From Neobacillus vireti (GTDB lineage Bacteria > Bacillota > Bacilli > Bacillales > Cytobacillaceae), in contig NZ_LDNB01000007.1 in NCBI RefSeq assembly GCF_001026695.1, positions 499,556 through 563,555 on the forward strand: a DNA stretch of 64,000 nucleotides, written 5' to 3'. Position numbers and translations under genes: made by a program. The notes under the pieces are model-generated. The model was not told the origin of the DNA. It did not search any database and saw only the letters and a list, made by a program, of their open reading frames with translations. Shown here one piece after another: positions 1-64,000 of this stretch; within the stretch, counting starts at the first letter, position 1; each line of letters starts with the position of its first letter.

Positions 1-82
1 TGTTGGATATATAAAGAAAGATCATTGCTTTCAAAGTGTGAATATTTTCTCAAATATTGAACTAGTGGAGGAGGCGCAAATC

Positions 83-2230
83 ATGAATCAAAACACGATA
101 AAAAATGAACTAAATCTTCTTGTGAAAGGTCAAACAGTTCTACAAGGTTTAAACCCGTCCGTTACTCTTGATGACCATTCAAGACATGGATTAGTATTTC
201 GGAACACTTCAGAATCCACCATTCCTTCTGGAAATGGCGAGGAGAGTTATCATGAAATAATTCATGTCTTTAGCGACCAGGCGGAAGAAATTTCTCTTGC
301 CTTAAAATTTAAGATTTATCAGGACATTGTTTTTGCTTATATCGATGTAAAAATCACAAATGAGCGAATACAAAACCGACATAAATATCTTGCCCCTGAA
401 GGCGGAATTATAATTCATGTGGCAGGACTCGGACCGGTAAAAGGTTTAATGGCGAATTACCAGCATAAAGATTGGTGGACCCGTCCTCATTTTTCTACTG
501 AACTAGAAACCTTGCCAGAACGAACACAATCTTTCTTATGGAAAACGGATGAAGAATTCTATTATTATCTTTTGCCTGTTGTCGATAAAGTCTACCGGAC
601 AGAGCTTGCCGGCAGCGAACAGGGAATTGATATTAAGCTATCATCCTATGCTGGTGGGTATGATGAATGCCATACACTGGCATTTGCGATTGGAATTGGG
701 GAGAACCCTTTCGATTTATCCAAACAGACGATTGCAAATGTATTAAAGAAGCTTAACTACCCAACCTTGTTAAGAGAGAAAAAACGTTATCCAGAAATGC
801 TTGACTCTTTAGGCTGGTGCAGTTGGGATGCTTTTTACCATGAAGTAAGTGAAAATGGCATTATCGAAAAGATGGACGAACTGAGGGAGAAGGAACTTCC
901 AGTTAAATGGGTCATGATTGATGACGGCTGGCTGAGTGTAGAGGATAACCGGCTACGTTCCTTCGAAGCCGACCGGATCAAGTTTCCTAAGGGGCTTTCT
1001 TCAATCTCAACAAAATTAAAAAAGCAATATGGTGTGTCGTCGGTAGGTGTTTGGCATACGATTGCTGGTTATTGGGGAGGGGTACACCCAGAATTGGCTA
1101 AAAAGATGAGTGACAGTTTATATGAAACGAACAGTCACAAGTTTTTCCCTCATCCTGATGCAAACAAAGGGTTTAATTTTTGGGATGCATGGCATTCTGA
1201 CTTAAAGAAGCAAGGCATCGATTTTGTTAAGGTGGACAGCCAGAGTGCCGTCAATAATTTTATGATGTACCAGAAATCAATCGGTGAAGCTGCAAGGGGT
1301 GCTCACGCTTCATTAGAGGCGTCTGTTGGCATTCATTTTGACCAAGCCATCATCAATTGCATGGGAATGGCCGCTGAAAATATCTTTAACCGGCCAGCAT
1401 CGTCCGTATCCCGAAACAGTGATGATTTTGTCCCTGGGGAAGAAATCAGCTTTAAGGAGCATGCCCTTCAGAATGCTTATAATTCCTATTATCATGGAAA
1501 CTTATACTGGGGTGACTGGGATATGTTCTGGACGGACCATGAAGAGGATGTTCAAAACGCAGTATTACGAGCAGTCAGTGGCGGTCCTGTTTATTTTAGC
1601 GATCGCGTTGGCGAAACCGATACCGAGAAAATCTGGCCTCTAATTTGGGGCGACGGTAAGATTCTGCGTGCCGATCAGCCAGGACTTCCAACAGAAGACT
1701 GTTTATTTGTCAATCCAAATCATGACTTAGTTCCATTAAAGGTTTGGAATACTTCTGGGAATGCTGGTATCATTGCTGCTTTTAATATTCACCTGGAAGG
1801 AAAAGAAGTTGCTGGAAAGATTAGTCCGTCAGACATTTCATTACTGGATGGAGACAAATTCCTCGTCTATGATTTTTTTAAGAAAGAAGTAATCATGATG
1901 AGTGCCAATGAAACTTTTGAATTCAAACTGCAAAAGGGCGGGGTTGCCCTGTATTCCATCATCCCTGTTCAAGATGATGTAACTGCAATTGGACTTGTAA
2001 ATAAATATATTGTACCAAAAACAATTAGTCAAACTGATTTTATTAATAATCGGATGACGGTTCAGCTTAAAGAAGGTGGAGAATTTCTTTTCTATACGTT
2101 GCTGCCAAACCTGGAGGCAACTATCAACGGAACTGCCGCAAAAATTACCCCAATGGCTGAGTCAACCTATATGATTGACTGTTCAAAGTATACTGAAGCT
2201 GTGATTATTGATATATTTTTGGGAAAATAA
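83..2230 (+). CDS. GH36 / raffinose-synthase (Sip1)-type glycosidase
   Basis: A 715-residue protein with no signal peptide, so probably cytoplasmic. The central barrel carries WVMIDDGW (about residues 276-283) and FVKVDSQSA (about 378-386). The Asp in KVD matches the GH36 nucleophile position. A beta-sandwich-like region precedes the barrel and a C-terminal beta domain follows it. Family members are alpha-galactosidases or raffinose/stachyose synthases, but bacterial Sip1-type enzymes are poorly characterised, so the substrate is not assigned. The ATG at 83 is chosen over the in-frame codon at 38 because GGAGGAGG lies 8 nt upstream. The gene runs in the same direction as the GNAT gene and xylAB, which hints at an alpha-linked xyloside or galactoside as substrate; that is inference. 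Confidence 0.85.
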   Translation: MNQNTIKNELNLLVKGQTVLQGLNPSVTLDDHSRHGLVFRNTSESTIPSGNGEESYHEIIHVFSDQAEEISLALKFKIYQDIVFAYIDVKITNERIQNRHKYLAPEGGIIIHVAGLGPVKGLMANYQHKDWWTRPHFSTELETLPERTQSFLWKTDEEFYYYLLPVVDKVYRTELAGSEQGIDIKLSSYAGGYDECHTLAFAIGIGENPFDLSKQTIANVLKKLNYPTLLREKKRYPEMLDSLGWCSWDAFYHEVSENGIIEKMDELREKELPVKWVMIDDGWLSVEDNRLRSFEADRIKFPKGLSSISTKLKKQYGVSSVGVWHTIAGYWGGVHPELAKKMSDSLYETNSHKFFPHPDANKGFNFWDAWHSDLKKQGIDFVKVDSQSAVNNFMMYQKSIGEAARGAHASLEASVGIHFDQAIINCMGMAAENIFNRPASSVSRNSDDFVPGEEISFKEHALQNAYNSYYHGNLYWGDWDMFWTDHEEDVQNAVLRAVSGGPVYFSDRVGETDTEKIWPLIWGDGKILRADQPGLPTEDCLFVNPNHDLVPLKVWNTSGNAGIIAAFNIHLEGKEVAGKISPSDISLLDGDKFLVYDFFKKEVIMMSANETFEFKLQKGGVALYSIIPVQDDVTAIGLVNKYIVPKTISQTDFINNRMTVQLKEGGEFLFYTLLPNLEATINGTAAKITPMAESTYMIDCSKYTEAVIIDIFLGK

Positions 2231-2281
2231 ATGATAGTGACAAAAGAAGAGGAATAGTATTTAGCTTAATTAAGGGATTGG

Positions 2282-3382
2282 ATGGAGAACAAGATGGTAG
2301 AATTAAGATTACTTAAATCGGAAACTGAGTACAAACAAGCAATAATATTAGCGGATAAAATGTTTCGGGATGAGGAGCATAGCTCGATGGGGAGAGCCTT
2401 CCCGCAAGTGTTTTCACCTGAACTAAATCAATCATATGGAGCATTCATAAATAATGAATTGGTTTCCTTTATTGGTTTGGTGCCTTCTGTCATCCATCTA
2501 GGAGATGCAGAGGCTCAAGCCTATTCAATTGGCGCTGTTTGTACCCATCCAAAACATCGAAAGAAAGGCTATGCAAGCATGCTTTTAGAGAAGGTGTTTG
2601 CTCATGCCCAAAGGGCTGACGCTTCCCTTATATTTGTATCAGGCATACTGCCGATGTATATAAAAGCAGGCTGTTCTTTCTATGGGGAGGTCAATAAATA
2701 CGAAATTAATAAAGGGGATTTACTAGTAAAAGAAGGATACTCAGTTCGGGAAATTCTCCCGTACGATTGGTTTAATTTAAGAAAATTACGCCATTCACGC
2801 GCTGTTTATTTTGAACAAAGTATATATGACTTTTCCATCCTTTATCAGGCAAAAGGATTTGCAAGTATTCTTAAAATGGAACACAAGATTTTGGTCGCTG
2901 AATCGGAAAATCAAATAAAAGGATTTGTCGTTTTGGGAGTTCCAAATTCTTCTTCAGGTTCAGAAGAATTGCCATCACGAGTTATTGAATGGGGAGGAGA
3001 GCCGCATGCTATTCAATCTGTTTTAGCAGAATCTTTCCAGCACGGAATAAGTTTTCTGCAATATTCCCTTCCATTGCACGAAAGAGAGCTTAATAATATT
3101 TTAAATTTTAAAGAGAAAACAGTCGGACCTTTCCCGGGGACGATTAAAATTACTAACCTGGATTTATTGTTAAAACAATTAGAACCGTTCTTCAGTGGAA
3201 AAATCGAAATAATAAATATTGATAAAGATTACAAAAAACTTTTATACAAGCAAAAGTCAATAATCTTAAGCAATGCTGATTTAGAAAAATTAATTCTTCA
3301 AGGTGATTCAAATCTTGACCGTTTGCTCGAAGATATTTTTCCTATCCCACTTCCATTTCCGGAAGGGTTAAATTATGTCTAA
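2282..3382 (+). CDS. GNAT-family N-acetyltransferase (Eis-like, two-domain)
   Basis: A 366-residue protein whose N-terminal half is a GNAT fold. The acetyl-CoA motif A is visible as YSIGAVCTHPKHRKKGYAS (about residues 80-98). The C-terminal half is a second, poorly conserved domain, so the length fits Eis-like or two-domain GNATs better than a single 150-residue enzyme. The substrate is unknown. An in-frame ATG at 2294 with GGAG 6 nt upstream is an equally good start. The gene begins 51 nt after the glycosidase and precedes xylA by 100 nt, so it may belong to a sugar-utilisation transcript. No transcription stop is seen on either side. Confidence 0.75.
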   Translation: MENKMVELRLLKSETEYKQAIILADKMFRDEEHSSMGRAFPQVFSPELNQSYGAFINNELVSFIGLVPSVIHLGDAEAQAYSIGAVCTHPKHRKKGYASMLLEKVFAHAQRADASLIFVSGILPMYIKAGCSFYGEVNKYEINKGDLLVKEGYSVREILPYDWFNLRKLRHSRAVYFEQSIYDFSILYQAKGFASILKMEHKILVAESENQIKGFVVLGVPNSSSGSEELPSRVIEWGGEPHAIQSVLAESFQHGISFLQYSLPLHERELNNILNFKEKTVGPFPGTIKITNLDLLLKQLEPFFSGKIEIINIDKDYKKLLYKQKSIILSNADLEKLILQGDSNLDRLLEDIFPIPLPFPEGLNYV

Positions 3383-3482
3383 TCGTAAGCCTAACTGTCT
3401 TAGCAAGAAGAAATTTTGGTACCACTAGCAGGTGAATTTGTTGAAAGTTTAAATTGCATAAAACCAATAGGAGGATACCCCC

Positions 3483-4814
3483 ATGAATTATTTCGAAAGT
3501 GTGAAAAAAATCCAATTTGAAGGTACGAGATCAAAAAATCCATTATCGTTTAAGTACTATAATCCACAGGAAAAGATTAACGGAAAAACAATGGAAGAGT
3601 TGCTTCGTTTTTCTGTAGCATACTGGCATACCTTTACAGCAGATGGAACGGATCCATTTGGTGCTGGGACTGCTATCCGTCCTTGGGATCATTTAACAGG
3701 AATGGATTTAGCTAAAGCGCGTGTGGAAGCTGCCTTCGAACTTTTTGAAAAATTAGATGTTCCATTTTTCTGTTTTCACGATGTCGATATTGCTCCAGAA
3801 GGACGTACATTAAAAGAAAGCAATGAAAACCAAGATGTAATTGTTGCGATGATTAAAGAATACATGAATACAAGCAAAACAAAGCTGCTTTGGAATACGG
3901 CGAATATGTTTACCAATCCAAGATATGTTCACGGGGCAGCAACGTCATGCAATGCGGATGTATTTGCTTATTCTGCCGCTAAAGTAAAAAAAGGATTGGA
4001 AGTAGCAAAAGAACTTGGTGCCGAAAACTATGTGTTCTGGGGTGGACGTGAAGGCTATGAAACCCTTCTAAATACGGATATGGCGCTAGAACAAGACAAT
4101 TTGGCACGCTTCTTCCAAATGGCGATAGACTACGCGAAAGAAATTAGTTTGAATGTACCGTTCTTAATCGAGCCAAAACCAAAAGAGCCAACAAAACATC
4201 AATACGATTTTGATGTGGCAACAGGGTTAGCATTCTTACAAAAATACGATCTAACAAATTACTTTAAATTTAATATTGAAGCAAACCATGCCACTCTTGC
4301 AGGTCATACATTTGAGCATGAGCTAAGAACAGCTCGTATTAATGGAATGCTGGGATCAGTCGATGCGAACCAAGGTGATCCGCTTCTTGGCTGGGATACC
4401 GATGAATTCCCAACAGACTTGTATTCTACTACGCTCGCAATGTATGAAATTTTGAAAAATGGCGGTTTAGGTAAAGGCGGTCTAAACTTTGATGCGAAAG
4501 TAAGAAGGGGCTCGTTTGAACCGGAGGATCTTTTTCATGCACATATTGCCGGAATGGATAGCTTTGCTATCGGCCTAAAAGTTGCCAATAAGCTGATTGA
4601 AGATAAAGTCCTAGACGGCTTTATTGAAGATCGCTACAGCAGCTATACAAAAGGAATTGGGCTAGATATCGTTGAAGGAAGGACAAACTTCCATCAATTA
4701 GAAGCCTACGCATTGCAATTAAAAGAAATTAAAAATCAATCAGGCAGAACAGAGCGCTTAAAAGCATTGGTTAATCAATATTTACTTGAAACACTCTCTA
4801 ACGTAACGGTTTAA
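3483..4814 (+). CDS. xylA: xylose isomerase
   Basis: Converts D-xylose to D-xylulose. The 443-residue length is normal for class II enzymes. Family signatures are intact: the [10 protein letters not shown] segment with the catalytic His (about residue 100), FWGGREGYE (about 185), the metal-binding stretch [17 protein letters not shown] (about 230), and [12 protein letters not shown] followed by [17 protein letters not shown] (about 265-315). AGGAGG sits 8 nt before the ATG. xylB follows after 99 nt, separated by a perfect hairpin. No XylR gene or recognisable xyl operator is present in the 100-bp upstream gap, so control of this operon is not evident here. Confidence 0.97.
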
Positions 4815-4853
4815 TAAAGAATTTCTACAAATTGATGAAAAATAGAATCGTAA

Positions 4854-4891
4854 AAAATGTGCTGGAAGTTTCTTTTATTCCAGCACATTTT
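4854..4891 (+). terminator. Intercistronic hairpin between xylA and xylB
   Basis: Perfect 14-bp inverted repeat (AAAATGTGCTGGAA and TTCCAGCACATTTT) with a 10-nt loop, ending 22 nt before the xylB start. The 3' arm ends in only four T residues, so it is a weak terminator, an attenuator, or an mRNA-stabilising hairpin that sets the xylA:xylB ratio. Confidence 0.65.
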
Positions 4892-4913
4892 CATAAAGAA
4901 AGGAATGATAAGG

Positions 4914-6413
4914 ATGAAATACGTAATCGGAATTGACCTTGGCACGAGTGCTGTGAAAATCTTACTCGTCAATCAAAATGGTGATGTCTGCTACGAAGTA
5001 TCAAAATCGTATCCTTTAATACTAGAAAAATCCGGTTATAGTGAACAAAATCCAGAAGAGTGGGTTGAAAAGACATCCGAAGGATTAACGGAACTTGTAA
5101 AGCAATTTCACGGTAATGTTAACGATATCGAGGGAGTTAGTTTTTCAGGACAGATGCATGGTCTAGTTTTATTAGACAAAGATTATAAAGTTTTACGAAA
5201 TGCGATTTTATGGAATGACACAAGAACAACGGAACAATGCCAGCAAATTTATCATGTCGTCGGCAAAAAACGTTTGTTAGAGATTACTAAGAATCCTGCA
5301 TTAGAAGGCTTTACCCTGCCAAAGATTCTTTGGGTAAAAGAAAATGAGCCTGAAACGTATAAACTAGCGAGCGTATTTATGCTTCCAAAGGATTATTTAC
5401 GTTTTCGGATGACTGGCAATATCCATAGCGAATTTTCAGATGCTGCCGGAACATTACTATTAAACATAAGTGAACGTAAATGGAGCACTGAAATCGTAAA
5501 TCTATTCGATATTTCACCAAACTTCTGTCCCCCATTAGTGGAATCCCGTGCCTGTGTTGGGACAATTTCTGCTGAATTTACCAAATCTACGGGATTGTCT
5601 GACACAACAAAGGTTTTTGCTGGTGGTGCAGATAATGCATGCGGCGCGATTGGTTCTGGTATTTTAACGGAAGGTAACACATTATGCAGCGTTGGTACTT
5701 CTGGGGTTGTCCTTTCATATGAAGAACAAAATGACCTTGATTTTGAGGGAAAAGTTCACTATTTTAATCATGGTGAAGAAAATGCTTACTATACAATGGG
5801 TGTTACACTTGCTGCCGGGTATAGCCTAAGCTGGTTTAAGGATACATTTGGAAAGCAGGAATCATTTGATCAGTTTTTGGAAGGGGTTGATACTATACCA
5901 GCAGGAGCTAATGGCTTGCTATTCACTCCATACATTGTCGGTGAAAGAACACCCCATGCAAATTCGAACATCCGCGGCAGCTTTATTGGAATAGATGCAT
6001 CCCATGAGAGGAAACATTTTGCCCGTTCTATTCTTGAAGGAATTACGTTCTCATTAAACGAATCGATTGAAATATTTAGAAAAAATGGTAAAACTATCGA
6101 TTCTATCGTCTCTATTGGCGGCGGTGCCAAAAATGAAATATGGCTGCAAATGCAGGCTGATATTTTTAATGCAAAAATCGAGAAATTAACAAGTGAACAG
6201 GGGCCAGGAATGGGTGCAGCGATGATAGCGGCCTATGGGTGCGGCTGGTTTCCTTCCTTAAAAGAATGTGCGCAAGAATTTATTCAACCGTCTAAAACCT
6301 ATTACCCTATACAAGAAAATGTAGAGACTTATAAAAAACTCTTTTCGATTTATCAACAAGTTTACACTCAAACAAAGGTGCTTAATGACCAATTAATAGA
6401 ATTTAGAAAATAA
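4914..6413 (+). CDS. xylB: xylulokinase
   Basis: Phosphorylates D-xylulose to xylulose-5-phosphate. The 499-residue FGGY kinase begins with the phosphate-binding IGIDLGTSAVKILLV. Other visible segments are SGQMHGLV and ILWNDTRT in the sugar-binding domain, GGADNACGAIGSG at the interdomain region, and the C-terminal GGGAKNEIWLQMQADI. The ATG at 4914 matches the xylulokinase N-terminus (MKYVIGIDLGTS). The longer in-frame extension to 4857 would run through the hairpin and is rejected. The gene works with xylA directly upstream and probably shares its transcript. Confidence 0.96.
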   Translation: MKYVIGIDLGTSAVKILLVNQNGDVCYEVSKSYPLILEKSGYSEQNPEEWVEKTSEGLTELVKQFHGNVNDIEGVSFSGQMHGLVLLDKDYKVLRNAILWNDTRTTEQCQQIYHVVGKKRLLEITKNPALEGFTLPKILWVKENEPETYKLASVFMLPKDYLRFRMTGNIHSEFSDAAGTLLLNISERKWSTEIVNLFDISPNFCPPLVESRACVGTISAEFTKSTGLSDTTKVFAGGADNACGAIGSGILTEGNTLCSVGTSGVVLSYEEQNDLDFEGKVHYFNHGEENAYYTMGVTLAAGYSLSWFKDTFGKQESFDQFLEGVDTIPAGANGLLFTPYIVGERTPHANSNIRGSFIGIDASHERKHFARSILEGITFSLNESIEIFRKNGKTIDSIVSIGGGAKNEIWLQMQADIFNAKIEKLTSEQGPGMGAAMIAAYGCGWFPSLKECAQEFIQPSKTYYPIQENVETYKKLFSIYQQVYTQTKVLNDQLIEFRK

Positions 6414-6479
6414 TTTATCGAACGGGGATTCCTCCAAACTGTGAAGCAGCGAAATTTTTCATGATAATAAAAATTAAAC

Positions 6480-6508
6480 AAAGAATAGAATTAGGAAATC
6501 TATTCTTT
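6480..6508 (+). promoter_or_regulatory. Perfect inverted repeat abutting a ribosome binding site
   Basis: Arms AAAGAATAGA and TCTATTCTTT (10 bp each) with a 9-nt loop. The 3' arm ends exactly where the GGAGG of the ThDP-enzyme gene begins (6509-6513). It could be an operator or an RNA hairpin restricting ribosome access; the sequence does not decide which. Confidence 0.6.
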
Positions 6509-6518
6509 GGAGGCAGTC

Positions 6519-8102
6519 ATGAAAGCATCAGATGCTGTAGTAAGTTGTTTGGAAAACGAAGGTGTCGAATTTGTTTTTGGGATAATAGGAAAGGAAGTCA
6601 TAGATTTAGCTGATTCTTTGTCCAGATCTGAAAAAATTAAATACATTCCCGTTCGCCATGAGCAAGGGGCTGCATTCATGGCCGATGTTTATGGGCGAAT
6701 CTCGGGGAAACCGGGTGTCTGCCTTGCAACGCTTGGACCAGGGGCCACAAACCTATTAACGGGCGTCACGAGTGCAAATTTGGACCATTCCCCGCTTATC
6801 GCTATAACCGGGCAAACAGGTCTTGAAAAGCAGCATAAACACACCCATCAGTATATTGATATCCAAAATGTTTTCGGACCTGTTACAAAATGGGCAGTAC
6901 AAATAAAAGCTGCAGAAACAATTCCTGAAATCATCAGAAAATCCTTTCGGGCTGCATGTGAAGAAAAACCTGGGGCGGTCGTGATTGAGCTGCCGGAAAA
7001 TATTGCAATGGAGAATGTGACGATGAAGCCATTAGCCGTTACAAGCCTGCCAAAAAGTGTGCCAGCGGCCGAATCCCTTAAGCAGGCGGTCCAATTGCTT
7101 AACGCAAGTAATCGCCCCTTTATCATTGTTGGGAATGAAATCATCCGCCAAGACGCCGTGAAAGAAGTCCTAATGTTTATTGAACAGCTTGGCTCACCAG
7201 TGGCACAAAGCTTTATGGCAAAAGGAATTTTACAAAAGGCACATCCGCAAAATTTTCATACCTTTGGGTTTGCTGAAAAGGATTATGTCCTTCGCGGTTT
7301 TGAGGAAGCTGATTTACTAGTGGTGATTGGCTTTGACGTGATTGAAAAGCTTCCATCGGAATGGAACAAGAAGAAGGTCCCAGTTATCCATATATCCGCT
7401 TCAGCAGCCGAAGTGGATGAATGCTATCCCGTAAAGGCAGAATTAATAGGGAATCTGAAAGTACAGCTGCCACTATTTCTATCATATGAGATCAACTCTA
7501 AGCGTTGGCTTCCATCAGGTGACTTGAAGACCCGGATAGAAGAATCATATTCGATCATTGAAAAAGCTGGCGGCAATGCTTCGTTAACCATTGAACAAAT
7601 CTTGCATGCAGTTGAAAGGGTTCAGACTGAAGAAACGATTGTTATTTCAGATGTTGGTTCACATAAAGTCTCAATTGCAAGGACCTACAAACCTGCGGAA
7701 GCGAACCAGTTAATTATCTCCAATGGATTTGCTTCGATGGGTATCGCCATACCAGGTGCAATTGGCGCCAAATTAGCAGCCCCTGAAAAAACAATTATTT
7801 GCATTATCGGGGATGGCGGAGCCTTAATGAACTTTTCTGAACTAGAGACGGCGAGGCGGCTCGGGGTGTCCTTTGTCATCGTTCTTTTGAATAATTCAAT
7901 GTTGAAGCTAGAAGTGCATACAATGGAGAAAAAGTTTGCTGATAGCTTTGGTGTTACGTTTTCTAATCCAGATTTCATTCAATTGGCTGAGGGTTACGGA
8001 GTTAGCGGGAAGAAAGTAACGAATATCTTAGGGCTTGAGGCGGCGTTAACAGAAGCAGTGAATGCGAATAATGAAATTGTACTGATTGATATCATCATGT
8101 AA
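6519..8102 (+). CDS. Thiamine-diphosphate-dependent enzyme, acetolactate synthase large-subunit-like
   Basis: A 527-residue ThDP enzyme of the acetolactate synthase/decarboxylase superfamily. The cofactor-activating Glu is present in RHEQGAAFMADVYGR (about residue 48). The central TPP/FAD-like domain is intact, and the C-terminal TPP motif GDGG...NN spans about residues 430-458. The protein is shorter than typical IlvB (about 570) and no small subunit is adjacent, so a catabolic AlsS-like or specialised lyase role is as likely as branched-chain biosynthesis. Glyoxylate carboligase is unlikely because that enzyme lacks the Glu. ATG 6519 has GGAGG 5 nt upstream. A hairpin precedes the gene and a terminator follows it, so it is probably monocistronic. 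Confidence 0.8.
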   Translation: MKASDAVVSCLENEGVEFVFGIIGKEVIDLADSLSRSEKIKYIPVRHEQGAAFMADVYGRISGKPGVCLATLGPGATNLLTGVTSANLDHSPLIAITGQTGLEKQHKHTHQYIDIQNVFGPVTKWAVQIKAAETIPEIIRKSFRAACEEKPGAVVIELPENIAMENVTMKPLAVTSLPKSVPAAESLKQAVQLLNASNRPFIIVGNEIIRQDAVKEVLMFIEQLGSPVAQSFMAKGILQKAHPQNFHTFGFAEKDYVLRGFEEADLLVVIGFDVIEKLPSEWNKKKVPVIHISASAAEVDECYPVKAELIGNLKVQLPLFLSYEINSKRWLPSGDLKTRIEESYSIIEKAGGNASLTIEQILHAVERVQTEETIVISDVGSHKVSIARTYKPAEANQLIISNGFASMGIAIPGAIGAKLAAPEKTIICIIGDGGALMNFSELETARRLGVSFVIVLLNNSMLKLEVHTMEKKFADSFGVTFSNPDFIQLAEGYGVSGKKVTNILGLEAALTEAVNANNEIVLIDIIM

Positions 8103-8129
8103 AAAGCATAGTTTTCTCTAATCAAAACA

Positions 8130-8166
8130 AAAAGAGCGGTTATCCAATAAAGGAAGCCGCTCTTTT
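8130..8166 (+). terminator. Rho-independent terminator after the ThDP gene
   Basis: AAAAGAGCGG and CCGCTCTTTT form a 10-bp stem with a 17-nt loop, ending in a T run, 27 nt after the stop codon. It faces the minus-strand mini-gene at 8208-8309. Confidence 0.85.
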
Positions 8167-8207
8167 GTGTCCCAAAACTATGGTGAATATTTAGAGTTAA
8201 TCATTCA

Positions 8208-8309
8208 TCAGTACACATAAGCAGTACCAATAATGACTAATAAAATAAACAACACCACAATTAAAGCAAAGCCATTGTGTTCTCTGTGTTCATGGTGAAA
8301 TTCAGACAT
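8208..8309 (-). CDS. YjcZ-family tiny membrane protein (33 aa)
   Basis: A 33-residue ORF beginning MSEFHHEHREHNG with a His/Glu-rich head, then a single hydrophobic segment (GFALIVVLFILLVIIGTA), ending Tyr-Val-Tyr. This layout is typical of the YjcZ/tiny-TM family of sporulation-associated Bacillus proteins. The match GFALIVVLFILLVIIG is characteristic. AGGAGGTGAT lies 6 nt before the ATG, an almost perfect anti-16S sequence. The gene stands alone between the terminators at 8130 and 8422. A sporulation link is family knowledge only; nothing in the window shows it. Confidence 0.85.
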   Translation of the reverse strand: MSEFHHEHREHNGFALIVVLFILLVIIGTAYVY

Positions 8310-8421
8310 AGTTATCACCTCCTAGTCAAATAATTACATTTTATGCTTGTCACCTTGGAAAGGAATGGACAAACGTAAGGGTAAAAGAAAATATGTTTTG
8401 AGATTTTTTAAAAATCAAAAA

Positions 8422-8460
8422 AGGCTGATTCAAAGTAAGCATTTCACTTTGAATCAGCCT
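8422..8460 (-). terminator. Terminator of the minus-strand esterase gene
   Basis: Perfect 15-bp stem (AGGCTGATTCAAAGT and ACTTTGAATCAGCCT) with a 9-nt loop. On the minus strand it is followed by a T-rich tail, 10 nt after the stop of the gene at 8471. Confidence 0.9.
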
Positions 8461-8470
8461 AAATTAATTA

Positions 8471-9331
8471 TTAACTTAAATGCTCTTTTAAAAAGGTAAT
8501 TACATCATCAAACGCTTTTTGAACAATCGGGTTTTGCCAATCCTCGTCGAACACATGCTTGCCATTTGGAATCGTAATTAAGCTGCATTCTACTCCAGCT
8601 TTGGCTAACGCCTCGGACATTTGCACCGATTGTTCATAAGGGACATCTTCATCCATTGTTCCGTGCAAAAGAAGTGTAGGAGGAAAATCAGTACTTGCAA
8701 AGTTTATCGGACAAAATTGGGAAAGCTCTTCCTTATTACGGGTGTCGCTTATTTCTTCAATCCATACGCCATTTTGTCTGGCGTACATATAGATGGCATA
8801 ACGTTTTTGAATCGGACCGACGGTAATAATTTCGTTTGAAACGAGCATTTTTGCAAGTTCCTTGGGAACAGTGGTCATGTTTTGATAGTGAGGGCTAGGT
8901 TTCATTGCCCAATCGCCGGTGATATCACCATAGCCATAAAAAGAAACAATTGCCTGGGGCTTTTTCTTGAAAGTTCCCGATAGTAAGGCAAGATAGCCGC
9001 CTGCTGAGCCTCCAATTACAGCTATTCTTTCTGGGTCATATTCAAATTCCTTGACACCTTCGTTTTCAACCCAAGAAAGGGCAGCAGCAATATCAGCTTT
9101 GATTTCTGGCAGCTTCGTCTCAGGAGCAAGCCGATAATCGATGGAGAATACATTAAAACCAGCTTGATGATAAATTTCAATTTGTTCGGTTTTCATATCT
9201 TCCCTCGATCCCCAAAAGAGGCCGCCGCCATGGATATAAACAATGACTGGGCGATGCTGTTGAGAAGTAGGATAAAAATCTCCTTTTATTTCATAACGAT
9301 CTGCTTTTTTATAAACAATGGTTGTTTTCAT
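8471..9331 (-). CDS. Alpha/beta hydrolase (abhydrolase_3 / esterase-like)
   Basis: A 286-residue cytoplasmic hydrolase without a signal peptide. It has the oxyanion HGGG motif (YIHGGGLFWGS, about residues 32-42), a nucleophile elbow GGSAGGY (about 106-112), an acid segment HGTMDEDVPYEQS (about 225) and a C-terminal GKHVFDE His. This is the hormone-sensitive-lipase/BD-FAE class acting on small carboxyl esters or amides; the substrate is unknown. It is monocistronic, with its own terminator. Upstream (9438-9455) lies an 18-bp near-palindrome also found before allC, so it may be co-regulated with purine catabolism; that is inference from the shared site. Confidence 0.85.
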   Translation of the reverse strand: MKTTIVYKKADRYEIKGDFYPTSQQHRPVIVYIHGGGLFWGSREDMKTEQIEIYHQAGFNVFSIDYRLAPETKLPEIKADIAAALSWVENEGVKEFEYDPERIAVIGGSAGGYLALLSGTFKKKPQAIVSFYGYGDITGDWAMKPSPHYQNMTTVPKELAKMLVSNEIITVGPIQKRYAIYMYARQNGVWIEEISDTRNKEELSQFCPINFASTDFPPTLLLHGTMDEDVPYEQSVQMSEALAKAGVECSLITIPNGKHVFDEDWQNPIVQKAFDDVITFLKEHLS

Positions 9332-9437
9332 CTTGATGCTTCACACACTTTCATTAAAGTAAATTCATCTATTTATTATAGTATAATAAAAAAAAGTTAA
9401 AGTTTCTTAGTATTATTTGCTAAAAAGATTAATTCAA

Positions 9438-9455
9438 TTTATCCGTTTTGGACAA
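9438..9455. promoter_or_regulatory. Near-palindromic motif shared with the allC upstream region
   Basis: TTTATCCGTTTTGGACAA, differing at one base from the 18-mer at 21443-21460. The half-sites TTATCC and GGACAA are near-inverted repeats around a 5-nt centre. It lies about 107 nt upstream of the esterase start and 42 nt after the pucR stop. The TTGG..AA half resembles the B. subtilis PucR box (TTGGTTAA), so a PucR-type site is possible. Confidence 0.5.
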
Positions 9456-9496
9456 TAACTGAAATGATTCTTTGCTCCGCTTTTCTTTTATTAAGG

Positions 9497-11155
9497 TTAA
9501 ATCCCACCTGTTTTTGTGAAAATCGGGCGCATTAGTAATGCCATTCTCAAATGTAGTGAGTTTTGTGGTTCATGAACTAAATAGCCTAATATATCTTCAC
9601 ATTTTGCGATTCGATATTTAACCGTATTCCGGTGGATAAATAATTTTTTGGAGGTAATCGTGATTTCACAATTATTTTCCAAAAAGACAATTAATGTATT
9701 AATTAAATCTTCCTCATCCTTTGTTTTGGGATACGCGAGCGACCGCAATGTGTTTTCATAAAAGTTCTTTAAGTTTTCCTTCGGAATTAAATGAATGAGT
9801 TCGATTAATTGCTTTGTTTCGTAAAGGTTGATAAATTTCTTTTGGTATAATTCCTCGCCTTGTTTCCAAGCCTCCACAGCTTCCGAATAGGTGATCGGAA
9901 TATAGGTCACATCATTGACAAAGTTACCAACACCAAAGGAAAGCGAAACCTTTAATGTGTTATAAGCTTCCTCTTGGAATTCCTCAAGTTTTTTCTTAAT
10001 TGAAGCGGTGAGATTATCATTTGTCGTTTGGATGATACTGACAAAATACTTGTTCTTTATAAAAAGAATACTATCCTTATTAATTTTTATCATTGATTTA
10101 TTAAACAAATCATATAAAAAATCGTATGACCGATTCCTTGTCGTTAGATCACTTTGCAGGAATGGATCTTGCTTATCCTCGTCAATTTTAAATACAATAC
10201 AAAGGTATTTTGCTTTTTCAATTAACCCATGTTGTTTGCCGCGATAAATAATTTCTTCCTTTAAGGAGATGTTCCCTTCAACGAGAGAGCCAAAAAAGTT
10301 GTTTTCTAATAATCGGCTGCTTTCCCGTATTGCTTCGTTCTTTAATAGGGTGAAGGAAATAACGGTTGATGCCTGCTCAATCGCTAATTGTGATGACGGA
10401 TAGGGCAATTTTTCTGCGTTAAAGATGATAAGCAGACTTGGATATGGATGCATCGTTTTGACCTGAACGATATTAAGTGATATCGGCGAATGGGTAGAAT
10501 TTGGATGCTCAATCGTAATCCTACCTTTTTCGCTATATTTCTCAATATTTTCTTTGAAAAGAGATTCCACATGTTCTTTCACATTTTTCATATTTTCCTT
10601 ATGGAAATGCTGGGAAAATGAGACAATATCACCTAGAGGGCTAAGTAATAGGACGGGGTTTTTTAAAAAAAAGCCGAGATTTTCAATTAGAGATTGAAGA
10701 TTATAGCCTTTAATCATCATTTCGGTAAATTTTTTATGAATATGGATAGCATAAAATAGTTCCTCGATTTTGTTATTCCATATAAAACTTAACAATTGAT
10801 GGGCAACAGTTCCTAAAGTAAGAGAGGGTGGAATGACGATAATCGGAAATTCTAATGAATTGGCTAAATCCACCACCTCTTTAGGGATTACATCAATAAA
10901 TCTTTTTAGTTTTATGGCGATGCCGGCACAGGGATGCTTACTCATTTGGGAAATGAACTTCCCTAGTGCAAGCGGATCATCTTTAAATGCAAAACCCGTT
11001 GTCAATAACAGAGAGTTCTCAGCTAAAAAATTTATCACGTCCGGTGTTTCGGAAACCTCGATTGATTCGACCACTCGTTTTAGTCCGGCATGACCGGCAA
11101 TGACTTGTGCGTCTTGAAAGACATCGACAATAAATAAATCCTCAACTATTTTCAT
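9497..11155 (-). CDS. pucR: PucR-family purine catabolism regulator (copy 1)
   Basis: A 552-residue regulator. The N-terminal PucR domain covers about residues 1-125 (VVESIEVSETPDVINFL is the signature region). The middle is a GGDEF-like/CdaR region, and the C-terminus is an HTH_30 domain (about 485-545) including ITITSKKLFIHRNTVKYRI. PucR proteins sense ureide or purine status and activate catabolic genes. The gene is divergent from the purine permease at 11409, across a 253-bp spacer that probably holds both promoters. It forms the left boundary of the allantoin block. A second paralogue is at 19264; which one controls which promoters cannot be told from sequence. Confidence 0.9.
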   Translation of the reverse strand: MKIVEDLFIVDVFQDAQVIAGHAGLKRVVESIEVSETPDVINFLAENSLLLTTGFAFKDDPLALGKFISQMSKHPCAGIAIKLKRFIDVIPKEVVDLANSLEFPIIVIPPSLTLGTVAHQLLSFIWNNKIEELFYAIHIHKKFTEMMIKGYNLQSLIENLGFFLKNPVLLLSPLGDIVSFSQHFHKENMKNVKEHVESLFKENIEKYSEKGRITIEHPNSTHSPISLNIVQVKTMHPYPSLLIIFNAEKLPYPSSQLAIEQASTVISFTLLKNEAIRESSRLLENNFFGSLVEGNISLKEEIIYRGKQHGLIEKAKYLCIVFKIDEDKQDPFLQSDLTTRNRSYDFLYDLFNKSMIKINKDSILFIKNKYFVSIIQTTNDNLTASIKKKLEEFQEEAYNTLKVSLSFGVGNFVNDVTYIPITYSEAVEAWKQGEELYQKKFINLYETKQLIELIHLIPKENLKNFYENTLRSLAYPKTKDEEDLINTLIVFLENNCEITITSKKLFIHRNTVKYRIAKCEDILGYLVHEPQNSLHLRMALLMRPIFTKTGGI

Positions 11156-11408
11156 TTGGTACCTCCACCTAGCTTATCCTTTACCTTTTTTATTATTATC
11201 TATATTAGACAAAAATACCACATATAATTATGAATAATGACTAATGATTTTGTTTGCCTTTTCTAGTATATTAAATTCTAATGGGTTTTTTATCTAGTAC
11301 GGAATTTTTTAACTTGTTTGTTTGTTGTAGTTAAAAATTAGGAAGAACTAAACTCAAATAGATCTTAATTGTTGGGAAAAGATAAAGGGGAAATGGAGGG
11401 AAATAGTG

Positions 11409-12731
11409 ATGAATCAAAAGTCATCATCTACAATGTTTTTTGCCGGCTTACAATGGCTGTTTTTTATGTTTGCAAATACAGTTGTCATCCCGTTAACCAT
11501 TGGGGATGCATTCGATTTATCCTCCATGGAAGTCGCGAGTGCACTTCAAAGGTCATTTATTTTCACAGGTGTGGCTTGTGTTCTTCAGGCAGTAATTGGC
11601 CATAGATATCCACTGATGGAAGGGCAATCTGGATTATGGTGGGGAGCGCTTTTAAGCATTAGTGCATCCGCTTCTTCAGCAGGGTTAACTGCCAGTGAAA
11701 TGGGTGGTGGTCTAGCAGTTGGTATCATCCTTTCCGGGGTTCTTGTTACGATACTCGGTGCTCTTGGAATAGGGAATGTGTTAAAACGTTTGTTTACACC
11801 TGTTGTCATGAGTACAGTGTTATTTTTGTTAGGTGCACAGTTGGTTGGAATTTTTACAAAAGGAATGCTGGGGTTGGCGACTGGGGATCAAATTCACTTG
11901 CCGACAGCGGCCTTGTCGATTTTCTTAGTAATTCTTGTGGTTTGGATTAATGTAAAGGGACCTGGAGTCATTCGAAATTTTTCAATTCTGATTGGTATTG
12001 TAACAGGCTGGATTATTTATGTGATTTTCTTCCCGGCCCAGTCAGTTGAAGTCGTTACATCTACGAAGATTTTCAATGTTTTTCCTTGGGGGAAACCAAC
12101 CTTTAATCTCAGTCTGATTATATTTGCTGTCATCACTGGACTAGTGAATACAACCAATACCATTTCCGCTATTAAAGGGTTTGAACCTATGGTTAATGCC
12201 ACGACTACAAATAATCAGTACCGCAAATCATTTGTGTTAACAGGTTTGAATTCAGTTGTTTCAGGAGCGTTCGGAATGGTTCCTTATGCACCCTATGTGT
12301 CGTCGCTAGGGTTTTTACAATCAACACTCATATTTCAAACTCTGCCAATGATCATTGGTGCGGTTATGTTTATGGTGCTTGGTTTAGTTCCAGCGCTTAG
12401 TCATCTGTTTTCAACATTACCAGTAAGTGTAGGAAATGCCGTCTTATTTGTTGCATATTTACAGCTATTTAGCGGGGCTATTTCGAATTTAAAAGGAATT
12501 ACCTTTACCTCAAAGAGTATTTATCGGATTGCTGCTCCAGTATTATTGGGGATTGCCATTATGAATATTCCTGCTGATATGTTTGGATCCATCCCAATGG
12601 TTGTCAGACCACTTGTAAGCAGCGGTTTATTAATTGGAATTATCCTAGCAGTACTGCTTGAAAACACCATTAATTGGTCAAAGCTGGACCAAGTCAAAAA
12701 AAGTTTGGTAAAAGAGGAAAAGGTTAGTTAA
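11409..12731 (+). CDS. NCS2-family purine/uracil permease
   Basis: A 440-residue polytopic membrane protein of the nucleobase-ascorbate (NCS2/UraA/PbuX) type. It is hydrophobic throughout, with about 12-14 membrane segments. Typical features are the LMEGQSGLWWG stretch in the first third and a Thr/Asn-rich NTTNTISAI segment in the TM8 region. It probably imports xanthine, uric acid or uracil, but the exact nucleobase is not deducible. The ATG at 11409 is preferred to the GTG at 11406 because GGAGGG is 8 nt upstream. Its divergence from pucR suggests PucR control. A strong terminator follows. Confidence 0.85.
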   Translation: MNQKSSSTMFFAGLQWLFFMFANTVVIPLTIGDAFDLSSMEVASALQRSFIFTGVACVLQAVIGHRYPLMEGQSGLWWGALLSISASASSAGLTASEMGGGLAVGIILSGVLVTILGALGIGNVLKRLFTPVVMSTVLFLLGAQLVGIFTKGMLGLATGDQIHLPTAALSIFLVILVVWINVKGPGVIRNFSILIGIVTGWIIYVIFFPAQSVEVVTSTKIFNVFPWGKPTFNLSLIIFAVITGLVNTTNTISAIKGFEPMVNATTTNNQYRKSFVLTGLNSVVSGAFGMVPYAPYVSSLGFLQSTLIFQTLPMIIGAVMFMVLGLVPALSHLFSTLPVSVGNAVLFVAYLQLFSGAISNLKGITFTSKSIYRIAAPVLLGIAIMNIPADMFGSIPMVVRPLVSSGLLIGIILAVLLENTINWSKLDQVKKSLVKEEKVS

Positions 12732-12750
12732 ATAAAATAACAATAGGTAC

Positions 12751-12787
12751 AAAAATGCCACAGTTTTCGCGACTGTGGCATTTTTTT
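12751..12787 (+). terminator. Terminator after the NCS2 permease
   Basis: AAAAATGCCACAG and CTGTGGCATTTTT form a 13-bp stem with a 9-nt loop followed by a run of T. It separates the NCS2 gene from the first NCS1 gene. Confidence 0.92.
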
Positions 12788-12875
12788 GTTCATTTTATCT
12801 AAAAAAATTGAAAAAGGATTGTTTACAATTGCCAATGACAAGCTTTTTGCAAACGGTTAAAATCAATTTATCAAA

Positions 12876-12902
12876 TCAAGTTAAAAAAAGATTAAAAAGT
12901 GT
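12876..12902 (+). promoter_or_regulatory. 27-bp promoter block shared by both NCS1 genes (copy 1)
   Basis: An identical 27-bp A-rich block (begins TCAAGTTAAA, ends TAAAAAGTGT) occurs here and at 14631-14657. In both places a TATAAAA-type -10-like sequence starts 7-8 nt downstream (12911 here), so the block covers the -35 region. The 345-bp spacer 12732-13076 holds no gene. Besides the terminator it has a near-match to a catabolite-responsive element (TTGCAAACGGTTAAAA, 12847-12862) and a TTGGACAA half-site at 13019. Confidence 0.6.
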
Positions 12903-13076
12903 GACCTTGATATAAAATAAAGATAAATGATTTTAAAAAAAGTTTAAAGAAACACTTTCCGCCTTCGTTTAACTTGATAATAACAACAAAAAGACCACAT
13001 CTAGAAAGGGATAAATTCTTGGACAAGGTTCAAAAACAAGAATATTCCGTACACAAAGAATAGGGGGAAAGTTTAT

Positions 13077-14474
13077 ATGTCTACACATTCTGAAACTTTT
13101 GCTTCAAATGAGATAGATATGCAACATGCAGCAGGCTTAGATGACTCACTAAAACCGAAAACCAAAGAGGGTAGAACGGTTAATCCTTTATCCTATATGT
13201 TTATGTGGATTGGAGACGGTGTTAACTTAGGAAATATGACTCTTGGGGCTAGCGTTATTGTAGCGGGAGTGGCAACACTTAACATCTGGCAAACCATTGC
13301 AGCTGCTATCGTTGCGATTGCTATCATATCAACTATTTTTGCCTTGAATGATAGGCTTGGATACAAAGAAGGGATCCCATATGTTGTTCAGCTAAGGATG
13401 TCCTTTGGAATAAAAGGAACCGTAATATCGTCACTTTTACGTGGTATACCAGCCATCGTTTGGTACGGTATTCAAAGCTGGATTGGTGGTACGGCCTTAA
13501 ATGAAATTATGAAGATTGTTACAAATGGTTCATTTGATAATATTGCTATTTGTTTTATCATCCTTCAGGTAGTGCAAATTGTCTTATCAACATTTGGTTT
13601 CCATGCTGTTAAATGGGTAGAAACACTTGCCTCTGTTGTGATTATGCTAGCACTTATTTATGTATTCGGGATTCTTTTAACATCCCATAGTGCCGACATT
13701 GCAAAGAATTGGGTGCATGCAAAAGGATCATGGGGCTTACCATTCTTTGGAATGATCATGGTCTTTTTAGGAAACTATGCAGGGATTTTTGTCAGTGCAG
13801 CAGACTATTCCAGAGAGCTTAAAACTGGTTTAAGTGATACAAAGCGGGGGTCATTATATTTTGCGCCAATCACTGTAGCGTATGGCTTTGTCATTGTTAT
13901 CGGGACCATGCTTGCTTCAGCAACTGGTATCACAAATCCTGCAAAAGCAATACCGGTTGTAATCGATAATCCTTATATTTCATTAGGTGTGTCTGCGTTT
14001 ATTGTCCTTGGGGTTATTGCAACAAATATGGTTGCCAACATTATTCCGCCGGCATACGTTATTACATTACTGACAAAATTAAAATATAAAATGTCTGTCA
14101 TCATCACAGGATTGCTTGCATTAGGTGCATTCCCTTGGTTGCTTGTTCAGGAGTCATCAGCAAAAGGTCTTAATGTGTTCATTCTTGTCTATTCCGCATT
14201 CTTGGGACCTGTTGTTGCGATTTTATTAATCGATTATTATGTATTAAGAAAGCAAAAAGTAAATGTTGCAGAATTGTATAAGGAAGATGGTTCATTTGCT
14301 GGATATAATCCAAGTGGGCTGCTTGCTATGTTTATTGGTGCTGCCGCAGCCTTTATCGAAGTAGACCTAGCATGGATTATTGGACTAGTCGTTGCAGGAG
14401 TTTCCTATTTCCTTCTATCTAAGTATGCCTTTAAAGATTCGAAATTTAAAAAAGGTACAATCTTTGAAAAATAA
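13077..14474 (+). CDS. NCS1-family permease, probable allantoin transporter (copy 1)
   Basis: A 465-residue protein with about 12 membrane segments of the nucleobase:cation symporter-1 type. After a roughly 35-residue polar N-terminus comes NPLSYMFMWIGDGVNLGNM, the conserved TM1 region in which NCS1 proteins contact substrate, and further on GIPAIVWYGIQSWIGG (TM3). The family includes the B. subtilis allantoin permease PucI. Placement immediately before allantoinase genes supports allantoin as substrate, but hydantoin, cytosine or uracil are alternatives. GGGGGAAAG precedes the ATG. It is transcribed separately from the second NCS1 gene (terminator at 14497). Confidence 0.85.
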   Translation: MSTHSETFASNEIDMQHAAGLDDSLKPKTKEGRTVNPLSYMFMWIGDGVNLGNMTLGASVIVAGVATLNIWQTIAAAIVAIAIISTIFALNDRLGYKEGIPYVVQLRMSFGIKGTVISSLLRGIPAIVWYGIQSWIGGTALNEIMKIVTNGSFDNIAICFIILQVVQIVLSTFGFHAVKWVETLASVVIMLALIYVFGILLTSHSADIAKNWVHAKGSWGLPFFGMIMVFLGNYAGIFVSAADYSRELKTGLSDTKRGSLYFAPITVAYGFVIVIGTMLASATGITNPAKAIPVVIDNPYISLGVSAFIVLGVIATNMVANIIPPAYVITLLTKLKYKMSVIITGLLALGAFPWLLVQESSAKGLNVFILVYSAFLGPVVAILLIDYYVLRKQKVNVAELYKEDGSFAGYNPSGLLAMFIGAAAAFIEVDLAWIIGLVVAGVSYFLLSKYAFKDSKFKKGTIFEK

Positions 14475-14496
14475 TAAAAGTTTATTTAGAATTACG

Positions 14497-14535
14497 AAAA
14501 GGCCACATTTTTCACTTGAAAAATGCGGCTTTTTG
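14497..14535 (+). terminator. Terminator between the two NCS1 permeases
   Basis: Imperfect stem with arms beginning AAAAGGCCACATTTTTC and ending GAAAAATGCGGCTTTT, followed by T residues. It lies 23 nt after the stop of copy 1. Confidence 0.8.
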
Positions 14536-14630
14536 TTATTTTCTTGTTTATATTGGCTAAAAGTTTCGATATGAATTATATAAAAGTAACAATGACAAAA
14601 CAAATGGGGAGGGTTAGAATACAAAGTGTT

Positions 14631-14657
14631 TCAAGTTAAAAAAAGATTAAAAAGTGT
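14631..14657 (+). promoter_or_regulatory. 27-bp promoter block shared by both NCS1 genes (copy 2)
   Basis: Identical to 12876-12902 over 27 bp, again followed after 7 nt by a TATAAAAAT -10-like element (14665). Further downstream, weaker similarity continues (CTTTCC...TTTAA.TTGAT in both leaders). The 310-bp spacer 14475-14784 contains no gene. Confidence 0.6.
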
Positions 14658-14784
14658 TACATAATATAAAAATAGTATAATTCATATCTGTTGATTGTGG
14701 CCTTATATTAGGGAATACTTTCCTCTTTTAATTTGATTGATTAGGAAGAAAGTAAACGTATATCTTTTTTTTGGAGGGAAAATA

Positions 14785-16254
14785 TTGGGACAAAATAATC
14801 CTGTATCGAACCAGGAGGTAAGTTTCAGCAAAGATTTAATGCCAACGAGGCAGGAAGATAGAAAATGGAAAGTTGGAAATTATTTTTCCCTTTGGATGGG
14901 GGCTGTCCATAACGTTCCATCCTATTTGACAATCGGTGGCTTTTTTGCACTCGGTTTATCTATTGGCCAAGTTTTTTGGGCAATCATGATAGCGGCGGTG
15001 ATTCTTGGAGCGATCCTTGTGTTAGGCGGTCATGCGGGTGCAAAGTTTGGTGTACCGACCTCAATGCTTTTAAGAACCTCATTTGGTCAAAGGGGTGCAA
15101 TGGTACCTGGAATCATTAGAGGTGTTATAGCTGCTATTATGTGGTTTGGGTTCCAAACTTATGCAGGAAGTCTTGCAGTTACCATCTTGATTGGTGAATT
15201 TTGGCCAGCTTTCTTAAATCTAGGTGGCGGTTGGAACTTTTTTGGATTACATTTACCAGGGTTAATTTCTTTCCTTCTATTTTGGAGTATAAATATTTTG
15301 TTTGTTTATGGAGGAATGGGTGTCCTTGGAAAATTTACAAACTTTCTTTCTCCAATCATCTATATCGTATTTGGTGGAATGGCAATCTGGGCTGTTAGGT
15401 TAGCCGGTGGTATCACTCCAATCCTTCATTATACTGCTAAAGGGATTGAGGGAAATAGCGTTCTTGTTTTTATAGGATGTGTAAGTGCCCTCTTGGCAAC
15501 ATGGGCTTCCCTTGCTGTAAGCGTTTCAGACTTTACACGAGAGGCAAGGAGCCAAAAGGATCAAACGATTGGACAAATTGCTGGAGTCATTCTAACATAT
15601 TTATTATTTGCTTTTGCCAGTATCGCTGTTATTGTGGGTTCTGAAATTGCGTTTGGAACACCGATTTGGAATGTACTTGATGTCGTGGATAAATTTGATA
15701 GTAAATTTGCAATTGCTGTCTCCGTCATTACCATTTGTTTAACAACATTATCTGTAAATATTACAGGAAATATCATCCCTGCAGGCTACCAATTAGCGAC
15801 CCTTTTTCCGAAAAAACTGACCTTTAAAACAGGAGCATTAATTGCTGCTGTGATTGGAATCCTCATCATGCCATGGAAGCTGATGGAAAACCCGACGAGT
15901 ATCTTTACTTTCTTAGGGATTATGGGTGGGTTACTGAGCCCAGTATTGGGAATCATGCTTGCTCAATATTTTGTGATTGCGAAAAAGGAAATTAATATGA
16001 AGGATTTGTACAGTGCAAATGGGATGTATAGATACCGAAACGGCTTTAATATCCCAGCATTAGTTACGACTGCAATTGCAGGGGTTATTAGTTTGATTGG
16101 GCAATTCGTCCCGGTCTTTAAACCTCTTTATGATATGTCATTTTTCACAGGTACAATCACAGCTTTTATTCTTTATATTTTATTTGCAAAAACAGGGATG
16201 TCTAAAATTAATATAACAGGCCATTCAGAAGACCGGCTGAAAGAGATTTCCTGA
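14785..16254 (+). CDS. NCS1-family permease (copy 2)
   Basis: A 489-residue polytopic NCS1 transporter. It has a polar N-terminus of about 40 residues, then GNYFSLWMGAVHNVPSYLTIGG at TM1 (positions about 40-60) and IMWFGFQTYAGSL (TM3). It is divergent from copy 1 (WIGDGVN versus WMGAVHN at the substrate helix), so it probably has a different nucleobase or ureide specificity. The start is TTG 14785: GGAGGG lies 6 nt upstream. The longer in-frame frame from 14737 would place the ribosome site inside the gene. It is followed 83 nt later by allantoinase 1, probably co-transcribed. Confidence 0.83.
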   Translation: MGQNNPVSNQEVSFSKDLMPTRQEDRKWKVGNYFSLWMGAVHNVPSYLTIGGFFALGLSIGQVFWAIMIAAVILGAILVLGGHAGAKFGVPTSMLLRTSFGQRGAMVPGIIRGVIAAIMWFGFQTYAGSLAVTILIGEFWPAFLNLGGGWNFFGLHLPGLISFLLFWSINILFVYGGMGVLGKFTNFLSPIIYIVFGGMAIWAVRLAGGITPILHYTAKGIEGNSVLVFIGCVSALLATWASLAVSVSDFTREARSQKDQTIGQIAGVILTYLLFAFASIAVIVGSEIAFGTPIWNVLDVVDKFDSKFAIAVSVITICLTTLSVNITGNIIPAGYQLATLFPKKLTFKTGALIAAVIGILIMPWKLMENPTSIFTFLGIMGGLLSPVLGIMLAQYFVIAKKEINMKDLYSANGMYRYRNGFNIPALVTTAIAGVISLIGQFVPVFKPLYDMSFFTGTITAFILYILFAKTGMSKINITGHSEDRLKEIS

Positions 16255-16337
16255 ATTCTCAAGTGTTTTAAAGCGATGACTGGTAAGACTAGTTATTGTT
16301 TATATATAAATTCAATCATTTTCTGGGAGGATATAAC

Positions 16338-17696
16338 ATGAAATACGATTTAATTATTAAAGGCGGAAACGTGGTATTCCATGATGGTGTTCGTAAAGCT
16401 GATATTGGGGTTAAAGACGAAAAAATTTCCTGCATTGCCGATTCAATTACTGAAGATGCAAAAGAAATCATTGACGCGAACGGTCAATATGTTATGCCAG
16501 GAATGGTTGATACACATGTTCACATAAGTGAACCTGGACGTACAGAATGGGAAGGCTTTGAAACAGGCTCGAAAGCAATGGCAGCTGGCGGTACAACGAG
16601 CTATGTAGAAATGCCGCTTAATGCGCTTCCTGCAACGATCAATAAAGAAGCATTAGATCTTAAACTTGAAGCAGCTGTTAATCAAAACTATGTAGACTAT
16701 GCGTTCTATGGCGGGCTTGTGCCGGAAAATCTAGATAAGCTGCAAGAGTTGGCTGATGCAGGTGTTCTTGCTTTCAAATGCTTCTTATCTGATATCACAA
16801 GTGATATTCCAGGAGATTTCACTAATGTGGATGATTACACATTGTATAAAGGTATGCAAAAATTAGCAGAATTGGATCAGATACTATGTATCCATGCCGA
16901 AAACGCATCGGTTACCTCTGGGCTTTCAAAAGAATTTGCGAGAGAAGGCAAAAATTCAGGTGTAGAATATGCAGAATCACGCCCGATCGTTACAGAAGTG
17001 GAGGCTGTCAGTCGTGCGATTCTTTTTGCTAAAGACACTGGCTGTAAGCTGCATCTTGTCCATATTAGTACCTCTGAGGCAATTCAGACCATCTTGAAAG
17101 CACGTGCTGAAGGTGTCGATGTAACAGTTGAATCATGCCCGCACTATTTTGCGATGACTGCCGAACAAGTTGATGAGATTGGACCTAGAGCAAAATGTCA
17201 GCCGCCTATTAGAAAAGCAGTAGATCAAGCAAAATTATGGGACGAGCTTCTGAGCGGCAATATCGATTGGCTAACTTCCGACCATTCGCCTTGTACTGAG
17301 GATCTAAAGCAAGGAAATCTTTGGGAAGCATGGGGCGGAATTAGCGGTATTCAAAATAATGTCGATTTAATGTTTGATTTGGCTGTAAAACAACGTGGCT
17401 TAGCTGTTGAAAAGTTTGTTGATTTAATTGCTTCCAATCCTGCTAAACGTTTTAACCTGCCTAATAAAGGCGAAATTGCAGTTTCAAAAGATGCGGATAT
17501 TATTTTGGTAGATCCTAACCAATCATATGTGGTCAAACGTGAAGACCTTTACTATAAAAATAAACACAGCGCTTATGAAGGCAGAAAAATTGACTGCCGG
17601 GTAACGAAAACAATCGTTCGTGGAAATGTTGTATTCGACTTGGAAAAAGGTATTGTTGGGAATCCGATTGGAAAACTAATGTCTGCACAAAAATAA
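16338..17696 (+). CDS. allB: Allantoinase (copy 1)
   Basis: Opens the hydantoin ring of allantoin to give allantoate. The 452-residue amidohydrolase has the metal motif DTHVHISEPGRTEWEG (about residues 57-72), the bridging carboxylated-Lys segment FKCFLSD (about 145-151), LVHISTSEA with a metal His (about 239), and the C-terminal SDHSPC Asp (about 313). The ATG at 16338 follows GGGAGG. The carbamylated Lys and the DTHVH/EPGRTEWEG combination separate allantoinase from dihydropyrimidinase. It lies between an NCS1 carrier and a second allantoinase. Confidence 0.93.
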   Translation: MKYDLIIKGGNVVFHDGVRKADIGVKDEKISCIADSITEDAKEIIDANGQYVMPGMVDTHVHISEPGRTEWEGFETGSKAMAAGGTTSYVEMPLNALPATINKEALDLKLEAAVNQNYVDYAFYGGLVPENLDKLQELADAGVLAFKCFLSDITSDIPGDFTNVDDYTLYKGMQKLAELDQILCIHAENASVTSGLSKEFAREGKNSGVEYAESRPIVTEVEAVSRAILFAKDTGCKLHLVHISTSEAIQTILKARAEGVDVTVESCPHYFAMTAEQVDEIGPRAKCQPPIRKAVDQAKLWDELLSGNIDWLTSDHSPCTEDLKQGNLWEAWGGISGIQNNVDLMFDLAVKQRGLAVEKFVDLIASNPAKRFNLPNKGEIAVSKDADIILVDPNQSYVVKREDLYYKNKHSAYEGRKIDCRVTKTIVRGNVVFDLEKGIVGNPIGKLMSAQK

Positions 17697-17834
17697 CGGG
17701 TAAACTGTATTAGTGTAACAGTTGTTGTTATATGACAATCATATTGATTCTAAAATTACCATATTTTCTGAATAATGACAATGGATAATAAAAAAACATT
17801 TTGCATTTTTTAAATAAAAGGGAGATTAACTGCC

Positions 17835-19178
17835 ATGAATAATTACGATTTAATTATTAGAAACGGTAATATTGTAACTGCTGATTCGGTTGTCAAAGGG
17901 GATATTGCAGTTCAGGCGGGGAAAATTGCAGAAGTGTCAGTCAACAAGGCGATTGAGGCAAAGGCTGAAAAAGAAATTAATGCGGAAGGTCTTCATGTAT
18001 TCCCAGGTTTAATTGATTCACATGTTCACTTTAACGAGCCGGGAAGAACAGAATGGGAAGGACTAGAAACCGGCAGCAGAAGTTTGGCTGCCGGTGGAGT
18101 AACAACATTCTTTGATATGCCGTTAAACAGTACACCACCAACCATTAATAAAGAAAATCTTGAATTAAAACGTACACTTTCTGAGCAAAAATCGATTGTT
18201 AATCCGCGCTTCTGGGGCGGACTTGTTCCGGAAAACATTGAAAACTTAAAAGAACTTCATGAAAATGGAGTAATCGGTTTTAAAGCGTTCATGTCTCCTA
18301 GCGGAATTGCTGATTTTAACAATGTTGACGATGAAACTATTTTTAAAGGGATGACAGAGATTGCATCACTTGGTTCTCTTTTAGCAGTTCATGCTGAAAG
18401 CACAGTCATTTGTGATCAGCTTGCACAAAAAAAACAAAGCGAAGGCAAAACATCTGCGCGTGATTTTGTGGAATCAAGACCAATCATTTCTGAGATAGAG
18501 GCAGTTAGAAGAATTATCTCTTATGCGGAAGCAACAGGATGTAAATTGCACATTGTTCATGCAAGCAGCCGGAAGGTTGTTGAAGTAATTGAAGACGCAA
18601 AACGCCGGGGTGTCGATATTACGGTCGAAACTTGCCCGCACTATCTGTCCTTAACCGTTAAGGATTTAGAAGAAAAAGGCGGAATGGCAAAATGCTGCCC
18701 TCCATTACGCGATGAAGATGAACTAGAAGATTTATGGGTTGCTGTAGCGAACGGAGAAATTGATGTGATTGGGTCTGACCATTCACCAGCACCTGCTTCT
18801 ATGAAAGAAATTGAAGGAAACTTCTTCGAAGGCTGGGGAGGCATTTCCGGTGCTCAATCTACCTTGAATATTTTGTTGACTGAAGGGCATTTTAAACGGA
18901 ATCTTCCATTAGAAAAAATCGCTGCCTTAACAGCTGCAAACCCAGCGAAATTATTTGGCCTTGCAAATAAAGGAACAATCGCTGCTGGTTATGATGCTGA
19001 CTTCGCTCTTGTCAATTTGGAAGAAAGTTTTATACTAAATAAAGAAGATTTATTCTATCGTCATCAACATTCACCATATGTAGGAATGACCTTTAAAGGA
19101 AATGTCAAAACCACTATTGTCAATGGAGAAGTTGTTTTTGAAAACGGGCGTATTACAAAAGAGTTAATTAATTCTTAA
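17835..19178 (+). CDS. allB: Allantoinase (copy 2)
   Basis: A 447-residue paralogue of the preceding gene with the same catalytic layout: DSHVHFNEPGRTEWEG (about residue 58), GFKAFMSPSG with the bridging Lys (about 146), LHIVHASSRK (about 238) and GSDHSPAPA (about 314). All metal ligands are retained, so both copies should be active. Sequence differences around the active site (Phe/Ala for Ile/Cys in places) could mean differing preference for allantoin enantiomers or related hydantoins; this is inference. It has its own 138-bp upstream gap without a terminator, and a terminator follows it. Confidence 0.92.
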   Translation: MNNYDLIIRNGNIVTADSVVKGDIAVQAGKIAEVSVNKAIEAKAEKEINAEGLHVFPGLIDSHVHFNEPGRTEWEGLETGSRSLAAGGVTTFFDMPLNSTPPTINKENLELKRTLSEQKSIVNPRFWGGLVPENIENLKELHENGVIGFKAFMSPSGIADFNNVDDETIFKGMTEIASLGSLLAVHAESTVICDQLAQKKQSEGKTSARDFVESRPIISEIEAVRRIISYAEATGCKLHIVHASSRKVVEVIEDAKRRGVDITVETCPHYLSLTVKDLEEKGGMAKCCPPLRDEDELEDLWVAVANGEIDVIGSDHSPAPASMKEIEGNFFEGWGGISGAQSTLNILLTEGHFKRNLPLEKIAALTAANPAKLFGLANKGTIAAGYDADFALVNLEESFILNKEDLFYRHQHSPYVGMTFKGNVKTTIVNGEVVFENGRITKELINS

Positions 19179-19194
19179 AAAATAATTAGAGTAA

Positions 19195-19227
19195 AAAAGG
19201 GCTTAGAGTTATCCTCTTAGCCCTTTT
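19195..19227 (+). terminator. Terminator after allantoinase 2
   Basis: AAAAGGGCT-T-AGAG and CTCT-T-AGCCCTTTT pair with one T-T mismatch and a 5-nt loop. It starts 17 nt after the stop codon and separates allB from pucR copy 2. Confidence 0.85.
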
Positions 19228-19263
19228 CACCTATTTGTTGATGTAGAAAGGGTGCAGCAGCAT

Positions 19264-20943
19264 ATGGAATTCAGAGTAAAAGATTTGCTCCAAATTGCGT
19301 CACTTAAGGATGCTGTAGTACTAAGCGGGCACAACTATTTAAACAATATTATTAAAGGTGCCACGATTATGGAAGCCCCCGACATTACTGATTGGTTGAA
19401 GGGCGGGGAATTAATATTAACAAGTCTTTATCCTATCCGTTCTTTTGATAAGGAGGAACAGCGGCAGTTTATTTCTCGGCTGGCGGAGAAAGGGGTTAGT
19501 GCACTTGTTATTAAGAATCATCGCTTTGTGACAGAAATTCCGGAGCCAATCATAAGTGCCGGGGAAAAATTCAAGCTGCCGATTATCCAGATCCCAAAAG
19601 AAATTCCCTATGTTGACGTTATGTATCCGGTTATGGGCGAAATCATGAATAATCAAGTAAAGAAGCTCCAATATTACAAAGAAATCCATGACCGTTTTAC
19701 TGCCTTATCGTTAGCAGATGAGGGACCTGAAGAAATTATTGCAACATTAGAGTTATTAATCGGAAATCCAGTGGCCTTATTTGACCGGAATTTCCATTGT
19801 ATTGCTTCCACGCTTCAGTCCCTGGCAATGTTCGAAATTGTTGAGAAAATCCCTTATTACAATCAAACAGAAGAAATAAAATTCCCGCATTATCGGCAAG
19901 TAGTCAAATATCCTGAGATGGCAGGCCAAAAGGGATATCAAATCGTCGTTCCAATCGAAACTATTAACCACATTAAAACATATTTGTTAATCGGAGAAAC
20001 GAATAAACCTCTTGAAGAACTTGACTTTATCGCTGTTGAAAATGCAGCGACAGCTTTATCACTGGAATTAGTAAAACAATTCGCGGTAGCAGAGGTGGAT
20101 AAGAAATTTAAAAATGATTTAATCAGCGAAATAATTGAGGGGAAATACCAATCCAAGACAATGCTTTACCAAAATGCGAATTTAGTGGGTTGGAATTTAG
20201 AAGGATCCTTTGCAGTTGTTTTGTTCAAGATCACCAAAAATAATGAAACACTTTCATCAAGGTTAAAAAATAAACGGGGATTATCCAACCAGCATGAGCC
20301 ACTAGTATATGAAATTATTCACCGATATTTGCCTAATGGAATTATTGGCAATAAAAGCAGCCTGGTTATTGTGTTATGGAAAATAGAGGAAAAAAATGAA
20401 AGTGAATTAAAGTGGATGCCGAGTATTAAAGAAACAGCAAAAGGCATCCAAGACCTATTAAAAAATCAAATAGGAGATATCGTGATACAGGTAGGGATAG
20501 GAAGCCTAGCACATAGTATAGATGAGATTCCAATAAGTTATCAAAAATCCCAGGATGCTTTGGAACTGGGGGAGATTTTGAAAGGAAAAGAAGCAATTAC
20601 GGCATTTTCTGAACTAGGGATATATAGACTCCTTTGCCAATTTGATGATCCGACTCTTTTAAAACCATTTATCCCGGCTTCACTACAAAGTCTCCTTCAT
20701 TACTCACAAGCAAATAAGAATGATTTGATTGAAACATTAAAAACCTTTTTAGAGTGTAATCAAAATGCTACGAAAGCATCCCAAGTTTTATTTATACATC
20801 ATAAGACGGCTGTTTATCGGTTAGACAGGATTAAAGAGATTACTGGGATGAATTTTGAAGATCCAGAGGAAATGTTATCCGTCCGAGTTGGATTGAAGAT
20901 AGTAGATCTTCTTGAACGAGAAAATAAAACACTTTTGAATTGA
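19264..20943 (+). CDS. pucR: PucR-family regulator (copy 2)
   Basis: A 559-residue regulator with the same architecture as the first copy. The PucR N-terminal domain (about residues 1-125) includes IIKGATIMEAPDITDWLKGG. A GGDEF-like middle follows, and a C-terminal HTH_30 (about 495-550) contains ATKASQVLFIHHKTAVYRL. It is encoded on the plus strand inside the allantoin block, upstream of ridA and allC. The ATG at 19264 is used; a GTG at 19252 overlaps the purine-rich AGAAAGGG and is less likely. Two PucR paralogues in one locus suggest separate sensing of an early (purine) and a late (ureide) metabolite, but this is inference. Confidence 0.9.
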   Translation: MEFRVKDLLQIASLKDAVVLSGHNYLNNIIKGATIMEAPDITDWLKGGELILTSLYPIRSFDKEEQRQFISRLAEKGVSALVIKNHRFVTEIPEPIISAGEKFKLPIIQIPKEIPYVDVMYPVMGEIMNNQVKKLQYYKEIHDRFTALSLADEGPEEIIATLELLIGNPVALFDRNFHCIASTLQSLAMFEIVEKIPYYNQTEEIKFPHYRQVVKYPEMAGQKGYQIVVPIETINHIKTYLLIGETNKPLEELDFIAVENAATALSLELVKQFAVAEVDKKFKNDLISEIIEGKYQSKTMLYQNANLVGWNLEGSFAVVLFKITKNNETLSSRLKNKRGLSNQHEPLVYEIIHRYLPNGIIGNKSSLVIVLWKIEEKNESELKWMPSIKETAKGIQDLLKNQIGDIVIQVGIGSLAHSIDEIPISYQKSQDALELGEILKGKEAITAFSELGIYRLLCQFDDPTLLKPFIPASLQSLLHYSQANKNDLIETLKTFLECNQNATKASQVLFIHHKTAVYRLDRIKEITGMNFEDPEEMLSVRVGLKIVDLLERENKTLLN

Positions 20944-21005
20944 TTTTTTTTCTTATTTCTTTATAATAGTACATTAACCTTATGAGATAGAATGGGGGAA
21001 TCTAC

Positions 21006-21389
21006 ATGACTAGAAAAGTTTATACTGCAAAGAATGCCGTCGCTTCGGGGCCATATTCACATGCTGTTGACGCAGGGGAATTTATTTTTTTATCGGGTCA
21101 GACAGCAATGAACACAGTCGGAGCTGAAAAGATGACGGGTGATATTGGTGCACAGACAAAGCAGTGTTTTACTAATTTATTCGAGGTGTTAGAAGCGGGG
21201 AACCTAACACCTGATGATGTGGTAAAAGTAAATGTGTATCTGACAGATATGGGGAATTTTACAGCAATGAATGAAGTTTATAAAACATTCTTTGTGGATC
21301 CGTATCCTGCTAGAACTTGCGTCGCTGTTTTAGCGCTGCCGCTTGGTGCAGAGGTAGAAATTGAATTAATTGCAAAGAGATCCAACTAA
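21006..21389 (+). CDS. ridA: RidA-family enamine/imine deaminase
   Basis: A 127-residue YjgF/YER057c/UK114-family protein. The signature Arg lies in PARTCVAV (about residue 104), and the C-terminal GAEVEIELIA strand is present. Family members hydrolyse reactive enamine/imine intermediates. Within this locus it could clear imines arising during ureidoglycine breakdown, or act on a ureide such as aminoacrylate; this is inference. It has its own promoter-like region after pucR and a terminator directly behind it, so it is probably a single-gene transcript. Confidence 0.9.
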   Translation: MTRKVYTAKNAVASGPYSHAVDAGEFIFLSGQTAMNTVGAEKMTGDIGAQTKQCFTNLFEVLEAGNLTPDDVVKVNVYLTDMGNFTAMNEVYKTFFVDPYPARTCVAVLALPLGAEVEIELIAKRSN

Positions 21390-21397
21390 TTGTAGTT

Positions 21398-21430
21398 AAA
21401 AAGGAGTGAGCAGCGGCTTGCTCCTTTTTG
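21398..21430 (+). terminator. Terminator after ridA
   Basis: AAAAAGGAG and CTCCTTTTT form a 9-bp stem. The inner part (TGAGCA.. and ..TGCT) can extend it. It starts 9 nt after the ridA stop. Confidence 0.85.
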
Positions 21431-21442
21431 TTATTCATTTTA

Positions 21443-21460
21443 TTTATCCATTTTGGACAA
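21443..21460. promoter_or_regulatory. Near-palindromic motif upstream of allC
   Basis: TTTATCCATTTTGGACAA, matching 9438-9455 at 17 of 18 positions. An additional half-site TTTATCCAA lies at 21475-21483. It sits 120-138 nt before the allC start, the first gene of the long allC-to-arcC run, so it is a candidate operator for that operon. Confidence 0.5.
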
Positions 21461-21580
21461 AAAAACAAATCATCTTTATCCAATAGTCATAATGATATTT
21501 TAGCTGAAAATGCTTACAATATAAGAGGAAAGAAAAAGAAATTTATATCTCTGTAAAATGTTTTTTGGGGGGTAGATGCA

Positions 21581-22807
21581 ATGGATGATTTACAAAAAGA
21601 ATTAGTTGGAAGACTTGAATGGCTGGGGGAATTTGGGAAAGATCCTGCTGGCGGAGTTTCACGTCTTCTATATTCAAAAGAGTGGGCCCAAGCACAGCAC
21701 GCTTTAAAAGGCTGGATCGAAGAAGAAGGCCTTGAAGCCGGCTTTGATGAAATTGGCAATTTATTTGGGACGTTAAAAGGAAAAAATACGGATGAGACAG
21801 TTCTTACTGGTTCACACGTAGATACCGTAAAAAATGGCGGCCTCTATGATGGTGCGTATGGTGTAGTTGCTGGTATATTGGCTTTAAAATATTTAAAGCA
21901 AAAATATGGACAGCCACTGCGTAATATTGAGGTAGTTTCCATGGCAGAAGAAGAGGGCAGCCGTTTCCCATATGCTTTTTGGGGCTCTAAAAATATCGTA
22001 GGTATCGCTCGGCGTGAAGATGTTGAAAACATTACCGATTTTGATGGTATCCCATTTGTTGAAGCAATGAAAGAATCAGGCTTTAATTTCAAGGATGAGT
22101 CAAAAGCTCCGCGCAATGATTTAAAAGCATTTGTTGAGCTTCATGTTGAACAAGGCAGTGTCTTAGAAACGGAAAAAATACCAGTAGCTGTTGTCAACAA
22201 TATTGTTGGTCAAAGACGATTTACTGTTGAAGTTAACGGTGAAGCGAACCATGCTGGTACAACTCCAATGGGATATCGAAAAGACGCACTCTACGCTGCC
22301 AGCCAAATGGTTTTTGAAATGATTACAATGGCCAGAGAAGCGGGAGATCCGCTTGTAACTACGGTTGGTAAAATTGAAGCGCAGCCTAACATCGTGAATG
22401 TGGTGCCAGGAAAGGCGATTTTCACCATCGATGTCCGCCACACGGAAAAAGAGGCACTCGTATCGTTTACAGAAAAAATAACTGCACGAATGAATGAAAT
22501 TTCAAAAGAACATGGTGTTGAAACAACCATTGATATGTGGATGGATGCTGACCCGGTTCCAATGGATACAACAGTAGTGGAATTAATCGAGAACCAATTT
22601 AAAGAAAATGGCTTGAATTTCAAGGTAATGCACAGTGGTGCAGGGCATGACTCACAAATTTTTGCTCCATTTGTACCTACAGCCATGCTATTTGTCCCTA
22701 GTCACAAAGGAATCAGCCATAACCCGGCCGAATATACGAAACCTTCAGATTTAGCAGAGGGTGTTAAGGGACTAATTGGCGCCCTTTATGAATTGGGATA
22801 TAAATAA
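21581..22807 (+). CDS. allC: Allantoate amidohydrolase
   Basis: Converts allantoate to ureidoglycine with release of ammonia and CO2. The 408-residue M20/hydantoinase-carbamoylase-family metallopeptidase-fold enzyme shows the dinuclear metal ligands: His79 in TGSHVDT, Asp90 in YDGAYG, Glu in MAEEEGSRF (about 123), His in ELHVEQG (about 191) and the C-terminal His in GISHNPAEY (about 380). The dimerisation lid domain lies about 210-325. ATG 21581 follows a GGGGGG-rich ribosome site. It is the first gene of the run to arcC. N-carbamoyl-amino-acid hydrolase is the main alternative, but the gene context settles it. Confidence 0.94.
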   Translation: MDDLQKELVGRLEWLGEFGKDPAGGVSRLLYSKEWAQAQHALKGWIEEEGLEAGFDEIGNLFGTLKGKNTDETVLTGSHVDTVKNGGLYDGAYGVVAGILALKYLKQKYGQPLRNIEVVSMAEEEGSRFPYAFWGSKNIVGIARREDVENITDFDGIPFVEAMKESGFNFKDESKAPRNDLKAFVELHVEQGSVLETEKIPVAVVNNIVGQRRFTVEVNGEANHAGTTPMGYRKDALYAASQMVFEMITMAREAGDPLVTTVGKIEAQPNIVNVVPGKAIFTIDVRHTEKEALVSFTEKITARMNEISKEHGVETTIDMWMDADPVPMDTTVVELIENQFKENGLNFKVMHSGAGHDSQIFAPFVPTAMLFVPSHKGISHNPAEYTKPSDLAEGVKGLIGALYELGYK

Positions 22808-22811
22808 ATTA

Positions 22812-22842
22812 GAAAAAAAGCGCCTTGGCGCTGAGAAGCTGG
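22812..22842. repeat. Short remnant of the roughly 150-bp repeat family
   Basis: A short block containing the palindrome AGCGCC-TT-GGCGCT followed by GAGAAGCTGGA. It resembles the joined ends of the longer repeat (24728-24877) with the interior deleted. It lies between allC and allE and could act as an mRNA hairpin. Confidence 0.4.
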
Positions 22843-22876
22843 ATCAAATAAATATATTGTAGAGGAGATATGAAAC

Positions 22877-23641
22877 ATGGGTTATCCAAAAGATTTACTT
22901 TCAAGCAGATCAATTATTAAACACGGGTTGTACGCTTTAATCGCCCCTGAGGGTTTGGTAAATAATGTTGTCCCAGGATTTGAGAATTGCTCAATGTCCA
23001 TTCTAGGCTCACCAAAGCTTGGTGCAAGCTTTGTTGACTACATCATTACCATGCACGAAGGCGGAAAGAATAGCGAAGGCTTCTGCGGCCAAGAAGATGT
23101 AGAATCATTTGTCTATGTACTTGAGGGAAAAGTGAAAGCAACAGCTGGCGAAGAGGAGCATGTTCTTGAAGGCAGCGGCTATTTATATTGCCCGCCTGGA
23201 GTAAAAATGTATTTAGAAAACCTTGAAGCTGGTGACTCACGCTTATTCCTATATAAGCAAAAATATAAACCGCTTGAAGGACGCAAGCCATGGGTTGTTT
23301 CCGGACACGCAAATCAAATCGAATTCAGAGATTATGATGACATGCACAATGTTCATATTAAAGATCTTTTACCAGCCGATCTTGATTTCGATATGAACTT
23401 CCATATTTTATCGTTTGACCCGGCGGCGAGCCATCCGTTTATCGAAACTCACGTTCAAGAACATGGAGCGTATTTACTGTCTGGAGAAGGCATGTACAAT
23501 CTTGATAACGAATGGATTCCAGTTAAAAAAGGTGATTACATTTTTATGGGACCTTATGTTCATCAAGCAGCATATGCAGTTGGCAGAGAGCCATTAGCAT
23601 ACGTTTACTCTAAAGATTGCAACAGAGACGCATCATTATAA
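22877..23641 (+). CDS. allE: (S)-ureidoglycine aminohydrolase
   Basis: Deaminates (S)-ureidoglycine to (S)-ureidoglycolate. The 254-residue bicupin protein has an N-terminal cupin around ESFVYVLEGKVKA (about residue 75) and a C-terminal Mn-binding cupin with the ligand pattern in ETHVQEHGAYLLSGEG (about 193-208) and a later His in MGPYVHQAAYA. Length and the C-terminal EHGAYLLSG motif match AllE/YlbA. GAGGAGAT precedes the ATG. It lies in the predicted pathway order between allC and allD. Confidence 0.94.
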   Translation: MGYPKDLLSSRSIIKHGLYALIAPEGLVNNVVPGFENCSMSILGSPKLGASFVDYIITMHEGGKNSEGFCGQEDVESFVYVLEGKVKATAGEEEHVLEGSGYLYCPPGVKMYLENLEAGDSRLFLYKQKYKPLEGRKPWVVSGHANQIEFRDYDDMHNVHIKDLLPADLDFDMNFHILSFDPAASHPFIETHVQEHGAYLLSGEGMYNLDNEWIPVKKGDYIFMGPYVHQAAYAVGREPLAYVYSKDCNRDASL

Positions 23642-23678
23642 TTTACAACAAGTTTTTTACTGAAAAGTAGGTGCCTAA

Positions 23679-24728
23679 ATGAGAGTTACAAAAGAAAAAT
23701 TAACAGATCTAATCAAAACGAAGCTTCAAAAAGCAGGGCTTAATGAGGAACATGCTGAAATTGCAGCAGATGTCCTTGTATTTGCTGATGAACGAGGAAT
23801 TCATTCACACGGGGCAATGCGTGTAGAGTACTATGCTGAAAGAATTGCCAAGGGCGGAATAAATACTAATCCTGAATTTAAGTTTGAAAAAACAGGCCCT
23901 TGTTCGGCAGTTTTTCATGCTGATGGCGGCAATGGACATGCCGCTGCGAAACTGGCAATGGCTGAAGCCATCAATATGGCAAAAGAAAATGGAGTAGCAA
24001 TCGTTGGGGTGAGAGATATGTCCCATAGCGGTGCAATCTCTTATTTTACCCATCAAGCAGCAGAAGCAGATTTAATTGGATTTTCTGTTTGCCAATCCGA
24101 TCCGATGGTGGTCCCATTTGGAGGGGCCGAGCCTTATTATGGCACCAACCCAATTGCCTTTGCTGCACCAAGTGCTGATGGAAGAAAAATCACGTTAGAT
24201 ATGGCGACTACGGTTCAAGCTTGGGGGAAAATCCTTCATGCAAGATCAAAAAATGAGTCAATTCCAGATACATGGGCAGTGGATGAAAAGGGCGAACCGA
24301 CAACAGATCCATTTAAAGTAAGTGCGTTATTGCCAATATCCGGACCTAAGGGATATGGTCTGGGAATGATGGTGGATATATTATCTGGAATTCTTCTAGG
24401 ACTTCCTTTTGGAAACAAGGTTTCTTCCATGTATGAGAATTTATCCGAATATCGTAAATTGGGACAACTTCATATTGTGATTAACCCAGCATTCTTTACG
24501 GGCCTAATGGATTTCAAACAAAATATTTCTAATACGATGGAAGATCTAAATCAGATTAAACCTGCAACAGGCTTTTCAAAAGTACTGTATCCTGGGCAAA
24601 ATAATGATGTAGTAATAGCAGAATACAAGGAAAATGGCATTGAAATCGTTGATGATATTTATGAATATTTAATCTCTGATACAATCCATAACAATCAATA
24701 CGATCACAAAAACCCATTTGCTGAATAG
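23679..24728 (+). CDS. allD: Ureidoglycolate dehydrogenase (copy 1)
   Basis: Oxidises (S)-ureidoglycolate to oxalurate with NAD. The 349-residue protein of the malate/L-lactate dehydrogenase-2 (Ldh2/AllD) fold starts MRVTKEKLTDLI. It contains the DERGIHSHGAMRVEYYAERI segment (about residues 32-51) with the catalytic His, DMSHSGAISYF (about 109) and YYGTNPIAFA (about 148). The C-terminal half is better conserved near SGPKGYGLGMMVDILSG. It is followed directly by a roughly 150-bp repeat and then a second copy of the gene. Confidence 0.92.
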   Translation: MRVTKEKLTDLIKTKLQKAGLNEEHAEIAADVLVFADERGIHSHGAMRVEYYAERIAKGGINTNPEFKFEKTGPCSAVFHADGGNGHAAAKLAMAEAINMAKENGVAIVGVRDMSHSGAISYFTHQAAEADLIGFSVCQSDPMVVPFGGAEPYYGTNPIAFAAPSADGRKITLDMATTVQAWGKILHARSKNESIPDTWAVDEKGEPTTDPFKVSALLPISGPKGYGLGMMVDILSGILLGLPFGNKVSSMYENLSEYRKLGQLHIVINPAFFTGLMDFKQNISNTMEDLNQIKPATGFSKVLYPGQNNDVVIAEYKENGIEIVDDIYEYLISDTIHNNQYDHKNPFAE

Positions 24729-24877
24729 AAAAGCGCAAGCGCCCTGTTCAGCGGCGTATGGCCTGGAGCGCTCCAACTGAGATAAAGGAAACACGAAGAG
24801 CCGGAGGCGATTCGTGTTGACTTATCGTAGGGCGGAGAGCGAAGGACACTAGTCGCTAGGGCGCTGGAGCTAGACAA
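24728..24877 (+). repeat. Roughly 150-bp dispersed repeat (copy A) between the allD genes
   Basis: Begins GAAAAGCGCAAGCGCCC at the last base of the allD copy 1 stop codon and ends GGCGCTGGAGCTAGACA. Another copy in opposite orientation occupies 45527-45674, with about four bases in five matching. Shortened forms occur at 52648-52688 and 22812-22842. The ends are mutually complementary (AGCGCC..GGCGCT), and internal segments such as GATAAAGGAAACACGAAGAG are conserved, so the transcript should fold into a hairpin. It encodes no protein and has no transposase; it is a REP/MITE-like element. Confidence 0.8.
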
Positions 24878-24903
24878 TTCTCAAAGTCGAAGAGGTGCAA
24901 GGG

Positions 24904-25953
24904 ATGAGGGTAACAAAAGAGCAATTAAAGGATCTAATTGTCACAAAGCTTCATAAAGCAGGTTTAACAGTGGATCATGCTGGTATTGTAGCCGATGTTC
25001 TTGTTCATGCTGATGCAAGAGGATATCATTCCCACGGAGCAATGCGGGTAGAATATTATGCCGAAAGAATTGCAAAAGGCGGTATCACCCATAATCCGAA
25101 TTTTACGTTTACTAAAACTGGTCCATGCACAGCCATTTTTGATGGAGATAATGGAGCGGGACATGTTGTGGCGAAATTAGGGATGGATGAAGCGATAAAA
25201 ATCGCCAAGGAAAATGGTATTGCCATAGTAGGCATGCGACGTATGGGCCATAGCGGTGCGCTGTCATACTTTGTTGAACAGGCCGCTGATCAGGACCTGG
25301 TTGCAATTTCAGTTTGTCAATCAGACCCAATGGCAGTGCCATTTGGCGGAGCAGAACCTTATTATGGGACGAACCCTATTGCCTTTGCGGCTCCTGGAAA
25401 GAATGGAGAACATATTATTATCGATATGGCTACAACCGTTCAGGCATGGGGGAAAATTCTTGATGCCAGATCCAAAAATAAACCTATTTCTGAAGGCTGG
25501 GCAGTAGATAGCGAAGGCGCGGGTACAACAGACCCATTTAAAGTTAATGCGTTATTGCCAATCGCCGGTCCAAAAGGATACGGGTTAATGATGATGGTCG
25601 ACGTATTATCCGGAATCCTATTAGGCCTTCCCTTCGGAAATAAGGTGAGTTCGATGTATCATGATCTAACTGAAGGAAGAAATCTTGGTCAGTTGCATAT
25701 TGTCATTGATCCAGAACGTTTTGCAGGAATTAACACCTTCAAAGAAAGTGTTGCTCAAACAATGAACGATCTGAATTCAATTAAGCCAGCTACAGGATTT
25801 GATAAAGTATACTATCCTGGACAAAGAAGTGCGGATAGAGAAAATAAATCAGAAGTAGATGGCATTGAAATTGTTGATCATATTTATGAATATTTAACAT
25901 CAGATGTTGTTCACAACAACGCTTATGATAATAAAAGCCCTTTTGCAAAATAA
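24904..25953 (+). CDS. allD: Ureidoglycolate dehydrogenase (copy 2)
   Basis: A 349-residue tandem paralogue of the preceding dehydrogenase with the same motifs: DARGYHSHGAMRVEYYAERI (about residues 32-51), RMGHSGALSYF (about 109) and YYGTNPIAFA (about 148). Both retain the catalytic His and NAD-site residues, so neither looks like a pseudogene. Differences are concentrated in the C-terminal 50 residues. ATG 24904 follows GAAGAGGTG; the upstream GTG at 24895 is inside the ribosome site. It may act on a related 2-hydroxy acid or simply raise dosage. Confidence 0.9.
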   Translation: MRVTKEQLKDLIVTKLHKAGLTVDHAGIVADVLVHADARGYHSHGAMRVEYYAERIAKGGITHNPNFTFTKTGPCTAIFDGDNGAGHVVAKLGMDEAIKIAKENGIAIVGMRRMGHSGALSYFVEQAADQDLVAISVCQSDPMAVPFGGAEPYYGTNPIAFAAPGKNGEHIIIDMATTVQAWGKILDARSKNKPISEGWAVDSEGAGTTDPFKVNALLPIAGPKGYGLMMMVDVLSGILLGLPFGNKVSSMYHDLTEGRNLGQLHIVIDPERFAGINTFKESVAQTMNDLNSIKPATGFDKVYYPGQRSADRENKSEVDGIEIVDHIYEYLTSDVVHNNAYDNKSPFAK

Positions 25954-25969
25954 TCGTAAATAATCTCTA

Positions 25970-26006
25970 TTAAAAGGGCGGCTTCCATTTTTAGCCGCTC
26001 TTTTAA
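25970..26006 (+). terminator. Terminator-like hairpin between allD copy 2 and allF
   Basis: TTAAAAGGGCGGCT and AGCCGCTCTTTTAA form a 14-bp stem with one G-T pair and a 9-nt loop. It lies 17 nt after allD, so allF-allG-allH-arcC may be separately transcribed or reached by read-through. Confidence 0.85.
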
Positions 26007-26188
26007 ATCAGCAAAAGAGTGAAAATTCATAAGAATATAACAAAAATTGTTTTAACGAATTTTTAATGTGTATGTATTGTTTTTTATTACATTGCAAGGT
26101 GAAAAACCTTACCATTACAGAGGAACAAATGCTTTATATCCCCGCTTATTATGAAAGCGAAAAATATATTAAAGAGGTGCGTTCATTA

Positions 26189-27937
26189 ATGCTTTATACG
26201 ATTATCAAAGAGAATTCCTACCAGGATTCAGTTAACCTGATGCTTCTCACCAATAAAATTTCCACTATGGACGGAATTAACAAGGTACAAATCATGATGG
26301 GAACTCCGGCCAATAAAGATATCTTCAAAACTGCAGGTCTCCACACTGAAGAGCTTGAAAAAGCTGCTGCTAATGATATGTGTATCGTTGTTGATACAGA
26401 CTCTGAAGACAAAATTCAAGAAGTTCTTGATGAGGTTGATCAATATTTAAACAATCAAGCAATTGCAGGAAGCAAGGAAGAATTCGAAACAGTACGTACA
26501 TGGGATAAGGCACTTAAAGCTTTACCAAATGCAAATATTGCGCTTATTTCTACTCCAGGTCAATATGCGGCTGAAGAAGCTGAGAAAGCACTTGACAATG
26601 ACATGCATGTCTTAATCTTTAGTGATAACGTGTCAATCGAAGATGAGCGCCGTATTAAAGAAAAGGCGCATGAAAAAGGCCTACTTGTTATGGGTCCAGA
26701 CTGTGGCACTGAAATTGTCTCCGGTGTACCGCTTGCATTTGCAAACGTTGTAAAGCAAGGGAATATTGGTATTGTTGGGGCTTCCGGAACTGGAATTCAG
26801 GAAGTAACGGTTCAAATCGATCGTCTTGGCGGCGGTGTTACGCATGCGATTGGAACAGGTGGACGTGACCTTTCTGATAAAATTGGTGCGATTACGATGT
26901 TAGATGCAATCAAAGGGTTAGCAAACCATAAGCAAACAGAAGTCATCACACTTATTTCTAAGCCACCTGCAAAAGAAGTACGTGATGAAGTTGTTCAATT
27001 ACTTCAAAGCGTTTCAAAACCAGTAGTTGCCATCTTCCTTGGTGAAGAGCCGCATGCACATGAAGGAAATTTCTACTATGCGAACACCCTTGAAGAAACA
27101 GCTGCAATCTCTGTAGACCTTGCAAAAGGAAATGCGGTGAAAGCAAACTACTATCAGTACAACCTTGAAGTACCGGCTGTAGACTTAAAGCCTGAACAAA
27201 AAACAATCAAAGGACTTTATTCTGGTGGTACTCTTGGCTATGAAGCGGCTACTTTAATCAGCAGAGGTCTTGGACTTGGAAAAAGCGAACATCATGAAGA
27301 TGGTTACCTATTAAAGGCAAATGGCTTTGAAGTAGCTGACCTAGGTGATGATATTTACACACAAGGTAAACCACACCCAATGATAGACCCAAATACAAGA
27401 ATTGAATTCTTCCAAAAAGCAGCGCAGGATGAGCAAACAGCGATTATCCTATTCGATGTTGTTCTTGGTTACGGTTCACATGAAGATATGGCTGGCGCGT
27501 TACTTCCTGGTATCGAAAAAATCCAAAAAGCGGCACAGGAAAACGGCAGAAATATTTACTTTGTTGCGACTGTATGTGGAACAGATCAAGATCCGCAAAA
27601 CATTCAAGAACAAAAAGCAAAGCTTGAGAAAGCTGGGGTTATCCTAAGAGACAGTAATAACCAAGCAATTCGCACAGCTTTAGCAATGCTTGATATTAAG
27701 GTTGAAGAAGCAGATAAAGAAGTTGTTCCTGCAAAAGTTGAGGCTCCAAAAGCTGAAATCACCATTTCTTCAGCAATTGAAAAATTCCTGAACGAAAAGC
27801 CAAGCGTGATCAACGTAGGTTTAAAGAAATTCACAGAATCTATTACAGCTAACGGCGGCAGAGCTGTTCAATTCGACTGGCGTCCAGTAGCCGGTGGTAA
27901 TGAAAGAATGCGCAAAGTCTTAAGTGTACTTCGCTAA
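26189..27937 (+). CDS. allF: AllF (FdrA): oxamate carbamoyltransferase subunit
   Basis: A 582-residue FdrA-family protein, close to the 555 residues of the E. coli protein. The N-terminus (MLYTIIKENSYQDSVNLM...MMGTPANKDIF) matches the E. coli start. A succinyl-CoA-ligase-alpha-like nucleotide/CoA domain follows (GNIGIVGASGTGIQEV at about 190; GTGGRDLSDKIGA at about 220). In E. coli, fdrA-ylbE-ylbF (allFGH) have been reported to encode oxamic transcarbamylase, converting oxalurate plus phosphate to oxamate and carbamoyl phosphate. ATG 26189 is chosen over the 41-residue upstream extension, which lacks homology. allG follows after 53 nt. Confidence 0.9.
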   Translation: MLYTIIKENSYQDSVNLMLLTNKISTMDGINKVQIMMGTPANKDIFKTAGLHTEELEKAAANDMCIVVDTDSEDKIQEVLDEVDQYLNNQAIAGSKEEFETVRTWDKALKALPNANIALISTPGQYAAEEAEKALDNDMHVLIFSDNVSIEDERRIKEKAHEKGLLVMGPDCGTEIVSGVPLAFANVVKQGNIGIVGASGTGIQEVTVQIDRLGGGVTHAIGTGGRDLSDKIGAITMLDAIKGLANHKQTEVITLISKPPAKEVRDEVVQLLQSVSKPVVAIFLGEEPHAHEGNFYYANTLEETAAISVDLAKGNAVKANYYQYNLEVPAVDLKPEQKTIKGLYSGGTLGYEAATLISRGLGLGKSEHHEDGYLLKANGFEVADLGDDIYTQGKPHPMIDPNTRIEFFQKAAQDEQTAIILFDVVLGYGSHEDMAGALLPGIEKIQKAAQENGRNIYFVATVCGTDQDPQNIQEQKAKLEKAGVILRDSNNQAIRTALAMLDIKVEEADKEVVPAKVEAPKAEITISSAIEKFLNEKPSVINVGLKKFTESITANGGRAVQFDWRPVAGGNERMRKVLSVLR

Positions 27938-27990
27938 ACCAAAGGCTAAACGAATTTGCACTAACATTGAATTTTCAGGAGGAAAGCATA

Positions 27991-29271
27991 ATGTACGGAC
28001 AATTTAAAACAATTGATGAAGCAAACCGAGCGGTAATCGATAAAGTTGTATCAAGCTCACCATTTTTAGTGGATGTCGTTCCAGCTAAATCTGTGATTAA
28101 AGAATTAAATGGAAAAGTATTACTTCATGCGGGACCACCTATCAAATGGGAAAACATGACTAGCCCGATGCAAGGATCTTGTGTAGGTGCGACCCTTTTT
28201 GAAGGTTGGGCAACGAACTCTGACGAAGCATTTGCAATGCTTAAAAATGGCGAAATAGAATTCATTCCATGTCACCATGTTGATGCTGTCGGCCCAATGG
28301 GTGGTATCACTTCTGGAAGCATGCCTGTTCTTGTCGTTGAAAATCGTGATGGTGGAAATCGCGCATATTGCACAATGAATGAAGGAATTGGTGCAGTTCT
28401 TCGTTTCGGTGCCTATTCTCAGGAAGTAATCAACCGCCTTGGATGGTTTAGAGATGTACTAGGCCCTGTCATTGCTAAAGCACTTAAAGTAAAAGGCGAC
28501 GGCTTAAACGTGAACGTTGCGATGGCAAAAGCAATTACAATGGGAGATGAGTTCCACCAACGTAATATTGCTGGATCACTTATTTTCCTAAAAGATATTG
28601 CTCCATACATTATCCAAACAGATGCAACTGATAAAGATAAGCAAGATGTTATTAAATTCTTAGCTGATACAGACCAATTCTTCTTAAACATTGCGATGGC
28701 AACGACGAAAGCAGTAATGGACACAGCTAGAACGGTTCAACATGGTACAGTTGTAACAGCAATGTGCCGTAACGGTTACGAATTCGGAATCCGTATTGCT
28801 GGTATGGGTGATCAATGGTTTACTGCACCAGTTAATACACCACAAGGTCTATTCTTTACTGGATATGATCAAGACATGGCTTGCCCTGACATGGGTGACA
28901 GTGCAATCACTGAAACATTTGGTGTAGGTGGTTTTGCAATGATCGCTGCTCCTGGTGTTACACGTTTCGTAGGTGCTGGCGGTATGGACGATGCAGTTAA
29001 AACAAGTAATGAAATGATGGAAATTTGTATCGATCATAACTCTAACTTCTCGATTCCAACTTGGGATTTCAAAGGTTCTTGCCTAGGAATCGATGCAAGA
29101 AAAGTTGTTGAAACTGGAATTGAGCCTGTAATCAACACTGGTATTGCTCATAAAGAAGCAGGAGTTGGCCAAATCGGTGCAGGTACTGTTCGTGCTCCAT
29201 TAGCTTGCTTCGAAAAAGCGATTGATGCTTATGCAGTTAAACTTGGTTTAATTGAACCTGCTGCAGAATAA
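27991..29271 (+). CDS. allG: AllG (YlbE, DUF1116): oxamate carbamoyltransferase subunit
   Basis: A 426-residue DUF1116 protein starting MYGQFKTIDEANRAVIDKV. Conserved Gly-rich stretches include GPPIKWENMTSPMQG (about residue 53), GPMGGITSGSMPVLVVENRDGG (about 100-121) and MGDSAITETFGVGGFAM (near 305). It has no membrane segments. Family knowledge places it as one of three required subunits of oxamic transcarbamylase together with AllF and AllH. AGGAGG lies 7-8 nt before ATG 27991. The frame upstream to 27967 adds no homology. The stop codon is immediately followed by the ATG of allH, implying translational coupling. Confidence 0.9.
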   Translation: MYGQFKTIDEANRAVIDKVVSSSPFLVDVVPAKSVIKELNGKVLLHAGPPIKWENMTSPMQGSCVGATLFEGWATNSDEAFAMLKNGEIEFIPCHHVDAVGPMGGITSGSMPVLVVENRDGGNRAYCTMNEGIGAVLRFGAYSQEVINRLGWFRDVLGPVIAKALKVKGDGLNVNVAMAKAITMGDEFHQRNIAGSLIFLKDIAPYIIQTDATDKDKQDVIKFLADTDQFFLNIAMATTKAVMDTARTVQHGTVVTAMCRNGYEFGIRIAGMGDQWFTAPVNTPQGLFFTGYDQDMACPDMGDSAITETFGVGGFAMIAAPGVTRFVGAGGMDDAVKTSNEMMEICIDHNSNFSIPTWDFKGSCLGIDARKVVETGIEPVINTGIAHKEAGVGQIGAGTVRAPLACFEKAIDAYAVKLGLIEPAAE

Positions 29272-30171
29272 ATGATTAAAAGTACTCTTTTTGGAGAGGG
29301 ATATAGTGATCTAATTCCTCTCCTTCTTAGTAAAAAGGGCAATGGTCATGTTCATAGTATTTTTAAAAATGGCTTTAATATTAAAATGGATGACTCTCTC
29401 GTTTTTATTGGCAATAAAAAAAACGGGCTGCTTCCATTTGGGATTCATCTTCTAGAAGTAGACACTTTAAGGGCCGTTTCAGTCGTGAATAACGGAGAAG
29501 CCGTTTTCTGGAATACAAGAACGAATTCTTTGGAATTTTCAAGCCTTTCAATCAGCCTGGAAAAGGGTCACAGATTTAAAAATGAATTAACCTCTTTAAA
29601 AAGCAACCAGGTCTTCGAAATTGGCTTTGAAAATCTTTGCGCGCAATTAAGCACAATGGAAGAATTAACTGGGTTGGATATCGATATAAATCAATTTTTA
29701 AAAAGGTTTAATGGTATCGGCGAAAAGAAGTGGTTCGGACCTGAATCATATTTGGTCATGTTGATCGAAGTGGTGATGTCGAGTGACCGTTATTTAATTG
29801 AGAAGACCCTTAGGTATTTCCTTGGCAGGGGAAAAGGCCTGACTCCATCAGGTGACGACATGATCGTCGGTTTATTAGCTTTTGATGCCACTTCCAATTT
29901 TATTTCTGCACTATTTTACCAACAGCTTTCAGAGCTGCTGGAGAGTGAGCCAATCACAACGGATGTGAGCAGGGAATATTTACGGTATGCGATTCGGCAT
30001 GAATTTGGCTCAACCGTTACCGAGTTGGTGAACTCACTTGCCAGCGGTGATGATTCTACCTTCAATAAGGCCTTTCAGAACTTGCTTGAAGTCGGCCACA
30101 GTTCGGGATTGGATACACTATTCGGTATTCTTATCGGGATGCTGGCCTTTAAAAACCCAAATGAACAATAA
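29272..30171 (+). CDS. allH: AllH (YlbF, DUF2877): oxamate carbamoyltransferase subunit
   Basis: A 299-residue DUF2877 protein, shown by the C-terminal half GRGKGLTPSGDDMIVGLLAFD (about residues 183-203) and VGHSSGLDTLFGILIGM near the end. It is the third component of the AllFGH carbamoyltransferase. The ATG directly abuts the allG stop (zero spacing) and has no good ribosome site of its own, so expression probably depends on re-initiation. The N-terminal third is less conserved. Confidence 0.88.
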   Translation: MIKSTLFGEGYSDLIPLLLSKKGNGHVHSIFKNGFNIKMDDSLVFIGNKKNGLLPFGIHLLEVDTLRAVSVVNNGEAVFWNTRTNSLEFSSLSISLEKGHRFKNELTSLKSNQVFEIGFENLCAQLSTMEELTGLDIDINQFLKRFNGIGEKKWFGPESYLVMLIEVVMSSDRYLIEKTLRYFLGRGKGLTPSGDDMIVGLLAFDATSNFISALFYQQLSELLESEPITTDVSREYLRYAIRHEFGSTVTELVNSLASGDDSTFNKAFQNLLEVGHSSGLDTLFGILIGMLAFKNPNEQ

Positions 30172-30201
30172 AATTATATTACAACATTGGAGAGATGTTA
30201 C

Positions 30202-31161
30202 ATGAGTAAAATTGTCCTAGCTATCGGCGGCAATGCAATTATTAAAGAAGGACAAAAGGGTTCGATTGAAGAACAGCAAGCAAATATTAATGAAAGCTGT
30301 GAACCTGTCCTCGGGTTAATCGAACAGGGCCACACTGTAGTTATCACTCACGGAAATGGTCCACAAGTTGGCAACACGTTAATTAAAACTAAAATGGCTG
30401 AAGCAGTCGTTCCAGCTTATCCTTTAGATGTGTGTGATGCGGAAACTCAAGGTAACTTGGGTTATTTAATTCAGCAGGCATTTAGAAATAAAATGGTTGA
30501 GCGTAATATTAGTAAGACAGTTGCAACCGTTGTTACGCAAGCAATTGTTTCTAAAGATGATCCAGCGTTTGAAGCTCCAACTAAACCAATTGGACCATTT
30601 TATTCTAAGGAAGAAATGGAAGAAATTCTTAAAACCGAAAAGCTAACTTTTATCGAAGATAGCGGCAGAGGGTACAGACGTGTAGTTGCTTCTCCAAAGC
30701 CAATCAAAATTGTTGAAAAAGAGGCAATTGAAGCATTGCTTGAGAAGGACATTACTGTTATTACAGCTGGAGGCGGCGGAATTCCAGTTATCGAGAATAA
30801 CGGTATGCTTGAAGGTACAGAAGCTGTCATCGATAAAGACTTTGCAAGCGCACTGCTTGCTGCTGAAATTAATGCAGATTATTTATTTATCTTAACAGGT
30901 GTGGAACAAGTTGCCATTCATTTTGGCACACCACAGCAACAAAACTTATTAGAAATGACAGCTGATGATGCACTCCGCTATATGGATGAAGGTCATTTTC
31001 CAAAAGGAAGTATGGGACCGAAAATTGAGGCAGCTGTTTTATTCCTGCAAAAAGGCGGAAAGAACGTTATCATTACATCGATTGATAAACTTCAGGATGC
31101 TCTTCAAGGAAAAACTGGTACACGCATCGTAATGAATCGCGAAGCAGCAGTTACAAACTAA
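30202..31161 (+). CDS. arcC: Carbamate kinase
   Basis: Transfers phosphate from carbamoyl phosphate to ADP, giving ATP, CO2 and ammonia; here it is the energy-yielding end of allantoin breakdown. The 319-residue amino-acid-kinase fold has an N-terminal KIVLAIGGNAI phosphate loop, HGNGPQVG (about residue 53) and ITAGGGGIPVIE (about 192-203), with DKDFASALLAAE after it. GGAGAG precedes ATG 30202. The role corresponds to AllK of E. coli. No arcA or arcB is nearby, so it serves the AllFGH product rather than arginine deimination. Confidence 0.94.
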   Translation: MSKIVLAIGGNAIIKEGQKGSIEEQQANINESCEPVLGLIEQGHTVVITHGNGPQVGNTLIKTKMAEAVVPAYPLDVCDAETQGNLGYLIQQAFRNKMVERNISKTVATVVTQAIVSKDDPAFEAPTKPIGPFYSKEEMEEILKTEKLTFIEDSGRGYRRVVASPKPIKIVEKEAIEALLEKDITVITAGGGGIPVIENNGMLEGTEAVIDKDFASALLAAEINADYLFILTGVEQVAIHFGTPQQQNLLEMTADDALRYMDEGHFPKGSMGPKIEAAVLFLQKGGKNVIITSIDKLQDALQGKTGTRIVMNREAAVTN

Positions 31162-31173
31162 ATCACCACTAAG

Positions 31174-31205
31174 CCCCTGTATGTAATAAGCATATAGGGG
31201 TTTTT
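31174..31205 (+). terminator. Terminator closing the allantoin block
   Basis: CCCCTGTATG and CATATAGGGG pair (one G-T) around a 7-nt loop, followed by TTTTT. It starts 13 nt after the arcC stop. Confidence 0.88.
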
Positions 31206-31245
31206 AATAATAAGTGAATTTTTTAGAATGGGGGGTAACCATTTA

Positions 31246-32394
31246 ATGAAGGAGTCAGAGGTGCAATTTTCCATGATGAATAAAGGAAAATTCAATTTTG
31301 AGGAAGATAAGGACCAGCATGCCCGGCTGAATGCTGTATTAAAAAGTATGTCTGAAGGAATCATCCTAGTTGATAACAATAAAAATATTGTTTACCAAAA
31401 TGAATTTGTTACTAGTCATCTTTTTTGTGGAATTGGGTCAGATAGCCTTAAGACAGAAGTAGATTTAATTGCTTTCATCCAAAAGGTAAGTGTTTCAAAA
31501 AATAATAATGTGGATGAGTTATTACAATCAGAGGATATAACTAAAAAACTGACAATTGAATATGAGAATCAGCTAAAATATATTATGTTGAACAAATTTA
31601 GTGTGTATTCTGAAACAGGCTTTATTGGTAATGGCTATTTGCTTCGTGACATTACGAAAGAGGAAGAGATTGACCAGCTAAAGAGCAATTTAATTACGAT
31701 TGCCAGCCATGAATTTAAGACACCGATTACGAACATCCGCGGCAGCGTGGAAACGCTAATGAGGCAGGATGCCGACTGGGAAGAAGACTTCAAACAGGAG
31801 CTTCTGCAGGGAATCCATGAAGATATTTTGCATCTGCAGGATTTAATTTCTGTCTGGTTCGATATCAAGAAAATCGAAATGGGAACCATGTCTTTAAATA
31901 AGGGTTATTTTCCAATTTCACAGTTGATTTCAAGTACCTTGGATCAGCTGCCACGCGAAATCGCAGCAAGTGATAAAGTGCGTTATGACGAAGATACTCA
32001 GTCGCACATTTCCTTGCTTTATGGAGATAAAAAACGCCTTCAACAAGTGCTGTTAAATTTGATTATGAACGGACTTGTGCACAATGACTCACCTAAGAAG
32101 CAGGTGTTATTAACTGTGGAGGCCGGACCCAAGGATGTATTTATTCATGTTAAGGATAACGGAATTGGTATTTCAAAGGAACTTAGCAAAAAAATATTTG
32201 ATCGTTTTTATAGGGTCGACAATTCGCCGCAGCGGAAAACGGGAGGAACTGGTCTCGGTCTGTCGATTTGCCTTGGATTAATGAAAGAACATAATGGTGA
32301 TATACTAGTCGAAAGTGAACCTGGAAAGGGAAGTATTTTTACGATGAAGCTCCCGATTAACGAGGGAGATCATGGAGGTAGTTATGAATCATAA
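31246..32394 (+). CDS. Cytoplasmic PAS-type sensor histidine kinase
   Basis: A roughly 382-residue kinase with no membrane segment or signal peptide. A PAS-like domain lies about residues 25-135 (SEGIILVDNNKNIVYQN). The HisKA phospho-acceptor is in ASHEFKTPITN (His about 156). The HATPase domain (about 260-375) has the G1/F/G2 boxes in DNGIGISK, FDRFYRVD and GGTGLGLSI. The signal must be internal or come through a partner; PAS often senses redox, oxygen or a small ligand. An in-frame GTG at 31261 with AAGGAG 6 nt before it is an alternative start. It overlaps the response regulator by 11 nt. Confidence 0.88.
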   Translation: MKESEVQFSMMNKGKFNFEEDKDQHARLNAVLKSMSEGIILVDNNKNIVYQNEFVTSHLFCGIGSDSLKTEVDLIAFIQKVSVSKNNNVDELLQSEDITKKLTIEYENQLKYIMLNKFSVYSETGFIGNGYLLRDITKEEEIDQLKSNLITIASHEFKTPITNIRGSVETLMRQDADWEEDFKQELLQGIHEDILHLQDLISVWFDIKKIEMGTMSLNKGYFPISQLISSTLDQLPREIAASDKVRYDEDTQSHISLLYGDKKRLQQVLLNLIMNGLVHNDSPKKQVLLTVEAGPKDVFIHVKDNGIGISKELSKKIFDRFYRVDNSPQRKTGGTGLGLSICLGLMKEHNGDILVESEPGKGSIFTMKLPINEGDHGGSYES

Positions 32395-33088
32395 AATTGC
32401 AATCGTAGATGACGAACCAAAAATTGTCCGATTCATAAAGGCAAATTTACTTTCTCTTGGATATAAAGTAGAAACGTTCTCAGATGGTGAACAGTTTCTT
32501 GATAACTTTGATTTGCATGAACTTGATTTAGTCCTGCTGGATATTATGATGCCCAACATGGATGGGTTCACCGTACTAGAAAGGCTGCGAAAATTTTCCA
32601 ACGTTCCGGTCATTATCTTGACTGCCCGCAGCAATTCAAACGATTTGGTGGAAGGCTTTGAACGTGGGGCCGATGATTATTTAACAAAGCCCTTTTCGCT
32701 TGAAGAGTTATTTGCCAGAGTGAAGGCCGTTTTACGAAGAACTTCGCATCTCGAACAGACCGTTCACGAGGACAAGAAGATTACCATTGGCAGGATTAAT
32801 ATAAATCTTGCACAAAAACGTGTCTATGTGGATGAGAAAGAAATGCGCTTTACCAATACGGAATATTTGATTTTAGAGCAGCTTACCATTCATGCCGACA
32901 AAATTGTCAGCCATGAACAAATTCTCGTGTCGGTTTGGGGAGCAGAATATCGAGATGAAGTGGAGTACTTGCGTGTAGCAATTGCGAGAATTCGGAAAAA
33001 GCTGAAGGAGGCTGGCTGCACCGATATTTCTAAAATTATTCGTACCTATCCAGGAATTGGATATTCACTTTTAACAACCGAAAAGTAA
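32384..33088 (+). CDS. OmpR/PhoB-family response regulator
   Basis: A 234-residue partner of the overlapping histidine kinase. The receiver domain has the acidic pair in IVDDEPK (residues 9-10), phospho-acceptor Asp53 in LLDIMMPNMDG, Thr in ILTARS and Lys in TKPFSLEEL. The C-terminal winged helix (about 135-230) ends IRTYPGIGYSL. ATG 32384 has GGAGG 5 nt upstream; ATG 32372 would put that site inside the gene. Targets are unknown. The adjacent allantoin block and the lytST-MFS unit are the nearest candidates. Confidence 0.92.
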   Translation: MNHKIAIVDDEPKIVRFIKANLLSLGYKVETFSDGEQFLDNFDLHELDLVLLDIMMPNMDGFTVLERLRKFSNVPVIILTARSNSNDLVEGFERGADDYLTKPFSLEELFARVKAVLRRTSHLEQTVHEDKKITIGRININLAQKRVYVDEKEMRFTNTEYLILEQLTIHADKIVSHEQILVSVWGAEYRDEVEYLRVAIARIRKKLKEAGCTDISKIIRTYPGIGYSLLTTEK

Positions 33089-33090
33089 AG

Positions 33091-33112
33091 AAGACGGCAA
33101 GTGCCGTCTTTT
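33091..33112 (+). terminator. Terminator after the response regulator
   Basis: AAGACGGCA and TGCCGTCTT pair with a very short loop, then TTT. It lies directly after the stop codon. Confidence 0.8.
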
Positions 33113-33191
33113 ATGAAAAAGGGCAGCTTAGCACTAAACACACCGTATTTATTAAGTTAGTTAGGATTTTGAAAAATAGGAGAAGTTTCGG

Positions 33192-34955
33192 ATGTTAGAT
33201 CTAATAAGCCAGCTGATTTGGCGGATGTGCATGATTGTTACGATAGCATTCTTAATTACCCGGCTAAATCTCTTTAGGCAAATGATTTACCAGCACTTAA
33301 GCTGGAAAGGCAAAATTGTGATGATTTTTGTATTTGGTTTATTTGGAATCATAGGGAATTATACAGGTATAGCAATCCATCCTGATGTTTCAAAAATACC
33401 ATCTGGAGATGTGGCACATAATCTGGAATCCTTTAAGGCAATTGCGGATACTCGTAATATCGGAGTAATTATTGGCGGGCTTTTTGGCGGCCCCGCAGTC
33501 GGATTGGGAGCGGGAATTATCGCAGGCGGACATCGATATCTATTAGGCGGATTTATTAATACAGCCACTTTGATTCTGACGATACTAGGTGGATTAACGG
33601 CAGGTTGGATCAATCGGAAAATTACCATTAAAGAACGAATGCAGCCGCCGCTTATTTTATTGATAAGTGTATTAATCTTGTTCCTGCAAATTATTTTAAT
33701 CCCTGTTTTTACGAAATCCCATAACGTGGCTTTATTATTAATTCAATTCACTGGATTACCGATTATCATTGTAAATGGAATTGGAATTTGGATCTGTGCA
33801 TTAATCTTTAATAGTGTGGTGCGCGAAGAAGAAAAAGTAAAGGCCATTCAAACCCAAAAGGCATTATTTATCGCAAATAAAACATTGCCATTTTTTCGCC
33901 GGGGGTTCAATGTGGACTCATGCGAAAAGGTAGCACAAATACTATGTACATATACAAAGGCTGATTCTGTAGCCATTACCGATTTAACTGATGTTTTAAC
34001 CCATGTTGGTGAAGGAAAAGAATATGGGCACTTACTGAGGTACGCTGATCAAGACGCAGTAAAAGAGGTACTCCAAAAAGGGGAAATACATACCTTAAAA
34101 TCGATTAGCTTGAAAAACAGTAATTGTCCATTGAAAGCGGTCATCATTGTGCCATTGGTGGTGGGCGAAAAACCTATTGGTACATTCAAATTATATTTTA
34201 AAAATCCGTTTAAAATAAATGAAGCAGAGTTAGAATTAGCGGAAGGTTTGCTCATGTTGTTTTCAACCCAGTTGGAAATAGGTGATGCTGAACGGCATAA
34301 AGAATTGCTGCAAAATGCAAAAATTAAAGCATTACAAGCCCAAATTCATCCTCATTTTCTTTTTAATTCGATTAATGTGATTTCCGCACTGTGCAAAAGA
34401 GATCCTTTGTTTGCGAGATCCCTGCTACTTCAGTTAAGTACTTTTCTTCGCAATAATACGAGTGCGGCAAGTCAGACGTTAATCCCGATTGAGAAGGAAA
34501 TGGAGACTCTAAATGCTTATTTTATTTTAGTACAAGCACGTTTTCCGGAGCGTTTTACCATTAAAACAACAGTAAATCCAAGCGTTAATATGGCATTAAT
34601 CCCTCCGTTCACCATTCAACCTCTTGTTGAAAATGCAATTATTCATGGATTTTCACAACGACGTAAACAGGAAACCGTTGAAATTACGATAGACAATGAG
34701 GAAGAAAGTTTCCTTAAACTTTTAATTAAAGATAATGGTCGAGGAATTCCTAGCAAAAGGCTAAAGTTTATTGGCAGCGAACCCATACCTTCAAATATTG
34801 GGGCAGGGATAGCGATACAAAATATTAGGGAGAGGTTATCATTAGTGTTTGGTTCAGAAGCTTTTTTTTCTATAGACAGCCAGGTTAACAGTGGAACAAA
34901 CATTACAATCATTGTTCCCCTCCAATATGAAAGGAAGGAAGAGTCTAGTGATTAG
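33192..34955 (+). CDS. LytS-type membrane sensor histidine kinase
   Basis: A 587-residue sensor. The N-terminal 5TM-LYT receptor domain (about residues 1-215) has six or so hydrophobic segments, including the Gly-rich GVIIGGLFGGPAVGLGAGIIAGGHRYLLGG region (about 92-125). A GAF domain follows at about 225-350. The His_kinase motif QIHPHFLFNSINVI holds the phospho-His (about 385), and the HATPase is at about 470-580 (VENAIIHG, DNGRGI, GIAIQNI). LytS-type kinases in Bacillus sense metabolites such as pyruvate or membrane state. lytT overlaps its 3' end by 8 nt. Confidence 0.92.
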   Translation: MLDLISQLIWRMCMIVTIAFLITRLNLFRQMIYQHLSWKGKIVMIFVFGLFGIIGNYTGIAIHPDVSKIPSGDVAHNLESFKAIADTRNIGVIIGGLFGGPAVGLGAGIIAGGHRYLLGGFINTATLILTILGGLTAGWINRKITIKERMQPPLILLISVLILFLQIILIPVFTKSHNVALLLIQFTGLPIIIVNGIGIWICALIFNSVVREEEKVKAIQTQKALFIANKTLPFFRRGFNVDSCEKVAQILCTYTKADSVAITDLTDVLTHVGEGKEYGHLLRYADQDAVKEVLQKGEIHTLKSISLKNSNCPLKAVIIVPLVVGEKPIGTFKLYFKNPFKINEAELELAEGLLMLFSTQLEIGDAERHKELLQNAKIKALQAQIHPHFLFNSINVISALCKRDPLFARSLLLQLSTFLRNNTSAASQTLIPIEKEMETLNAYFILVQARFPERFTIKTTVNPSVNMALIPPFTIQPLVENAIIHGFSQRRKQETVEITIDNEEESFLKLLIKDNGRGIPSKRLKFIGSEPIPSNIGAGIAIQNIRERLSLVFGSEAFFSIDSQVNSGTNITIIVPLQYERKEESSD

Positions 34956-35694
34956 AGCTTTCTTGGTTGAGGATGAGTTGTTTGCCCGAGAAGACCTTAA
35001 GGACATACTTTTACAAAGTAATAAAATTGAGATTGTTGGAGAAGCAGATGAAATAGATCAAGCCATTTTGGGGATTCATCAATTGGAGCCCGAAGTAATT
35101 TTTTTAGACATTCATTTGGCAAATGGAAATGGGATTGAAATAGCACATCAACTCCGTTCATTAAAGAATCCGCCATTCATTGTTTTTGCAACTGCGTTCG
35201 AAGAATATGCAATCAAAGCTTTCGAGCTTGATGCCGTCGATTATATATTAAAGCCGTTTGACGAAAAAAGAATTGAACAAACAATCGAAAGAATAGTGGA
35301 GTGGCATCAATTAAAAAAAGAAGACGGCCAATCAAAGCCAGTAAAAGAAGTGAAATCCAGCCTTAAAATAAATAAGCTGGCCGTCGTTAAAGATGAGCGG
35401 ATTATCTTGGTGGATTTCGAAAACATTCTATATATTGGAACAGAAAATCGCCAAGTATTTGTAAAAACAGTAAATGATAAATACGCCATAGATACAAATC
35501 TATATGAAATAGAACAAAAATTAGAAAATCATTCTTTTCTGAGAGTACATCGTGGCTATATTATCAACCTTAAATTTGTGACTGAAATTGAACAATGGTT
35601 TAATGGCACCTATAATTTAATTTTTTGTGATCAATCGAAAGTTCCAGTTAGTCGCTCCTATGCAAAAATGGTTCGCCAATACTTAGGTTTTTAA
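34948..35694 (+). CDS. LytT-type response regulator (LytTR DNA-binding)
   Basis: A 248-residue protein. The receiver domain has phospho-acceptor Asp54 in IFLDIHLANGNG and the VDYILKPF segment (about 93-100). The C-terminal LytTR domain (about 145-245) has FLRVHRGYIINL and VPVSRSYAKMVRQYLGF. The GTG start 34948 lies inside the end of lytS (8-nt overlap) with AAGGAAGGAAGAG upstream. The frame extension further 5' is not homologous. LytTR regulators bind pairs of direct repeats about 21-22 bp apart, and such a pair (35743-35779) lies between this gene and the MFS carrier, the likely target. Confidence 0.92.
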   Translation: MIRAFLVEDELFAREDLKDILLQSNKIEIVGEADEIDQAILGIHQLEPEVIFLDIHLANGNGIEIAHQLRSLKNPPFIVFATAFEEYAIKAFELDAVDYILKPFDEKRIEQTIERIVEWHQLKKEDGQSKPVKEVKSSLKINKLAVVKDERIILVDFENILYIGTENRQVFVKTVNDKYAIDTNLYEIEQKLENHSFLRVHRGYIINLKFVTEIEQWFNGTYNLIFCDQSKVPVSRSYAKMVRQYLGF

Positions 35695-35742
35695 CCAAAT
35701 TCGAGGCTGTTTTTATTTTATCTTTATATTCAGATGGAAATG

Positions 35743-35779
35743 TTAATGTTTTTTTAACCCCTTTTAACGTTTTTTTAAC
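35743..35779 (+). promoter_or_regulatory. 21-bp-phased direct repeat, candidate LytTR binding site
   Basis: TTAATGTTTTTTTAAC (35743-35758) and TTAACGTTTTTTTAAC (35764-35779) match at 15 of 16 positions and start exactly 21 bp apart. The 312-bp spacer up to the MFS gene otherwise holds only a weak 7-bp hairpin (AACCTCT/AGAGGTT, 35899-35924). Position and phasing fit tandem LytTR operators; binding by the adjacent LytT is inference. Confidence 0.55.
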
Positions 35780-36006
35780 TTTACTCGCTGCACTTCGTAT
35801 GTATTTGAAGGCGTTTTATATCTAATTATGTTCATTTCGTGACTAATATAACAAAATGTCCAACCATTTATATATCATGAATTTAGGGAATAGTTAAAAA
35901 CCTCTTCCGAAAAGATGAGAGGTTAGAATTAATAGTTATTCCTGAGAAAATGAAATCGCTTTATTCTTAGACTCAAATCTACGAAGTTATTTAAGGGGGA
36001 ATTTTG

Positions 36007-37305
36007 GTGAGTGACTTATCTCAAGTACAGCCAAAGAAAAAGTGGAAAGTTCGTTATTCAATTTTATTAGTCCTATGGTTATGTTGGTTATTTTCATTTC
36101 TGGATCGGATGGTTATTACGATTGCCCTGCCATTTATCGGGGAAGACCTTAACCTAAATAAGACAGCTCAAGGATTACTATTAAGTATGTTCTTTGCTGG
36201 CTACGCATTGTTCCAGATTCCAGGCGGAATGCTGTCAGATAAATTTGGTTTCCGTCGGGTAGTAAGTGTTGCTATCGTTTGGTGGTCTATTTTTACATCT
36301 TTAACAGGATTAATTTTCTCATATCCTTTGTTCTTATTGGTTCGTTTTGTCTTCGGTTTAGGTGAAGCTTGTTTACCGGGTGGATCATACAAAGCAATTG
36401 CTACCTACTTCCCAAGTAAGCAGCGTGGAACAGCCACGGGGATTCAATCAACCGTAAATACGCTTGGACCGGCAATAGCAGCGGTTGTGGCAGCAGCAAT
36501 CATCGGGTTATATGGATGGCGTGTTGTCTTTATCGTAATGGGACTTCCAGGACTAGCAGTCGGTATTTATATATGGTTCAAGTTTAAAGATAATCCAAAA
36601 GATCATCCCAAAATAACCAAAGAGGAGCTTGCAGAATTAGACGAAGATGTAGTGGTGGAGAAGGCTTCTGGGAAAAAGAAATCTGATGTATCTTTCAAAG
36701 AACTATTAAAAAAGCCAATTTTATGGCAAATGGCACTTATTTGGTTCTTCTTTGATATTACGTTTTGGGGCTTTACCTCATGGCTTCCATCTTATCTGAT
36801 CAACGAAAAAGGTCTCTCTTTAATGAAAACTGGTATCTATAGTGCATTACCATATTTAGTAGGAACAGTAGCAATCGTTCTAGGTGGGTATATATCCGAT
36901 AGAATGAAAGGAAATCGAAAATGGGTATTTATCCCGAACGCATTAGCTGGAGGTTTAGCATTATATTTAATGTTCCAAGCTTCATCCTTAACAATGGTTA
37001 TCATTTACCAATGTCTTGCTGCCTTCTTTATGTTCCTAGCCCAAGGGGGATTCTGGGCGCTGGTCGTTGACAGTCTGCCTGCAAAAATTATGGCATCCGG
37101 ATCAGCGACAGTTAACTGTTTAGGATCGATTGCAGGTTTCATTTCTCCATTCTTAATGGGTTACATGATTGATTCAACCGGTTCATTCAATTCATCATTC
37201 ATTATGATGATTGTAGCTCTGGTAATAGCAGCGGGTATCGCGTTTACTATTTCTGGGAAGTCAAAAGATGAACCAGCAAATTTAGCTTCAAAACTCGGCG
37301 CTTAA
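36007..37305 (+). CDS. MFS transporter, anion:cation symporter (ACS)-like
   Basis: A 432-residue carrier with 12 predicted membrane segments in two halves. The first-half signature is FLDRMVITIALPFIGEDLNL near TM1. GGMLSDKFGFRRV forms the loop 2-3 motif, and a charged central loop lies at about 195-235. The ACS family moves organic acids such as hexuronates, galactonate and tartrate, and the YNT/FLDR pattern fits, but the substrate is not assigned. GTG 36007 has AAGGGGGAA just upstream. It is placed directly after lytST with a phased direct repeat between, a common arrangement for sensor-controlled transporters. Confidence 0.85.
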   Translation: MSDLSQVQPKKKWKVRYSILLVLWLCWLFSFLDRMVITIALPFIGEDLNLNKTAQGLLLSMFFAGYALFQIPGGMLSDKFGFRRVVSVAIVWWSIFTSLTGLIFSYPLFLLVRFVFGLGEACLPGGSYKAIATYFPSKQRGTATGIQSTVNTLGPAIAAVVAAAIIGLYGWRVVFIVMGLPGLAVGIYIWFKFKDNPKDHPKITKEELAELDEDVVVEKASGKKKSDVSFKELLKKPILWQMALIWFFFDITFWGFTSWLPSYLINEKGLSLMKTGIYSALPYLVGTVAIVLGGYISDRMKGNRKWVFIPNALAGGLALYLMFQASSLTMVIIYQCLAAFFMFLAQGGFWALVVDSLPAKIMASGSATVNCLGSIAGFISPFLMGYMIDSTGSFNSSFIMMIVALVIAAGIAFTISGKSKDEPANLASKLGA

Positions 37306-37324
37306 TAAATAGAAAGCGAAAGAG

Positions 37325-37375
37325 GCCTGCCCTTGCTGCATTAACGAATGATGCAGTGAGGGACAGGCTTTTATT
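37325..37375 (+). terminator. Terminator after the MFS gene
   Basis: Long interrupted stem (GCCTG..CCTTGCTGCAT with ATGCAGTGAGGG.CAGGC) followed by a T-rich tail. It may also serve the converging dps gene. Confidence 0.82.
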
Positions 37376-37406
37376 TATTTTTCAACCAGTAATGTTCGAC
37401 AAAAAC

Positions 37407-37853
37407 TTAAATGGATTTTCCGAGAAATGCAGTCAGCATCCATACATGCTTTTCTAAACCGGAATGAATTGCTAGCAGCATATCTCCCGTTGTTTCATCA
37501 TTCATTTCAGCAGCAATGCTCATTCCTTCTTTTAATTCACCAATAATAATGGAGAAATCATTGATAACGGATTGAACCATTTCATCAGCTGATTCAGCTC
37601 CTAACGCTTCTTGAAGTGATGAACTTTCAAGGCATTCCTTCATGGTTGCTACAGGTTTTCCGCCGATCGCCAGCAAGCGTTCTGCTAATTCATCGACATG
37701 TAAACCAGCCTCGTTATAAAATTCCTCAAATTTAACGTGCAGTGTGAAAAACTGAGCGCCTTTCACATACCAATGGTAGTTATGTAACTTCATATACATA
37801 AGAGACCAGTTGGCAATTTGCTTGTTAAGTACACTGACTAATGAATTTTCCAT
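37407..37853 (-). CDS. dps: Dps-family DNA-protecting ferritin-like protein
   Basis: A 148-residue four-helix Dps/mini-ferritin. The ferroxidase ligands are visible in [26 protein letters not shown] (about residues 24-49) and [16 protein letters not shown] (about 50-65). It oxidises and stores iron and shields DNA during starvation or peroxide stress. AAAGGAGG precedes the ATG. It is monocistronic and converges with the MFS gene. No clear PerR box was recognised in the upstream 350 bp. Confidence 0.92.
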
Positions 37854-38206
37854 AAATAAAATCCTCCTTCAAATTGTCTCCCTTATATTATTCCAAAGAT
37901 TGAGATGAAATCCTCTATGAAATGAATGAATTTGTTGTCAATTTGGTGAAGATTTCAAAGGAACACGGACTTATATATGTTACGAGCATGAAACACAGTG
38001 TAATAAAAGCACCATAACTATCCATGCATGTAATTTTTAAGAAAAAATAAAACGATGGTTGTTAATTCCAATTAATAGACAAATGCCTTCATGGTGGGCG
38101 CTAGATTAGTTGATTTTAGATTACCATCTATTGGATGATGAATAAGAGTGTTACAACTGATAGCCTTAGTAGTAGGGAAACGAGATAACAAATTGGAGGT
38201 AATAAA
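37854..38206. other. 353-bp divergent spacer between dps and the wall hydrolase
   Basis: No ORF with a ribosome site, repeat or hairpin of note. It must hold two divergent promoters. A TTATATTATT-rich stretch near 37883 is the only -10-like cluster on the dps side. TTGGAGG at 38192 is the ribosome site of the plus-strand gene. Confidence 0.4.
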
Positions 38207-38809
38207 ATGAATAAATTTAAAAAACTAGTGATTACAACGGGGTTAATCCTATCAATGTCAGCATTTACGTTAAATGGAGCAACTGAAGCTGCAACAACTA
38301 CTCATAAAGTACAATCAGGTGAATCGTATTGGAAGATTGCTACCAAGTTCGGCGTGCCGGTGACTAATTTAATGAAAGCAAACAATGCAGCTAGCAGTGC
38401 TCTTAATGTTGGTCAAAATCTAGTAATCCCAAATTCTACTGTTACTGCTGCTGAAAAAGACCTGATGGCACGTCTTATTCATGCAGAGGCTAAAGGCGAA
38501 CCATACGCAGGGAAAGTAGCGGTTGCTACCGTCATTCTTAACCGTGTAGATAGCAAGGATTTCCCAAATACTATTAATGGTGTTATTTATGAAAAGTCTA
38601 GCGGCCATTATGCTTTTACACCAGTTCAAAATGGCGCGATTAACCAGCCTGCTGATGCCGCGTCAAAGCAAGCGGTAAATGAAGCATTGGCATTTAAAGG
38701 CCAAGGTAACGGTTCATTATTCTTCTATAATCCAAAAACAGCAGTAAGTAAATGGATTTTTTCACGTGAAGTAACTGTAACAATCGGAAACCACCGTTTC
38801 GCGAAGTAA
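38207..38809 (+). CDS. LysM plus SleB/CwlJ-type cell wall hydrolase
   Basis: A 200-residue secreted protein. The signal peptide has a cleavage-like TEAATT region near residue 28. One LysM domain follows (HKVQSGESYWKIATKFGVPV..LNVGQNLVIP, about 32-78). A C-terminal Hydrolase_2 domain (about 90-200) has LIHAEAKGEPYAGKVAVATV, whose Glu is the probable catalytic residue. The family includes spore-cortex lytic transglycosylases (SleB) and vegetative wall hydrolases. The LysM plus Hydrolase_2 order resembles YkvT/SleB relatives. It has its own terminator. A role in germination versus vegetative wall turnover is undecided. Confidence 0.9.
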   Translation: MNKFKKLVITTGLILSMSAFTLNGATEAATTTHKVQSGESYWKIATKFGVPVTNLMKANNAASSALNVGQNLVIPNSTVTAAEKDLMARLIHAEAKGEPYAGKVAVATVILNRVDSKDFPNTINGVIYEKSSGHYAFTPVQNGAINQPADAASKQAVNEALAFKGQGNGSLFFYNPKTAVSKWIFSREVTVTIGNHRFAK

Positions 38810-38844
38810 TACTATTAGCATGCCAAGGAAATTAAAATTTATAC

Positions 38845-38888
38845 AAAAAAGCAGTGAAATCCTAACCATTGGATTTTACTGCTTTTTT
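38845..38888 (+). terminator. Terminator after the wall hydrolase
   Basis: AAAAAAGCAGT.AAATCC pairs with GGATTT.ACTGCTTTTTT around an 8-nt loop with one mismatch, and the 3' arm ends in a six-T run. Confidence 0.9.
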
Positions 38889-38991
38889 GCGTATAATAAA
38901 TTTTAAAAAATTCTGAATAAAGTGGTAGAATAAGGTAGATAAGAATAAATAATAAAGTGTGCATCGTCTTTAAACACTGGGAGGGAATCAT

Positions 38992-40449
38992 ATGGACGTT
39001 GTTAAAAAGAATTACCAAATCTATCCGATGTATCTAAACGGTGAGTGGATTGGACATGATTCTGAAGTATTAACTGAAGTCATCAATCCGGCGACGAAGA
39101 AGGTCGTTGGTGCTGTACCGACGGGTGGTGCTTATGAGGCGGAGCAGGCAGTTGACGCCGCCCATAAGGCATTCAAAACCTGGTCGAAAAAAACAGCCGA
39201 TGAACGCTATCAGCTTCTCATGAAGTGGAACCTCTTAATAGAAGAAAACAAACATGAAATAGCTCGGATTATGACGATTGAGCAAGGGAAGCCGTTAAAA
39301 GAGGCACTAGGAGAGGTCCAGTATGCGAATGGCTTTATTTCCTGGTATGCAGAGGAAGGTAAACGGACTTATGGGGAAACGATTCCGGCTTCCCATCCAA
39401 ATAAAAGAATATTAGTACGAAAGGAGCCGGTTGGTGTTATTGCGGCAATAACACCATGGAACTTCCCTGCAGCAATGATTACAAGAAAGGTTGCTCCTGC
39501 GCTTGCTGCCGGGTGTACCGCCGTTGTGAAACCGGCAAACCAAACACCGCTTACCGCCTTGAAAATGGTTGAGCTTGCACATGAGGCTGGAATTCCCGCC
39601 GGCGTGTTAAACGTGATTACTGGAAGATCATCAGAAATTGGAGAGGTGTGGCTGAAGGACCCACGGGTAACGAAGATTACCTTTACTGGTTCAACAGAGG
39701 TTGGAAAAACATTGATGCGCGGCGCAGCCGAAAATGTAAAAAAGGTATCACTTGAGCTGGGCGGGAATGCCCCGTTTATTGTGATGGATGATGCCAATTT
39801 AGCGAAAGCAGCTGTTGGGCTCGTTCAATCAAAATTCCGCAACGCAGGTCAAACCTGTATTTGTACAAATCGGGTTTACGTCCAAGAAGGGGTAGCTGAA
39901 GCATTTATTAAACTGTTCAAAGCAGAATTAGAAAAGCTTAAGGTAGGTAATGGGCTGGAAGAGGATACGGATATCGGTCCATTAATTGATAAGGCTGCCT
40001 ATAAAAAGGTAGACGGACTTGTCAAAGATGCCGTGAAAAAGGGTGGAAAAGTCACTTACAGCGGGCTTAAACCTTCTGCCGAAAACGGCTATTTCTATGC
40101 CCCAACAATTTTAACCGATATACACGATGAGATGGAATGTATGAAGGATGAAATCTTTGGCCCGCTCGCCCCCATCTCAACCTTTAAAACCGAAGAAGAA
40201 GTCATTGCTCGGGCGAATGATTCTTGCTACGGACTGGCTGCTTACGTGTATACGGAAAATTTAAGCCGTTCTTTTAGAATCACAGAGCAGCTGGAGTATG
40301 GAATCATTGGTCTGAATGATTCTCTTCCTTCAGTCGTTCAAGCTCCATTCGGCGGCTATAAAGAGAGCGGGCTCGGCCGTGAAGGCGGACATTACGGAAT
40401 CGAAGAGTTTTTAGAAGTGAAATATATATCGATTGGGTTGGATCTATGA
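38992..40449 (+). CDS. gabD: NAD(P)-dependent aldehyde dehydrogenase, succinate-semialdehyde type
   Basis: A 485-residue aldehyde dehydrogenase. Cofactor and catalytic motifs are intact: ITPWNFPAAMITRK (about residue 150), FTGSTEVGK (about 227), the general-base Glu in LELGGNAPF (about 253) and the nucleophile in NAGQTCICTNR (Cys about 287). The double-Cys CIC pattern and GGYKESGLGREGG near the C-terminus fit GabD-type succinate-semialdehyde dehydrogenases. There is no gabT next to it, so the physiological aldehyde is not certain. GGGAGG precedes the ATG. It is monocistronic, with a terminator behind it. Confidence 0.85.
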   Translation: MDVVKKNYQIYPMYLNGEWIGHDSEVLTEVINPATKKVVGAVPTGGAYEAEQAVDAAHKAFKTWSKKTADERYQLLMKWNLLIEENKHEIARIMTIEQGKPLKEALGEVQYANGFISWYAEEGKRTYGETIPASHPNKRILVRKEPVGVIAAITPWNFPAAMITRKVAPALAAGCTAVVKPANQTPLTALKMVELAHEAGIPAGVLNVITGRSSEIGEVWLKDPRVTKITFTGSTEVGKTLMRGAAENVKKVSLELGGNAPFIVMDDANLAKAAVGLVQSKFRNAGQTCICTNRVYVQEGVAEAFIKLFKAELEKLKVGNGLEEDTDIGPLIDKAAYKKVDGLVKDAVKKGGKVTYSGLKPSAENGYFYAPTILTDIHDEMECMKDEIFGPLAPISTFKTEEEVIARANDSCYGLAAYVYTENLSRSFRITEQLEYGIIGLNDSLPSVVQAPFGGYKESGLGREGGHYGIEEFLEVKYISIGLDL

Positions 40450-40550
40450 ATACTTGTCCTTTCGAGGGGCGGTAAACCAAACAAATTTTGAGCTTGAATC
40501 ACAAGAACTAAAAAACAAGTCGTGCGCTGAAAAATCGAAGTTGAAGTGAC

Positions 40551-40591
40551 ACCCTTGAGTTGGACTAATAATCCAGCTTAAGGGTTTTTTT
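40551..40591 (+). terminator. Terminator after the aldehyde dehydrogenase
   Basis: ACCCTTGAGTTGGA pairs imperfectly with TCCAGCTTAAGGGT around a 7-nt loop, then a run of T. It sits 100 nt beyond the stop codon. Confidence 0.8.
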
Positions 40592-40682
40592 ATGGTAATT
40601 AAAACGGATGTGTCATTTGTACACCAAATATGTGGTAAGCATTTCTGAAATTTTTGTCTGTTTACCAGTTATATCCATCGAA

Positions 40683-40797
40683 TGTCGTAAGTTTCATAAA
40701 ATGTGTAGTAAGTGGCCGATTATGTGTCGTAAGTTGCTAAAACTATGTCGTAAATGCCTAAAAATATGTCATTAATGCCACCAATTTTGTCGTAAGT
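40683..40797 (+). repeat. 21-bp-period degenerate tandem array, core TGTCGTAAGT
   Basis: Six contiguous units with cores starting at 40683, 40704, 40725, 40746, 40767 and 40788, each exactly 21 bp apart. Cores: TGTCGTAAGT, TGTAGTAAGT, TGTCGTAAGT, TGTCGTAAAT, TGTCATTAAT, TGTCGTAAGT. A stray relative (TGTGGTAAGC) is at 40631. The 11 bases between cores vary. It fills most of the 304-bp gap between the terminator at 40591 and the HAD gene, where no ORF is convincing. Confidence 0.85.
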
Positions 40798-40895
40798 AAT
40801 GATATATCTGTTTTTCGAACAAATATACTTCAATTACGTTGTTCCACTGTGTTACGATAACGTATAAAAGCAGACTAGGAAAGAGGGGCTGAACG

Positions 40896-42020
40896 ATGAT
40901 TAAGACAATTTTGTTTGACGTAGATGGGGTACTTTTAAGCGAAGAGCATTATTTTGATGCTTCTGCCTTAACAGTTTGGGAGCTGCTGAATAGCTGTAAT
41001 TACTTAGCGTTGGCACATGAAAAGTTTAAGACTGACTATAATGAAGCCGAAATCAAGGCAATAAGGGAACAGGTATTTGAGGGAGATAAAGTTCTCAAAT
41101 TATTAAAATCCCGCGGCTTAAACGCAAACTGGGACATGATCTATCTATCATTCAGTCACCAACTAATCCACCTCCTATCGCAAATTAGGGATACTGAATT
41201 TGAAAAAATTAACAAATGGTGTCAGGCACCAATCAACCGTGAAACATTATTAGAGATTGGCAGGGTGTTGAGTAATTATCCGGTAAAGATGGATTTTAGT
41301 TTGTTTGTGGCGGATTTTGAGCGCTCGCAGGCGATGAAGCAGGAGTTGCTTGGGTATTTGAATGAGTTGGCACGAGAAAAGCTTGGTGTAGAAACATCTA
41401 TCTTCTTAAAGGGAGAGCTGTGGTCCATTTGTGAGCATGTTTCACAGGAATGGTATGTTGGTGATGAGAATGTCCTTGCTTCTACCGGGAGACCATCAGT
41501 GCAAACAGGTAAAAAAGGTTTCCTAGCAAACGAAACAACGTTAGCACCGAGGGAGGAGATTGATGAGCTATTTCAATTTCTAACTAGCGCTGGATTCACG
41601 ATTGGAATCGGAACAGGACGGCCAGCTCTTGAAACGATCCAGCCCTTTCTGCATTTAGATTGGTTGAAGCATTTTGAGGAAAATCGGATCGTGACCGCTG
41701 ATGAGGTTTTGGCGGCGGAAACGGAGATTCCTGAATGGAAATCCTTATCGAAGCCGCATCCGTACACTTACATAATGGGGCTTAAAGGTAAGGGGGCATC
41801 GGTACAGGAATGCTTAGATACAGTGCTGCCAATTGAAAATGGTGAAGAGATTCTAGTTGTCGGCGACTCTTTGGCCGACCTGCTAGCGGCGAGACAAATG
41901 GGCTGTCAGTTTGCAGCTGTATTAACAGGGCTCTCTGGAAAAGATGCGCGAAGTGAATTTGAACAACATGGGGCGGATTATATTCTTGATTCCGTCCTTG
42001 ATTTGAAAGGGATTTTATAA
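40896..42020 (+). CDS. HAD-superfamily hydrolase
   Basis: A 374-residue HAD protein. Motif I is FDVDGVLLS (about residues 7-15) with the nucleophile Asp, motif II GIGTGRPA (about 234), a Lys in SKPHPYTYIMG (about 288) and motif IV VVGDSLADLLAAR (about 328-340). A large helical insertion of about 200 residues between motifs I and II makes it longer than PpaX/Gph-type phosphatases. It is a probable phosphatase with unknown substrate. It stands alone, flanked on both sides by 21-bp-period repeat arrays. AAAGAGGGG lies before the ATG. Confidence 0.82.
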   Translation: MIKTILFDVDGVLLSEEHYFDASALTVWELLNSCNYLALAHEKFKTDYNEAEIKAIREQVFEGDKVLKLLKSRGLNANWDMIYLSFSHQLIHLLSQIRDTEFEKINKWCQAPINRETLLEIGRVLSNYPVKMDFSLFVADFERSQAMKQELLGYLNELAREKLGVETSIFLKGELWSICEHVSQEWYVGDENVLASTGRPSVQTGKKGFLANETTLAPREEIDELFQFLTSAGFTIGIGTGRPALETIQPFLHLDWLKHFEENRIVTADEVLAAETEIPEWKSLSKPHPYTYIMGLKGKGASVQECLDTVLPIENGEEILVVGDSLADLLAARQMGCQFAAVLTGLSGKDARSEFEQHGADYILDSVLDLKGIL

Positions 42021-42149
42021 AAAAAGGAAAATTTGATTTTTTTTAGCCTCCGAAAGTGATTTATGTAAGGAGATATTCCCTCAATTCAATAAAATCGGTG
42101 TTTATTAGTGAATTTATGCGGATTATCAGCTGGAAATCGGAGTCTATCA

Positions 42150-42386
42150 GGGAATATTCAAGTTCAACGGGCGAATTTTCGGGTTCAACGGGCGAATTTT
42201 CGGGTTCAATGGGCGAATTTACAGGTTCAATGAGCGAATCCAGGCATTCAACGAGCGAATCACAAAATCGGGCAATATCATCGAACTTTCTGAGCGAATC
42301 CAAGCATTCAATCGGCGAATTTTCAGGTTCAATCGGCGAATTTTCAGATTCAATCAGCGAATCCAAGCATTCTATCAGCGAATCAT
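42150..42386 (+). repeat. 21-bp-period degenerate tandem array, core GGCGAATTTTC/AGCGAATCCA
   Basis: Eleven units whose GCGAAT-type core starts at 42150, 42171, 42192, 42213, 42234, 42255, 42294, 42315, 42336, 42357 and 42378. All steps are 21 bp except one of 39, so one unit is short or lost. Two unit types alternate in blocks: GGCGAATTTTCGGGTTCAA and AGCGAATCCAAGCATTCAA. Because 21 is a multiple of three, periodic reading frames exist on both strands (for example GEFSGST on plus), but neither has a convincing ribosome site. It lies between the HAD stop and the serA terminator. Confidence 0.88.
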
Positions 42387-42406
42387 AATAACTGTGCTGC
42401 CTACTA

Positions 42407-42441
42407 GAAAAAAAGAGGGATTGCCAACATCGCAATCCCTC
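42407..42441 (-). terminator. Terminator of the serine operon
   Basis: GAGGGATTGC and GCAATCCCTC form a 10-bp stem. On the minus strand it is followed by a run of eight T residues, 16 nt past the serA stop. Confidence 0.92.
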
Positions 42442-42456
42442 GTTCACTTGAACAAA

Positions 42457-44100
42457 CTAAACGCTCTCCACTTTCTCCGGCTCCACACGCCCAGGTTCAA
42501 ACGAATCCACATTGGTTAACTCCAATAATTGTGCTTCGTCCAGCCCATCAATTAACATTAGTTCACGAATGACATTCGATCCCATGGTTTTATCGAGTGT
42601 TAACACCATAATGGCCTCTCCGCCAACCTCGGTCCGCCCAACCTGCATCGTACCAATATTTATCCCATAATCGCCTAACAACGATCCGACCTTGCCAATC
42701 ATTCCCGGTACATCGCGGTGTTTAATATATAACAGATATTTTTCCGGCTTTACATCAATCCGGTATTGGTTGATTTTTAAAATCCGCGCGCCGTAACCAT
42801 TTAAGACGGTGGCACCAATCCGGGCTGTTTCCAGACCATTAGAAACACAAAGCTCCATATAATTAGCAAAGCCTTTATTAGTCGCATTTTTCACGACATT
42901 ATAGGAAACACCCTGCTCCTTCAACAGATGCAGCGCATTGATCAGATTGACAGAATCACTTAAATGGTAGGATAGTACGCCTTTCAACAGCGTCCGTGTT
43001 AGCAATTCCGTATCCTCATCAATTAAATCACCATAATAATTGATTTCAATTTTAGTAGGGGCCTGCTTATTTAACAACTGAATCACGAGCTGGCCCATTT
43101 GATCGCTAAGCAGTAAATAGGGCTGGAGCTTTGCTTGAGTTTCCCCGGACATTTGCGGCATATTGACTGCATTCTGAATCGACTGTGTTTCAAAAATCTC
43201 AATAATTTCCGCACTTACCTCTTGGGCGACTTTTTCCTGTGCTTCGACAGTAGAAGCTCCAAGATGCGGCGTCACAATGATATTTGGGTTTTGCAGCAAT
43301 TCTACATCCGCAACCGGTTCTTTTTCAAACACATCTAGTGCGGCCCCTGCTACATGCCCAGCCTTAATTGCTCTAACCAACGCTTTCTCGTCAATCACCC
43401 CGCCGCGGGCACAATTGACAAAACGGACGCCTTTTTTCGTTTTTCGCAAATAATCATCATTCACAAGTCCGCGTGTATCATTGGTTAGCGGAGTATGAAT
43501 CGTAATAAAATCGGATTCCGCTGCGATTAAATCAAGACTTGCTTTTGTGAATCCTAATTTTTTCGCCCGCTCCTCAGTTAAGTATGGGTCAAACCCTAAT
43601 ATGTTCATGCCGAAGCTCTTGGCACGTTTGGCAACCTCCGTCCCAATCTTACCCATCCCGATCACACCAAGCGTTTTCTTATACAACTCCACCCCTTTAA
43701 AGGAGTTGCGGTCCCATTCACCAGCTGCTGTTTTTTGATGGGCTTGGGGAATTTTTCGCGCTAACGACAGCATCATCGCCAAAGTATGCTCGGTAGCGGC
43801 AATCGTATTAGCGCCCGGTGCATTAATAACGATGATCCCTTTGCGGGTTGCCGCATTAACATCGATATTATCGACACCCACACCTGCTCGGGCAATGACC
43901 CGGAGCCTGCCTGCAGCTTCCAGCAATTCGGCGGTAACCTTTGTTTGACTTCTTACGATCAGGGCGTCGTAATCGCCAATAATTTTTTTCAACTCTGCAA
44001 CAGGAAGAGTCGGCTGCCTTTCAACAATAAAATGCGGATGTTCAATTAAACTGACCAAACCTGTATGGCTAATTCCGTCGGTTACCAGTACTTTATACAT
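42457..44100 (-). CDS. serA: D-3-phosphoglycerate dehydrogenase
   Basis: First step of serine biosynthesis: oxidises 3-phosphoglycerate to 3-phosphohydroxypyruvate. The 547-residue protein is a full-length type-1 SerA. The substrate/NAD domains contain VIGMGKIGTEVAKRAKSFGMNILGFDPY (about residues 144-171), the catalytic Arg in FVNCARGGVIDE (about 230) and the Glu/His pair ending in TPHLGASTVEAQ (about 280-291). The allosteric substrate-binding domain follows at about 315-450 and the C-terminal ACT domain at about 455-530 (HRDVPGMIGKVGSLLGDYGINIG). The start overlaps the aminotransferase 3' end by 8 nt. Confidence 0.95.
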   Translation of the reverse strand: MYKVLVTDGISHTGLVSLIEHPHFIVERQPTLPVAELKKIIGDYDALIVRSQTKVTAELLEAAGRLRVIARAGVGVDNIDVNAATRKGIIVINAPGANTIAATEHTLAMMLSLARKIPQAHQKTAAGEWDRNSFKGVELYKKTLGVIGMGKIGTEVAKRAKSFGMNILGFDPYLTEERAKKLGFTKASLDLIAAESDFITIHTPLTNDTRGLVNDDYLRKTKKGVRFVNCARGGVIDEKALVRAIKAGHVAGAALDVFEKEPVADVELLQNPNIIVTPHLGASTVEAQEKVAQEVSAEIIEIFETQSIQNAVNMPQMSGETQAKLQPYLLLSDQMGQLVIQLLNKQAPTKIEINYYGDLIDEDTELLTRTLLKGVLSYHLSDSVNLINALHLLKEQGVSYNVVKNATNKGFANYMELCVSNGLETARIGATVLNGYGARILKINQYRIDVKPEKYLLYIKHRDVPGMIGKVGSLLGDYGINIGTMQVGRTEVGGEAIMVLTLDKTMGSNVIRELMLIDGLDEAQLLELTNVDSFEPGRVEPEKVESV

Positions 44101-45250
44101 GTTCCATCCAAACCTCCTCAGCTCTTTTCACCGCAATACCTAACACATCTTTTCCTTCTAAAAATTTCAAGGTCATTTCAATGCTTCCTAATACTTTTAT
44201 GACATCGAACGGCGTACAATACCCCATGTGGCCGATTCGGAAAATTTCACCCTTCAATTTTTTTTGGCCGCCGCCAACCGTAATCGCAAATTTATCCTTA
44301 AGCAATTTTTTGATTTGTTTAGACGGTCCATCAATTGTTCTTACAGCCGTAACTGTTGGCGAGGCATCTTCATCAGATGTTAATAGTGGAACCTCAATCG
44401 CTCTTAAGCCTTCCCGAACCATCTCTTTTAAAAGCAAATGCCGTTTAATCACATTTTCGAAACCTTCTTCTTCAAACATGCGGCAAACCTCTTGGGCACC
44501 GTAAATGAGTGACACAGCAGGTGTAAATGGTGTAGATTTGTCAGTTTCATAGGATGCTAGATAGCGATTTAAATCGAGATAAAACCGTTTCGCCTTACAG
44601 TTGCGAATCACCGCTCTCGCCTCATCATTCATCGCTACAAACGCTAGTCCAGGCGGGAGCATGAGCGCTTTTTGTGAGCCGGAAACGAGAATATCGATTT
44701 TCCATTCTTTCATATCCACTGGGACGGCGCCGATACAGCTAACTCCATCAACAATATATAGGGCGTTGGTGAATCGCTTTACAACCTCGCCTAAAGCTTT
44801 TATCGGATTAAGGACTCCTGTAGACGTTTCGCAATAAGTAACAAAAACAGCTTTTATCTCTTTTGGAATCGACTGCAAGCACTCCTCCAGCTGTTCCGGT
44901 GTACACGCTGCTCCCCATTCAATGTTAAGGCGGTGGACATTAGCGCCAAAGGTTTCGCAAATCGAGGCAAACCGGTCACCGAAAGCCCCGGCAACCACTA
45001 CCACGACCACATCATTTTCTTCAATCACATTAGCGGCCGCTGCTTCTAATGCAGAAGTGCCGCTTCCAGAGAGCACGGTAACAGGATTTTCCGAACCAAA
45101 CACAGGCATAAGGCGGGTAGCTACATCTTCAAGTAATTTAGGGAATTCTTGGCTGCGGTGGGCAATCATTGGCTGATTCATCGCCGCTTTCACGCGATCA
45201 GGAATCGGTGTTGGACCAGGGGCGAACAAGTATTGCTGATCAAGTAACAT
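44093..45250 (-). CDS. Class V aminotransferase, serine-operon transaminase
   Basis: A 385-residue PLP enzyme of the alanine-glyoxylate/serine-pyruvate aminotransferase (PucG-like, COG0075) type. FAPGPTPIPD is at the N-terminus, SGSGTSALEAA is the phosphate-binding loop (about residue 60) and VSGSQKALMLPPG contains the PLP Lys (about 190). It is not a canonical SerC, but pairing with serA under one T-box implies it performs the phosphohydroxypyruvate-to-phosphoserine step or a serine/glyoxylate transamination. Ureidoglycine-glyoxylate transamination (PucG) is possible, though the allantoin genes are far away. ATG 45250 is preferred over 45259, which abuts its ribosome site. Confidence 0.85.
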   Translation of the reverse strand: MLLDQQYLFAPGPTPIPDRVKAAMNQPMIAHRSQEFPKLLEDVATRLMPVFGSENPVTVLSGSGTSALEAAAANVIEENDVVVVVVAGAFGDRFASICETFGANVHRLNIEWGAACTPEQLEECLQSIPKEIKAVFVTYCETSTGVLNPIKALGEVVKRFTNALYIVDGVSCIGAVPVDMKEWKIDILVSGSQKALMLPPGLAFVAMNDEARAVIRNCKAKRFYLDLNRYLASYETDKSTPFTPAVSLIYGAQEVCRMFEEEGFENVIKRHLLLKEMVREGLRAIEVPLLTSDEDASPTVTAVRTIDGPSKQIKKLLKDKFAITVGGGQKKLKGEIFRIGHMGYCTPFDVIKVLGSIEMTLKFLEGKDVLGIAVKRAEEVWMEHV

Positions 45251-45319
45251 TGAAATCATCCTTTCAAATTTTTGTCTGGTATTAGCGCCGAAGGTTGGAA
45301 CTTTTGCTCTTAAAATAGA

Positions 45320-45760
45320 AAACGTCCCTCATAACAGGCAGAATAATCCTGTTATGAGGGACGTGAATAAACGCGTGGTGCCACCCTCTTTTGCCGCAAG
45401 AAAATTACGTGCAGCCTCAACAAAATAACGGTTTTAACCGGGCATGCCTACTTCAAGCGTTCAGCTGCCAGTTCAGAAGGGCTGGGCTGTATGTAATCAG
45501 AATCTATATCTCTGAACTCTGATTACTGTCTAGCTTCAGCGCCCAGCGACTAGTGTACTTCGCGTTCCTCCCTACGATAAGTCAAGCACGAATGCGCTAA
45601 CGCTCTTCGTGTTTCCTTTATCTCGGTCGGACCGCTCCAGTCCATACGTCGCTAAACGGGCGCTTCCGCTTTTCTTTAAGAAATTGCACCGGTTCGCAGC
45701 AGCCACCGGCTCTCTGAAGCATTTCCTTAATGCCGTCTTCATCATCACTTTTCATCCATA
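45320..45760 (-). promoter_or_regulatory. T-box leader of the serine operon
   Basis: Read on the minus strand. A Stem I distal region has AGAGAGCCGGTGG and GCTGCGAACCGGTG (45690-45715 region). The T-box AGGGTGGCACCACGCG follows (45372-45387). Then a 17-bp perfect terminator (ACGTCCCTCATAACAGG, 45322-45364) ends in a T-rich tail. Control by uncharged tRNA, most likely tRNA-Ser judging by the genes, is inference: the specifier strand cannot be read because a 148-bp repeat (45527-45674) begins immediately after the helix that should lead into it. The leader is therefore unusually long. Confidence 0.85.
45527..45674 (-). repeat. Roughly 150-bp dispersed repeat (copy B) inside the T-box leader
   Basis: The same element as 24728-24877 in opposite orientation. 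Read on minus it starts GAAAAGCGGAAGCGCCC and ends GGGCGCTGAAGCTAGACA. It shares the central GATAAAGGAAACACGAAGAG and GACTTATCGTAGGG blocks with copy A. A separate inverted repeat (GTAATCAGA/TCTGATTAC) lies just downstream of the insertion on the minus strand. Confidence 0.82.
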
Positions 45761-46041
45761 TCATAATCCGATTTGATTGAAATTTCAAAAATTAACTAAA
45801 TATAGGGACTATTCTACAACGATACCTTCAGTATTGTAAAGGGATAAAGCAGAAAAAATTTCATTTTAAAAAGTGAAAAAATCTACATCGAAATAGTATT
45901 CCAGTTACGACGCAATAGTAAGCGATTACATAGTATTTGATGAAAACAAAGCTATTGTAAAAATATTCAGAGAATCATATAATGTCTACAACAGAAAAAC
46001 ATTTGTGCGCCACAGGTGGACAAATGCAGGAGGGGAAACGA
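45761..46041. other. Divergent spacer upstream of hom
   Basis: AT-rich, and must carry the promoters of the serine leader (minus) and hom operon (plus). An in-frame extension of hom from 45982 (MSTTEKHLCATGG) is open but precedes the strong AGGAGGGG site at 46028, so it is treated as leader. No second T-box or attenuator hairpin was recognised on the hom side. Confidence 0.4.
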
Positions 46042-47337
46042 GTGAAAGCCATCTCAATTGGGTTATTAGGTTTAGGCACAGTTGGTTCAGGAGTTGTCAA
46101 AATTATCAAAAATCACCAGGATAAATTAATCCACCAAGTGGGTTGTCCGGTTGTCATCAAAAAAATCCTTGTTCAGGATTTACATAAGGATAGACCGGTT
46201 GAAATCGAAACCGGGTTATTAACAGCAAATGCCGACGAAATTCTGCGAGCTAAAGAAATAGATGTGGTTATCGAGGTAATGGGCGGAGTTGAGGAAACAA
46301 AAGACTATTTGATTAGTGCACTCCGGCAAGGAAAGCATGTAGTAACTGCGAATAAGGATTTGATGGCCCTGCACGGTTCAGAGCTGTTAACGGTTGCCTC
46401 CGAGCATGGCTGTGACCTCTTTTATGAAGCAAGTGTGGCCGGAGGTATTCCCATCTTACGAGGCCTTGTTGATGGGTTAGCATCCGATCGCATTACTCAA
46501 ATGATGGGAATTGTAAATGGAACAACGAATTATATCTTAACAAAAATGAGTGATGAAGGCCGCTCCTATGATGAAGTCCTGAAAGAAGCCCAGGATCTTG
46601 GATTTGCCGAAGCGGATCCAACTTCAGATGTCGAGGGTTTAGATGCCGCCCGCAAAATGACGATACTGGCGACATTAGGTTTTTCGATGCACATTGATTT
46701 AGATGATGTGAAGGTAAGTGGTATTTCGAGCATTACCGAAGAAGACTTACGGTATGGAAAACAATTAGGCTATACCATGAAACTAATCGGCTATGCTCAT
46801 CGTGAAGGTGAAAAAGTCGAGGTTAGTGTCGCGCCTACCTTTTTGTCTAATAATCATCCGCTTGCCTCCGTGCAAAACGAATACAATGCGGTTTACGTCT
46901 ATGGTGAGGCAGTCGGGGAAACGATGTTTTACGGTCCTGGGGCCGGCAGTCTGCCGACAGCAACAGCAGTTGTTTCCGACCTGGTTGGCGTTATGAAAAA
47001 TCTAAGATTGGGTGTAAATGGCCGCAGCGCTGTCACACCGCAATATCCTAAGTTGTTAAAGGATAATGAAGAACAGTTCTCTAAATATTTTTTGCGGATC
47101 CACGTGCAGGATGAGGTTGGCGTTTTTGCGGATATTACCGCCATTTTTGCCAAATATGGCGTAAGCTTTGAAAAAATACTTCAGCTGCCAATTAAGAAAA
47201 ATGAAACATCGGAAATCGTCTTAGTTACGCACAAAGCTTCGCTAACCAATTACGATAAAATTTTACTAGAGTTATATGATTTAAAGGCAGTGAAGGAAGT
47301 AAAAAGTGCGTATAGAGTGGTGAGGAAATCGTTATGA
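46042..47337 (+). CDS. hom: Homoserine dehydrogenase
   Basis: Reduces aspartate semialdehyde to homoserine. The 431-residue enzyme begins [21 protein letters not shown] (Rossmann GxGxxG). It has catalytic-domain segments [11 protein letters not shown] (about residue 105), [13 protein letters not shown] (about 136) and [12 protein letters not shown] (about 205). A C-terminal ACT domain ([24 protein letters not shown]) is expected to mediate threonine feedback. The GTG start at 46042 matches the B. subtilis Hom N-terminus and has AGGAGGGG 6 nt upstream. The stop overlaps thrC by 4 nt (ATGA), so hom-thrC-thrB form one operon. Confidence 0.96.
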
Positions 47338-48404
47338 GATGGCCTGGATTGCTAGAAGCCTATAAAGAGTATTTACCAGTCAACCAGCAGACTCCAAAGC
47401 TTACACTGAATGAGGGCAATACCCCATTAATAAAGCTCGAACGACTTTCACAAGAATGGGATGTCGAGCTTTATGTGAAAATGGAAGGGGCGAATCCGAC
47501 TGGATCCTTTAAAGACCGGGGAATGGTCATGGCTGTTGCCAAGGCAGTGGAAGAAGGCAGTAAAACGGTCATTTGTGCCTCAACTGGCAACACTTCTGCT
47601 GCCGCTGCTGCTTACGCGGCACGGGCAGGCTTAAACTGTATTATCGTCATTCCTGAAGGGAAAATCGCCCTTGGCAAGCTTGCCCAAGCGATGATGTATG
47701 GAGCGGAAATTATTTCGATTGAAGGAAATTTTGACGAAGCGTTGAAAATGGTTCGTACAATTAGTGAAGTGGAACCGATTACCCTTGTAAATTCAGTAAA
47801 TCCGTTCCGGTTGGAAGGACAAAAAACAGCAGCCTTTGAGGTGTGCGACCAGCTTGGCGACGCTCCTGATATATTAGCGATACCGGTTGGAAATGCCGGA
47901 AATATCAGTGCTTATTGGAAGGGATTCAAAGAATTTTCCGTTAAAAAAGGTACAAGGCTGCCGCGAATGTTTGGCTATCAAGCAGCAGGTGCTGCAGCCC
48001 TCGTTCATAACCGAGTTTTTGAAAATCCGGAAACCATCGCAACGGCGATTCGGATTGGCAATCCGGCAAGCTGGAACCTCGCAGTTTCCGCTGTCCAAGA
48101 ATCAGATGGCCAGTTTGATGAGGTCAGTGATGAAGAAATTGTCGCTGCTTATAAAAAATTGGCCGCATCAGAAGGTGTGTTTGCGGAGCCGGCTTCCTGT
48201 GCTTCGATCGCAGGGGTTTATAAGAGCCTGCTAAATGGAAAAATCAATAAGGGAACGAAAATTGTCGCCGTGCTTACAGGCAATGGCTTGAAGGATCCAG
48301 ATACAGCCATCCAAAACAGTTTGGTGAAGCCAACCCATTTACCTAATGATGAAAAGGCAGTGACAGAACATATTCGAGGGGTTGTCTTACATGCCTCAAA
48401 ATAA
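47334..48404 (+). CDS. thrC: Threonine synthase
   Basis: Converts O-phosphohomoserine to threonine. The 356-residue PLP enzyme (fold type II) has [11 protein letters not shown] with the PLP Lys (about residue 59), [14 protein letters not shown] (about 82-95), the phosphate-cup [14 protein letters not shown] (about 185) and [11 protein letters not shown] near 310. It is of the short Bacillus type. It overlaps the hom stop by 4 nt and thrB by 14 nt, implying tight translational coupling. Confidence 0.96.
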
Positions 48405-49302
48405 CAGGTTCATCATCAAAGTCCCGGCCAGCTCAGCCAATCTTGGCCCAGGATTTGATTCCATGGGCGTCGCACTTGATTTGTATTTGACGTTAGAGGT
48501 TGAGGTAAGCCACCGCTGGGAGTTCTTGTCTGTCACAGATGAACTCCAACAGCTTCCAAAGGATGAGACACATTTTATCGGTCAAATAGCTTTACAGATT
48601 GCCGAAAAATATGACAGAGTTTTATCACCTTGTAAAGTGAAAATGGAAAGTGAGATTCCGTTAGCCCGCGGGCTCGGTTCAAGTGCAGCCGCTATTGTTG
48701 CCGGAATTGAGCTTGCGGATGCAGTCGGAAACTTAAACTTAACGCAGAAAGAAAAGCTGCTATTGGCAACAGAACTGGAGGGCCATCCTGATAATGTTGG
48801 TGCTTCGCTATATGGCGGTCTCGTTATTGGCTGTTATCGTCAAAATGAAGTAGATATGCTGTCGTTCACGAACCTTCCCTTTGAAATGGCAGTGGTCATC
48901 CCGCCGGAAACCCTATTGACAAAGGATTCCCGGGAGGTGCTCCCATTAGCATTTTCCCGGAATGAAGCAGTCCAAGCCTCTTCGACGGCGAATCTTTTAG
49001 TTGCAGCCCTTTTAAGTGAAAACTGGGAATTAGCAGGAAAAATGATGGGACAAGACCTTTTCCATCAGCCCTATCGAAAACCACTGGTCCTGGGGTTTCA
49101 GGAAATTGAACGTGCCGCTAAATTAAGCGGGGCATTCGGAACGGCCTTGAGTGGTGCTGGACCGACCGTTATTTGCTTTACTGAAAAAGAAAAGGGAAGG
49201 CAGCTATCACTGGATTTACAAGCCATTTTTCCTGAAATGACTGTAAAACCTCTCCAAATCGACCATTTTGGAAGCAGGGTAAAAGTAGTTGAAGTTTACT
49301 AA
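48391..49302 (+). CDS. thrB: Homoserine kinase
   Basis: Phosphorylates homoserine for threonine synthase. The 303-residue GHMP kinase has the N-terminal [19 protein letters not shown] (about residues 10-28), the ATP-binding [16 protein letters not shown] (about 90-105) and the C-terminal [17 protein letters not shown] (about 250). ATG 48391 has GAGGGG 8 nt upstream; the in-frame TTG at 48382 lies in that site. It is the last gene of the threonine operon, with a terminator 8 nt after the stop. Confidence 0.95.
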
Positions 49303-49310
49303 ATGAGAAC

Positions 49311-49334
49311 AGGGCAGCGAAATGCTGCCCTTTT
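49311..49334 (+). terminator. Terminator of the threonine operon
   Basis: AGGGCAGC and GCTGCCCT with a GAAAT loop, followed by TTT; compact and strong. Confidence 0.9.
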
Positions 49335-49394
49335 CCTATTAATTTATGGTAAAATAGTGTAAATATTTCAAAAATGGGGAGGGGGGATTAAGAA

Positions 49395-52300
49395 TTGAAG
49401 CTGCCGATTATTCAAACAAAACTGCGGATTCCAGCCGTGAAGGAGGACTTTATCAGGAGGGCACAGCTTACTAGGAAACTAAAGAAAATCCCTGACTTTC
49501 CACTGACGATCATTCATTCTGGAGCAGGCTATGGAAAAAGTACGGCACTTGCCCTCTTTATGAAGGACGAAAAAATCCCGGGCTGCTGGTACTCCATTTC
49601 GTCGCTGGATGATGACATCCTTCCTTTTCTCTCCTATATTATCCATTCCATCCGCCCTGTTCTACCTGATTTCGGCGAGGAATTAACTGCCTATATTGAC
49701 ACGATGGACCGCTATATCCGCGATGAGGAATTGAGTGTATTATCTTCACTTTTTATCAATGAAATTCTCGCGATCGATTCCGAGATTACCTTGATCCTCG
49801 ATGACTTTCATCAAATAGAACATTCTTATACAATCAATAGCTGGATGGAAAAATTGCTTGAACACATCCCCGCCAATTTACATATCGTCCTTTCGAGCCG
49901 CAGCCGCCCGGGATGGAAGTATCTGACGAAAATGAAGGTCTGTGGTCAGTTATTAGAGATTTCAAGAGACGACCTAGTTCTTACAATAGAAGAAATGGAG
50001 CTGCTGTTAACCGATCTTTATCGATTAGAAGTCGAGCCCAAGCATCTACAAACAATTTACGAGATGACAGAGGGCTGGGTTATCGCCTTATGCATGATTG
50101 CCCAGCAAATCCCGCTAAAAAAGGACATTACGGAGCTTTTTGAACACTCCTCACACTCCCTTCAGGATTTTTTTCAGTATTTAGTGATGGAGGTTTTTTC
50201 GAAACAGCCGCCAATGATCCAACAGTTCCTCGAGCAAACGTCGATTTTTGAAGAAATCGAGGAAGAAATCTGTGATGAAGTCATTGGCCTTCATGGAGCC
50301 TCCGGAATGCTTGAGCAATTGAAAGACCGGAATTTATTTATCCAAAAGGTTGGCATGAACCATTATCGTTATCACGCCTTATTTAAAGACTTTCTTGAAA
50401 ATATTTTTCAAAAGAATAACCCGAATCATTATGCCATCCTCCACGAAAAATGTGCCCGTTTTTATGAAAAAAGACAATTGTGGGAGGAGGCACTTCATCA
50501 TTATAAAAAAATCAATCACTATCAAGCGATTGCTTCCATTTTACAAGAGAACGGCTTAAGGATGCTTGAAAGTGGAAAATTAGCGAGCCTACATGATCAA
50601 TTAACGATTCTTCCAGAAGAGGAGATGGAATCGTACTACCTTCTTTGGTATTTAAAAGCGGAAATTCATCGCTACCGTTCCCAATACCAAGAGGCCGAGG
50701 ATTATTATGAAAAGGCCTTTATTGGTGCAGAAAAAAAGCAAGATGCTCTTGGAATGAGTATGGCACTGGAAGGGAAAGCGAAGATTTATTTAGATACGAT
50801 TCAGCCGCATCATGCCGAAAAGCTTCTATATGAGGCGATTGCCTACAGGGAAAAATGTAAGAGTTCAGGTGCAGAAAGAGGTAAACTCTATCAATTGCTA
50901 TCTGAGAATCTACTAAACTTAGGAAAAGCAACAGAGGCTGAAAAATGGATTCAAAAAACCAATGCCGTTAATTTTGATGGAAATTTAGAGGCAAGATTGT
51001 ATTTAAGAACCGGTCGATTTAACGAAGCAAGGAAAGTCCTATACAAAGAAGTGTTGAATGGTACTTTAGTTACCACACTGCCGCAGGCCCATCGTGAAAC
51101 TGATTTATTACTTTCCTTAATAGAAGCCTTTACTGGTGAGGGGGTAAAAGCGAAAGAGCTTGCCCAGAAGGCTATTCAACAAGGTATAAGCTATAAGGCT
51201 CCGTTCGTTGAGGCATGCGGCTGGATCCGGATGGGTCACGCTGTGCAAATATTAAATAAATATGAAACCCATTTAGCCGAAAACTGCTACCAAACAGCGT
51301 TAGAAATCATGGACCAGCTGGGTGTTGACAGAGGGAAGGCCGAACCGTTAATGGGACTTTGTATTTTATACGGAACAAGGGGAGAACTGGAACGGGCATT
51401 GGAGGCGGGAAAGAAGGCACTTCAAGAGACAGAAAAGGTTCATGATGTTTGGCTGTCGGCCTTAATCACGCTTTGCATGGGGATTACCTGCATTTATAAT
51501 GAACGGCTTCCGAAGGCGTTTGTATACTTGGAAAAAACAGATTCCCTATTCAAGCAGTGCGAGGATTCCTTTGGTCAAATGCTCAGCAAGTTTTGGTTGT
51601 CGTATCTTTTTTATCTTGAGAAAAAGCAAGACTTATATAACCATACAATCGATGAATTTTTAACACTTGTGCAAATTCATAAATACGAATTCTTTTTTCA
51701 TAAAAGATCTGTCTTCGGCCCAAGGGATTTACAACTGTTTGTGCCATTATTACTTGAATGTATGAAAGCGGAAATCCAAACGTCATTTGTCACAAAAACC
51801 TTACAGAATTTAGGAGTTAGCACATTTGGCTCCCATCCCGGGTACTCCATTCGTGTTCAAACACTTGGTCAATTCCGGCTTTGGCTTGGTGAGAAAGAGG
51901 TTGGAGAAAAGGAATGGCAACGAGAAAAGGCAAAGGAATTATTTCAGTTATTCATTAGCACAAATGAGCCAATTGCCAAAGATGAAATGATACAAATTCT
52001 TTGGCCCTATCAAGATAAAAAAAGTGCTGACCGTGATTTCAAGGTGGCCTTAAATAGTCTTCTGCAAGTATTGGAACCAATGCGGAAAGCAAGAGCGGCC
52101 CCCTTCTTCATCATTCGAGACGGAATGTTTTACGGGGTAAATCCACAAGCCGTGATTGAAGTGGATACAACACATTTTCAGGCGCTGATCCAAGACGGCT
52201 TAAATGAAAGCGCTGACGAAAAGGTTATTTATTTCCTTGAGAGAGGTTTGACCCTTTATCAAGGCGACTATTTGCCTGAACGCCGTTATGATGATTGGTG

Positions 52301-52628
52301 TATAAGCAAAAGAGAGAGCCTGCTCGTTTATTTTTTACGTGGTGCTGAGAAAATGGCGCAATTAATGGTTCGCCGCGAAAACTACGAAGCGTCAATTTAT
52401 TGGTGTGAAAAAATTCTCGAACGCGACCGCACATGGGAAGAAGCCTATCGCTTACTAATGTACTGTTACTATCGAAAAAACAACCGCCCCCAAGCGATGA
52501 AATGGTATCAAAAATGCACAGAGGTATTGGAAGAAGAACTGGGCGTAACCCCATTAGAACCGACAAAGCATATGTACCATATGATCATTGAATCAGATAA
52601 CATTTTATATCCGATTGAGCAGCCTTAG
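49395..52628 (+). CDS. MalT/AfsR-like AAA-TPR regulator with C-terminal BTAD (SARP-type) domain
   Basis: A 1077-residue signal-transduction ATPase. The STAND/AAA domain has Walker A HSGAGYGKST (residues 41-50) and Walker B LILDDFH (about 133). A helical middle of TPR-like repeats spans about 340-790. The C-terminal wing-helix DNA-binding domain starts at IRVQTLGQFRLWLG (about 818), followed by a BTAD domain (about 910-1070) ending with CYYRKNNRPQAMKWYQKC and EELGVTPLEPTKHMY. SARP-type domains bind tandem heptads with 4-bp spacers. Two such sites lie in the following cluster (52694, 60622), so this is the probable activator of those promoters. The start is TTG after GGGGAGGGGGG. Confidence 0.9.
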   Translation: MKLPIIQTKLRIPAVKEDFIRRAQLTRKLKKIPDFPLTIIHSGAGYGKSTALALFMKDEKIPGCWYSISSLDDDILPFLSYIIHSIRPVLPDFGEELTAYIDTMDRYIRDEELSVLSSLFINEILAIDSEITLILDDFHQIEHSYTINSWMEKLLEHIPANLHIVLSSRSRPGWKYLTKMKVCGQLLEISRDDLVLTIEEMELLLTDLYRLEVEPKHLQTIYEMTEGWVIALCMIAQQIPLKKDITELFEHSSHSLQDFFQYLVMEVFSKQPPMIQQFLEQTSIFEEIEEEICDEVIGLHGASGMLEQLKDRNLFIQKVGMNHYRYHALFKDFLENIFQKNNPNHYAILHEKCARFYEKRQLWEEALHHYKKINHYQAIASILQENGLRMLESGKLASLHDQLTILPEEEMESYYLLWYLKAEIHRYRSQYQEAEDYYEKAFIGAEKKQDALGMSMALEGKAKIYLDTIQPHHAEKLLYEAIAYREKCKSSGAERGKLYQLLSENLLNLGKATEAEKWIQKTNAVNFDGNLEARLYLRTGRFNEARKVLYKEVLNGTLVTTLPQAHRETDLLLSLIEAFTGEGVKAKELAQKAIQQGISYKAPFVEACGWIRMGHAVQILNKYETHLAENCYQTALEIMDQLGVDRGKAEPLMGLCILYGTRGELERALEAGKKALQETEKVHDVWLSALITLCMGITCIYNERLPKAFVYLEKTDSLFKQCEDSFGQMLSKFWLSYLFYLEKKQDLYNHTIDEFLTLVQIHKYEFFFHKRSVFGPRDLQLFVPLLLECMKAEIQTSFVTKTLQNLGVSTFGSHPGYSIRVQTLGQFRLWLGEKEVGEKEWQREKAKELFQLFISTNEPIAKDEMIQILWPYQDKKSADRDFKVALNSLLQVLEPMRKARAAPFFIIRDGMFYGVNPQAVIEVDTTHFQALIQDGLNESADEKVIYFLERGLTLYQGDYLPERRYDDWCISKRESLLVYFLRGAEKMAQLMVRRENYEASIYWCEKILERDRTWEEAYRLLMYCYYRKNNRPQAMKWYQKCTEVLEEELGVTPLEPTKHMYHMIIESDNILYPIEQP

Positions 52629-52646
52629 AAAATAGGGCTGTTTTTT
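52620..52646 (+). terminator. Terminator after the BTAD regulator
   Basis: CAGCC and GGCTG form a short 5-bp stem overlapping the stop codon region, followed by TTTTTT. It isolates the regulator transcript from the ABC operon. Confidence 0.7.
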
Positions 52647-52647
52647 A

Positions 52648-52688
52648 TTGTCCAGCTCCAGCCCCTCGGCAAGGCGCTTCCGTTTTCC
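52648..52688 (-). repeat. Internally deleted copy of the roughly 150-bp repeat
   Basis: On the minus strand, AAAACGGAAGCGCC joins GGGGCTGGAGCTGGACAA, that is, the two ends of the 150-bp repeat with the interior missing. It lies just upstream of the ABC operon promoter. Confidence 0.65.
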
Positions 52689-52693
52689 TTATT

Positions 52694-52726
52694 TGTAACT
52701 CCCCTGTAACTTCAAACTCCTATCAT
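52694..52726 (+). promoter_or_regulatory. SARP-type tandem heptad and -10 upstream of the ABC operon
   Basis: TGTAACT (52694-52700), 4-bp spacer CCCC, TGTAACT (52705-52711), then 9 nt and the -10-like TATCAT (52721-52726). The heptads are 11 bp apart, one helical turn. The same arrangement recurs at 60622-60654 before the acyl-CoA ligase gene. It matches the direct-repeat operators of SARP/BTAD regulators, which replace a -35 box; the regulator gene is directly upstream. Confidence 0.7.
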
Positions 52727-52777
52727 AAACTCAAAGCTTTGCAAGTTTTAAAGTAAACATTTTAAGGGGGAAAAAGT

Positions 52778-54016
52778 GTGAAGGGGTATCGCGGGAAATG
52801 GGCATTAGTAGGATTGCTTATGTTGATGATGATCTTTGCGAGTGCTTGCAGCTCTGACAAATCATCATCGGAGCCGAAGGACAATGGGGGAAAGAAAACG
52901 GAAAATAAGGAACCAATTAAAATCGGTGTCCTTGCTTCTAAAACTGGTGCACTCGAATCTTACGGAAAGCAAACATTAAGAGGTTTTGAGCTTGGGCTTG
53001 ATTATGCAACAGATGGAAAGATGGAGGCTGCCGGCAGAAAGATTGAATTCATTGTTGAAGATACGGAAACGAAGCCGGAGGTAGCCGTGCAAAAAGCGAC
53101 GAAGCTATTAGAAGAAGATAAGGTTGATTTTCTAGTTGGATCGTCCAGCTCAGCCGACACATTGGCCGTTCTCCCATTAGCAGAAGAATATAAAAAGATC
53201 ATGGTTGTCGAACCAGCGGCGGCGGATAGTATTACAGGTTCAGAGTTTAATAAGTATATTTTCCACTCGGCTCGGAACTCTTCACAGGATGCGGTTGCCG
53301 GCGCTGCAGCAATCGCCAAAAAAGGCGTAAAAATTGCCACGCTTGCACCGGATTATTCCTTTGGACGTGATGGGGTGGCGGCTTTTAAAGAAGCGGCTGT
53401 AAAACTTGGCGCTGAAATTGTGAAGGAAGAGTATGCGGATCCTGCAGCAACAGATTTCACTTCAAATATTCAAAAAATCGTCGATGCCAAACCTGATTAT
53501 TTATTCGTTGTTTGGGCTGGTGCAAACTCTCCATGGAAGCAGATTGCCGACATGAAGGTGCAGGAAAAAGGAATCAAGATTTCAACCGGAGCCCCGGATA
53601 TCGCGGCATTATCGACAATGGAGCCATTGATTGGGATGGAAGGCTTCACTGTTTATTATCATGACCTGCCGAAAAATAAAATTAACGACTGGCTGGTTGA
53701 GGAGCATAAGAAGCGCTTTAACGGTGACGTTCCCGACCTGTTTACCCCTGGCGGGATGAGCGCAGCGATCTCGATTGTGGAAGCGTTGAAGAAATCGAAT
53801 GGTGAAACGGATGCGGATAAACTGATCAAAACAATGGAAGGCATGAGCTTTGAGACGCCAAAAGGGAAAATGACCTACCGTCCGGAAGATCACCAAGCCC
53901 TGCAAGCATTGTATGCAATTAAGCTGGAAAAGAAAGATGGTGTGGCGTACCCAGTGCCAGTATTGATCAGGGAATTGACTCCTGATGAAACGGCGCCGCC
54001 AATCCGCAACAATTAA
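52778..54016 (+). CDS. LivJ-type ABC transporter substrate-binding lipoprotein
   Basis: A 412-residue extracytoplasmic binding protein. The signal peptide has lipobox ASAC (Cys about 24), then a Ser/Lys-rich linker. The Peripla_BP_6 (Leu/Ile/Val-binding-like) domain begins IKIGVLASKTGALESYGKQ (about residue 47). The family takes branched-chain amino acids but also amides, urea and aromatic or aliphatic acids. With a CoA ligase and reductase in the cluster, an organic acid is more likely than an amino acid. GTG 52778 follows AGGGGGAAAAA. It is the first gene of the importer operon. Confidence 0.9.
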   Translation: MKGYRGKWALVGLLMLMMIFASACSSDKSSSEPKDNGGKKTENKEPIKIGVLASKTGALESYGKQTLRGFELGLDYATDGKMEAAGRKIEFIVEDTETKPEVAVQKATKLLEEDKVDFLVGSSSSADTLAVLPLAEEYKKIMVVEPAAADSITGSEFNKYIFHSARNSSQDAVAGAAAIAKKGVKIATLAPDYSFGRDGVAAFKEAAVKLGAEIVKEEYADPAATDFTSNIQKIVDAKPDYLFVVWAGANSPWKQIADMKVQEKGIKISTGAPDIAALSTMEPLIGMEGFTVYYHDLPKNKINDWLVEEHKKRFNGDVPDLFTPGGMSAAISIVEALKKSNGETDADKLIKTMEGMSFETPKGKMTYRPEDHQALQALYAIKLEKKDGVAYPVPVLIRELTPDETAPPIRNN

Positions 54017-54102
54017 GAAAATATCAAGTAAAAATACGGGGGTTCGACCGAGTAAAACATGGTCAGCCTCTTCCTTATTTCTATTACAAGGCGGTGAAGC
54101 GA

Positions 54103-54861
54103 ATGTCCTCGCTTATTGAAACAACTGATCTATCGATTACCTTTGGCGGTCATACTGCTGTGGATGCTGTCAGTATTTCTGTTCCTGAGAAGCACTTTAA
54201 GTCGATCATCGGGCCAAATGGCGCCGGAAAAACAACCTTTTTCAATCTCCTAAGCGGCCAATTAACGCCGACTCAAGGAAAAATCTATTATCGCGGAAAG
54301 GATATCACGAAATTTTCACCGACAAACCGCACAAGAGCGGGGATTGGCCGTTCTTTTCAAATTACCAATGTATTCCCTAATTTAACCGTATTAGAGAATG
54401 TAAGATTAGCGGTCCAATCGCAGGCAGGAATTCGATATCAGATGCTGTTTCATTATAAAAAATATCGAACATTTGAAGAAAAGGCATTAGAATGGCTCAG
54501 GCTTGTCCTATTAGACGATAAAAAGGGTTCGCTAGCAAGCAATCTGGCCCATGGCGAAAAGCGGAAGCTTGAAATTGCGATGCTGCTGGCACTTGAAACA
54601 GAAGTTCTTTTATTAGACGAACCAACAGCAGGCATGTCGCTTGAGGAAGTTCCGGCGATTCTAGAAGTGATCAAACGAATTAAGGAACAAGGAAACCGAA
54701 CGATTATCCTGATTGAACACAAGATGGATATGATTCTCGATTTATCGGATTCGGTCATGGTTCTTTTTAATGGAAGGCTTTTGGCCGACGGAACCCCGGA
54801 AGAGATCATGAAAAACGAGACAGTGCAGTCTGCCTATTTAGGAGGTCTACTCGATGAATAA
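54103..54861 (+). CDS. LivG-type ABC transporter ATP-binding protein
   Basis: A 252-residue ATPase. Walker A is GPNGAGKTTFFNLLSG (about residue 38), the Q-loop region is GIGRSFQITNVFPNLTVLENV, Walker B is LLLDEPTAGMS and the switch His is in IILIEHKMD. The LSGGQ signature is replaced by NLAHGEKRKLEIAM, as is usual for LivG. ATG 54103 is preferred to the GTG at 54094, which lies in the ribosome site. It starts 86 nt after the binding-protein stop without a terminator and overlaps livF by 8 nt. Confidence 0.93.
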   Translation: MSSLIETTDLSITFGGHTAVDAVSISVPEKHFKSIIGPNGAGKTTFFNLLSGQLTPTQGKIYYRGKDITKFSPTNRTRAGIGRSFQITNVFPNLTVLENVRLAVQSQAGIRYQMLFHYKKYRTFEEKALEWLRLVLLDDKKGSLASNLAHGEKRKLEIAMLLALETEVLLLDEPTAGMSLEEVPAILEVIKRIKEQGNRTIILIEHKMDMILDLSDSVMVLFNGRLLADGTPEEIMKNETVQSAYLGGLLDE

Positions 54862-55564
54862 CGACCTGTTAAAACTTGATAAAGTCGAAACCCATATCGG
54901 TCAATATCATATTCTCCAAGGTGTTTCCTTTGAGGTGAAAAAAGGGGAAGTAACCGTCCTTCTTGGCAGAAATGGAGCCGGAAAAACAACAACATTACGA
55001 ACGATAATGGGGCTGAAGCCGGCCTCGAAAGGGAGCGTTACGTTTAAAGGAGAAGCGATTCAGTCCCTGCCAACCTATACGATTGCCAAAAAGGGCATCG
55101 GTTATGTTCCCGAGGATCAGGGGATTTTTGCCGGACTAACGGTTGAGGAAAACATGAGAGTGGCGATTCAAAAAGACGATGAAGAAACCGCTAAACGAAT
55201 GGATTGGATCTTACATTTGTTCCCCGACTTGAAAAGATTTTGGAAAAAACCGGGCGGCTTGTTAAGCGGCGGGCAAAAACAAATGCTTTCCATCGCAAGA
55301 GCTTATGTGAATGAAAATGAACTGCTGTTAATTGATGAGCCAAGTAAAGGCCTGGCCCCCATTGTAGTTGAAAAGGTAATGGACTCGATAATCCAAATGA
55401 AAGACCAAACCACTATCGTGTTAGTGGAACAAAATTTCATGATGGCGAGCACGATTGGCGATCAATTTTACATTATTGATGATGGAAGAACCGTGAGTCA
55501 TGGCTCCATGAAGCAATTGAAAGAAAATGAAGAAATGAAACGAAAATATCTAGGGATTGCATAA
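54854..55564 (+). CDS. LivF-type ABC transporter ATP-binding protein
   Basis: A 236-residue second ATPase of the importer. It has Walker A GRNGAGKTTTLRTIMG (about residue 37), YVPEDQGIFAGLTVEENM, the signature LLSGGQKQMLSIARA (about 136-150), Walker B LLIDEPSKGLAP and switch His position replaced by Gln (VLVEQNFM), typical of LivF. It forms a heterodimer with the LivG-type protein. The start lies within the end of livG, so the two are coupled. Confidence 0.93.
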   Translation: MNNDLLKLDKVETHIGQYHILQGVSFEVKKGEVTVLLGRNGAGKTTTLRTIMGLKPASKGSVTFKGEAIQSLPTYTIAKKGIGYVPEDQGIFAGLTVEENMRVAIQKDDEETAKRMDWILHLFPDLKRFWKKPGGLLSGGQKQMLSIARAYVNENELLLIDEPSKGLAPIVVEKVMDSIIQMKDQTTIVLVEQNFMMASTIGDQFYIIDDGRTVSHGSMKQLKENEEMKRKYLGIA

Positions 55565-55582
55565 GGAAGGAGGGACAACTAA

Positions 55583-56443
55583 GTGGATTTAATCATCAAC
55601 TTAGCCTTAAATGGTCTGGCAACAGGGATGCTGATCTTTTTATTGGCGGCCGGTTTAACGCTGATTTTCGGTTTGATGGATGTGCTGAATTTTGCCCACG
55701 GCGGGTTATTTGCCTGGGGGGCCTATAGCGGCCTGTGGATTTATTCGCAGACTGGTAGCTTTATCATCGGGATCATTGGCGCCATCTTAACTGGTTTTCT
55801 GCTCGGAATTATTACTGAAAAATGGATTATTAAACCGGTTTACGGCAACCATGTACAACAGATTTTAATCACCCTTGGTCTCATGCTTGTTTTATCCGAA
55901 ATGCTGAAAGTCATTTGGGGGCCCAATCAAATTACGGCATCACCTCCGGACTATTTAAAGGGCAGCTGGGAACTCGGCGGCGTGATTATCATCAAGTACC
56001 GAGTATTTATCATTCTAGTGGGGTTTGTCATTTTTGCAGGGGTGCAATTTTTACTTAAAAAAACAAAGATTGGCCTTGTTGTCCGTGCAGGTGTGATGAA
56101 TAAAGAAATGGTGCAAGCGCTGGGAATCAATATTCAAAGGGTGTTTATGTTTGTATTTATGATTGGTGCCGGTATGGCTGCGCTTGGTGGTGTGCTGCTC
56201 GGTCCTTATTCCGGGGTAATCCATGCCGGTATGGGGATGGAATTCGCCATCTTAGCCTTTATTGTCGTCGTTATCGGAGGGATGGGCAATTTCAAAGGCT
56301 CTGTGTTAGCCGCAATCTTAGTAGGGCTTTCCGGTTCGTTTATGGCGTATTATGTCCCCGACCTATCGCTGGCGGTAAATATGCTTCTCATGGCGATAGT
56401 GTTAATTATTCGGCCGCAGGGTCTATTTGGGGCAAAGGGGTGA
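55583..56443 (+). CDS. LivH-type ABC transporter permease
   Basis: A 286-residue integral membrane protein with about eight hydrophobic segments. The N-terminal NLALNGLATGMLIFLLAAGLTLIFGLMDVLNFAHGG is the LivH signature. GMGMEFAILAFIVVVIGGMGNFKGS lies in the cytoplasmic coupling region (about 210-235). The GTG start has GGAAGGAGG upstream. It pairs with the LivM-type permease immediately downstream, with a gap of 4 nt to that start. Confidence 0.93.
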   Translation: MDLIINLALNGLATGMLIFLLAAGLTLIFGLMDVLNFAHGGLFAWGAYSGLWIYSQTGSFIIGIIGAILTGFLLGIITEKWIIKPVYGNHVQQILITLGLMLVLSEMLKVIWGPNQITASPPDYLKGSWELGGVIIIKYRVFIILVGFVIFAGVQFLLKKTKIGLVVRAGVMNKEMVQALGINIQRVFMFVFMIGAGMAALGGVLLGPYSGVIHAGMGMEFAILAFIVVVIGGMGNFKGSVLAAILVGLSGSFMAYYVPDLSLAVNMLLMAIVLIIRPQGLFGAKG

Positions 56444-56447
56444 GAAC

Positions 56448-57446
56448 ATGCGATTGATTCAAGGAAATCGAATGACGGCCATCATTTTAGTTGTTGCAGC
56501 TTTTCTGCTCCTTTTGCCGTTCGTTTACGAATCGCGAAACTTATTGATTTTATTGACACAGGTGTTCGTTTTTTCAATCTTCGCGATGAGTTATGACTTG
56601 TTGTTGGGCTTTACCGGAATTGTTTCCTTCGGGCATGCGATGTTTTTTGGCATTGGCGCGTATTCGATGGGGATTTTTATGAAGCGGTTTGAACCAACGC
56701 TAACGGTTTTCCTTTTGGCGGTACTGACGACCATTGTTCTTACTGGTTTCGTTAGCTTCCTTGTTGGCTTGCTTACACTTCGTTTAAAAAGTCATTTCTA
56801 TGCGATGTTAACCTTATCGTTATCAGGCCTTTTTCTTGTCTTAGCGGAAAAGTGGCGGACGATGACCTATGGGAATGATGGCTTCACGTTTCGCGTCCCG
56901 GAACTGTTTATTGACCGGACTAATTTTTACCTGCTTTGTTTAGTTGTCATGGTTGCGGTATTTCTTATCCTGAAGCGGTTTACCAATTCCCCGCTTGGCA
57001 GAGTGCTTCAAGCAATCAGGGAAAATGAACAACGAACGGAATCATTAGGGTTTCAAGTGCTCCATTATAAAATTGCTGCAAGTGTGATGTCCGGCGTATT
57101 AGCAGGAATTGCGGGAATCTTATATGCGATTTCGCTCCGCTTTGTGAACACAAGTGTGTTTGCAATGGATATTACCTTGGATGCATTATTAATGACAATC
57201 ATTGGCGGCGTGGGAACATTAATCGGTGCCATCATTGGCGCAGGTCTAATCGAGTTTGCCCACCATTGGCTGACGGAACTGGCGAAAGAGCATTGGATTT
57301 TTGAGCGCTGGATTATCTTCTTTGGCATTATTTATATTTTGGTCGTGATGTTTTTCCCTAGAGGCATTGTCGGGACGTTAAGTACACTTTCTTGGAAACG
57401 AAAACAACAACCTGCTGTTAAAAAGGAAGAAAAGATAGCGGGATAG
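56448..57446 (+). CDS. LivM-type ABC transporter permease
   Basis: A 332-residue permease with about nine membrane segments. The LivM features are SYDLLLGFTGIVSFGHAMFFGIGAY (about residues 45-70) and RVLQAIRENEQRTESLGF (about 180-198), the coupling helix region. GGVGTLIGAIIGAGL is near 255. The C-terminus is a Lys-rich tail. ATG 56448 is preferred to the upstream in-frame TTG at 56427, which overlaps livH. It completes a five-component importer. Confidence 0.93.
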   Translation: MRLIQGNRMTAIILVVAAFLLLLPFVYESRNLLILLTQVFVFSIFAMSYDLLLGFTGIVSFGHAMFFGIGAYSMGIFMKRFEPTLTVFLLAVLTTIVLTGFVSFLVGLLTLRLKSHFYAMLTLSLSGLFLVLAEKWRTMTYGNDGFTFRVPELFIDRTNFYLLCLVVMVAVFLILKRFTNSPLGRVLQAIRENEQRTESLGFQVLHYKIAASVMSGVLAGIAGILYAISLRFVNTSVFAMDITLDALLMTIIGGVGTLIGAIIGAGLIEFAHHWLTELAKEHWIFERWIIFFGIIYILVVMFFPRGIVGTLSTLSWKRKQQPAVKKEEKIAG

Positions 57447-57458
57447 AGGGGGAGACAC

Positions 57459-57638
57459 GTGGAAATCAATCAAATTGCTTCCTTTGTTGTTCGTTTTCAA
57501 CTTGCCGCTATTGAAAAGGAAACAGGGAAAAAACAATGGAGAATAAAGGTAACACATGTCCAAGAAGAGCGGGAGACGTTGTTTGAGTCGATTGAGGGAG
57601 CGATGGAATTCATGCAGGAAATGGCAGAGGAAGCGTAG
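57459..57638 (+). CDS. Small conserved-position protein (59 aa), function unknown
   Basis: A 59-residue ORF starting GTG after GAGGGGGAGAC. It begins MEINQIASFVVRF, has a central basic WRIKVTHVQEERETLF, and a C-terminal acidic amphipathic helix (SIEGAMEFMQEMAEEA). It has no signal peptide or membrane segment. It sits 12 nt after livM and 14 nt before the condensing-enzyme start, inside the operon, so it is very likely expressed. No family was recognised. The size and position suggest a subunit or carrier-like helper of the neighbouring enzymes; that is inference. Confidence 0.75.
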   Translation: MEINQIASFVVRFQLAAIEKETGKKQWRIKVTHVQEERETLFESIEGAMEFMQEMAEEA

Positions 57639-57652
57639 GGGAGAAGGTGATT

Positions 57653-58669
57653 GTGTTGCAAATTGGCATTCTGAGCACAGGTATTTATTTACCAGAGGAA
57701 TTTTTGACTGGTAAAGAGATTGCAGAACTGGCAGGTATCCCTGCACCTGTTGTCGAAAAGAAAATGGGAATCAGGAAAAAGCATATCCCAGGTCCCGATG
57801 ACCATACATGTGAAATGGGAATTACCGCGGCAAAAAAGGCGATTGCCAAGGCGGGGATTGACCCATTGGAGATTGATCTCGTTATTTATATTGGCGAAGA
57901 ACATAAGGAGTACCCGCTTTGGACGGCCGGAATTAAACTGCAGGAAGAAGTGGGTGCGTTAAATGCTTGGGCATTTGATGTGGCGTTAAGATGCGGGACG
58001 ACTGTTATGGCGTTAAAAGTGGCCAAAAGTTTGATGATTGCTGACCCTGGGATTCGAACCGTTTTGCTCGCGGGTGGGTATCGCAATGTTGATTTCATTG
58101 ATTACGAGAATCCGAGAACCCGGTTTATGTTTAATCTGGGTGCCGGGGGCGGCGCGCTTCTTTTACGAAAGGGGCATAACGAAAACCTTCTATTAGAAAC
58201 TGAACTAATCACAGACGGTTCTTTTTCAGAGGATGTTGTGGTGGTCTCCGGCGGTACGAAGAACCCGATTTCCGTTGAGGCAATTGAACAGCGCCTCAAT
58301 AAGCTCGATGTTCTTGATCCAGAAGGCATGAAGCAGCGTCTGGAACAAAAGTCGATGGACAATTTTTTAAAGGTGATTCGCGAGTCATTACGAAAAAGCG
58401 GCTATAGTGAAGCCGATCTTTCCTACTTGGCGATTCTACACATGAAAAAATCGGCCCATGAATATGTATTAAAGGAACTAGGCTTGTCCGAAGAACAGTC
58501 TATTTATCTTGAAGACTATGGACATATCGGACAAATCGATCAGATTTTGTCCTTGGAGCTTGCCTTGAAAGAAGGAAAAATCAAGAATGGTGACGTTGTC
58601 GTTTTTGTCAGTGCCGGAATTGGCTACGCTTGGGGAGCAACCACAATTAAATGGGGGAAGGGTGATTGA
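57653..58669 (+). CDS. KASIII/FabH-like condensing enzyme (thiolase fold)
   Basis: A 338-residue thiolase-superfamily enzyme of the FabH type. The active-site Cys is in VALRCGTTVMAL (Cys114) and the first His in LAILHMKKSAH (about 263). The position of the catalytic Asn of FabH (HGNTSAAS) is occupied by His in EDYGHIGQID (about 291), so the triad reads Cys-His-His. That suggests a reaction other than ordinary malonyl-ACP condensation, such as acyl transfer or CoA-thioester Claisen condensation. The likely start is GTG 57653 (TTG 57656 also possible) after GGGGAGAAGG. It is followed directly by the hydrolase gene. Confidence 0.82.
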   Translation: MLQIGILSTGIYLPEEFLTGKEIAELAGIPAPVVEKKMGIRKKHIPGPDDHTCEMGITAAKKAIAKAGIDPLEIDLVIYIGEEHKEYPLWTAGIKLQEEVGALNAWAFDVALRCGTTVMALKVAKSLMIADPGIRTVLLAGGYRNVDFIDYENPRTRFMFNLGAGGGALLLRKGHNENLLLETELITDGSFSEDVVVVSGGTKNPISVEAIEQRLNKLDVLDPEGMKQRLEQKSMDNFLKVIRESLRKSGYSEADLSYLAILHMKKSAHEYVLKELGLSEEQSIYLEDYGHIGQIDQILSLELALKEGKIKNGDVVVFVSAGIGYAWGATTIKWGKGD

Positions 58670-58670
58670 A

Positions 58671-59561
58671 ATGGGTAACGTTTCAATGAAGGAAGTGTCT
58701 TTGCCAAATGGAGAAACATTGGCTTATAGGGAGAGAGAAGGCGGCGAGGTAAAGGTTTTATTAATTCATGGAAATATGACATCGTCGAAGCATTGGGATT
58801 TGGTGCTTGACAATATGGATGAGAAATATAAGCTTTATGCAGTTGATTTGCGCGGCTTTGGCGGTTCCAGCTATAACAATCTAGTCATGTCGATTAAAGA
58901 CTTTTCTGATGATGTGAAACTGTTTGTTGATGAAATTGGATTGAAGGATTTCGCTGTAGTGGGCTGGTCAACGGGCGGAGCAGTAGCGATGCAATTTGCT
59001 GCTGATTACCCGGGCTATTGTAATAAGCTGATTTTATTAGCATCGGAATCGACTCGTGGTTATCCATTCGATGGAAGAATAAATGAAGCGGATGAGCCGC
59101 GGCGGTTTGCCTTACATGAAGAGATTAAACAGGATTTGATTCGGACGATTCCTGTGCAGACAGCCTATGACACGAATAATGTAGACTTATTGAAATTGAT
59201 TTGGAATGCCGTTATTTATACGGATAAACAGCCAGCTCCTGAACTTTATGATGAGTATGTTCAAGATATGAGAACACAAAGGAATTTGGCTGAGGTACAT
59301 CATGCCAATAATACCTTTAATATTAGCCGTCACCATAATGGGCTTGTCGGGGGGAATGGCGAAGTAGATTTAATTGATGTCCCTGTTCTTGTATTGCAAG
59401 GGGACCGCGATATGGTGATTTTAAAAGAGATGACGAAAGAACTTGTAGAGGACCTAGGAGAAAAAGCTAAATTTGTAGAATTAAAGAATTGCGGGCATTC
59501 ACCATTAGTGGATGATTTACCGCAATTATTGAAGGCGATGACACAATTTTTGGAGGAGTAA
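58671..59561 (+). CDS. Alpha/beta hydrolase
   Basis: A 296-residue hydrolase. The oxyanion segment is LLIHGNMTSSKHW (about residue 30), the nucleophile is Ser100 in VVGWSTGGAVAMQ, the acid is in LVLQGDRDMVI (about 244) and His in NCGHSPLVDDL (about 275). The class includes esterases, C-C bond hydrolases and thioesterases. The start ATG 58671 lies 1 nt after the preceding stop; the longer frame to 58587 overlaps the condensing enzyme and is rejected. The SDR gene follows after 3 nt. Confidence 0.85.
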   Translation: MGNVSMKEVSLPNGETLAYREREGGEVKVLLIHGNMTSSKHWDLVLDNMDEKYKLYAVDLRGFGGSSYNNLVMSIKDFSDDVKLFVDEIGLKDFAVVGWSTGGAVAMQFAADYPGYCNKLILLASESTRGYPFDGRINEADEPRRFALHEEIKQDLIRTIPVQTAYDTNNVDLLKLIWNAVIYTDKQPAPELYDEYVQDMRTQRNLAEVHHANNTFNISRHHNGLVGGNGEVDLIDVPVLVLQGDRDMVILKEMTKELVEDLGEKAKFVELKNCGHSPLVDDLPQLLKAMTQFLEE

Positions 59562-59564
59562 GAA

Positions 59565-60305
59565 ATGCGATTACAAGATAAAGTAGCCATTATAACAGGG
59601 GCGGCGGGCGGTATCGGCTTAACCGCTGCCGAGGTATTTGCACGGGAAGGTGCGAAGGTGGCGATGGCAGATTTCAATGTGGAGCAAGGCGAAGAACGGG
59701 CTCGTGAGCTGCGGCAGCAAGGCTATGATGTTACTTTTTTTCAAGTAAATGTAGCAGACCGCCAGAGTGTAGATGAAATGGTCGAAAAGGTTTTAGCAGC
59801 CTATGGAAAAATTGATATCCTGATTAATAATGCCGGAATAACGAGAGATGCGATGCTGTCAAAGCTATCAGTTGAAGATTTTCAAGCAGTACTTGATGTC
59901 AATCTAACGGGTGTTTTTCACTGTACACAGGCTGTATTGCCAGCGATGATTGCGAATGGCAGTGGGAGAATTATTAACACATCATCTGTCTCCGGAGTCT
60001 ATGGTAATGTCGGACAAACGAATTATGCAGCCACAAAAGCCGGCGTTATTGGGATGACGAAAACGTGGGCGAAGGAGCTTGGGCGGAAAGGGATTAACGT
60101 CAACGCAGTTGCCCCGGGATTTATCGAAACAGGGATGACGGCAAAGGTGCCAGAAAAAGTGATGGCACAAATGCTGCAGATGGTCCCGCTCGCGCGATTA
60201 GGCAAGCCGAAGGATATTGCGAATGCTTATTTATTCCTGGCTTCGGATGAATCGAATTACGTGAACGGAACCGTGCTCCTTGTGGATGGCGGGATTATGA
60301 TGTAA
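59565..60305 (+). CDS. 3-oxoacyl reductase-type short-chain dehydrogenase (FabG/PhaB-like)
   Basis: A 246-residue classical SDR. The cofactor motif TGAAGGIG (residues 11-18), NNAG (about 88), catalytic Ser in NTSSVSG (about 139) and YAATK (about 153-157) are all present. The C-terminus VNGTVLLVDGGIMM is typical of FabG/PhaB. It probably reduces a 3-oxoacyl-CoA or -ACP made by, or delivered to, the neighbouring condensing enzyme; direction and carrier are inference. It is the last gene before the terminator at 60314. Confidence 0.88.
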   Translation: MRLQDKVAIITGAAGGIGLTAAEVFAREGAKVAMADFNVEQGEERARELRQQGYDVTFFQVNVADRQSVDEMVEKVLAAYGKIDILINNAGITRDAMLSKLSVEDFQAVLDVNLTGVFHCTQAVLPAMIANGSGRIINTSSVSGVYGNVGQTNYAATKAGVIGMTKTWAKELGRKGINVNAVAPGFIETGMTAKVPEKVMAQMLQMVPLARLGKPKDIANAYLFLASDESNYVNGTVLLVDGGIMM

Positions 60306-60313
60306 TGTTGGAA

Positions 60314-60338
60314 GCGACCTTTTTGGGGTCGTTTTTTT
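60314..60338 (+). terminator. Terminator after the SDR gene
   Basis: CGACC and GGTCG with a 7-nt T/G loop and a following run of seven T. It ends the ABC-to-SDR operon, so the CoA ligase behind it needs its own promoter. Confidence 0.82.
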
Positions 60339-60364
60339 AATTTGTTGGGTTTAATTTTGGGGCT

Positions 60365-60581
60365 TTGTTGAATATCCATTGAATTTTGTAGAAAGAGGCT
60401 TAAAATTTGTTGAATGCCGGCAGAAATTTGTAGAAAGAAGCTCCAAATTTGTTGAATGGACCTGTATTTGTTGAATGTCCTTTGTATCTTGTTGAATCCC
60501 TACCCAAAATTGTTGAATGGTCCCCGTTATTTGTAGAATCACTACTAATATTTGTTGATTAACAATCAATATTTATAGAAA
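60365..60581 (+). repeat. 21-bp-period degenerate tandem array, core TTGTTGAAT / TTGTAGAAA
   Basis: Eleven units with cores starting at 60365, 60386, 60407, 60428, 60449, 60468, 60489, 60510, 60531, 60552 and 60573. Every step is 21 bp except one of 19. Two core variants (TTGTTGAAT, TTGTAGAAA) partly alternate; the bases between cores differ. A 72-residue periodic reading frame on the minus strand (STNFKPL-like heptads) is a by-product of the period and has no good ribosome site. It occupies most of the 382-bp gap between the SDR and ligase genes. Confidence 0.88.
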
Positions 60582-60621
60582 ATCCAGTTCAAACAGCAAC
60601 TACCTCCTCAATGCAATCCCC

Positions 60622-60654
60622 TGTAACTGCCCTGTAACTAAAAATGAGTAAGAT
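60622..60654 (+). promoter_or_regulatory. SARP-type tandem heptad and -10 upstream of the acyl-CoA ligase
   Basis: TGTAACT (60622-60628), spacer GCCC, TGTAACT (60633-60639), then 9 nt and the -10-like TAAGAT (60649-60654). The spacing is identical to that at 52694-52726. It places the ligase gene, although behind a terminator, in the same regulon as the ABC operon. Confidence 0.7.
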
Positions 60655-60687
60655 AGTTCCATCTAGTAGTGAAGGAGCGATTGGCCG

Positions 60688-62181
60688 GTGAACTGGGAAC
60701 TGGATTGGCTGGAAAATCGGGCACGATTATCGCCAAATAAGGATGCCATTATAGATGAAAAGACAAACAATGCTTGGACATTTACAGAATTGAATAAGCG
60801 GGCAAACTCAACTGCAAGCTGGCTTCATACACGGGGCGTAAAAAAAGGCGATCGAGTAGCCCTACTATCGCCAAACCATATTAGCTATTTTGATTTATTG
60901 TTTGCCTGCGGGAAAATTGGCGCCATCTTCGTTCCGCTTAATCGGCGCTTATCATTGCATGAAATAAACGAGATATTGGCGGATTGTACACCTGTTTTAA
61001 TCGGAGTCCATCAAGAGTTCGAATCTATCTCTCCACATCTAACGAATACAGCTACCTTTTTTATAGGGGATCCCAGTTACGAAGAGCTAGTCACGTTTCC
61101 AATAGGGGATTTACCTCAAGAGGAAATCGCTGAAACTGATCCGCTGGCGATGATTTATACTGGCGGAACGACAGGGAAACCAAAAGGAGTTGTATTAAGC
61201 CACCAATCCATTCTCTGGAATGCGATTAACACAATCGTAAGCTGGAGTTTAACAGAGGATGATGTGACAGTAAACTATATGCCGATGTTTCATACCGGGG
61301 GACTAAATGCCTTGACCATTCCCGTCTTGATGATTGGCGGAACAGTTGTCATAGGCGAGCTGTTTTCAGGAAAAAAAGCGGTGGAATCATTGAATCGCTA
61401 TCGCTGCACAACGATTCTCCTCGTTCCAACGATGTATCATATGCTTATTCAAACAGACGAATTTCAAAATAGTGACTTCCCTTTTATGAAGATTTTTTTA
61501 TCGGGGGCAGCACCATGCCCGATGCATATCTACGAGGCCTTTCAGAAAAAGCGGTTAGCTTTTAAAGAAGGGTACGGTCTCACAGAGGCGGGGCCGAACA
61601 ATTTTTATATTAGTCCGGAAGATGCCCAAATGAAACGTGGATCTGTCGGCAAACCAATGCTGTTTAATTCAATAAAACTAGTTAAAACAGATGGCTGCGA
61701 GACGGATACCAATGAGGTCGGTGAACTGTTAATAAAAGGGAAGCATGCCTTTTCGTTTTATTGGAACCGCGAACAAGCAACAGAGGAAACGTGGAAGGAT
61801 GGCTGGATTCATACGGGGGATTTAGCGAAAAGGGATGAACAGGGCTTCTATTATATTGTCGGCCGGAAAAAAGAGATGATTATTACGGGCGGAGAAAATG
61901 TATATCCACTTGAAGTAGAGCAGTGGCTGGCCTCACACCCGGCGATTGACGAAGTGGCAGTCCTAGGGCTGCCTGATGAAAGATGGGGCGAAATGGTTGC
62001 CGCATTCATTACTTTAAAGCAATCCTGCACCATACCAGATGAGGAATTAAAAATGTATTGTGAATCAAAACTGGGCCGATACAAAATTCCAAAACAGTTC
62101 ATTCGCTTAGCGGAACTGCCAAAAACCCACGTGGGAAAAATAGATAAAAATAAGTTAAAAGAAATGAGTATTCATAGCTAA
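60688..62181 (+). CDS. AMP-forming acyl-CoA ligase
   Basis: A 497-residue ANL-superfamily enzyme. The P-loop MIYTGGTTGKPKG (about residues 153-165), A5 region EGYGLTEAGPN (about 295), GWIHTGDLAKRD (about 370) and the C-terminal KKEMIITGGENVYPLEVE hinge with the late Lys in VGKIDKNKL (about 490) are present. It probably activates a carboxylic acid (fatty, short-branched or aromatic) imported by the adjacent ABC system. Chain length cannot be read from sequence. The GTG start follows GAAGGAGCG. Confidence 0.88.
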   Translation: MNWELDWLENRARLSPNKDAIIDEKTNNAWTFTELNKRANSTASWLHTRGVKKGDRVALLSPNHISYFDLLFACGKIGAIFVPLNRRLSLHEINEILADCTPVLIGVHQEFESISPHLTNTATFFIGDPSYEELVTFPIGDLPQEEIAETDPLAMIYTGGTTGKPKGVVLSHQSILWNAINTIVSWSLTEDDVTVNYMPMFHTGGLNALTIPVLMIGGTVVIGELFSGKKAVESLNRYRCTTILLVPTMYHMLIQTDEFQNSDFPFMKIFLSGAAPCPMHIYEAFQKKRLAFKEGYGLTEAGPNNFYISPEDAQMKRGSVGKPMLFNSIKLVKTDGCETDTNEVGELLIKGKHAFSFYWNREQATEETWKDGWIHTGDLAKRDEQGFYYIVGRKKEMIITGGENVYPLEVEQWLASHPAIDEVAVLGLPDERWGEMVAAFITLKQSCTIPDEELKMYCESKLGRYKIPKQFIRLAELPKTHVGKIDKNKLKEMSIHS

Positions 62182-62218
62182 AAGGGGGAACTTCTATTGT
62201 TCTCCCTCTTAGCTTTTT
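62182..62218. terminator. Bidirectional terminator between the ligase and coat genes
   Basis: AAGGGGGAAC pairs with GTTCTCCCTCTT (one G-T). T-rich on the plus side (CTTTTTT); the end of the minus-strand gene overlaps the 3' arm. Confidence 0.75.
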
Positions 62219-62511
62219 TCTGCAAGATCCAGAGCGGTGCCTGACACCGTGAGATCATCTTCCAACTGCTCGCTTAAATCATGAGGATGATAGTAGCCAT
62301 TAGCAATCATGTAGTTGGTGATTCTTTCATGTGTCGCAATCGCATCATTTAATTGTGCTCTCAATGCTGCCTTCAATTCGGGTGTAGCGGTTTCCGTTAT
62401 CGCAACAGCATAATTATGGACACCAGCCTTAGCTGAAATGAGGAAATCAGTGGCAATCACCTGGTCGGTCATCCCGCCCATGCCCATTAGGTTTTGAATC
62501 AATTGATTCAT
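62209..62511 (-). CDS. CotF-family spore coat-like protein
   Basis: A 100-residue small helical protein. It starts MNQLIQNLMGMGGMTDQVIATDFLI and contains the long heptad-like helix TPELKAALRAQLNDAIATHERITNYMI (about residues 44-70), followed by NGYYHPHD. This is the CotF/YraF-YraD type found in Bacillus coats. The start overlaps the stop of a truncated upstream reading frame (ATGA), showing it was once the second gene of a two-gene coat operon. The ribosome site GGAGGGAAG sits in that upstream frame. Confidence 0.85.
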   Translation of the reverse strand: MNQLIQNLMGMGGMTDQVIATDFLISAKAGVHNYAVAITETATPELKAALRAQLNDAIATHERITNYMIANGYYHPHDLSEQLEDDLTVSGTALDLAEKS

Positions 62512-62609
62512 TCCGCTTCCCTCCGCTCTGTCAAAAACTGCTGTAACTGCTGGATATGTTGGGTACCTGTGGTGACATCAGCTGAAAGAATAGCACGCAG
62601 CTCCTCATC
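62508..62609 (-). pseudogene. 3' remnant of a coat-associated gene
   Basis: An open frame of about 33 residues in phase with a TGA that overlaps the coat-gene ATG. It reads DEELRAILSADVTTGTQ and then a Gln-rich helix. A stop codon immediately upstream (TAG at 62610-62612 on minus) and the abrupt switch to unrelated sequence show that the 5' part is gone. It is similar in style to the small partner of CotF-like pairs. The surviving piece may matter only because it carries the coat gene's ribosome site. Confidence 0.6.
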
Positions 62610-62861
62610 CTAACAGGGGTATATGCGGGCAGGTACAATGCCTTTCCTTTAGGGGATATTTTCAACCGTAACGTTGAACTTAAGACAGGCCAGGCACCAG
62701 TTATCCCATATATGCCGTTTCTTTATAACCAAATTAATGAAGGAAAAGTCGACCCCGGGGATATCATTACTCATGTATTACCATTGGCTCAAGCAAAGCA
62801 TGGCTATGAAGTGTTTGATACGAAAATGGAAGATTGCATAAAAGTGATTCTAAAGCCTTGA
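62610..62861 (+). pseudogene. C-terminal fragment of a zinc-dependent alcohol dehydrogenase
   Basis: An open frame of about 83 codons without a start or ribosome site, reading GVYAGRYNAFPLGDIFNRN then GQAPVIPYMPFLYNQINEGKVD and ending KVILKP. This is the C-terminal catalytic portion of glutathione-independent formaldehyde/alcohol dehydrogenases (MDR family). The N-terminal three-quarters, including the zinc ligands, is missing. It abuts the coat remnant at 62609/62610 with opposite orientation, marking a deletion or rearrangement joint. In B. subtilis an adhB gene lies among the yraG-yraF-yraE coat genes, so this may be the scar of a similar locus. Confidence 0.75.
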
Positions 62862-62890
62862 TTAATTGCAGTAAAACGGAAAATAGCTGT

Positions 62891-62937
62891 TATAGGCGAC
62901 CGAACACGAGAAAACCGGGAGTCCTCGGTCGCTTATA
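62891..62937. repeat. Inverted repeat downstream of the LysR gene
   Basis: TATAGGCGACCGA (62891-62903) and TCGGTCGCTTATA (62925-62937) pair with one mismatch around a 21-nt loop. It lacks a clear T run on either strand but lies where a terminator for the minus-strand LysR gene would be expected. Confidence 0.55.
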
Positions 62938-62967
62938 GCGTTACCTGCGCCAAGAAATTAAACAAAC

Positions 62968-63855
62968 CTAAAATAAATCTCTCGCACTATCAATAAATAA
63001 TTTTGAAAGCAGCGACTGGGTTTTATTAATGTTGTAAACCAGATAAAAGAATCTTTCATCATTGAAACTATTTATATCATACATCCGAAGCATGTCCTTA
63101 GCGGCATATTCTCTTGCGGCTATTTCCGAAACAATTGAAATTCCGACATCCTGCATCACAAACTGAATTAAACTCTGGCCATCCTCGATGTATGAAATAA
63201 CATTTAATTTGTCCTTTGCAATATTATTTTTTTTTAAGAATTTTTCCAAAATAGCATTTGTTCCTGAATCAGAGTTCCGCATCACAAAAGGGTACTGAAG
63301 AATATCTTCGATGTTGACGTTCCCCTCGGATAAATCAACCTGATTCGAAGTAATCAGCACTAACTTTTCTTTTAACAATGGAAGATAGAGAAGTTTATCA
63401 TCTACGTATTTTTCGCCTAAAATCCCAATATCAACAGAACCATGAAGTACCTTTTCTGCAACAATTTTTGAAGAAGACTGGTTAATACGAAACAGTGCTT
63501 CTGGATACTGCTCTCTAAATTGTTTAACCATCTTTGGGAGCATAAACTGTCCAGGAACAGAACTTGCGGCAATTCGAATGATGCCCCGAAGCTCGGCCAT
63601 CCCCTCTGTCAAATCGAGTATTGCCTGATCTTTGATTAGTAATAGTTTAAGTGCCCATTGATATAACCGTTCTCCTTGTGGTGTCAGAATGCTTTCCCTG
63701 CCAACGCGGTCAAACAGCTTCAAGCCCAGCGTTTTTTCCAATCCATGAATGTGAGAGCTTACGGTTGATTGACTTAAAAAAATATCTTCTGCTGCCTTAG
63801 AAAAGCTCTTATGTTCAACCACCTTGGTAAAAACGAAGAGTTGGTGCAAATCCAT
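62968..63855 (-). CDS. LysR-family transcriptional regulator
   Basis: A 295-residue LysR protein. The N-terminal HTH is MDLHQLFVFTKVVEHKSFSKAAEDIFLSQSTVSSHIHGLEK region (residues 1-42), then the linker helix and a type-2 periplasmic-binding-like effector domain (about 90-290). The HTH resembles the Firmicute group that includes CysL and selenium-associated LysR proteins, but the effector is not deducible. About 145 bp of AT-rich upstream DNA to the window edge may hold a divergent promoter for a gene beyond the edge, the usual LysR arrangement. Confidence 0.88.
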   Translation of the reverse strand: MDLHQLFVFTKVVEHKSFSKAAEDIFLSQSTVSSHIHGLEKTLGLKLFDRVGRESILTPQGERLYQWALKLLLIKDQAILDLTEGMAELRGIIRIAASSVPGQFMLPKMVKQFREQYPEALFRINQSSSKIVAEKVLHGSVDIGILGEKYVDDKLLYLPLLKEKLVLITSNQVDLSEGNVNIEDILQYPFVMRNSDSGTNAILEKFLKKNNIAKDKLNVISYIEDGQSLIQFVMQDVGISIVSEIAAREYAAKDMLRMYDINSFNDERFFYLVYNINKTQSLLSKLFIDSARDLF

Positions 63856-64000
63856 CAGAATCTTCTCCTTTTATATTCATATATTCGATTAATAGTGATT
63901 GGTAGAATAGATAAATTGAATTTATTTAAGCGTACCACTTTTTTATAATGGAAGTGTGCTACCAAATTGAAATGTTTATGACATATTTACTGATTGGAGT

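Follow-up and report, generated by a model that had tools for sequence, protein, structure and literature searches.

Genes of the locus and architecture of the regulator

The window, that is, the whole 64-kb stretch of Neobacillus DNA that was analysed, contains a regulator gene followed by genes for a transporter and for enzymes. The features, all on the forward strand, are as follows.

49395..52628, +, regulator gene, 1077 aa, TTG start (ORF list, domain scans)
52617..52643, +, terminator-like hairpin after the regulator gene (consensus match)
52694..52711, +, operator 1, TGTAACT-N4-TGTAACT, spacer CCCC (direct read)
52721..52726, +, -10 box TATCAT, 9 nt 3' of the second heptad of operator 1
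52733, +, predicted transcription start of promoter 1 (A)
52778..54016, +, LivJ-type substrate-binding protein (PF13458)
54094-54861, +, LivG-type ABC transporter gene (model scan)
54854-55564, +, LivF-type ABC transporter gene (named from translation)
55583-56443, +, LivH-type ABC transporter gene (model scan)
56427-57446, +, LivM-type ABC transporter gene (named from translation)
57647..58669, +, 3-oxoacyl-ACP synthase III-like enzyme (NF005308, 533 bits, cut-off 315)
58587..59561, +, intracellular short-chain PHA depolymerase (NF050089, 437.8 bits, curated cut-off 300); true start probably near 58671
59565..60305, +, FabG-like SDR dehydrogenase (NF004198, 316 bits, cut-off 296)
60310..60336, +, terminator-like hairpin between the SDR gene and promoter 2 (12 pairs and a T run, consensus match)
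60622..60639, +, operator 2, TGTAACT-N4-TGTAACT, spacer GCCC (direct read)
60649..60654, +, -10 box TAAGAT, 9 nt 3' of the second heptad of operator 2
60661, +, predicted transcription start of promoter 2 (A)
60688..62181, +, acyl-CoA ligase, AMP-binding (PF00501)

The regulator is composed of a MalT-like ATPase part and a TPR region, followed by a C-terminal winged helix and BTAD (residues ca 818-1077). The MalT model NF003420 covers residues 5-523 with 245 bits, under its cut-off of 537. A strict Walker A pattern search of the protein gave no match; a MalT-like AGYGKST was read by eye. No LuxR-type HTH was found among the 9 Pfam families listed for the regulator. BTAD (PF03704) is located at residues 923-1064 (68.5 bits, cut-off 22.1), directly preceded by an OmpR/PhoB-like winged helix. 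In the predicted model, the C-terminal part is a SARP fold, the whole of it resembling a solved SARP. This agrees with the winged-helix and BTAD C-terminus that the earlier note had assigned to this 1077-residue protein. A full-profile PDB search with the C-terminal part retrieves AfsR. The first 165 residues of that part, searched as a single sequence, retrieved no SARP, and a short profile (A2) matched PhoB-like domains weakly (E 0.012). Because the SARP part is C-terminal rather than N-terminal, we speak of a SARP-type domain in a new layout and not of a classical SARP.

Two tandem-heptad promoters

The window contains exactly two perfect tandem heptads. The earlier note had described two identical promoters. 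The heptads are indeed identical, but the N4 spacers differ by one base. Direct reading of the sequence confirmed a -10-like hexamer exactly 9 nt after the heptads at both sites. Transcription is predicted to start about 7 nt after the -10 box, as supported by a conserved Y-A step ca 7 nt past the -10 boxes in a comparison of the relatives' elements. The terminator proposed at 60314, ahead of promoter 2, is real in form as a consensus match. With the hairpin behind the regulator gene, each promoter thus comes after a terminator. A search for autoregulation found neither TGTAAC nor its complement in 49151-49400, and this idea was rejected.

At both promoters, heptad letters (ACTNNN) take up the -35 position, where a TTGACA-like box is absent. 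A consensus scan found no sigma-70 promoter on the forward strand at either heptad site. This is as expected for activator-dependent promoters. A BTAD protein that binds the heptads as a repressor and is released by an inducer would also be compatible with the sequence, but the lack of a -35 box and of a sigma-70 consensus match makes repression hardly likely.

In the whole genome, the pattern has two exact matches, both in the window; allowing one mismatch adds one site, and allowing two adds a further 20. At the two-mismatch level there is no enrichment genome-wide (23 matches in total versus 58 for the reversed pattern), and the weak sites were therefore rejected as extra members of the regulon. 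At the one-mismatch site (C24:89706, L172), no -10 box was found at N9.

Occurrence of the element across genomes

Since the motif is short, the heptads might be chance repeats near ordinary promoters. With up to three mismatches, a search of the window is indeed near chance (9 matches versus 5.6 expected; 9 were reached in 10 of 100 shuffles). Against this, relatives carry the element at these two places too, with N4 letters that vary, and the two fixed positions are conserved in about 80 clusters. Such recurrence argues that the element is not due to chance, and we rejected that explanation on the strength of this conservation and of the tie to the regulator. The distance from the second heptad to the -10 box is 9 nt in 160 of the 162 cluster elements; it is 8 nt in G050 and in two of seven distant arrays. 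The element before the CoA ligase gene was missed in 4 of 81 cases. G142 has a two-mismatch site, G098 has no site, and in G015 the element is present but more than 250 nt away. In G050, the second element lies 3' of the ligase gene, ahead of a PHB-depolymerase-family gene.

Exact copies of the motif are infrequent over the genome as a whole and accompany orthologues of the regulator, so that the proposal passes the refuting test set in the earlier note. In the family, the genomes with the regulator and without a pattern match are G050 and G163, where heptads occur with N8 or with one mismatch. The genomes behind these co-occurrence counts are related and do not amount to independent events; of the 86, G154 probably has a chance match. 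The inspection of single genomes does not extend to G389, the fifth order exception. Outside the order, in further classes of this GTDB phylum, heptad arrays still follow the regulator gene while the next gene differs, and the distant relatives of the window regulator have three or more tandem heptads. G747 was left out of this distant comparison. No site was found near the regulator of G641, which is cut at a contig end. G749 (26% identity) has 48 scattered matches, so that its match near the regulator means nothing.

Could a different regulator travelling with the cluster bind the heptads, the BTAD protein acting elsewhere? The binder cannot be named from co-occurrence alone, and 8 of 299 genomes of the order have a match without the regulator. 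Two of these eight were looked at, including G519, whose match lies ahead of a PHB-depolymerase-family gene. Four observations oppose a different binder. The 11-bp period and the placement over the -35 are those of SARP sites, according to PMC10936776 and PMC5930380. According to the ORF list, the stretch of the window from the regulator gene to the CoA ligase gene encodes no further regulator. In both genomes seen that have the operon without the regulator, there are no heptads either. Beyond the order, the heptads stay with the regulator gene despite a different next gene. We therefore find a different binder very unlikely. The regulator-linked motif and the C-terminal SARP fold together support the Bacillus SARP-like regulon put forward in the earlier note.

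Some sites lie away from the regulator. Among the matches listed, to which the tally applies (sites of, for example, G195 and G241 stand outside it), 13 of 19 unlinked sites precede PHB-depolymerase-family genes that look secreted, and 6 of 19 do not precede such a gene. Three unlinked sites have no TANNNT at N9: G024 C12, G159 C1, which precedes a LacI-type gene, and G018, with a glycosidase-like gene 238 nt downstream (both genes named by eye). At G478 the next ORF is 518 nt off, and at G154 a clear gene start is absent. The second site of G449 stands before a secreted-looking alpha/beta hydrolase without curated family; the next gene there encodes a hydrolase that bears a weak resemblance to NF050089 (127 bits, cut-off 300).

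Twelve of the 13 targets pass NF050058 (extracellular PHA depolymerase, type 1) with 312.8-330.8 bits, the cut-off being 150; the truncated gene of G191 scores 106.9 bits, under the cut-off. The 18 PF10503 genes of the family that are not targets are all accepted by the same model as well (240-277 bits), and it was rejected as a marker of regulon targets. Five of these 18 are in regulator-bearing genomes yet lack the element. A hydrophobic leader together with the element separates the two groups: by a crude hydropathy measure, the sole basis for judging secretion, the best 12-residue mean in the first 45 residues is 2.28-3.38 for the 13 targets and 0.47-1.83 for the 18 non-targets. The unlinked targets are thus secreted-looking PHB-depolymerase-family enzymes with putative PHB cleavage. 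Comparison across genomes bears out, at the sequence level, the element, its geometry, its conservation and its link to the regulator and hydrolase genes.

Proposed regulon and comparison with known systems

The transporter and enzyme set, together with the secreted depolymerases of relatives, indicates that the regulon most likely serves to scavenge external polyhydroxybutyrate (PHB), a bioplastic, or the 3-hydroxybutyrate products that derive from it. This probable function goes beyond what the earlier note had proposed. Our main reading, to which we give a probability of roughly three in four, is that a SARP-type activator at the heptad pairs drives two transcripts of a regulon for scavenging external PHB/3-hydroxybutyrate. 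Heptad binding, activation, the inducer, the substrate taken up and the succession of enzyme reactions we infer as follows. The C-terminal winged helix and BTAD would occupy both TGTAACT heptads, as a pair side by side on the same DNA face over the missing -35, and would help sigma-A RNA polymerase to start from the -10 box 9 nt downstream. The N-terminal MalT-like ATPase/TPR part probably senses the inducer and gates activation. Transcript 1 would encode the Liv-type ABC transporter, the KAS-III-like enzyme, the intracellular PHA depolymerase and the SDR; transcript 2, the separate CoA ligase. In some relatives, the regulator would also drive a secreted PHB-depolymerase-family enzyme. The route may thus run from external cutting to import, oligomer hydrolysis, CoA ester formation, oxidation and cleavage to acetyl-CoA.

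The operator may be real and of SARP type, with the regulon serving another substrate, such as other hydroxy acids, other aliphatic polyesters, or branched-chain or fatty acids. Secreted hydrolases would then be merely one source, or cut something else. PF10503 genes are present in only 19 of 193 family genomes, and none was found in the own genome at E 1e-15. Here, then, either others would have to cut the polymer or the substrate would be 3-hydroxybutyrate or a different hydroxy acid. NF050058 does not tell targets and non-targets apart, the Liv-type transporter and FadD-like ligase belong to broad families, and G019, G022 and G024, which lack KAS, PhaZ and SDR between the two elements, nonetheless keep both of these. 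Against another substrate stand the 13 of 19 unlinked sites, among the matches listed, before secreted-looking PHB-depolymerase-family genes, and the intracellular PHA depolymerase of the cluster, above its curated cut-off. We consider another substrate unlikely, while giving it appreciable weight. We lean towards a wider form of the PHB reading: an old SARP-type regulon in several classes of the Gram-positive phylum, with the SARP domain at the end of a MalT-like sensor. It would detect 3-hydroxybutyrate or its oligomers and, via the one fixed promoter code TGTAACT-N4-TGTAACT-N9-TANNAT, switch on the secretion, import and consumption steps for PHB from outside the cell.

SARP promoter geometry and fold would thus seemingly serve catabolism in Neobacillus and relatives, with reversed domain order and an operator readable from sequence with hardly any background. 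One regulon would join polyester hydrolases that are secreted to a transporter and to enzymes within the cell, which makes the sensing and use of a bioplastic by these bacteria directly testable. It also offers a compact activator/promoter pair. If the proposal is true, the Liv-type system is an importer of 3-hydroxybutyrate oligomers, and the promoter code lets PHB users be read from genomes.

SARPs, best known from antibiotic-making Streptomyces, have been described as activating antibiotic biosynthesis. A search of literature listings found no SARP-type control of intracellular or type 1 extracellular PHA depolymerases. The cluster gene at 58587-59561 shares its family with intracellular PHA depolymerase (NF050089), and 12 of the 13 unlinked targets in relatives share theirs with the type 1 extracellular enzyme (NF050058). 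As described in PMC10936776 and PMC5930380, SARP sites have an 11-bp heptad period and an operator over the -35. By comparison across genomes, the target promoters here show an 11-bp direct heptad period. The window operators overlap the -35 position, and the distance to the -10 box is 9 nt, whereas 8 bp from the 3' repeat is quoted for Streptomyces SARPs in PMC10936776. AfsR of Streptomyces coelicolor, a large SARP (PDB 8hvr, 8k60, 8jke), has the reverse order of modules, another heptad, and a role in antibiotic regulation, as opposed to a catabolic operon. PimR and other Streptomyces SARP-LAL proteins resemble the window regulator in joining a SARP part to a LAL-like ATPase, and in heptads with 4-nt spacers, of which the distant relatives of the window regulator have three or more. 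PimR differs in that its SARP part is in the N-terminal half and its main operator is not over the -35 (PMC5930380, PMC3367932). In EmbR of Mycobacterium tuberculosis (PDB 2fez, 2ff4), an FHA domain is present (PMC10936776), unlike in the window regulator, and the protein is too short to include an ATPase/TPR part. MalT/LAL regulators are alike in the N-terminal half (NF003420, residues 5-523, under cut-off); they carry a C-terminal LuxR HTH, where the window regulator has a winged helix and BTAD instead.

The two promoters and their surroundings

The earlier note had proposed two SARP-type tandem-heptad promoters behind a regulator of 1077 residues with a C-terminal winged helix and BTAD domain. 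In the protein, a MalT-like part precedes these domains. Direct reading of the sequence confirms both sites. A terminator had been claimed before the second promoter, and a terminator-like hairpin is indeed found there; both sites are preceded by one:

49395-52628, regulator gene
52617-52643, terminator-like hairpin upstream of site 1
52694-52726, site 1, before the LivJ gene: TGTAACT-CCCC-TGTAACT, 9 nt, TATCAT
60310-60336, terminator-like hairpin before site 2
60622-60654, site 2, before the CoA ligase gene: TGTAACT-GCCC-TGTAACT, 9 nt, TAAGAT

The motif is not frequent genome-wide. The N. vireti genome (5,309,094 bases, 27 contigs) contains two exact copies of the pair, and the window accounts for both. 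The two-mismatch pattern is not enriched in this genome (23 matches versus 58 for the reversed control) and a three-mismatch search of the window is uninformative. Among 15 loci found, the nearest from a named genome is that of Neobacillus novalis NBRC 102450, with a regulator of 95% identity (the own genome possibly omitted).

Between the second hairpin and site 2, 11 decamers resembling TTTGT(A/T)GAAT are observed at 60364-60580. They follow exact 21-bp steps, as 5 + 6 copies with one phase break, and their 11-nt spacers are not conserved. Two further arrays are present in the genome (contig positions C9:24364-24477 and C5:50576-50689), the array pattern giving 30 matches in total versus 6 in the reversed control. 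Shorter arrays lie 5' of the CoA ligase in loci L160 (genome G123, 6 copies) and L098 (G156, 4 copies).

Linkage to the regulator and promoter geometry

The search for regulator orthologues and for the motif covered the GTDB family (193 genomes) and the order (397 genomes). In the presence/absence tables, compiled by hand, long regulator fragments were scored as present; short remnants (G044, G091, G114, G151, G188) and weakly similar proteins were scored as absent. Exact heptads were found in 80/88 family genomes carrying the regulator and in 2/105 lacking it. The motif is linked to regulator orthologues: the promoter pattern (Y/T wobble, TANNNT at N9) was found in 86/88 versus 1/105 family genomes and, with N8-9, in 93/98 versus 8/299 order genomes, these counts not being independent events since the genomes are related. 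The only family genome having the pattern without the regulator is G044, where regulator and cluster are decayed. Among the 86, the match in G154 probably arose by chance: the regulator there is truncated by a contig end, and no clear gene lies behind the site. Two regulator-bearing family genomes fail the pattern: in G050 and G163, the heptads are followed by an 8-nt gap or contain one mismatch. Four of the five order genomes with the regulator and no match were checked (the fifth is G389); in all four, a heptad pair lies in the regulator-LivJ interval, and its -10 differs slightly from the pattern. Among the eight order genomes with a match and no regulator, G478 and G519 were inspected.

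In fetched clusters, a pair with at most one mismatch lies within 250 nt upstream of LivJ in 83/83 regions (67 exact) and of the CoA ligase in 77/81 (61 exact). As a control, 97 of 100 permuted heptads gave no match and two matched one region each; the remaining one, which reproduces the real site in a shifted register, matched 54/164 regions.

Geometry was studied on 162 distinct elements from cluster loci, found by heptads alone; eight loci with sites outside the cluster were excluded. TANNNT lies exactly 9 nt 3' of the heptads in 160/162, both failing elements coming from G050. The seventh base after the -10 is A in 157/162, and a pyrimidine directly precedes this position in 160/162. Heptad letters occupy the -35 position. 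Positions 5' of the first heptad, the N4 and most of the N9 are poorly informative in a profile whose heptad columns are search-selected, hence no proof, and whose order rows were partly chosen on the -10. Taking the conserved A as the start would put the heptads at -39 to -33 and at -28 to -22, within a 22-bp operator spanning -39 to -18.

Genes behind the element

The gene at 58587-59561 is assigned by NCBIfam to intracellular short-chain PHA depolymerases (PhaZ; 438 bits, cut-off 300). Its neighbours encode a KAS-III-like enzyme (NF005308), a FabG-like SDR, a Liv-type transporter and an AMP-forming ligase. The cluster varies naturally. G003 and G007 have LivJ-G-F-H-M, KAS, PhaZ and CoA ligase at 59-87% identity, with no regulator and no heptad pair better than three mismatches within 19.5 kb. 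G019, G022 and G024 keep the regulator and both elements, and KAS, PhaZ and SDR are missing between LivM and the ligase. In L143 (G191), a second KAS-like and CoA-ligase-like gene set (9703-12359, 38-42% identity to the cluster's) sits between regulator and first promoter.

Outside the cluster, a PHB depolymerase family gene stands behind 13 of 19 elements inspected, several of these 13 having been detected with a pattern that includes the -10. Sites lie 39-104 nt upstream of the start codon in G001, G011, G073, G191 (gene truncated), G219, G360, G202, G452, G499, G519, G532 and G019; the thirteenth genome is G022. All 13 targets have a hydrophobic stretch at the protein start, and 12 pass NF050058, the extracellular type 1 model, at 313-331 bits (cut-off 150). 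The catalytic part of the G001 target finds a match (E 7e-124) in the solved structure 8daj, titled "Esterase, PHB depolymerase family". In G519 (L301, 6028), the heptad promoter before such a gene is intact and no regulator was found in the genome; recent loss, an assembly gap or another regulator are possibilities. L297 (G449, 3580-5922) has a heptad promoter in front of an alpha/beta hydrolase gene that looks secreted and has no curated family; a second hydrolase there weakly resembles intracellular PHA depolymerases (127 bits, cut-off 300). This region possibly encodes another polyester depolymerase.

A counter-check of the PHB reading used PF10503. This model finds 25 genes in 19/193 family genomes, all looking like one broad family, and none in N. 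vireti. The element marks the secreted-looking members, since all 7 genes with a hydrophobic leader have it (at most one mismatch) and none of the 18 leaderless genes does; five of the latter are in regulator-bearing genomes (G065, G066, G103 and two in G158). These 18 non-target genes also pass NF050058, at 240-277 bits. For this leaderless group (L324-L335, L337-L342), the name "extracellular type 1 PHA depolymerase" may be too wide. NF050058 alone is no proof of PHB as substrate, which slightly lowers confidence in both the main explanation and its broader version given below.

Proposed role and relation to known SARP systems

PHB and 3-hydroxybutyrate are the most likely substrates of the regulon. 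Our main explanation, a SARP-type activator acting on the heptads jointly with a regulon for scavenging these compounds, has a probability of about three in four. A broader version, of which we are somewhat more convinced than not, sees an old SARP-type regulon, present in several classes of the phylum and sensing 3-hydroxybutyrate or its oligomers, with one fixed promoter code for external PHB use. Rival explanations overlap in parts, and the confidences placed in them are not mutually exclusive.

Under the main explanation, PHB use would start extracellularly in depolymerase carriers, and genomes without the depolymerase, N. vireti included, would feed on products from neighbours. Import, hydrolysis by PhaZ, ligase, SDR and KAS-like enzyme, leading to acetyl-CoA, would be a plausible order of steps. 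Inducer and ATP may act on the MalT-like part, whereby the C-terminal domains would be freed or paired. Two of these domains on the heptads would stand in for the -35 contact and keep sigma-A at the -10. The sites and their geometry are observed; the rest of this mechanism is extrapolated from AfsR.

In the open PMC literature, titles and abstract starts among the matches listed describe no such BTAD/SARP regulon in Bacillus, Firmicutes or PHB use; subscription papers may contain a description. An apparent match for SARP and PHB depolymerase, PMC13372988, was rejected: the letters occur twice and the place shown is the surname Sarpong. The available passages of PMC4908106, on phaZ of B. thuringiensis, show no such regulator.

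The phylum sample outside the order contains regulator matches in 11 genomes. A pair (at most two mismatches) lies within 1 kb after the match in 8 of 10 genomes searched, at 32-39% regulator identity. At each of the seven fetched places (L343-L349), the regulator gene is followed by three or four heptads with an 11-bp period, later heptads carrying up to three mismatches; TANNNT comes 9 nt after the last heptad at five places and 8 nt after it at two. An SDR 56-59% identical to the window's follows in 5/7; of the other two places, one has KAS at 61% and the other a weak LivH-like match alone.

Overall, the finding of the earlier note is real and its SARP-like interpretation stands. Promoter type and domain are of the known SARP kind. 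According to PMC10936776, the AfsR operator spans -40 to -19 and SARP sites have their 3' repeat 8 bp from the -10; PMC5930380 describes PimR monomers that cooperate in binding heptads separated by 4-nt spacers. The distant arrays are somewhat like the PimR operator, which has three heptads. The host group, the domain order and the probable role differ from those of known SARP systems.
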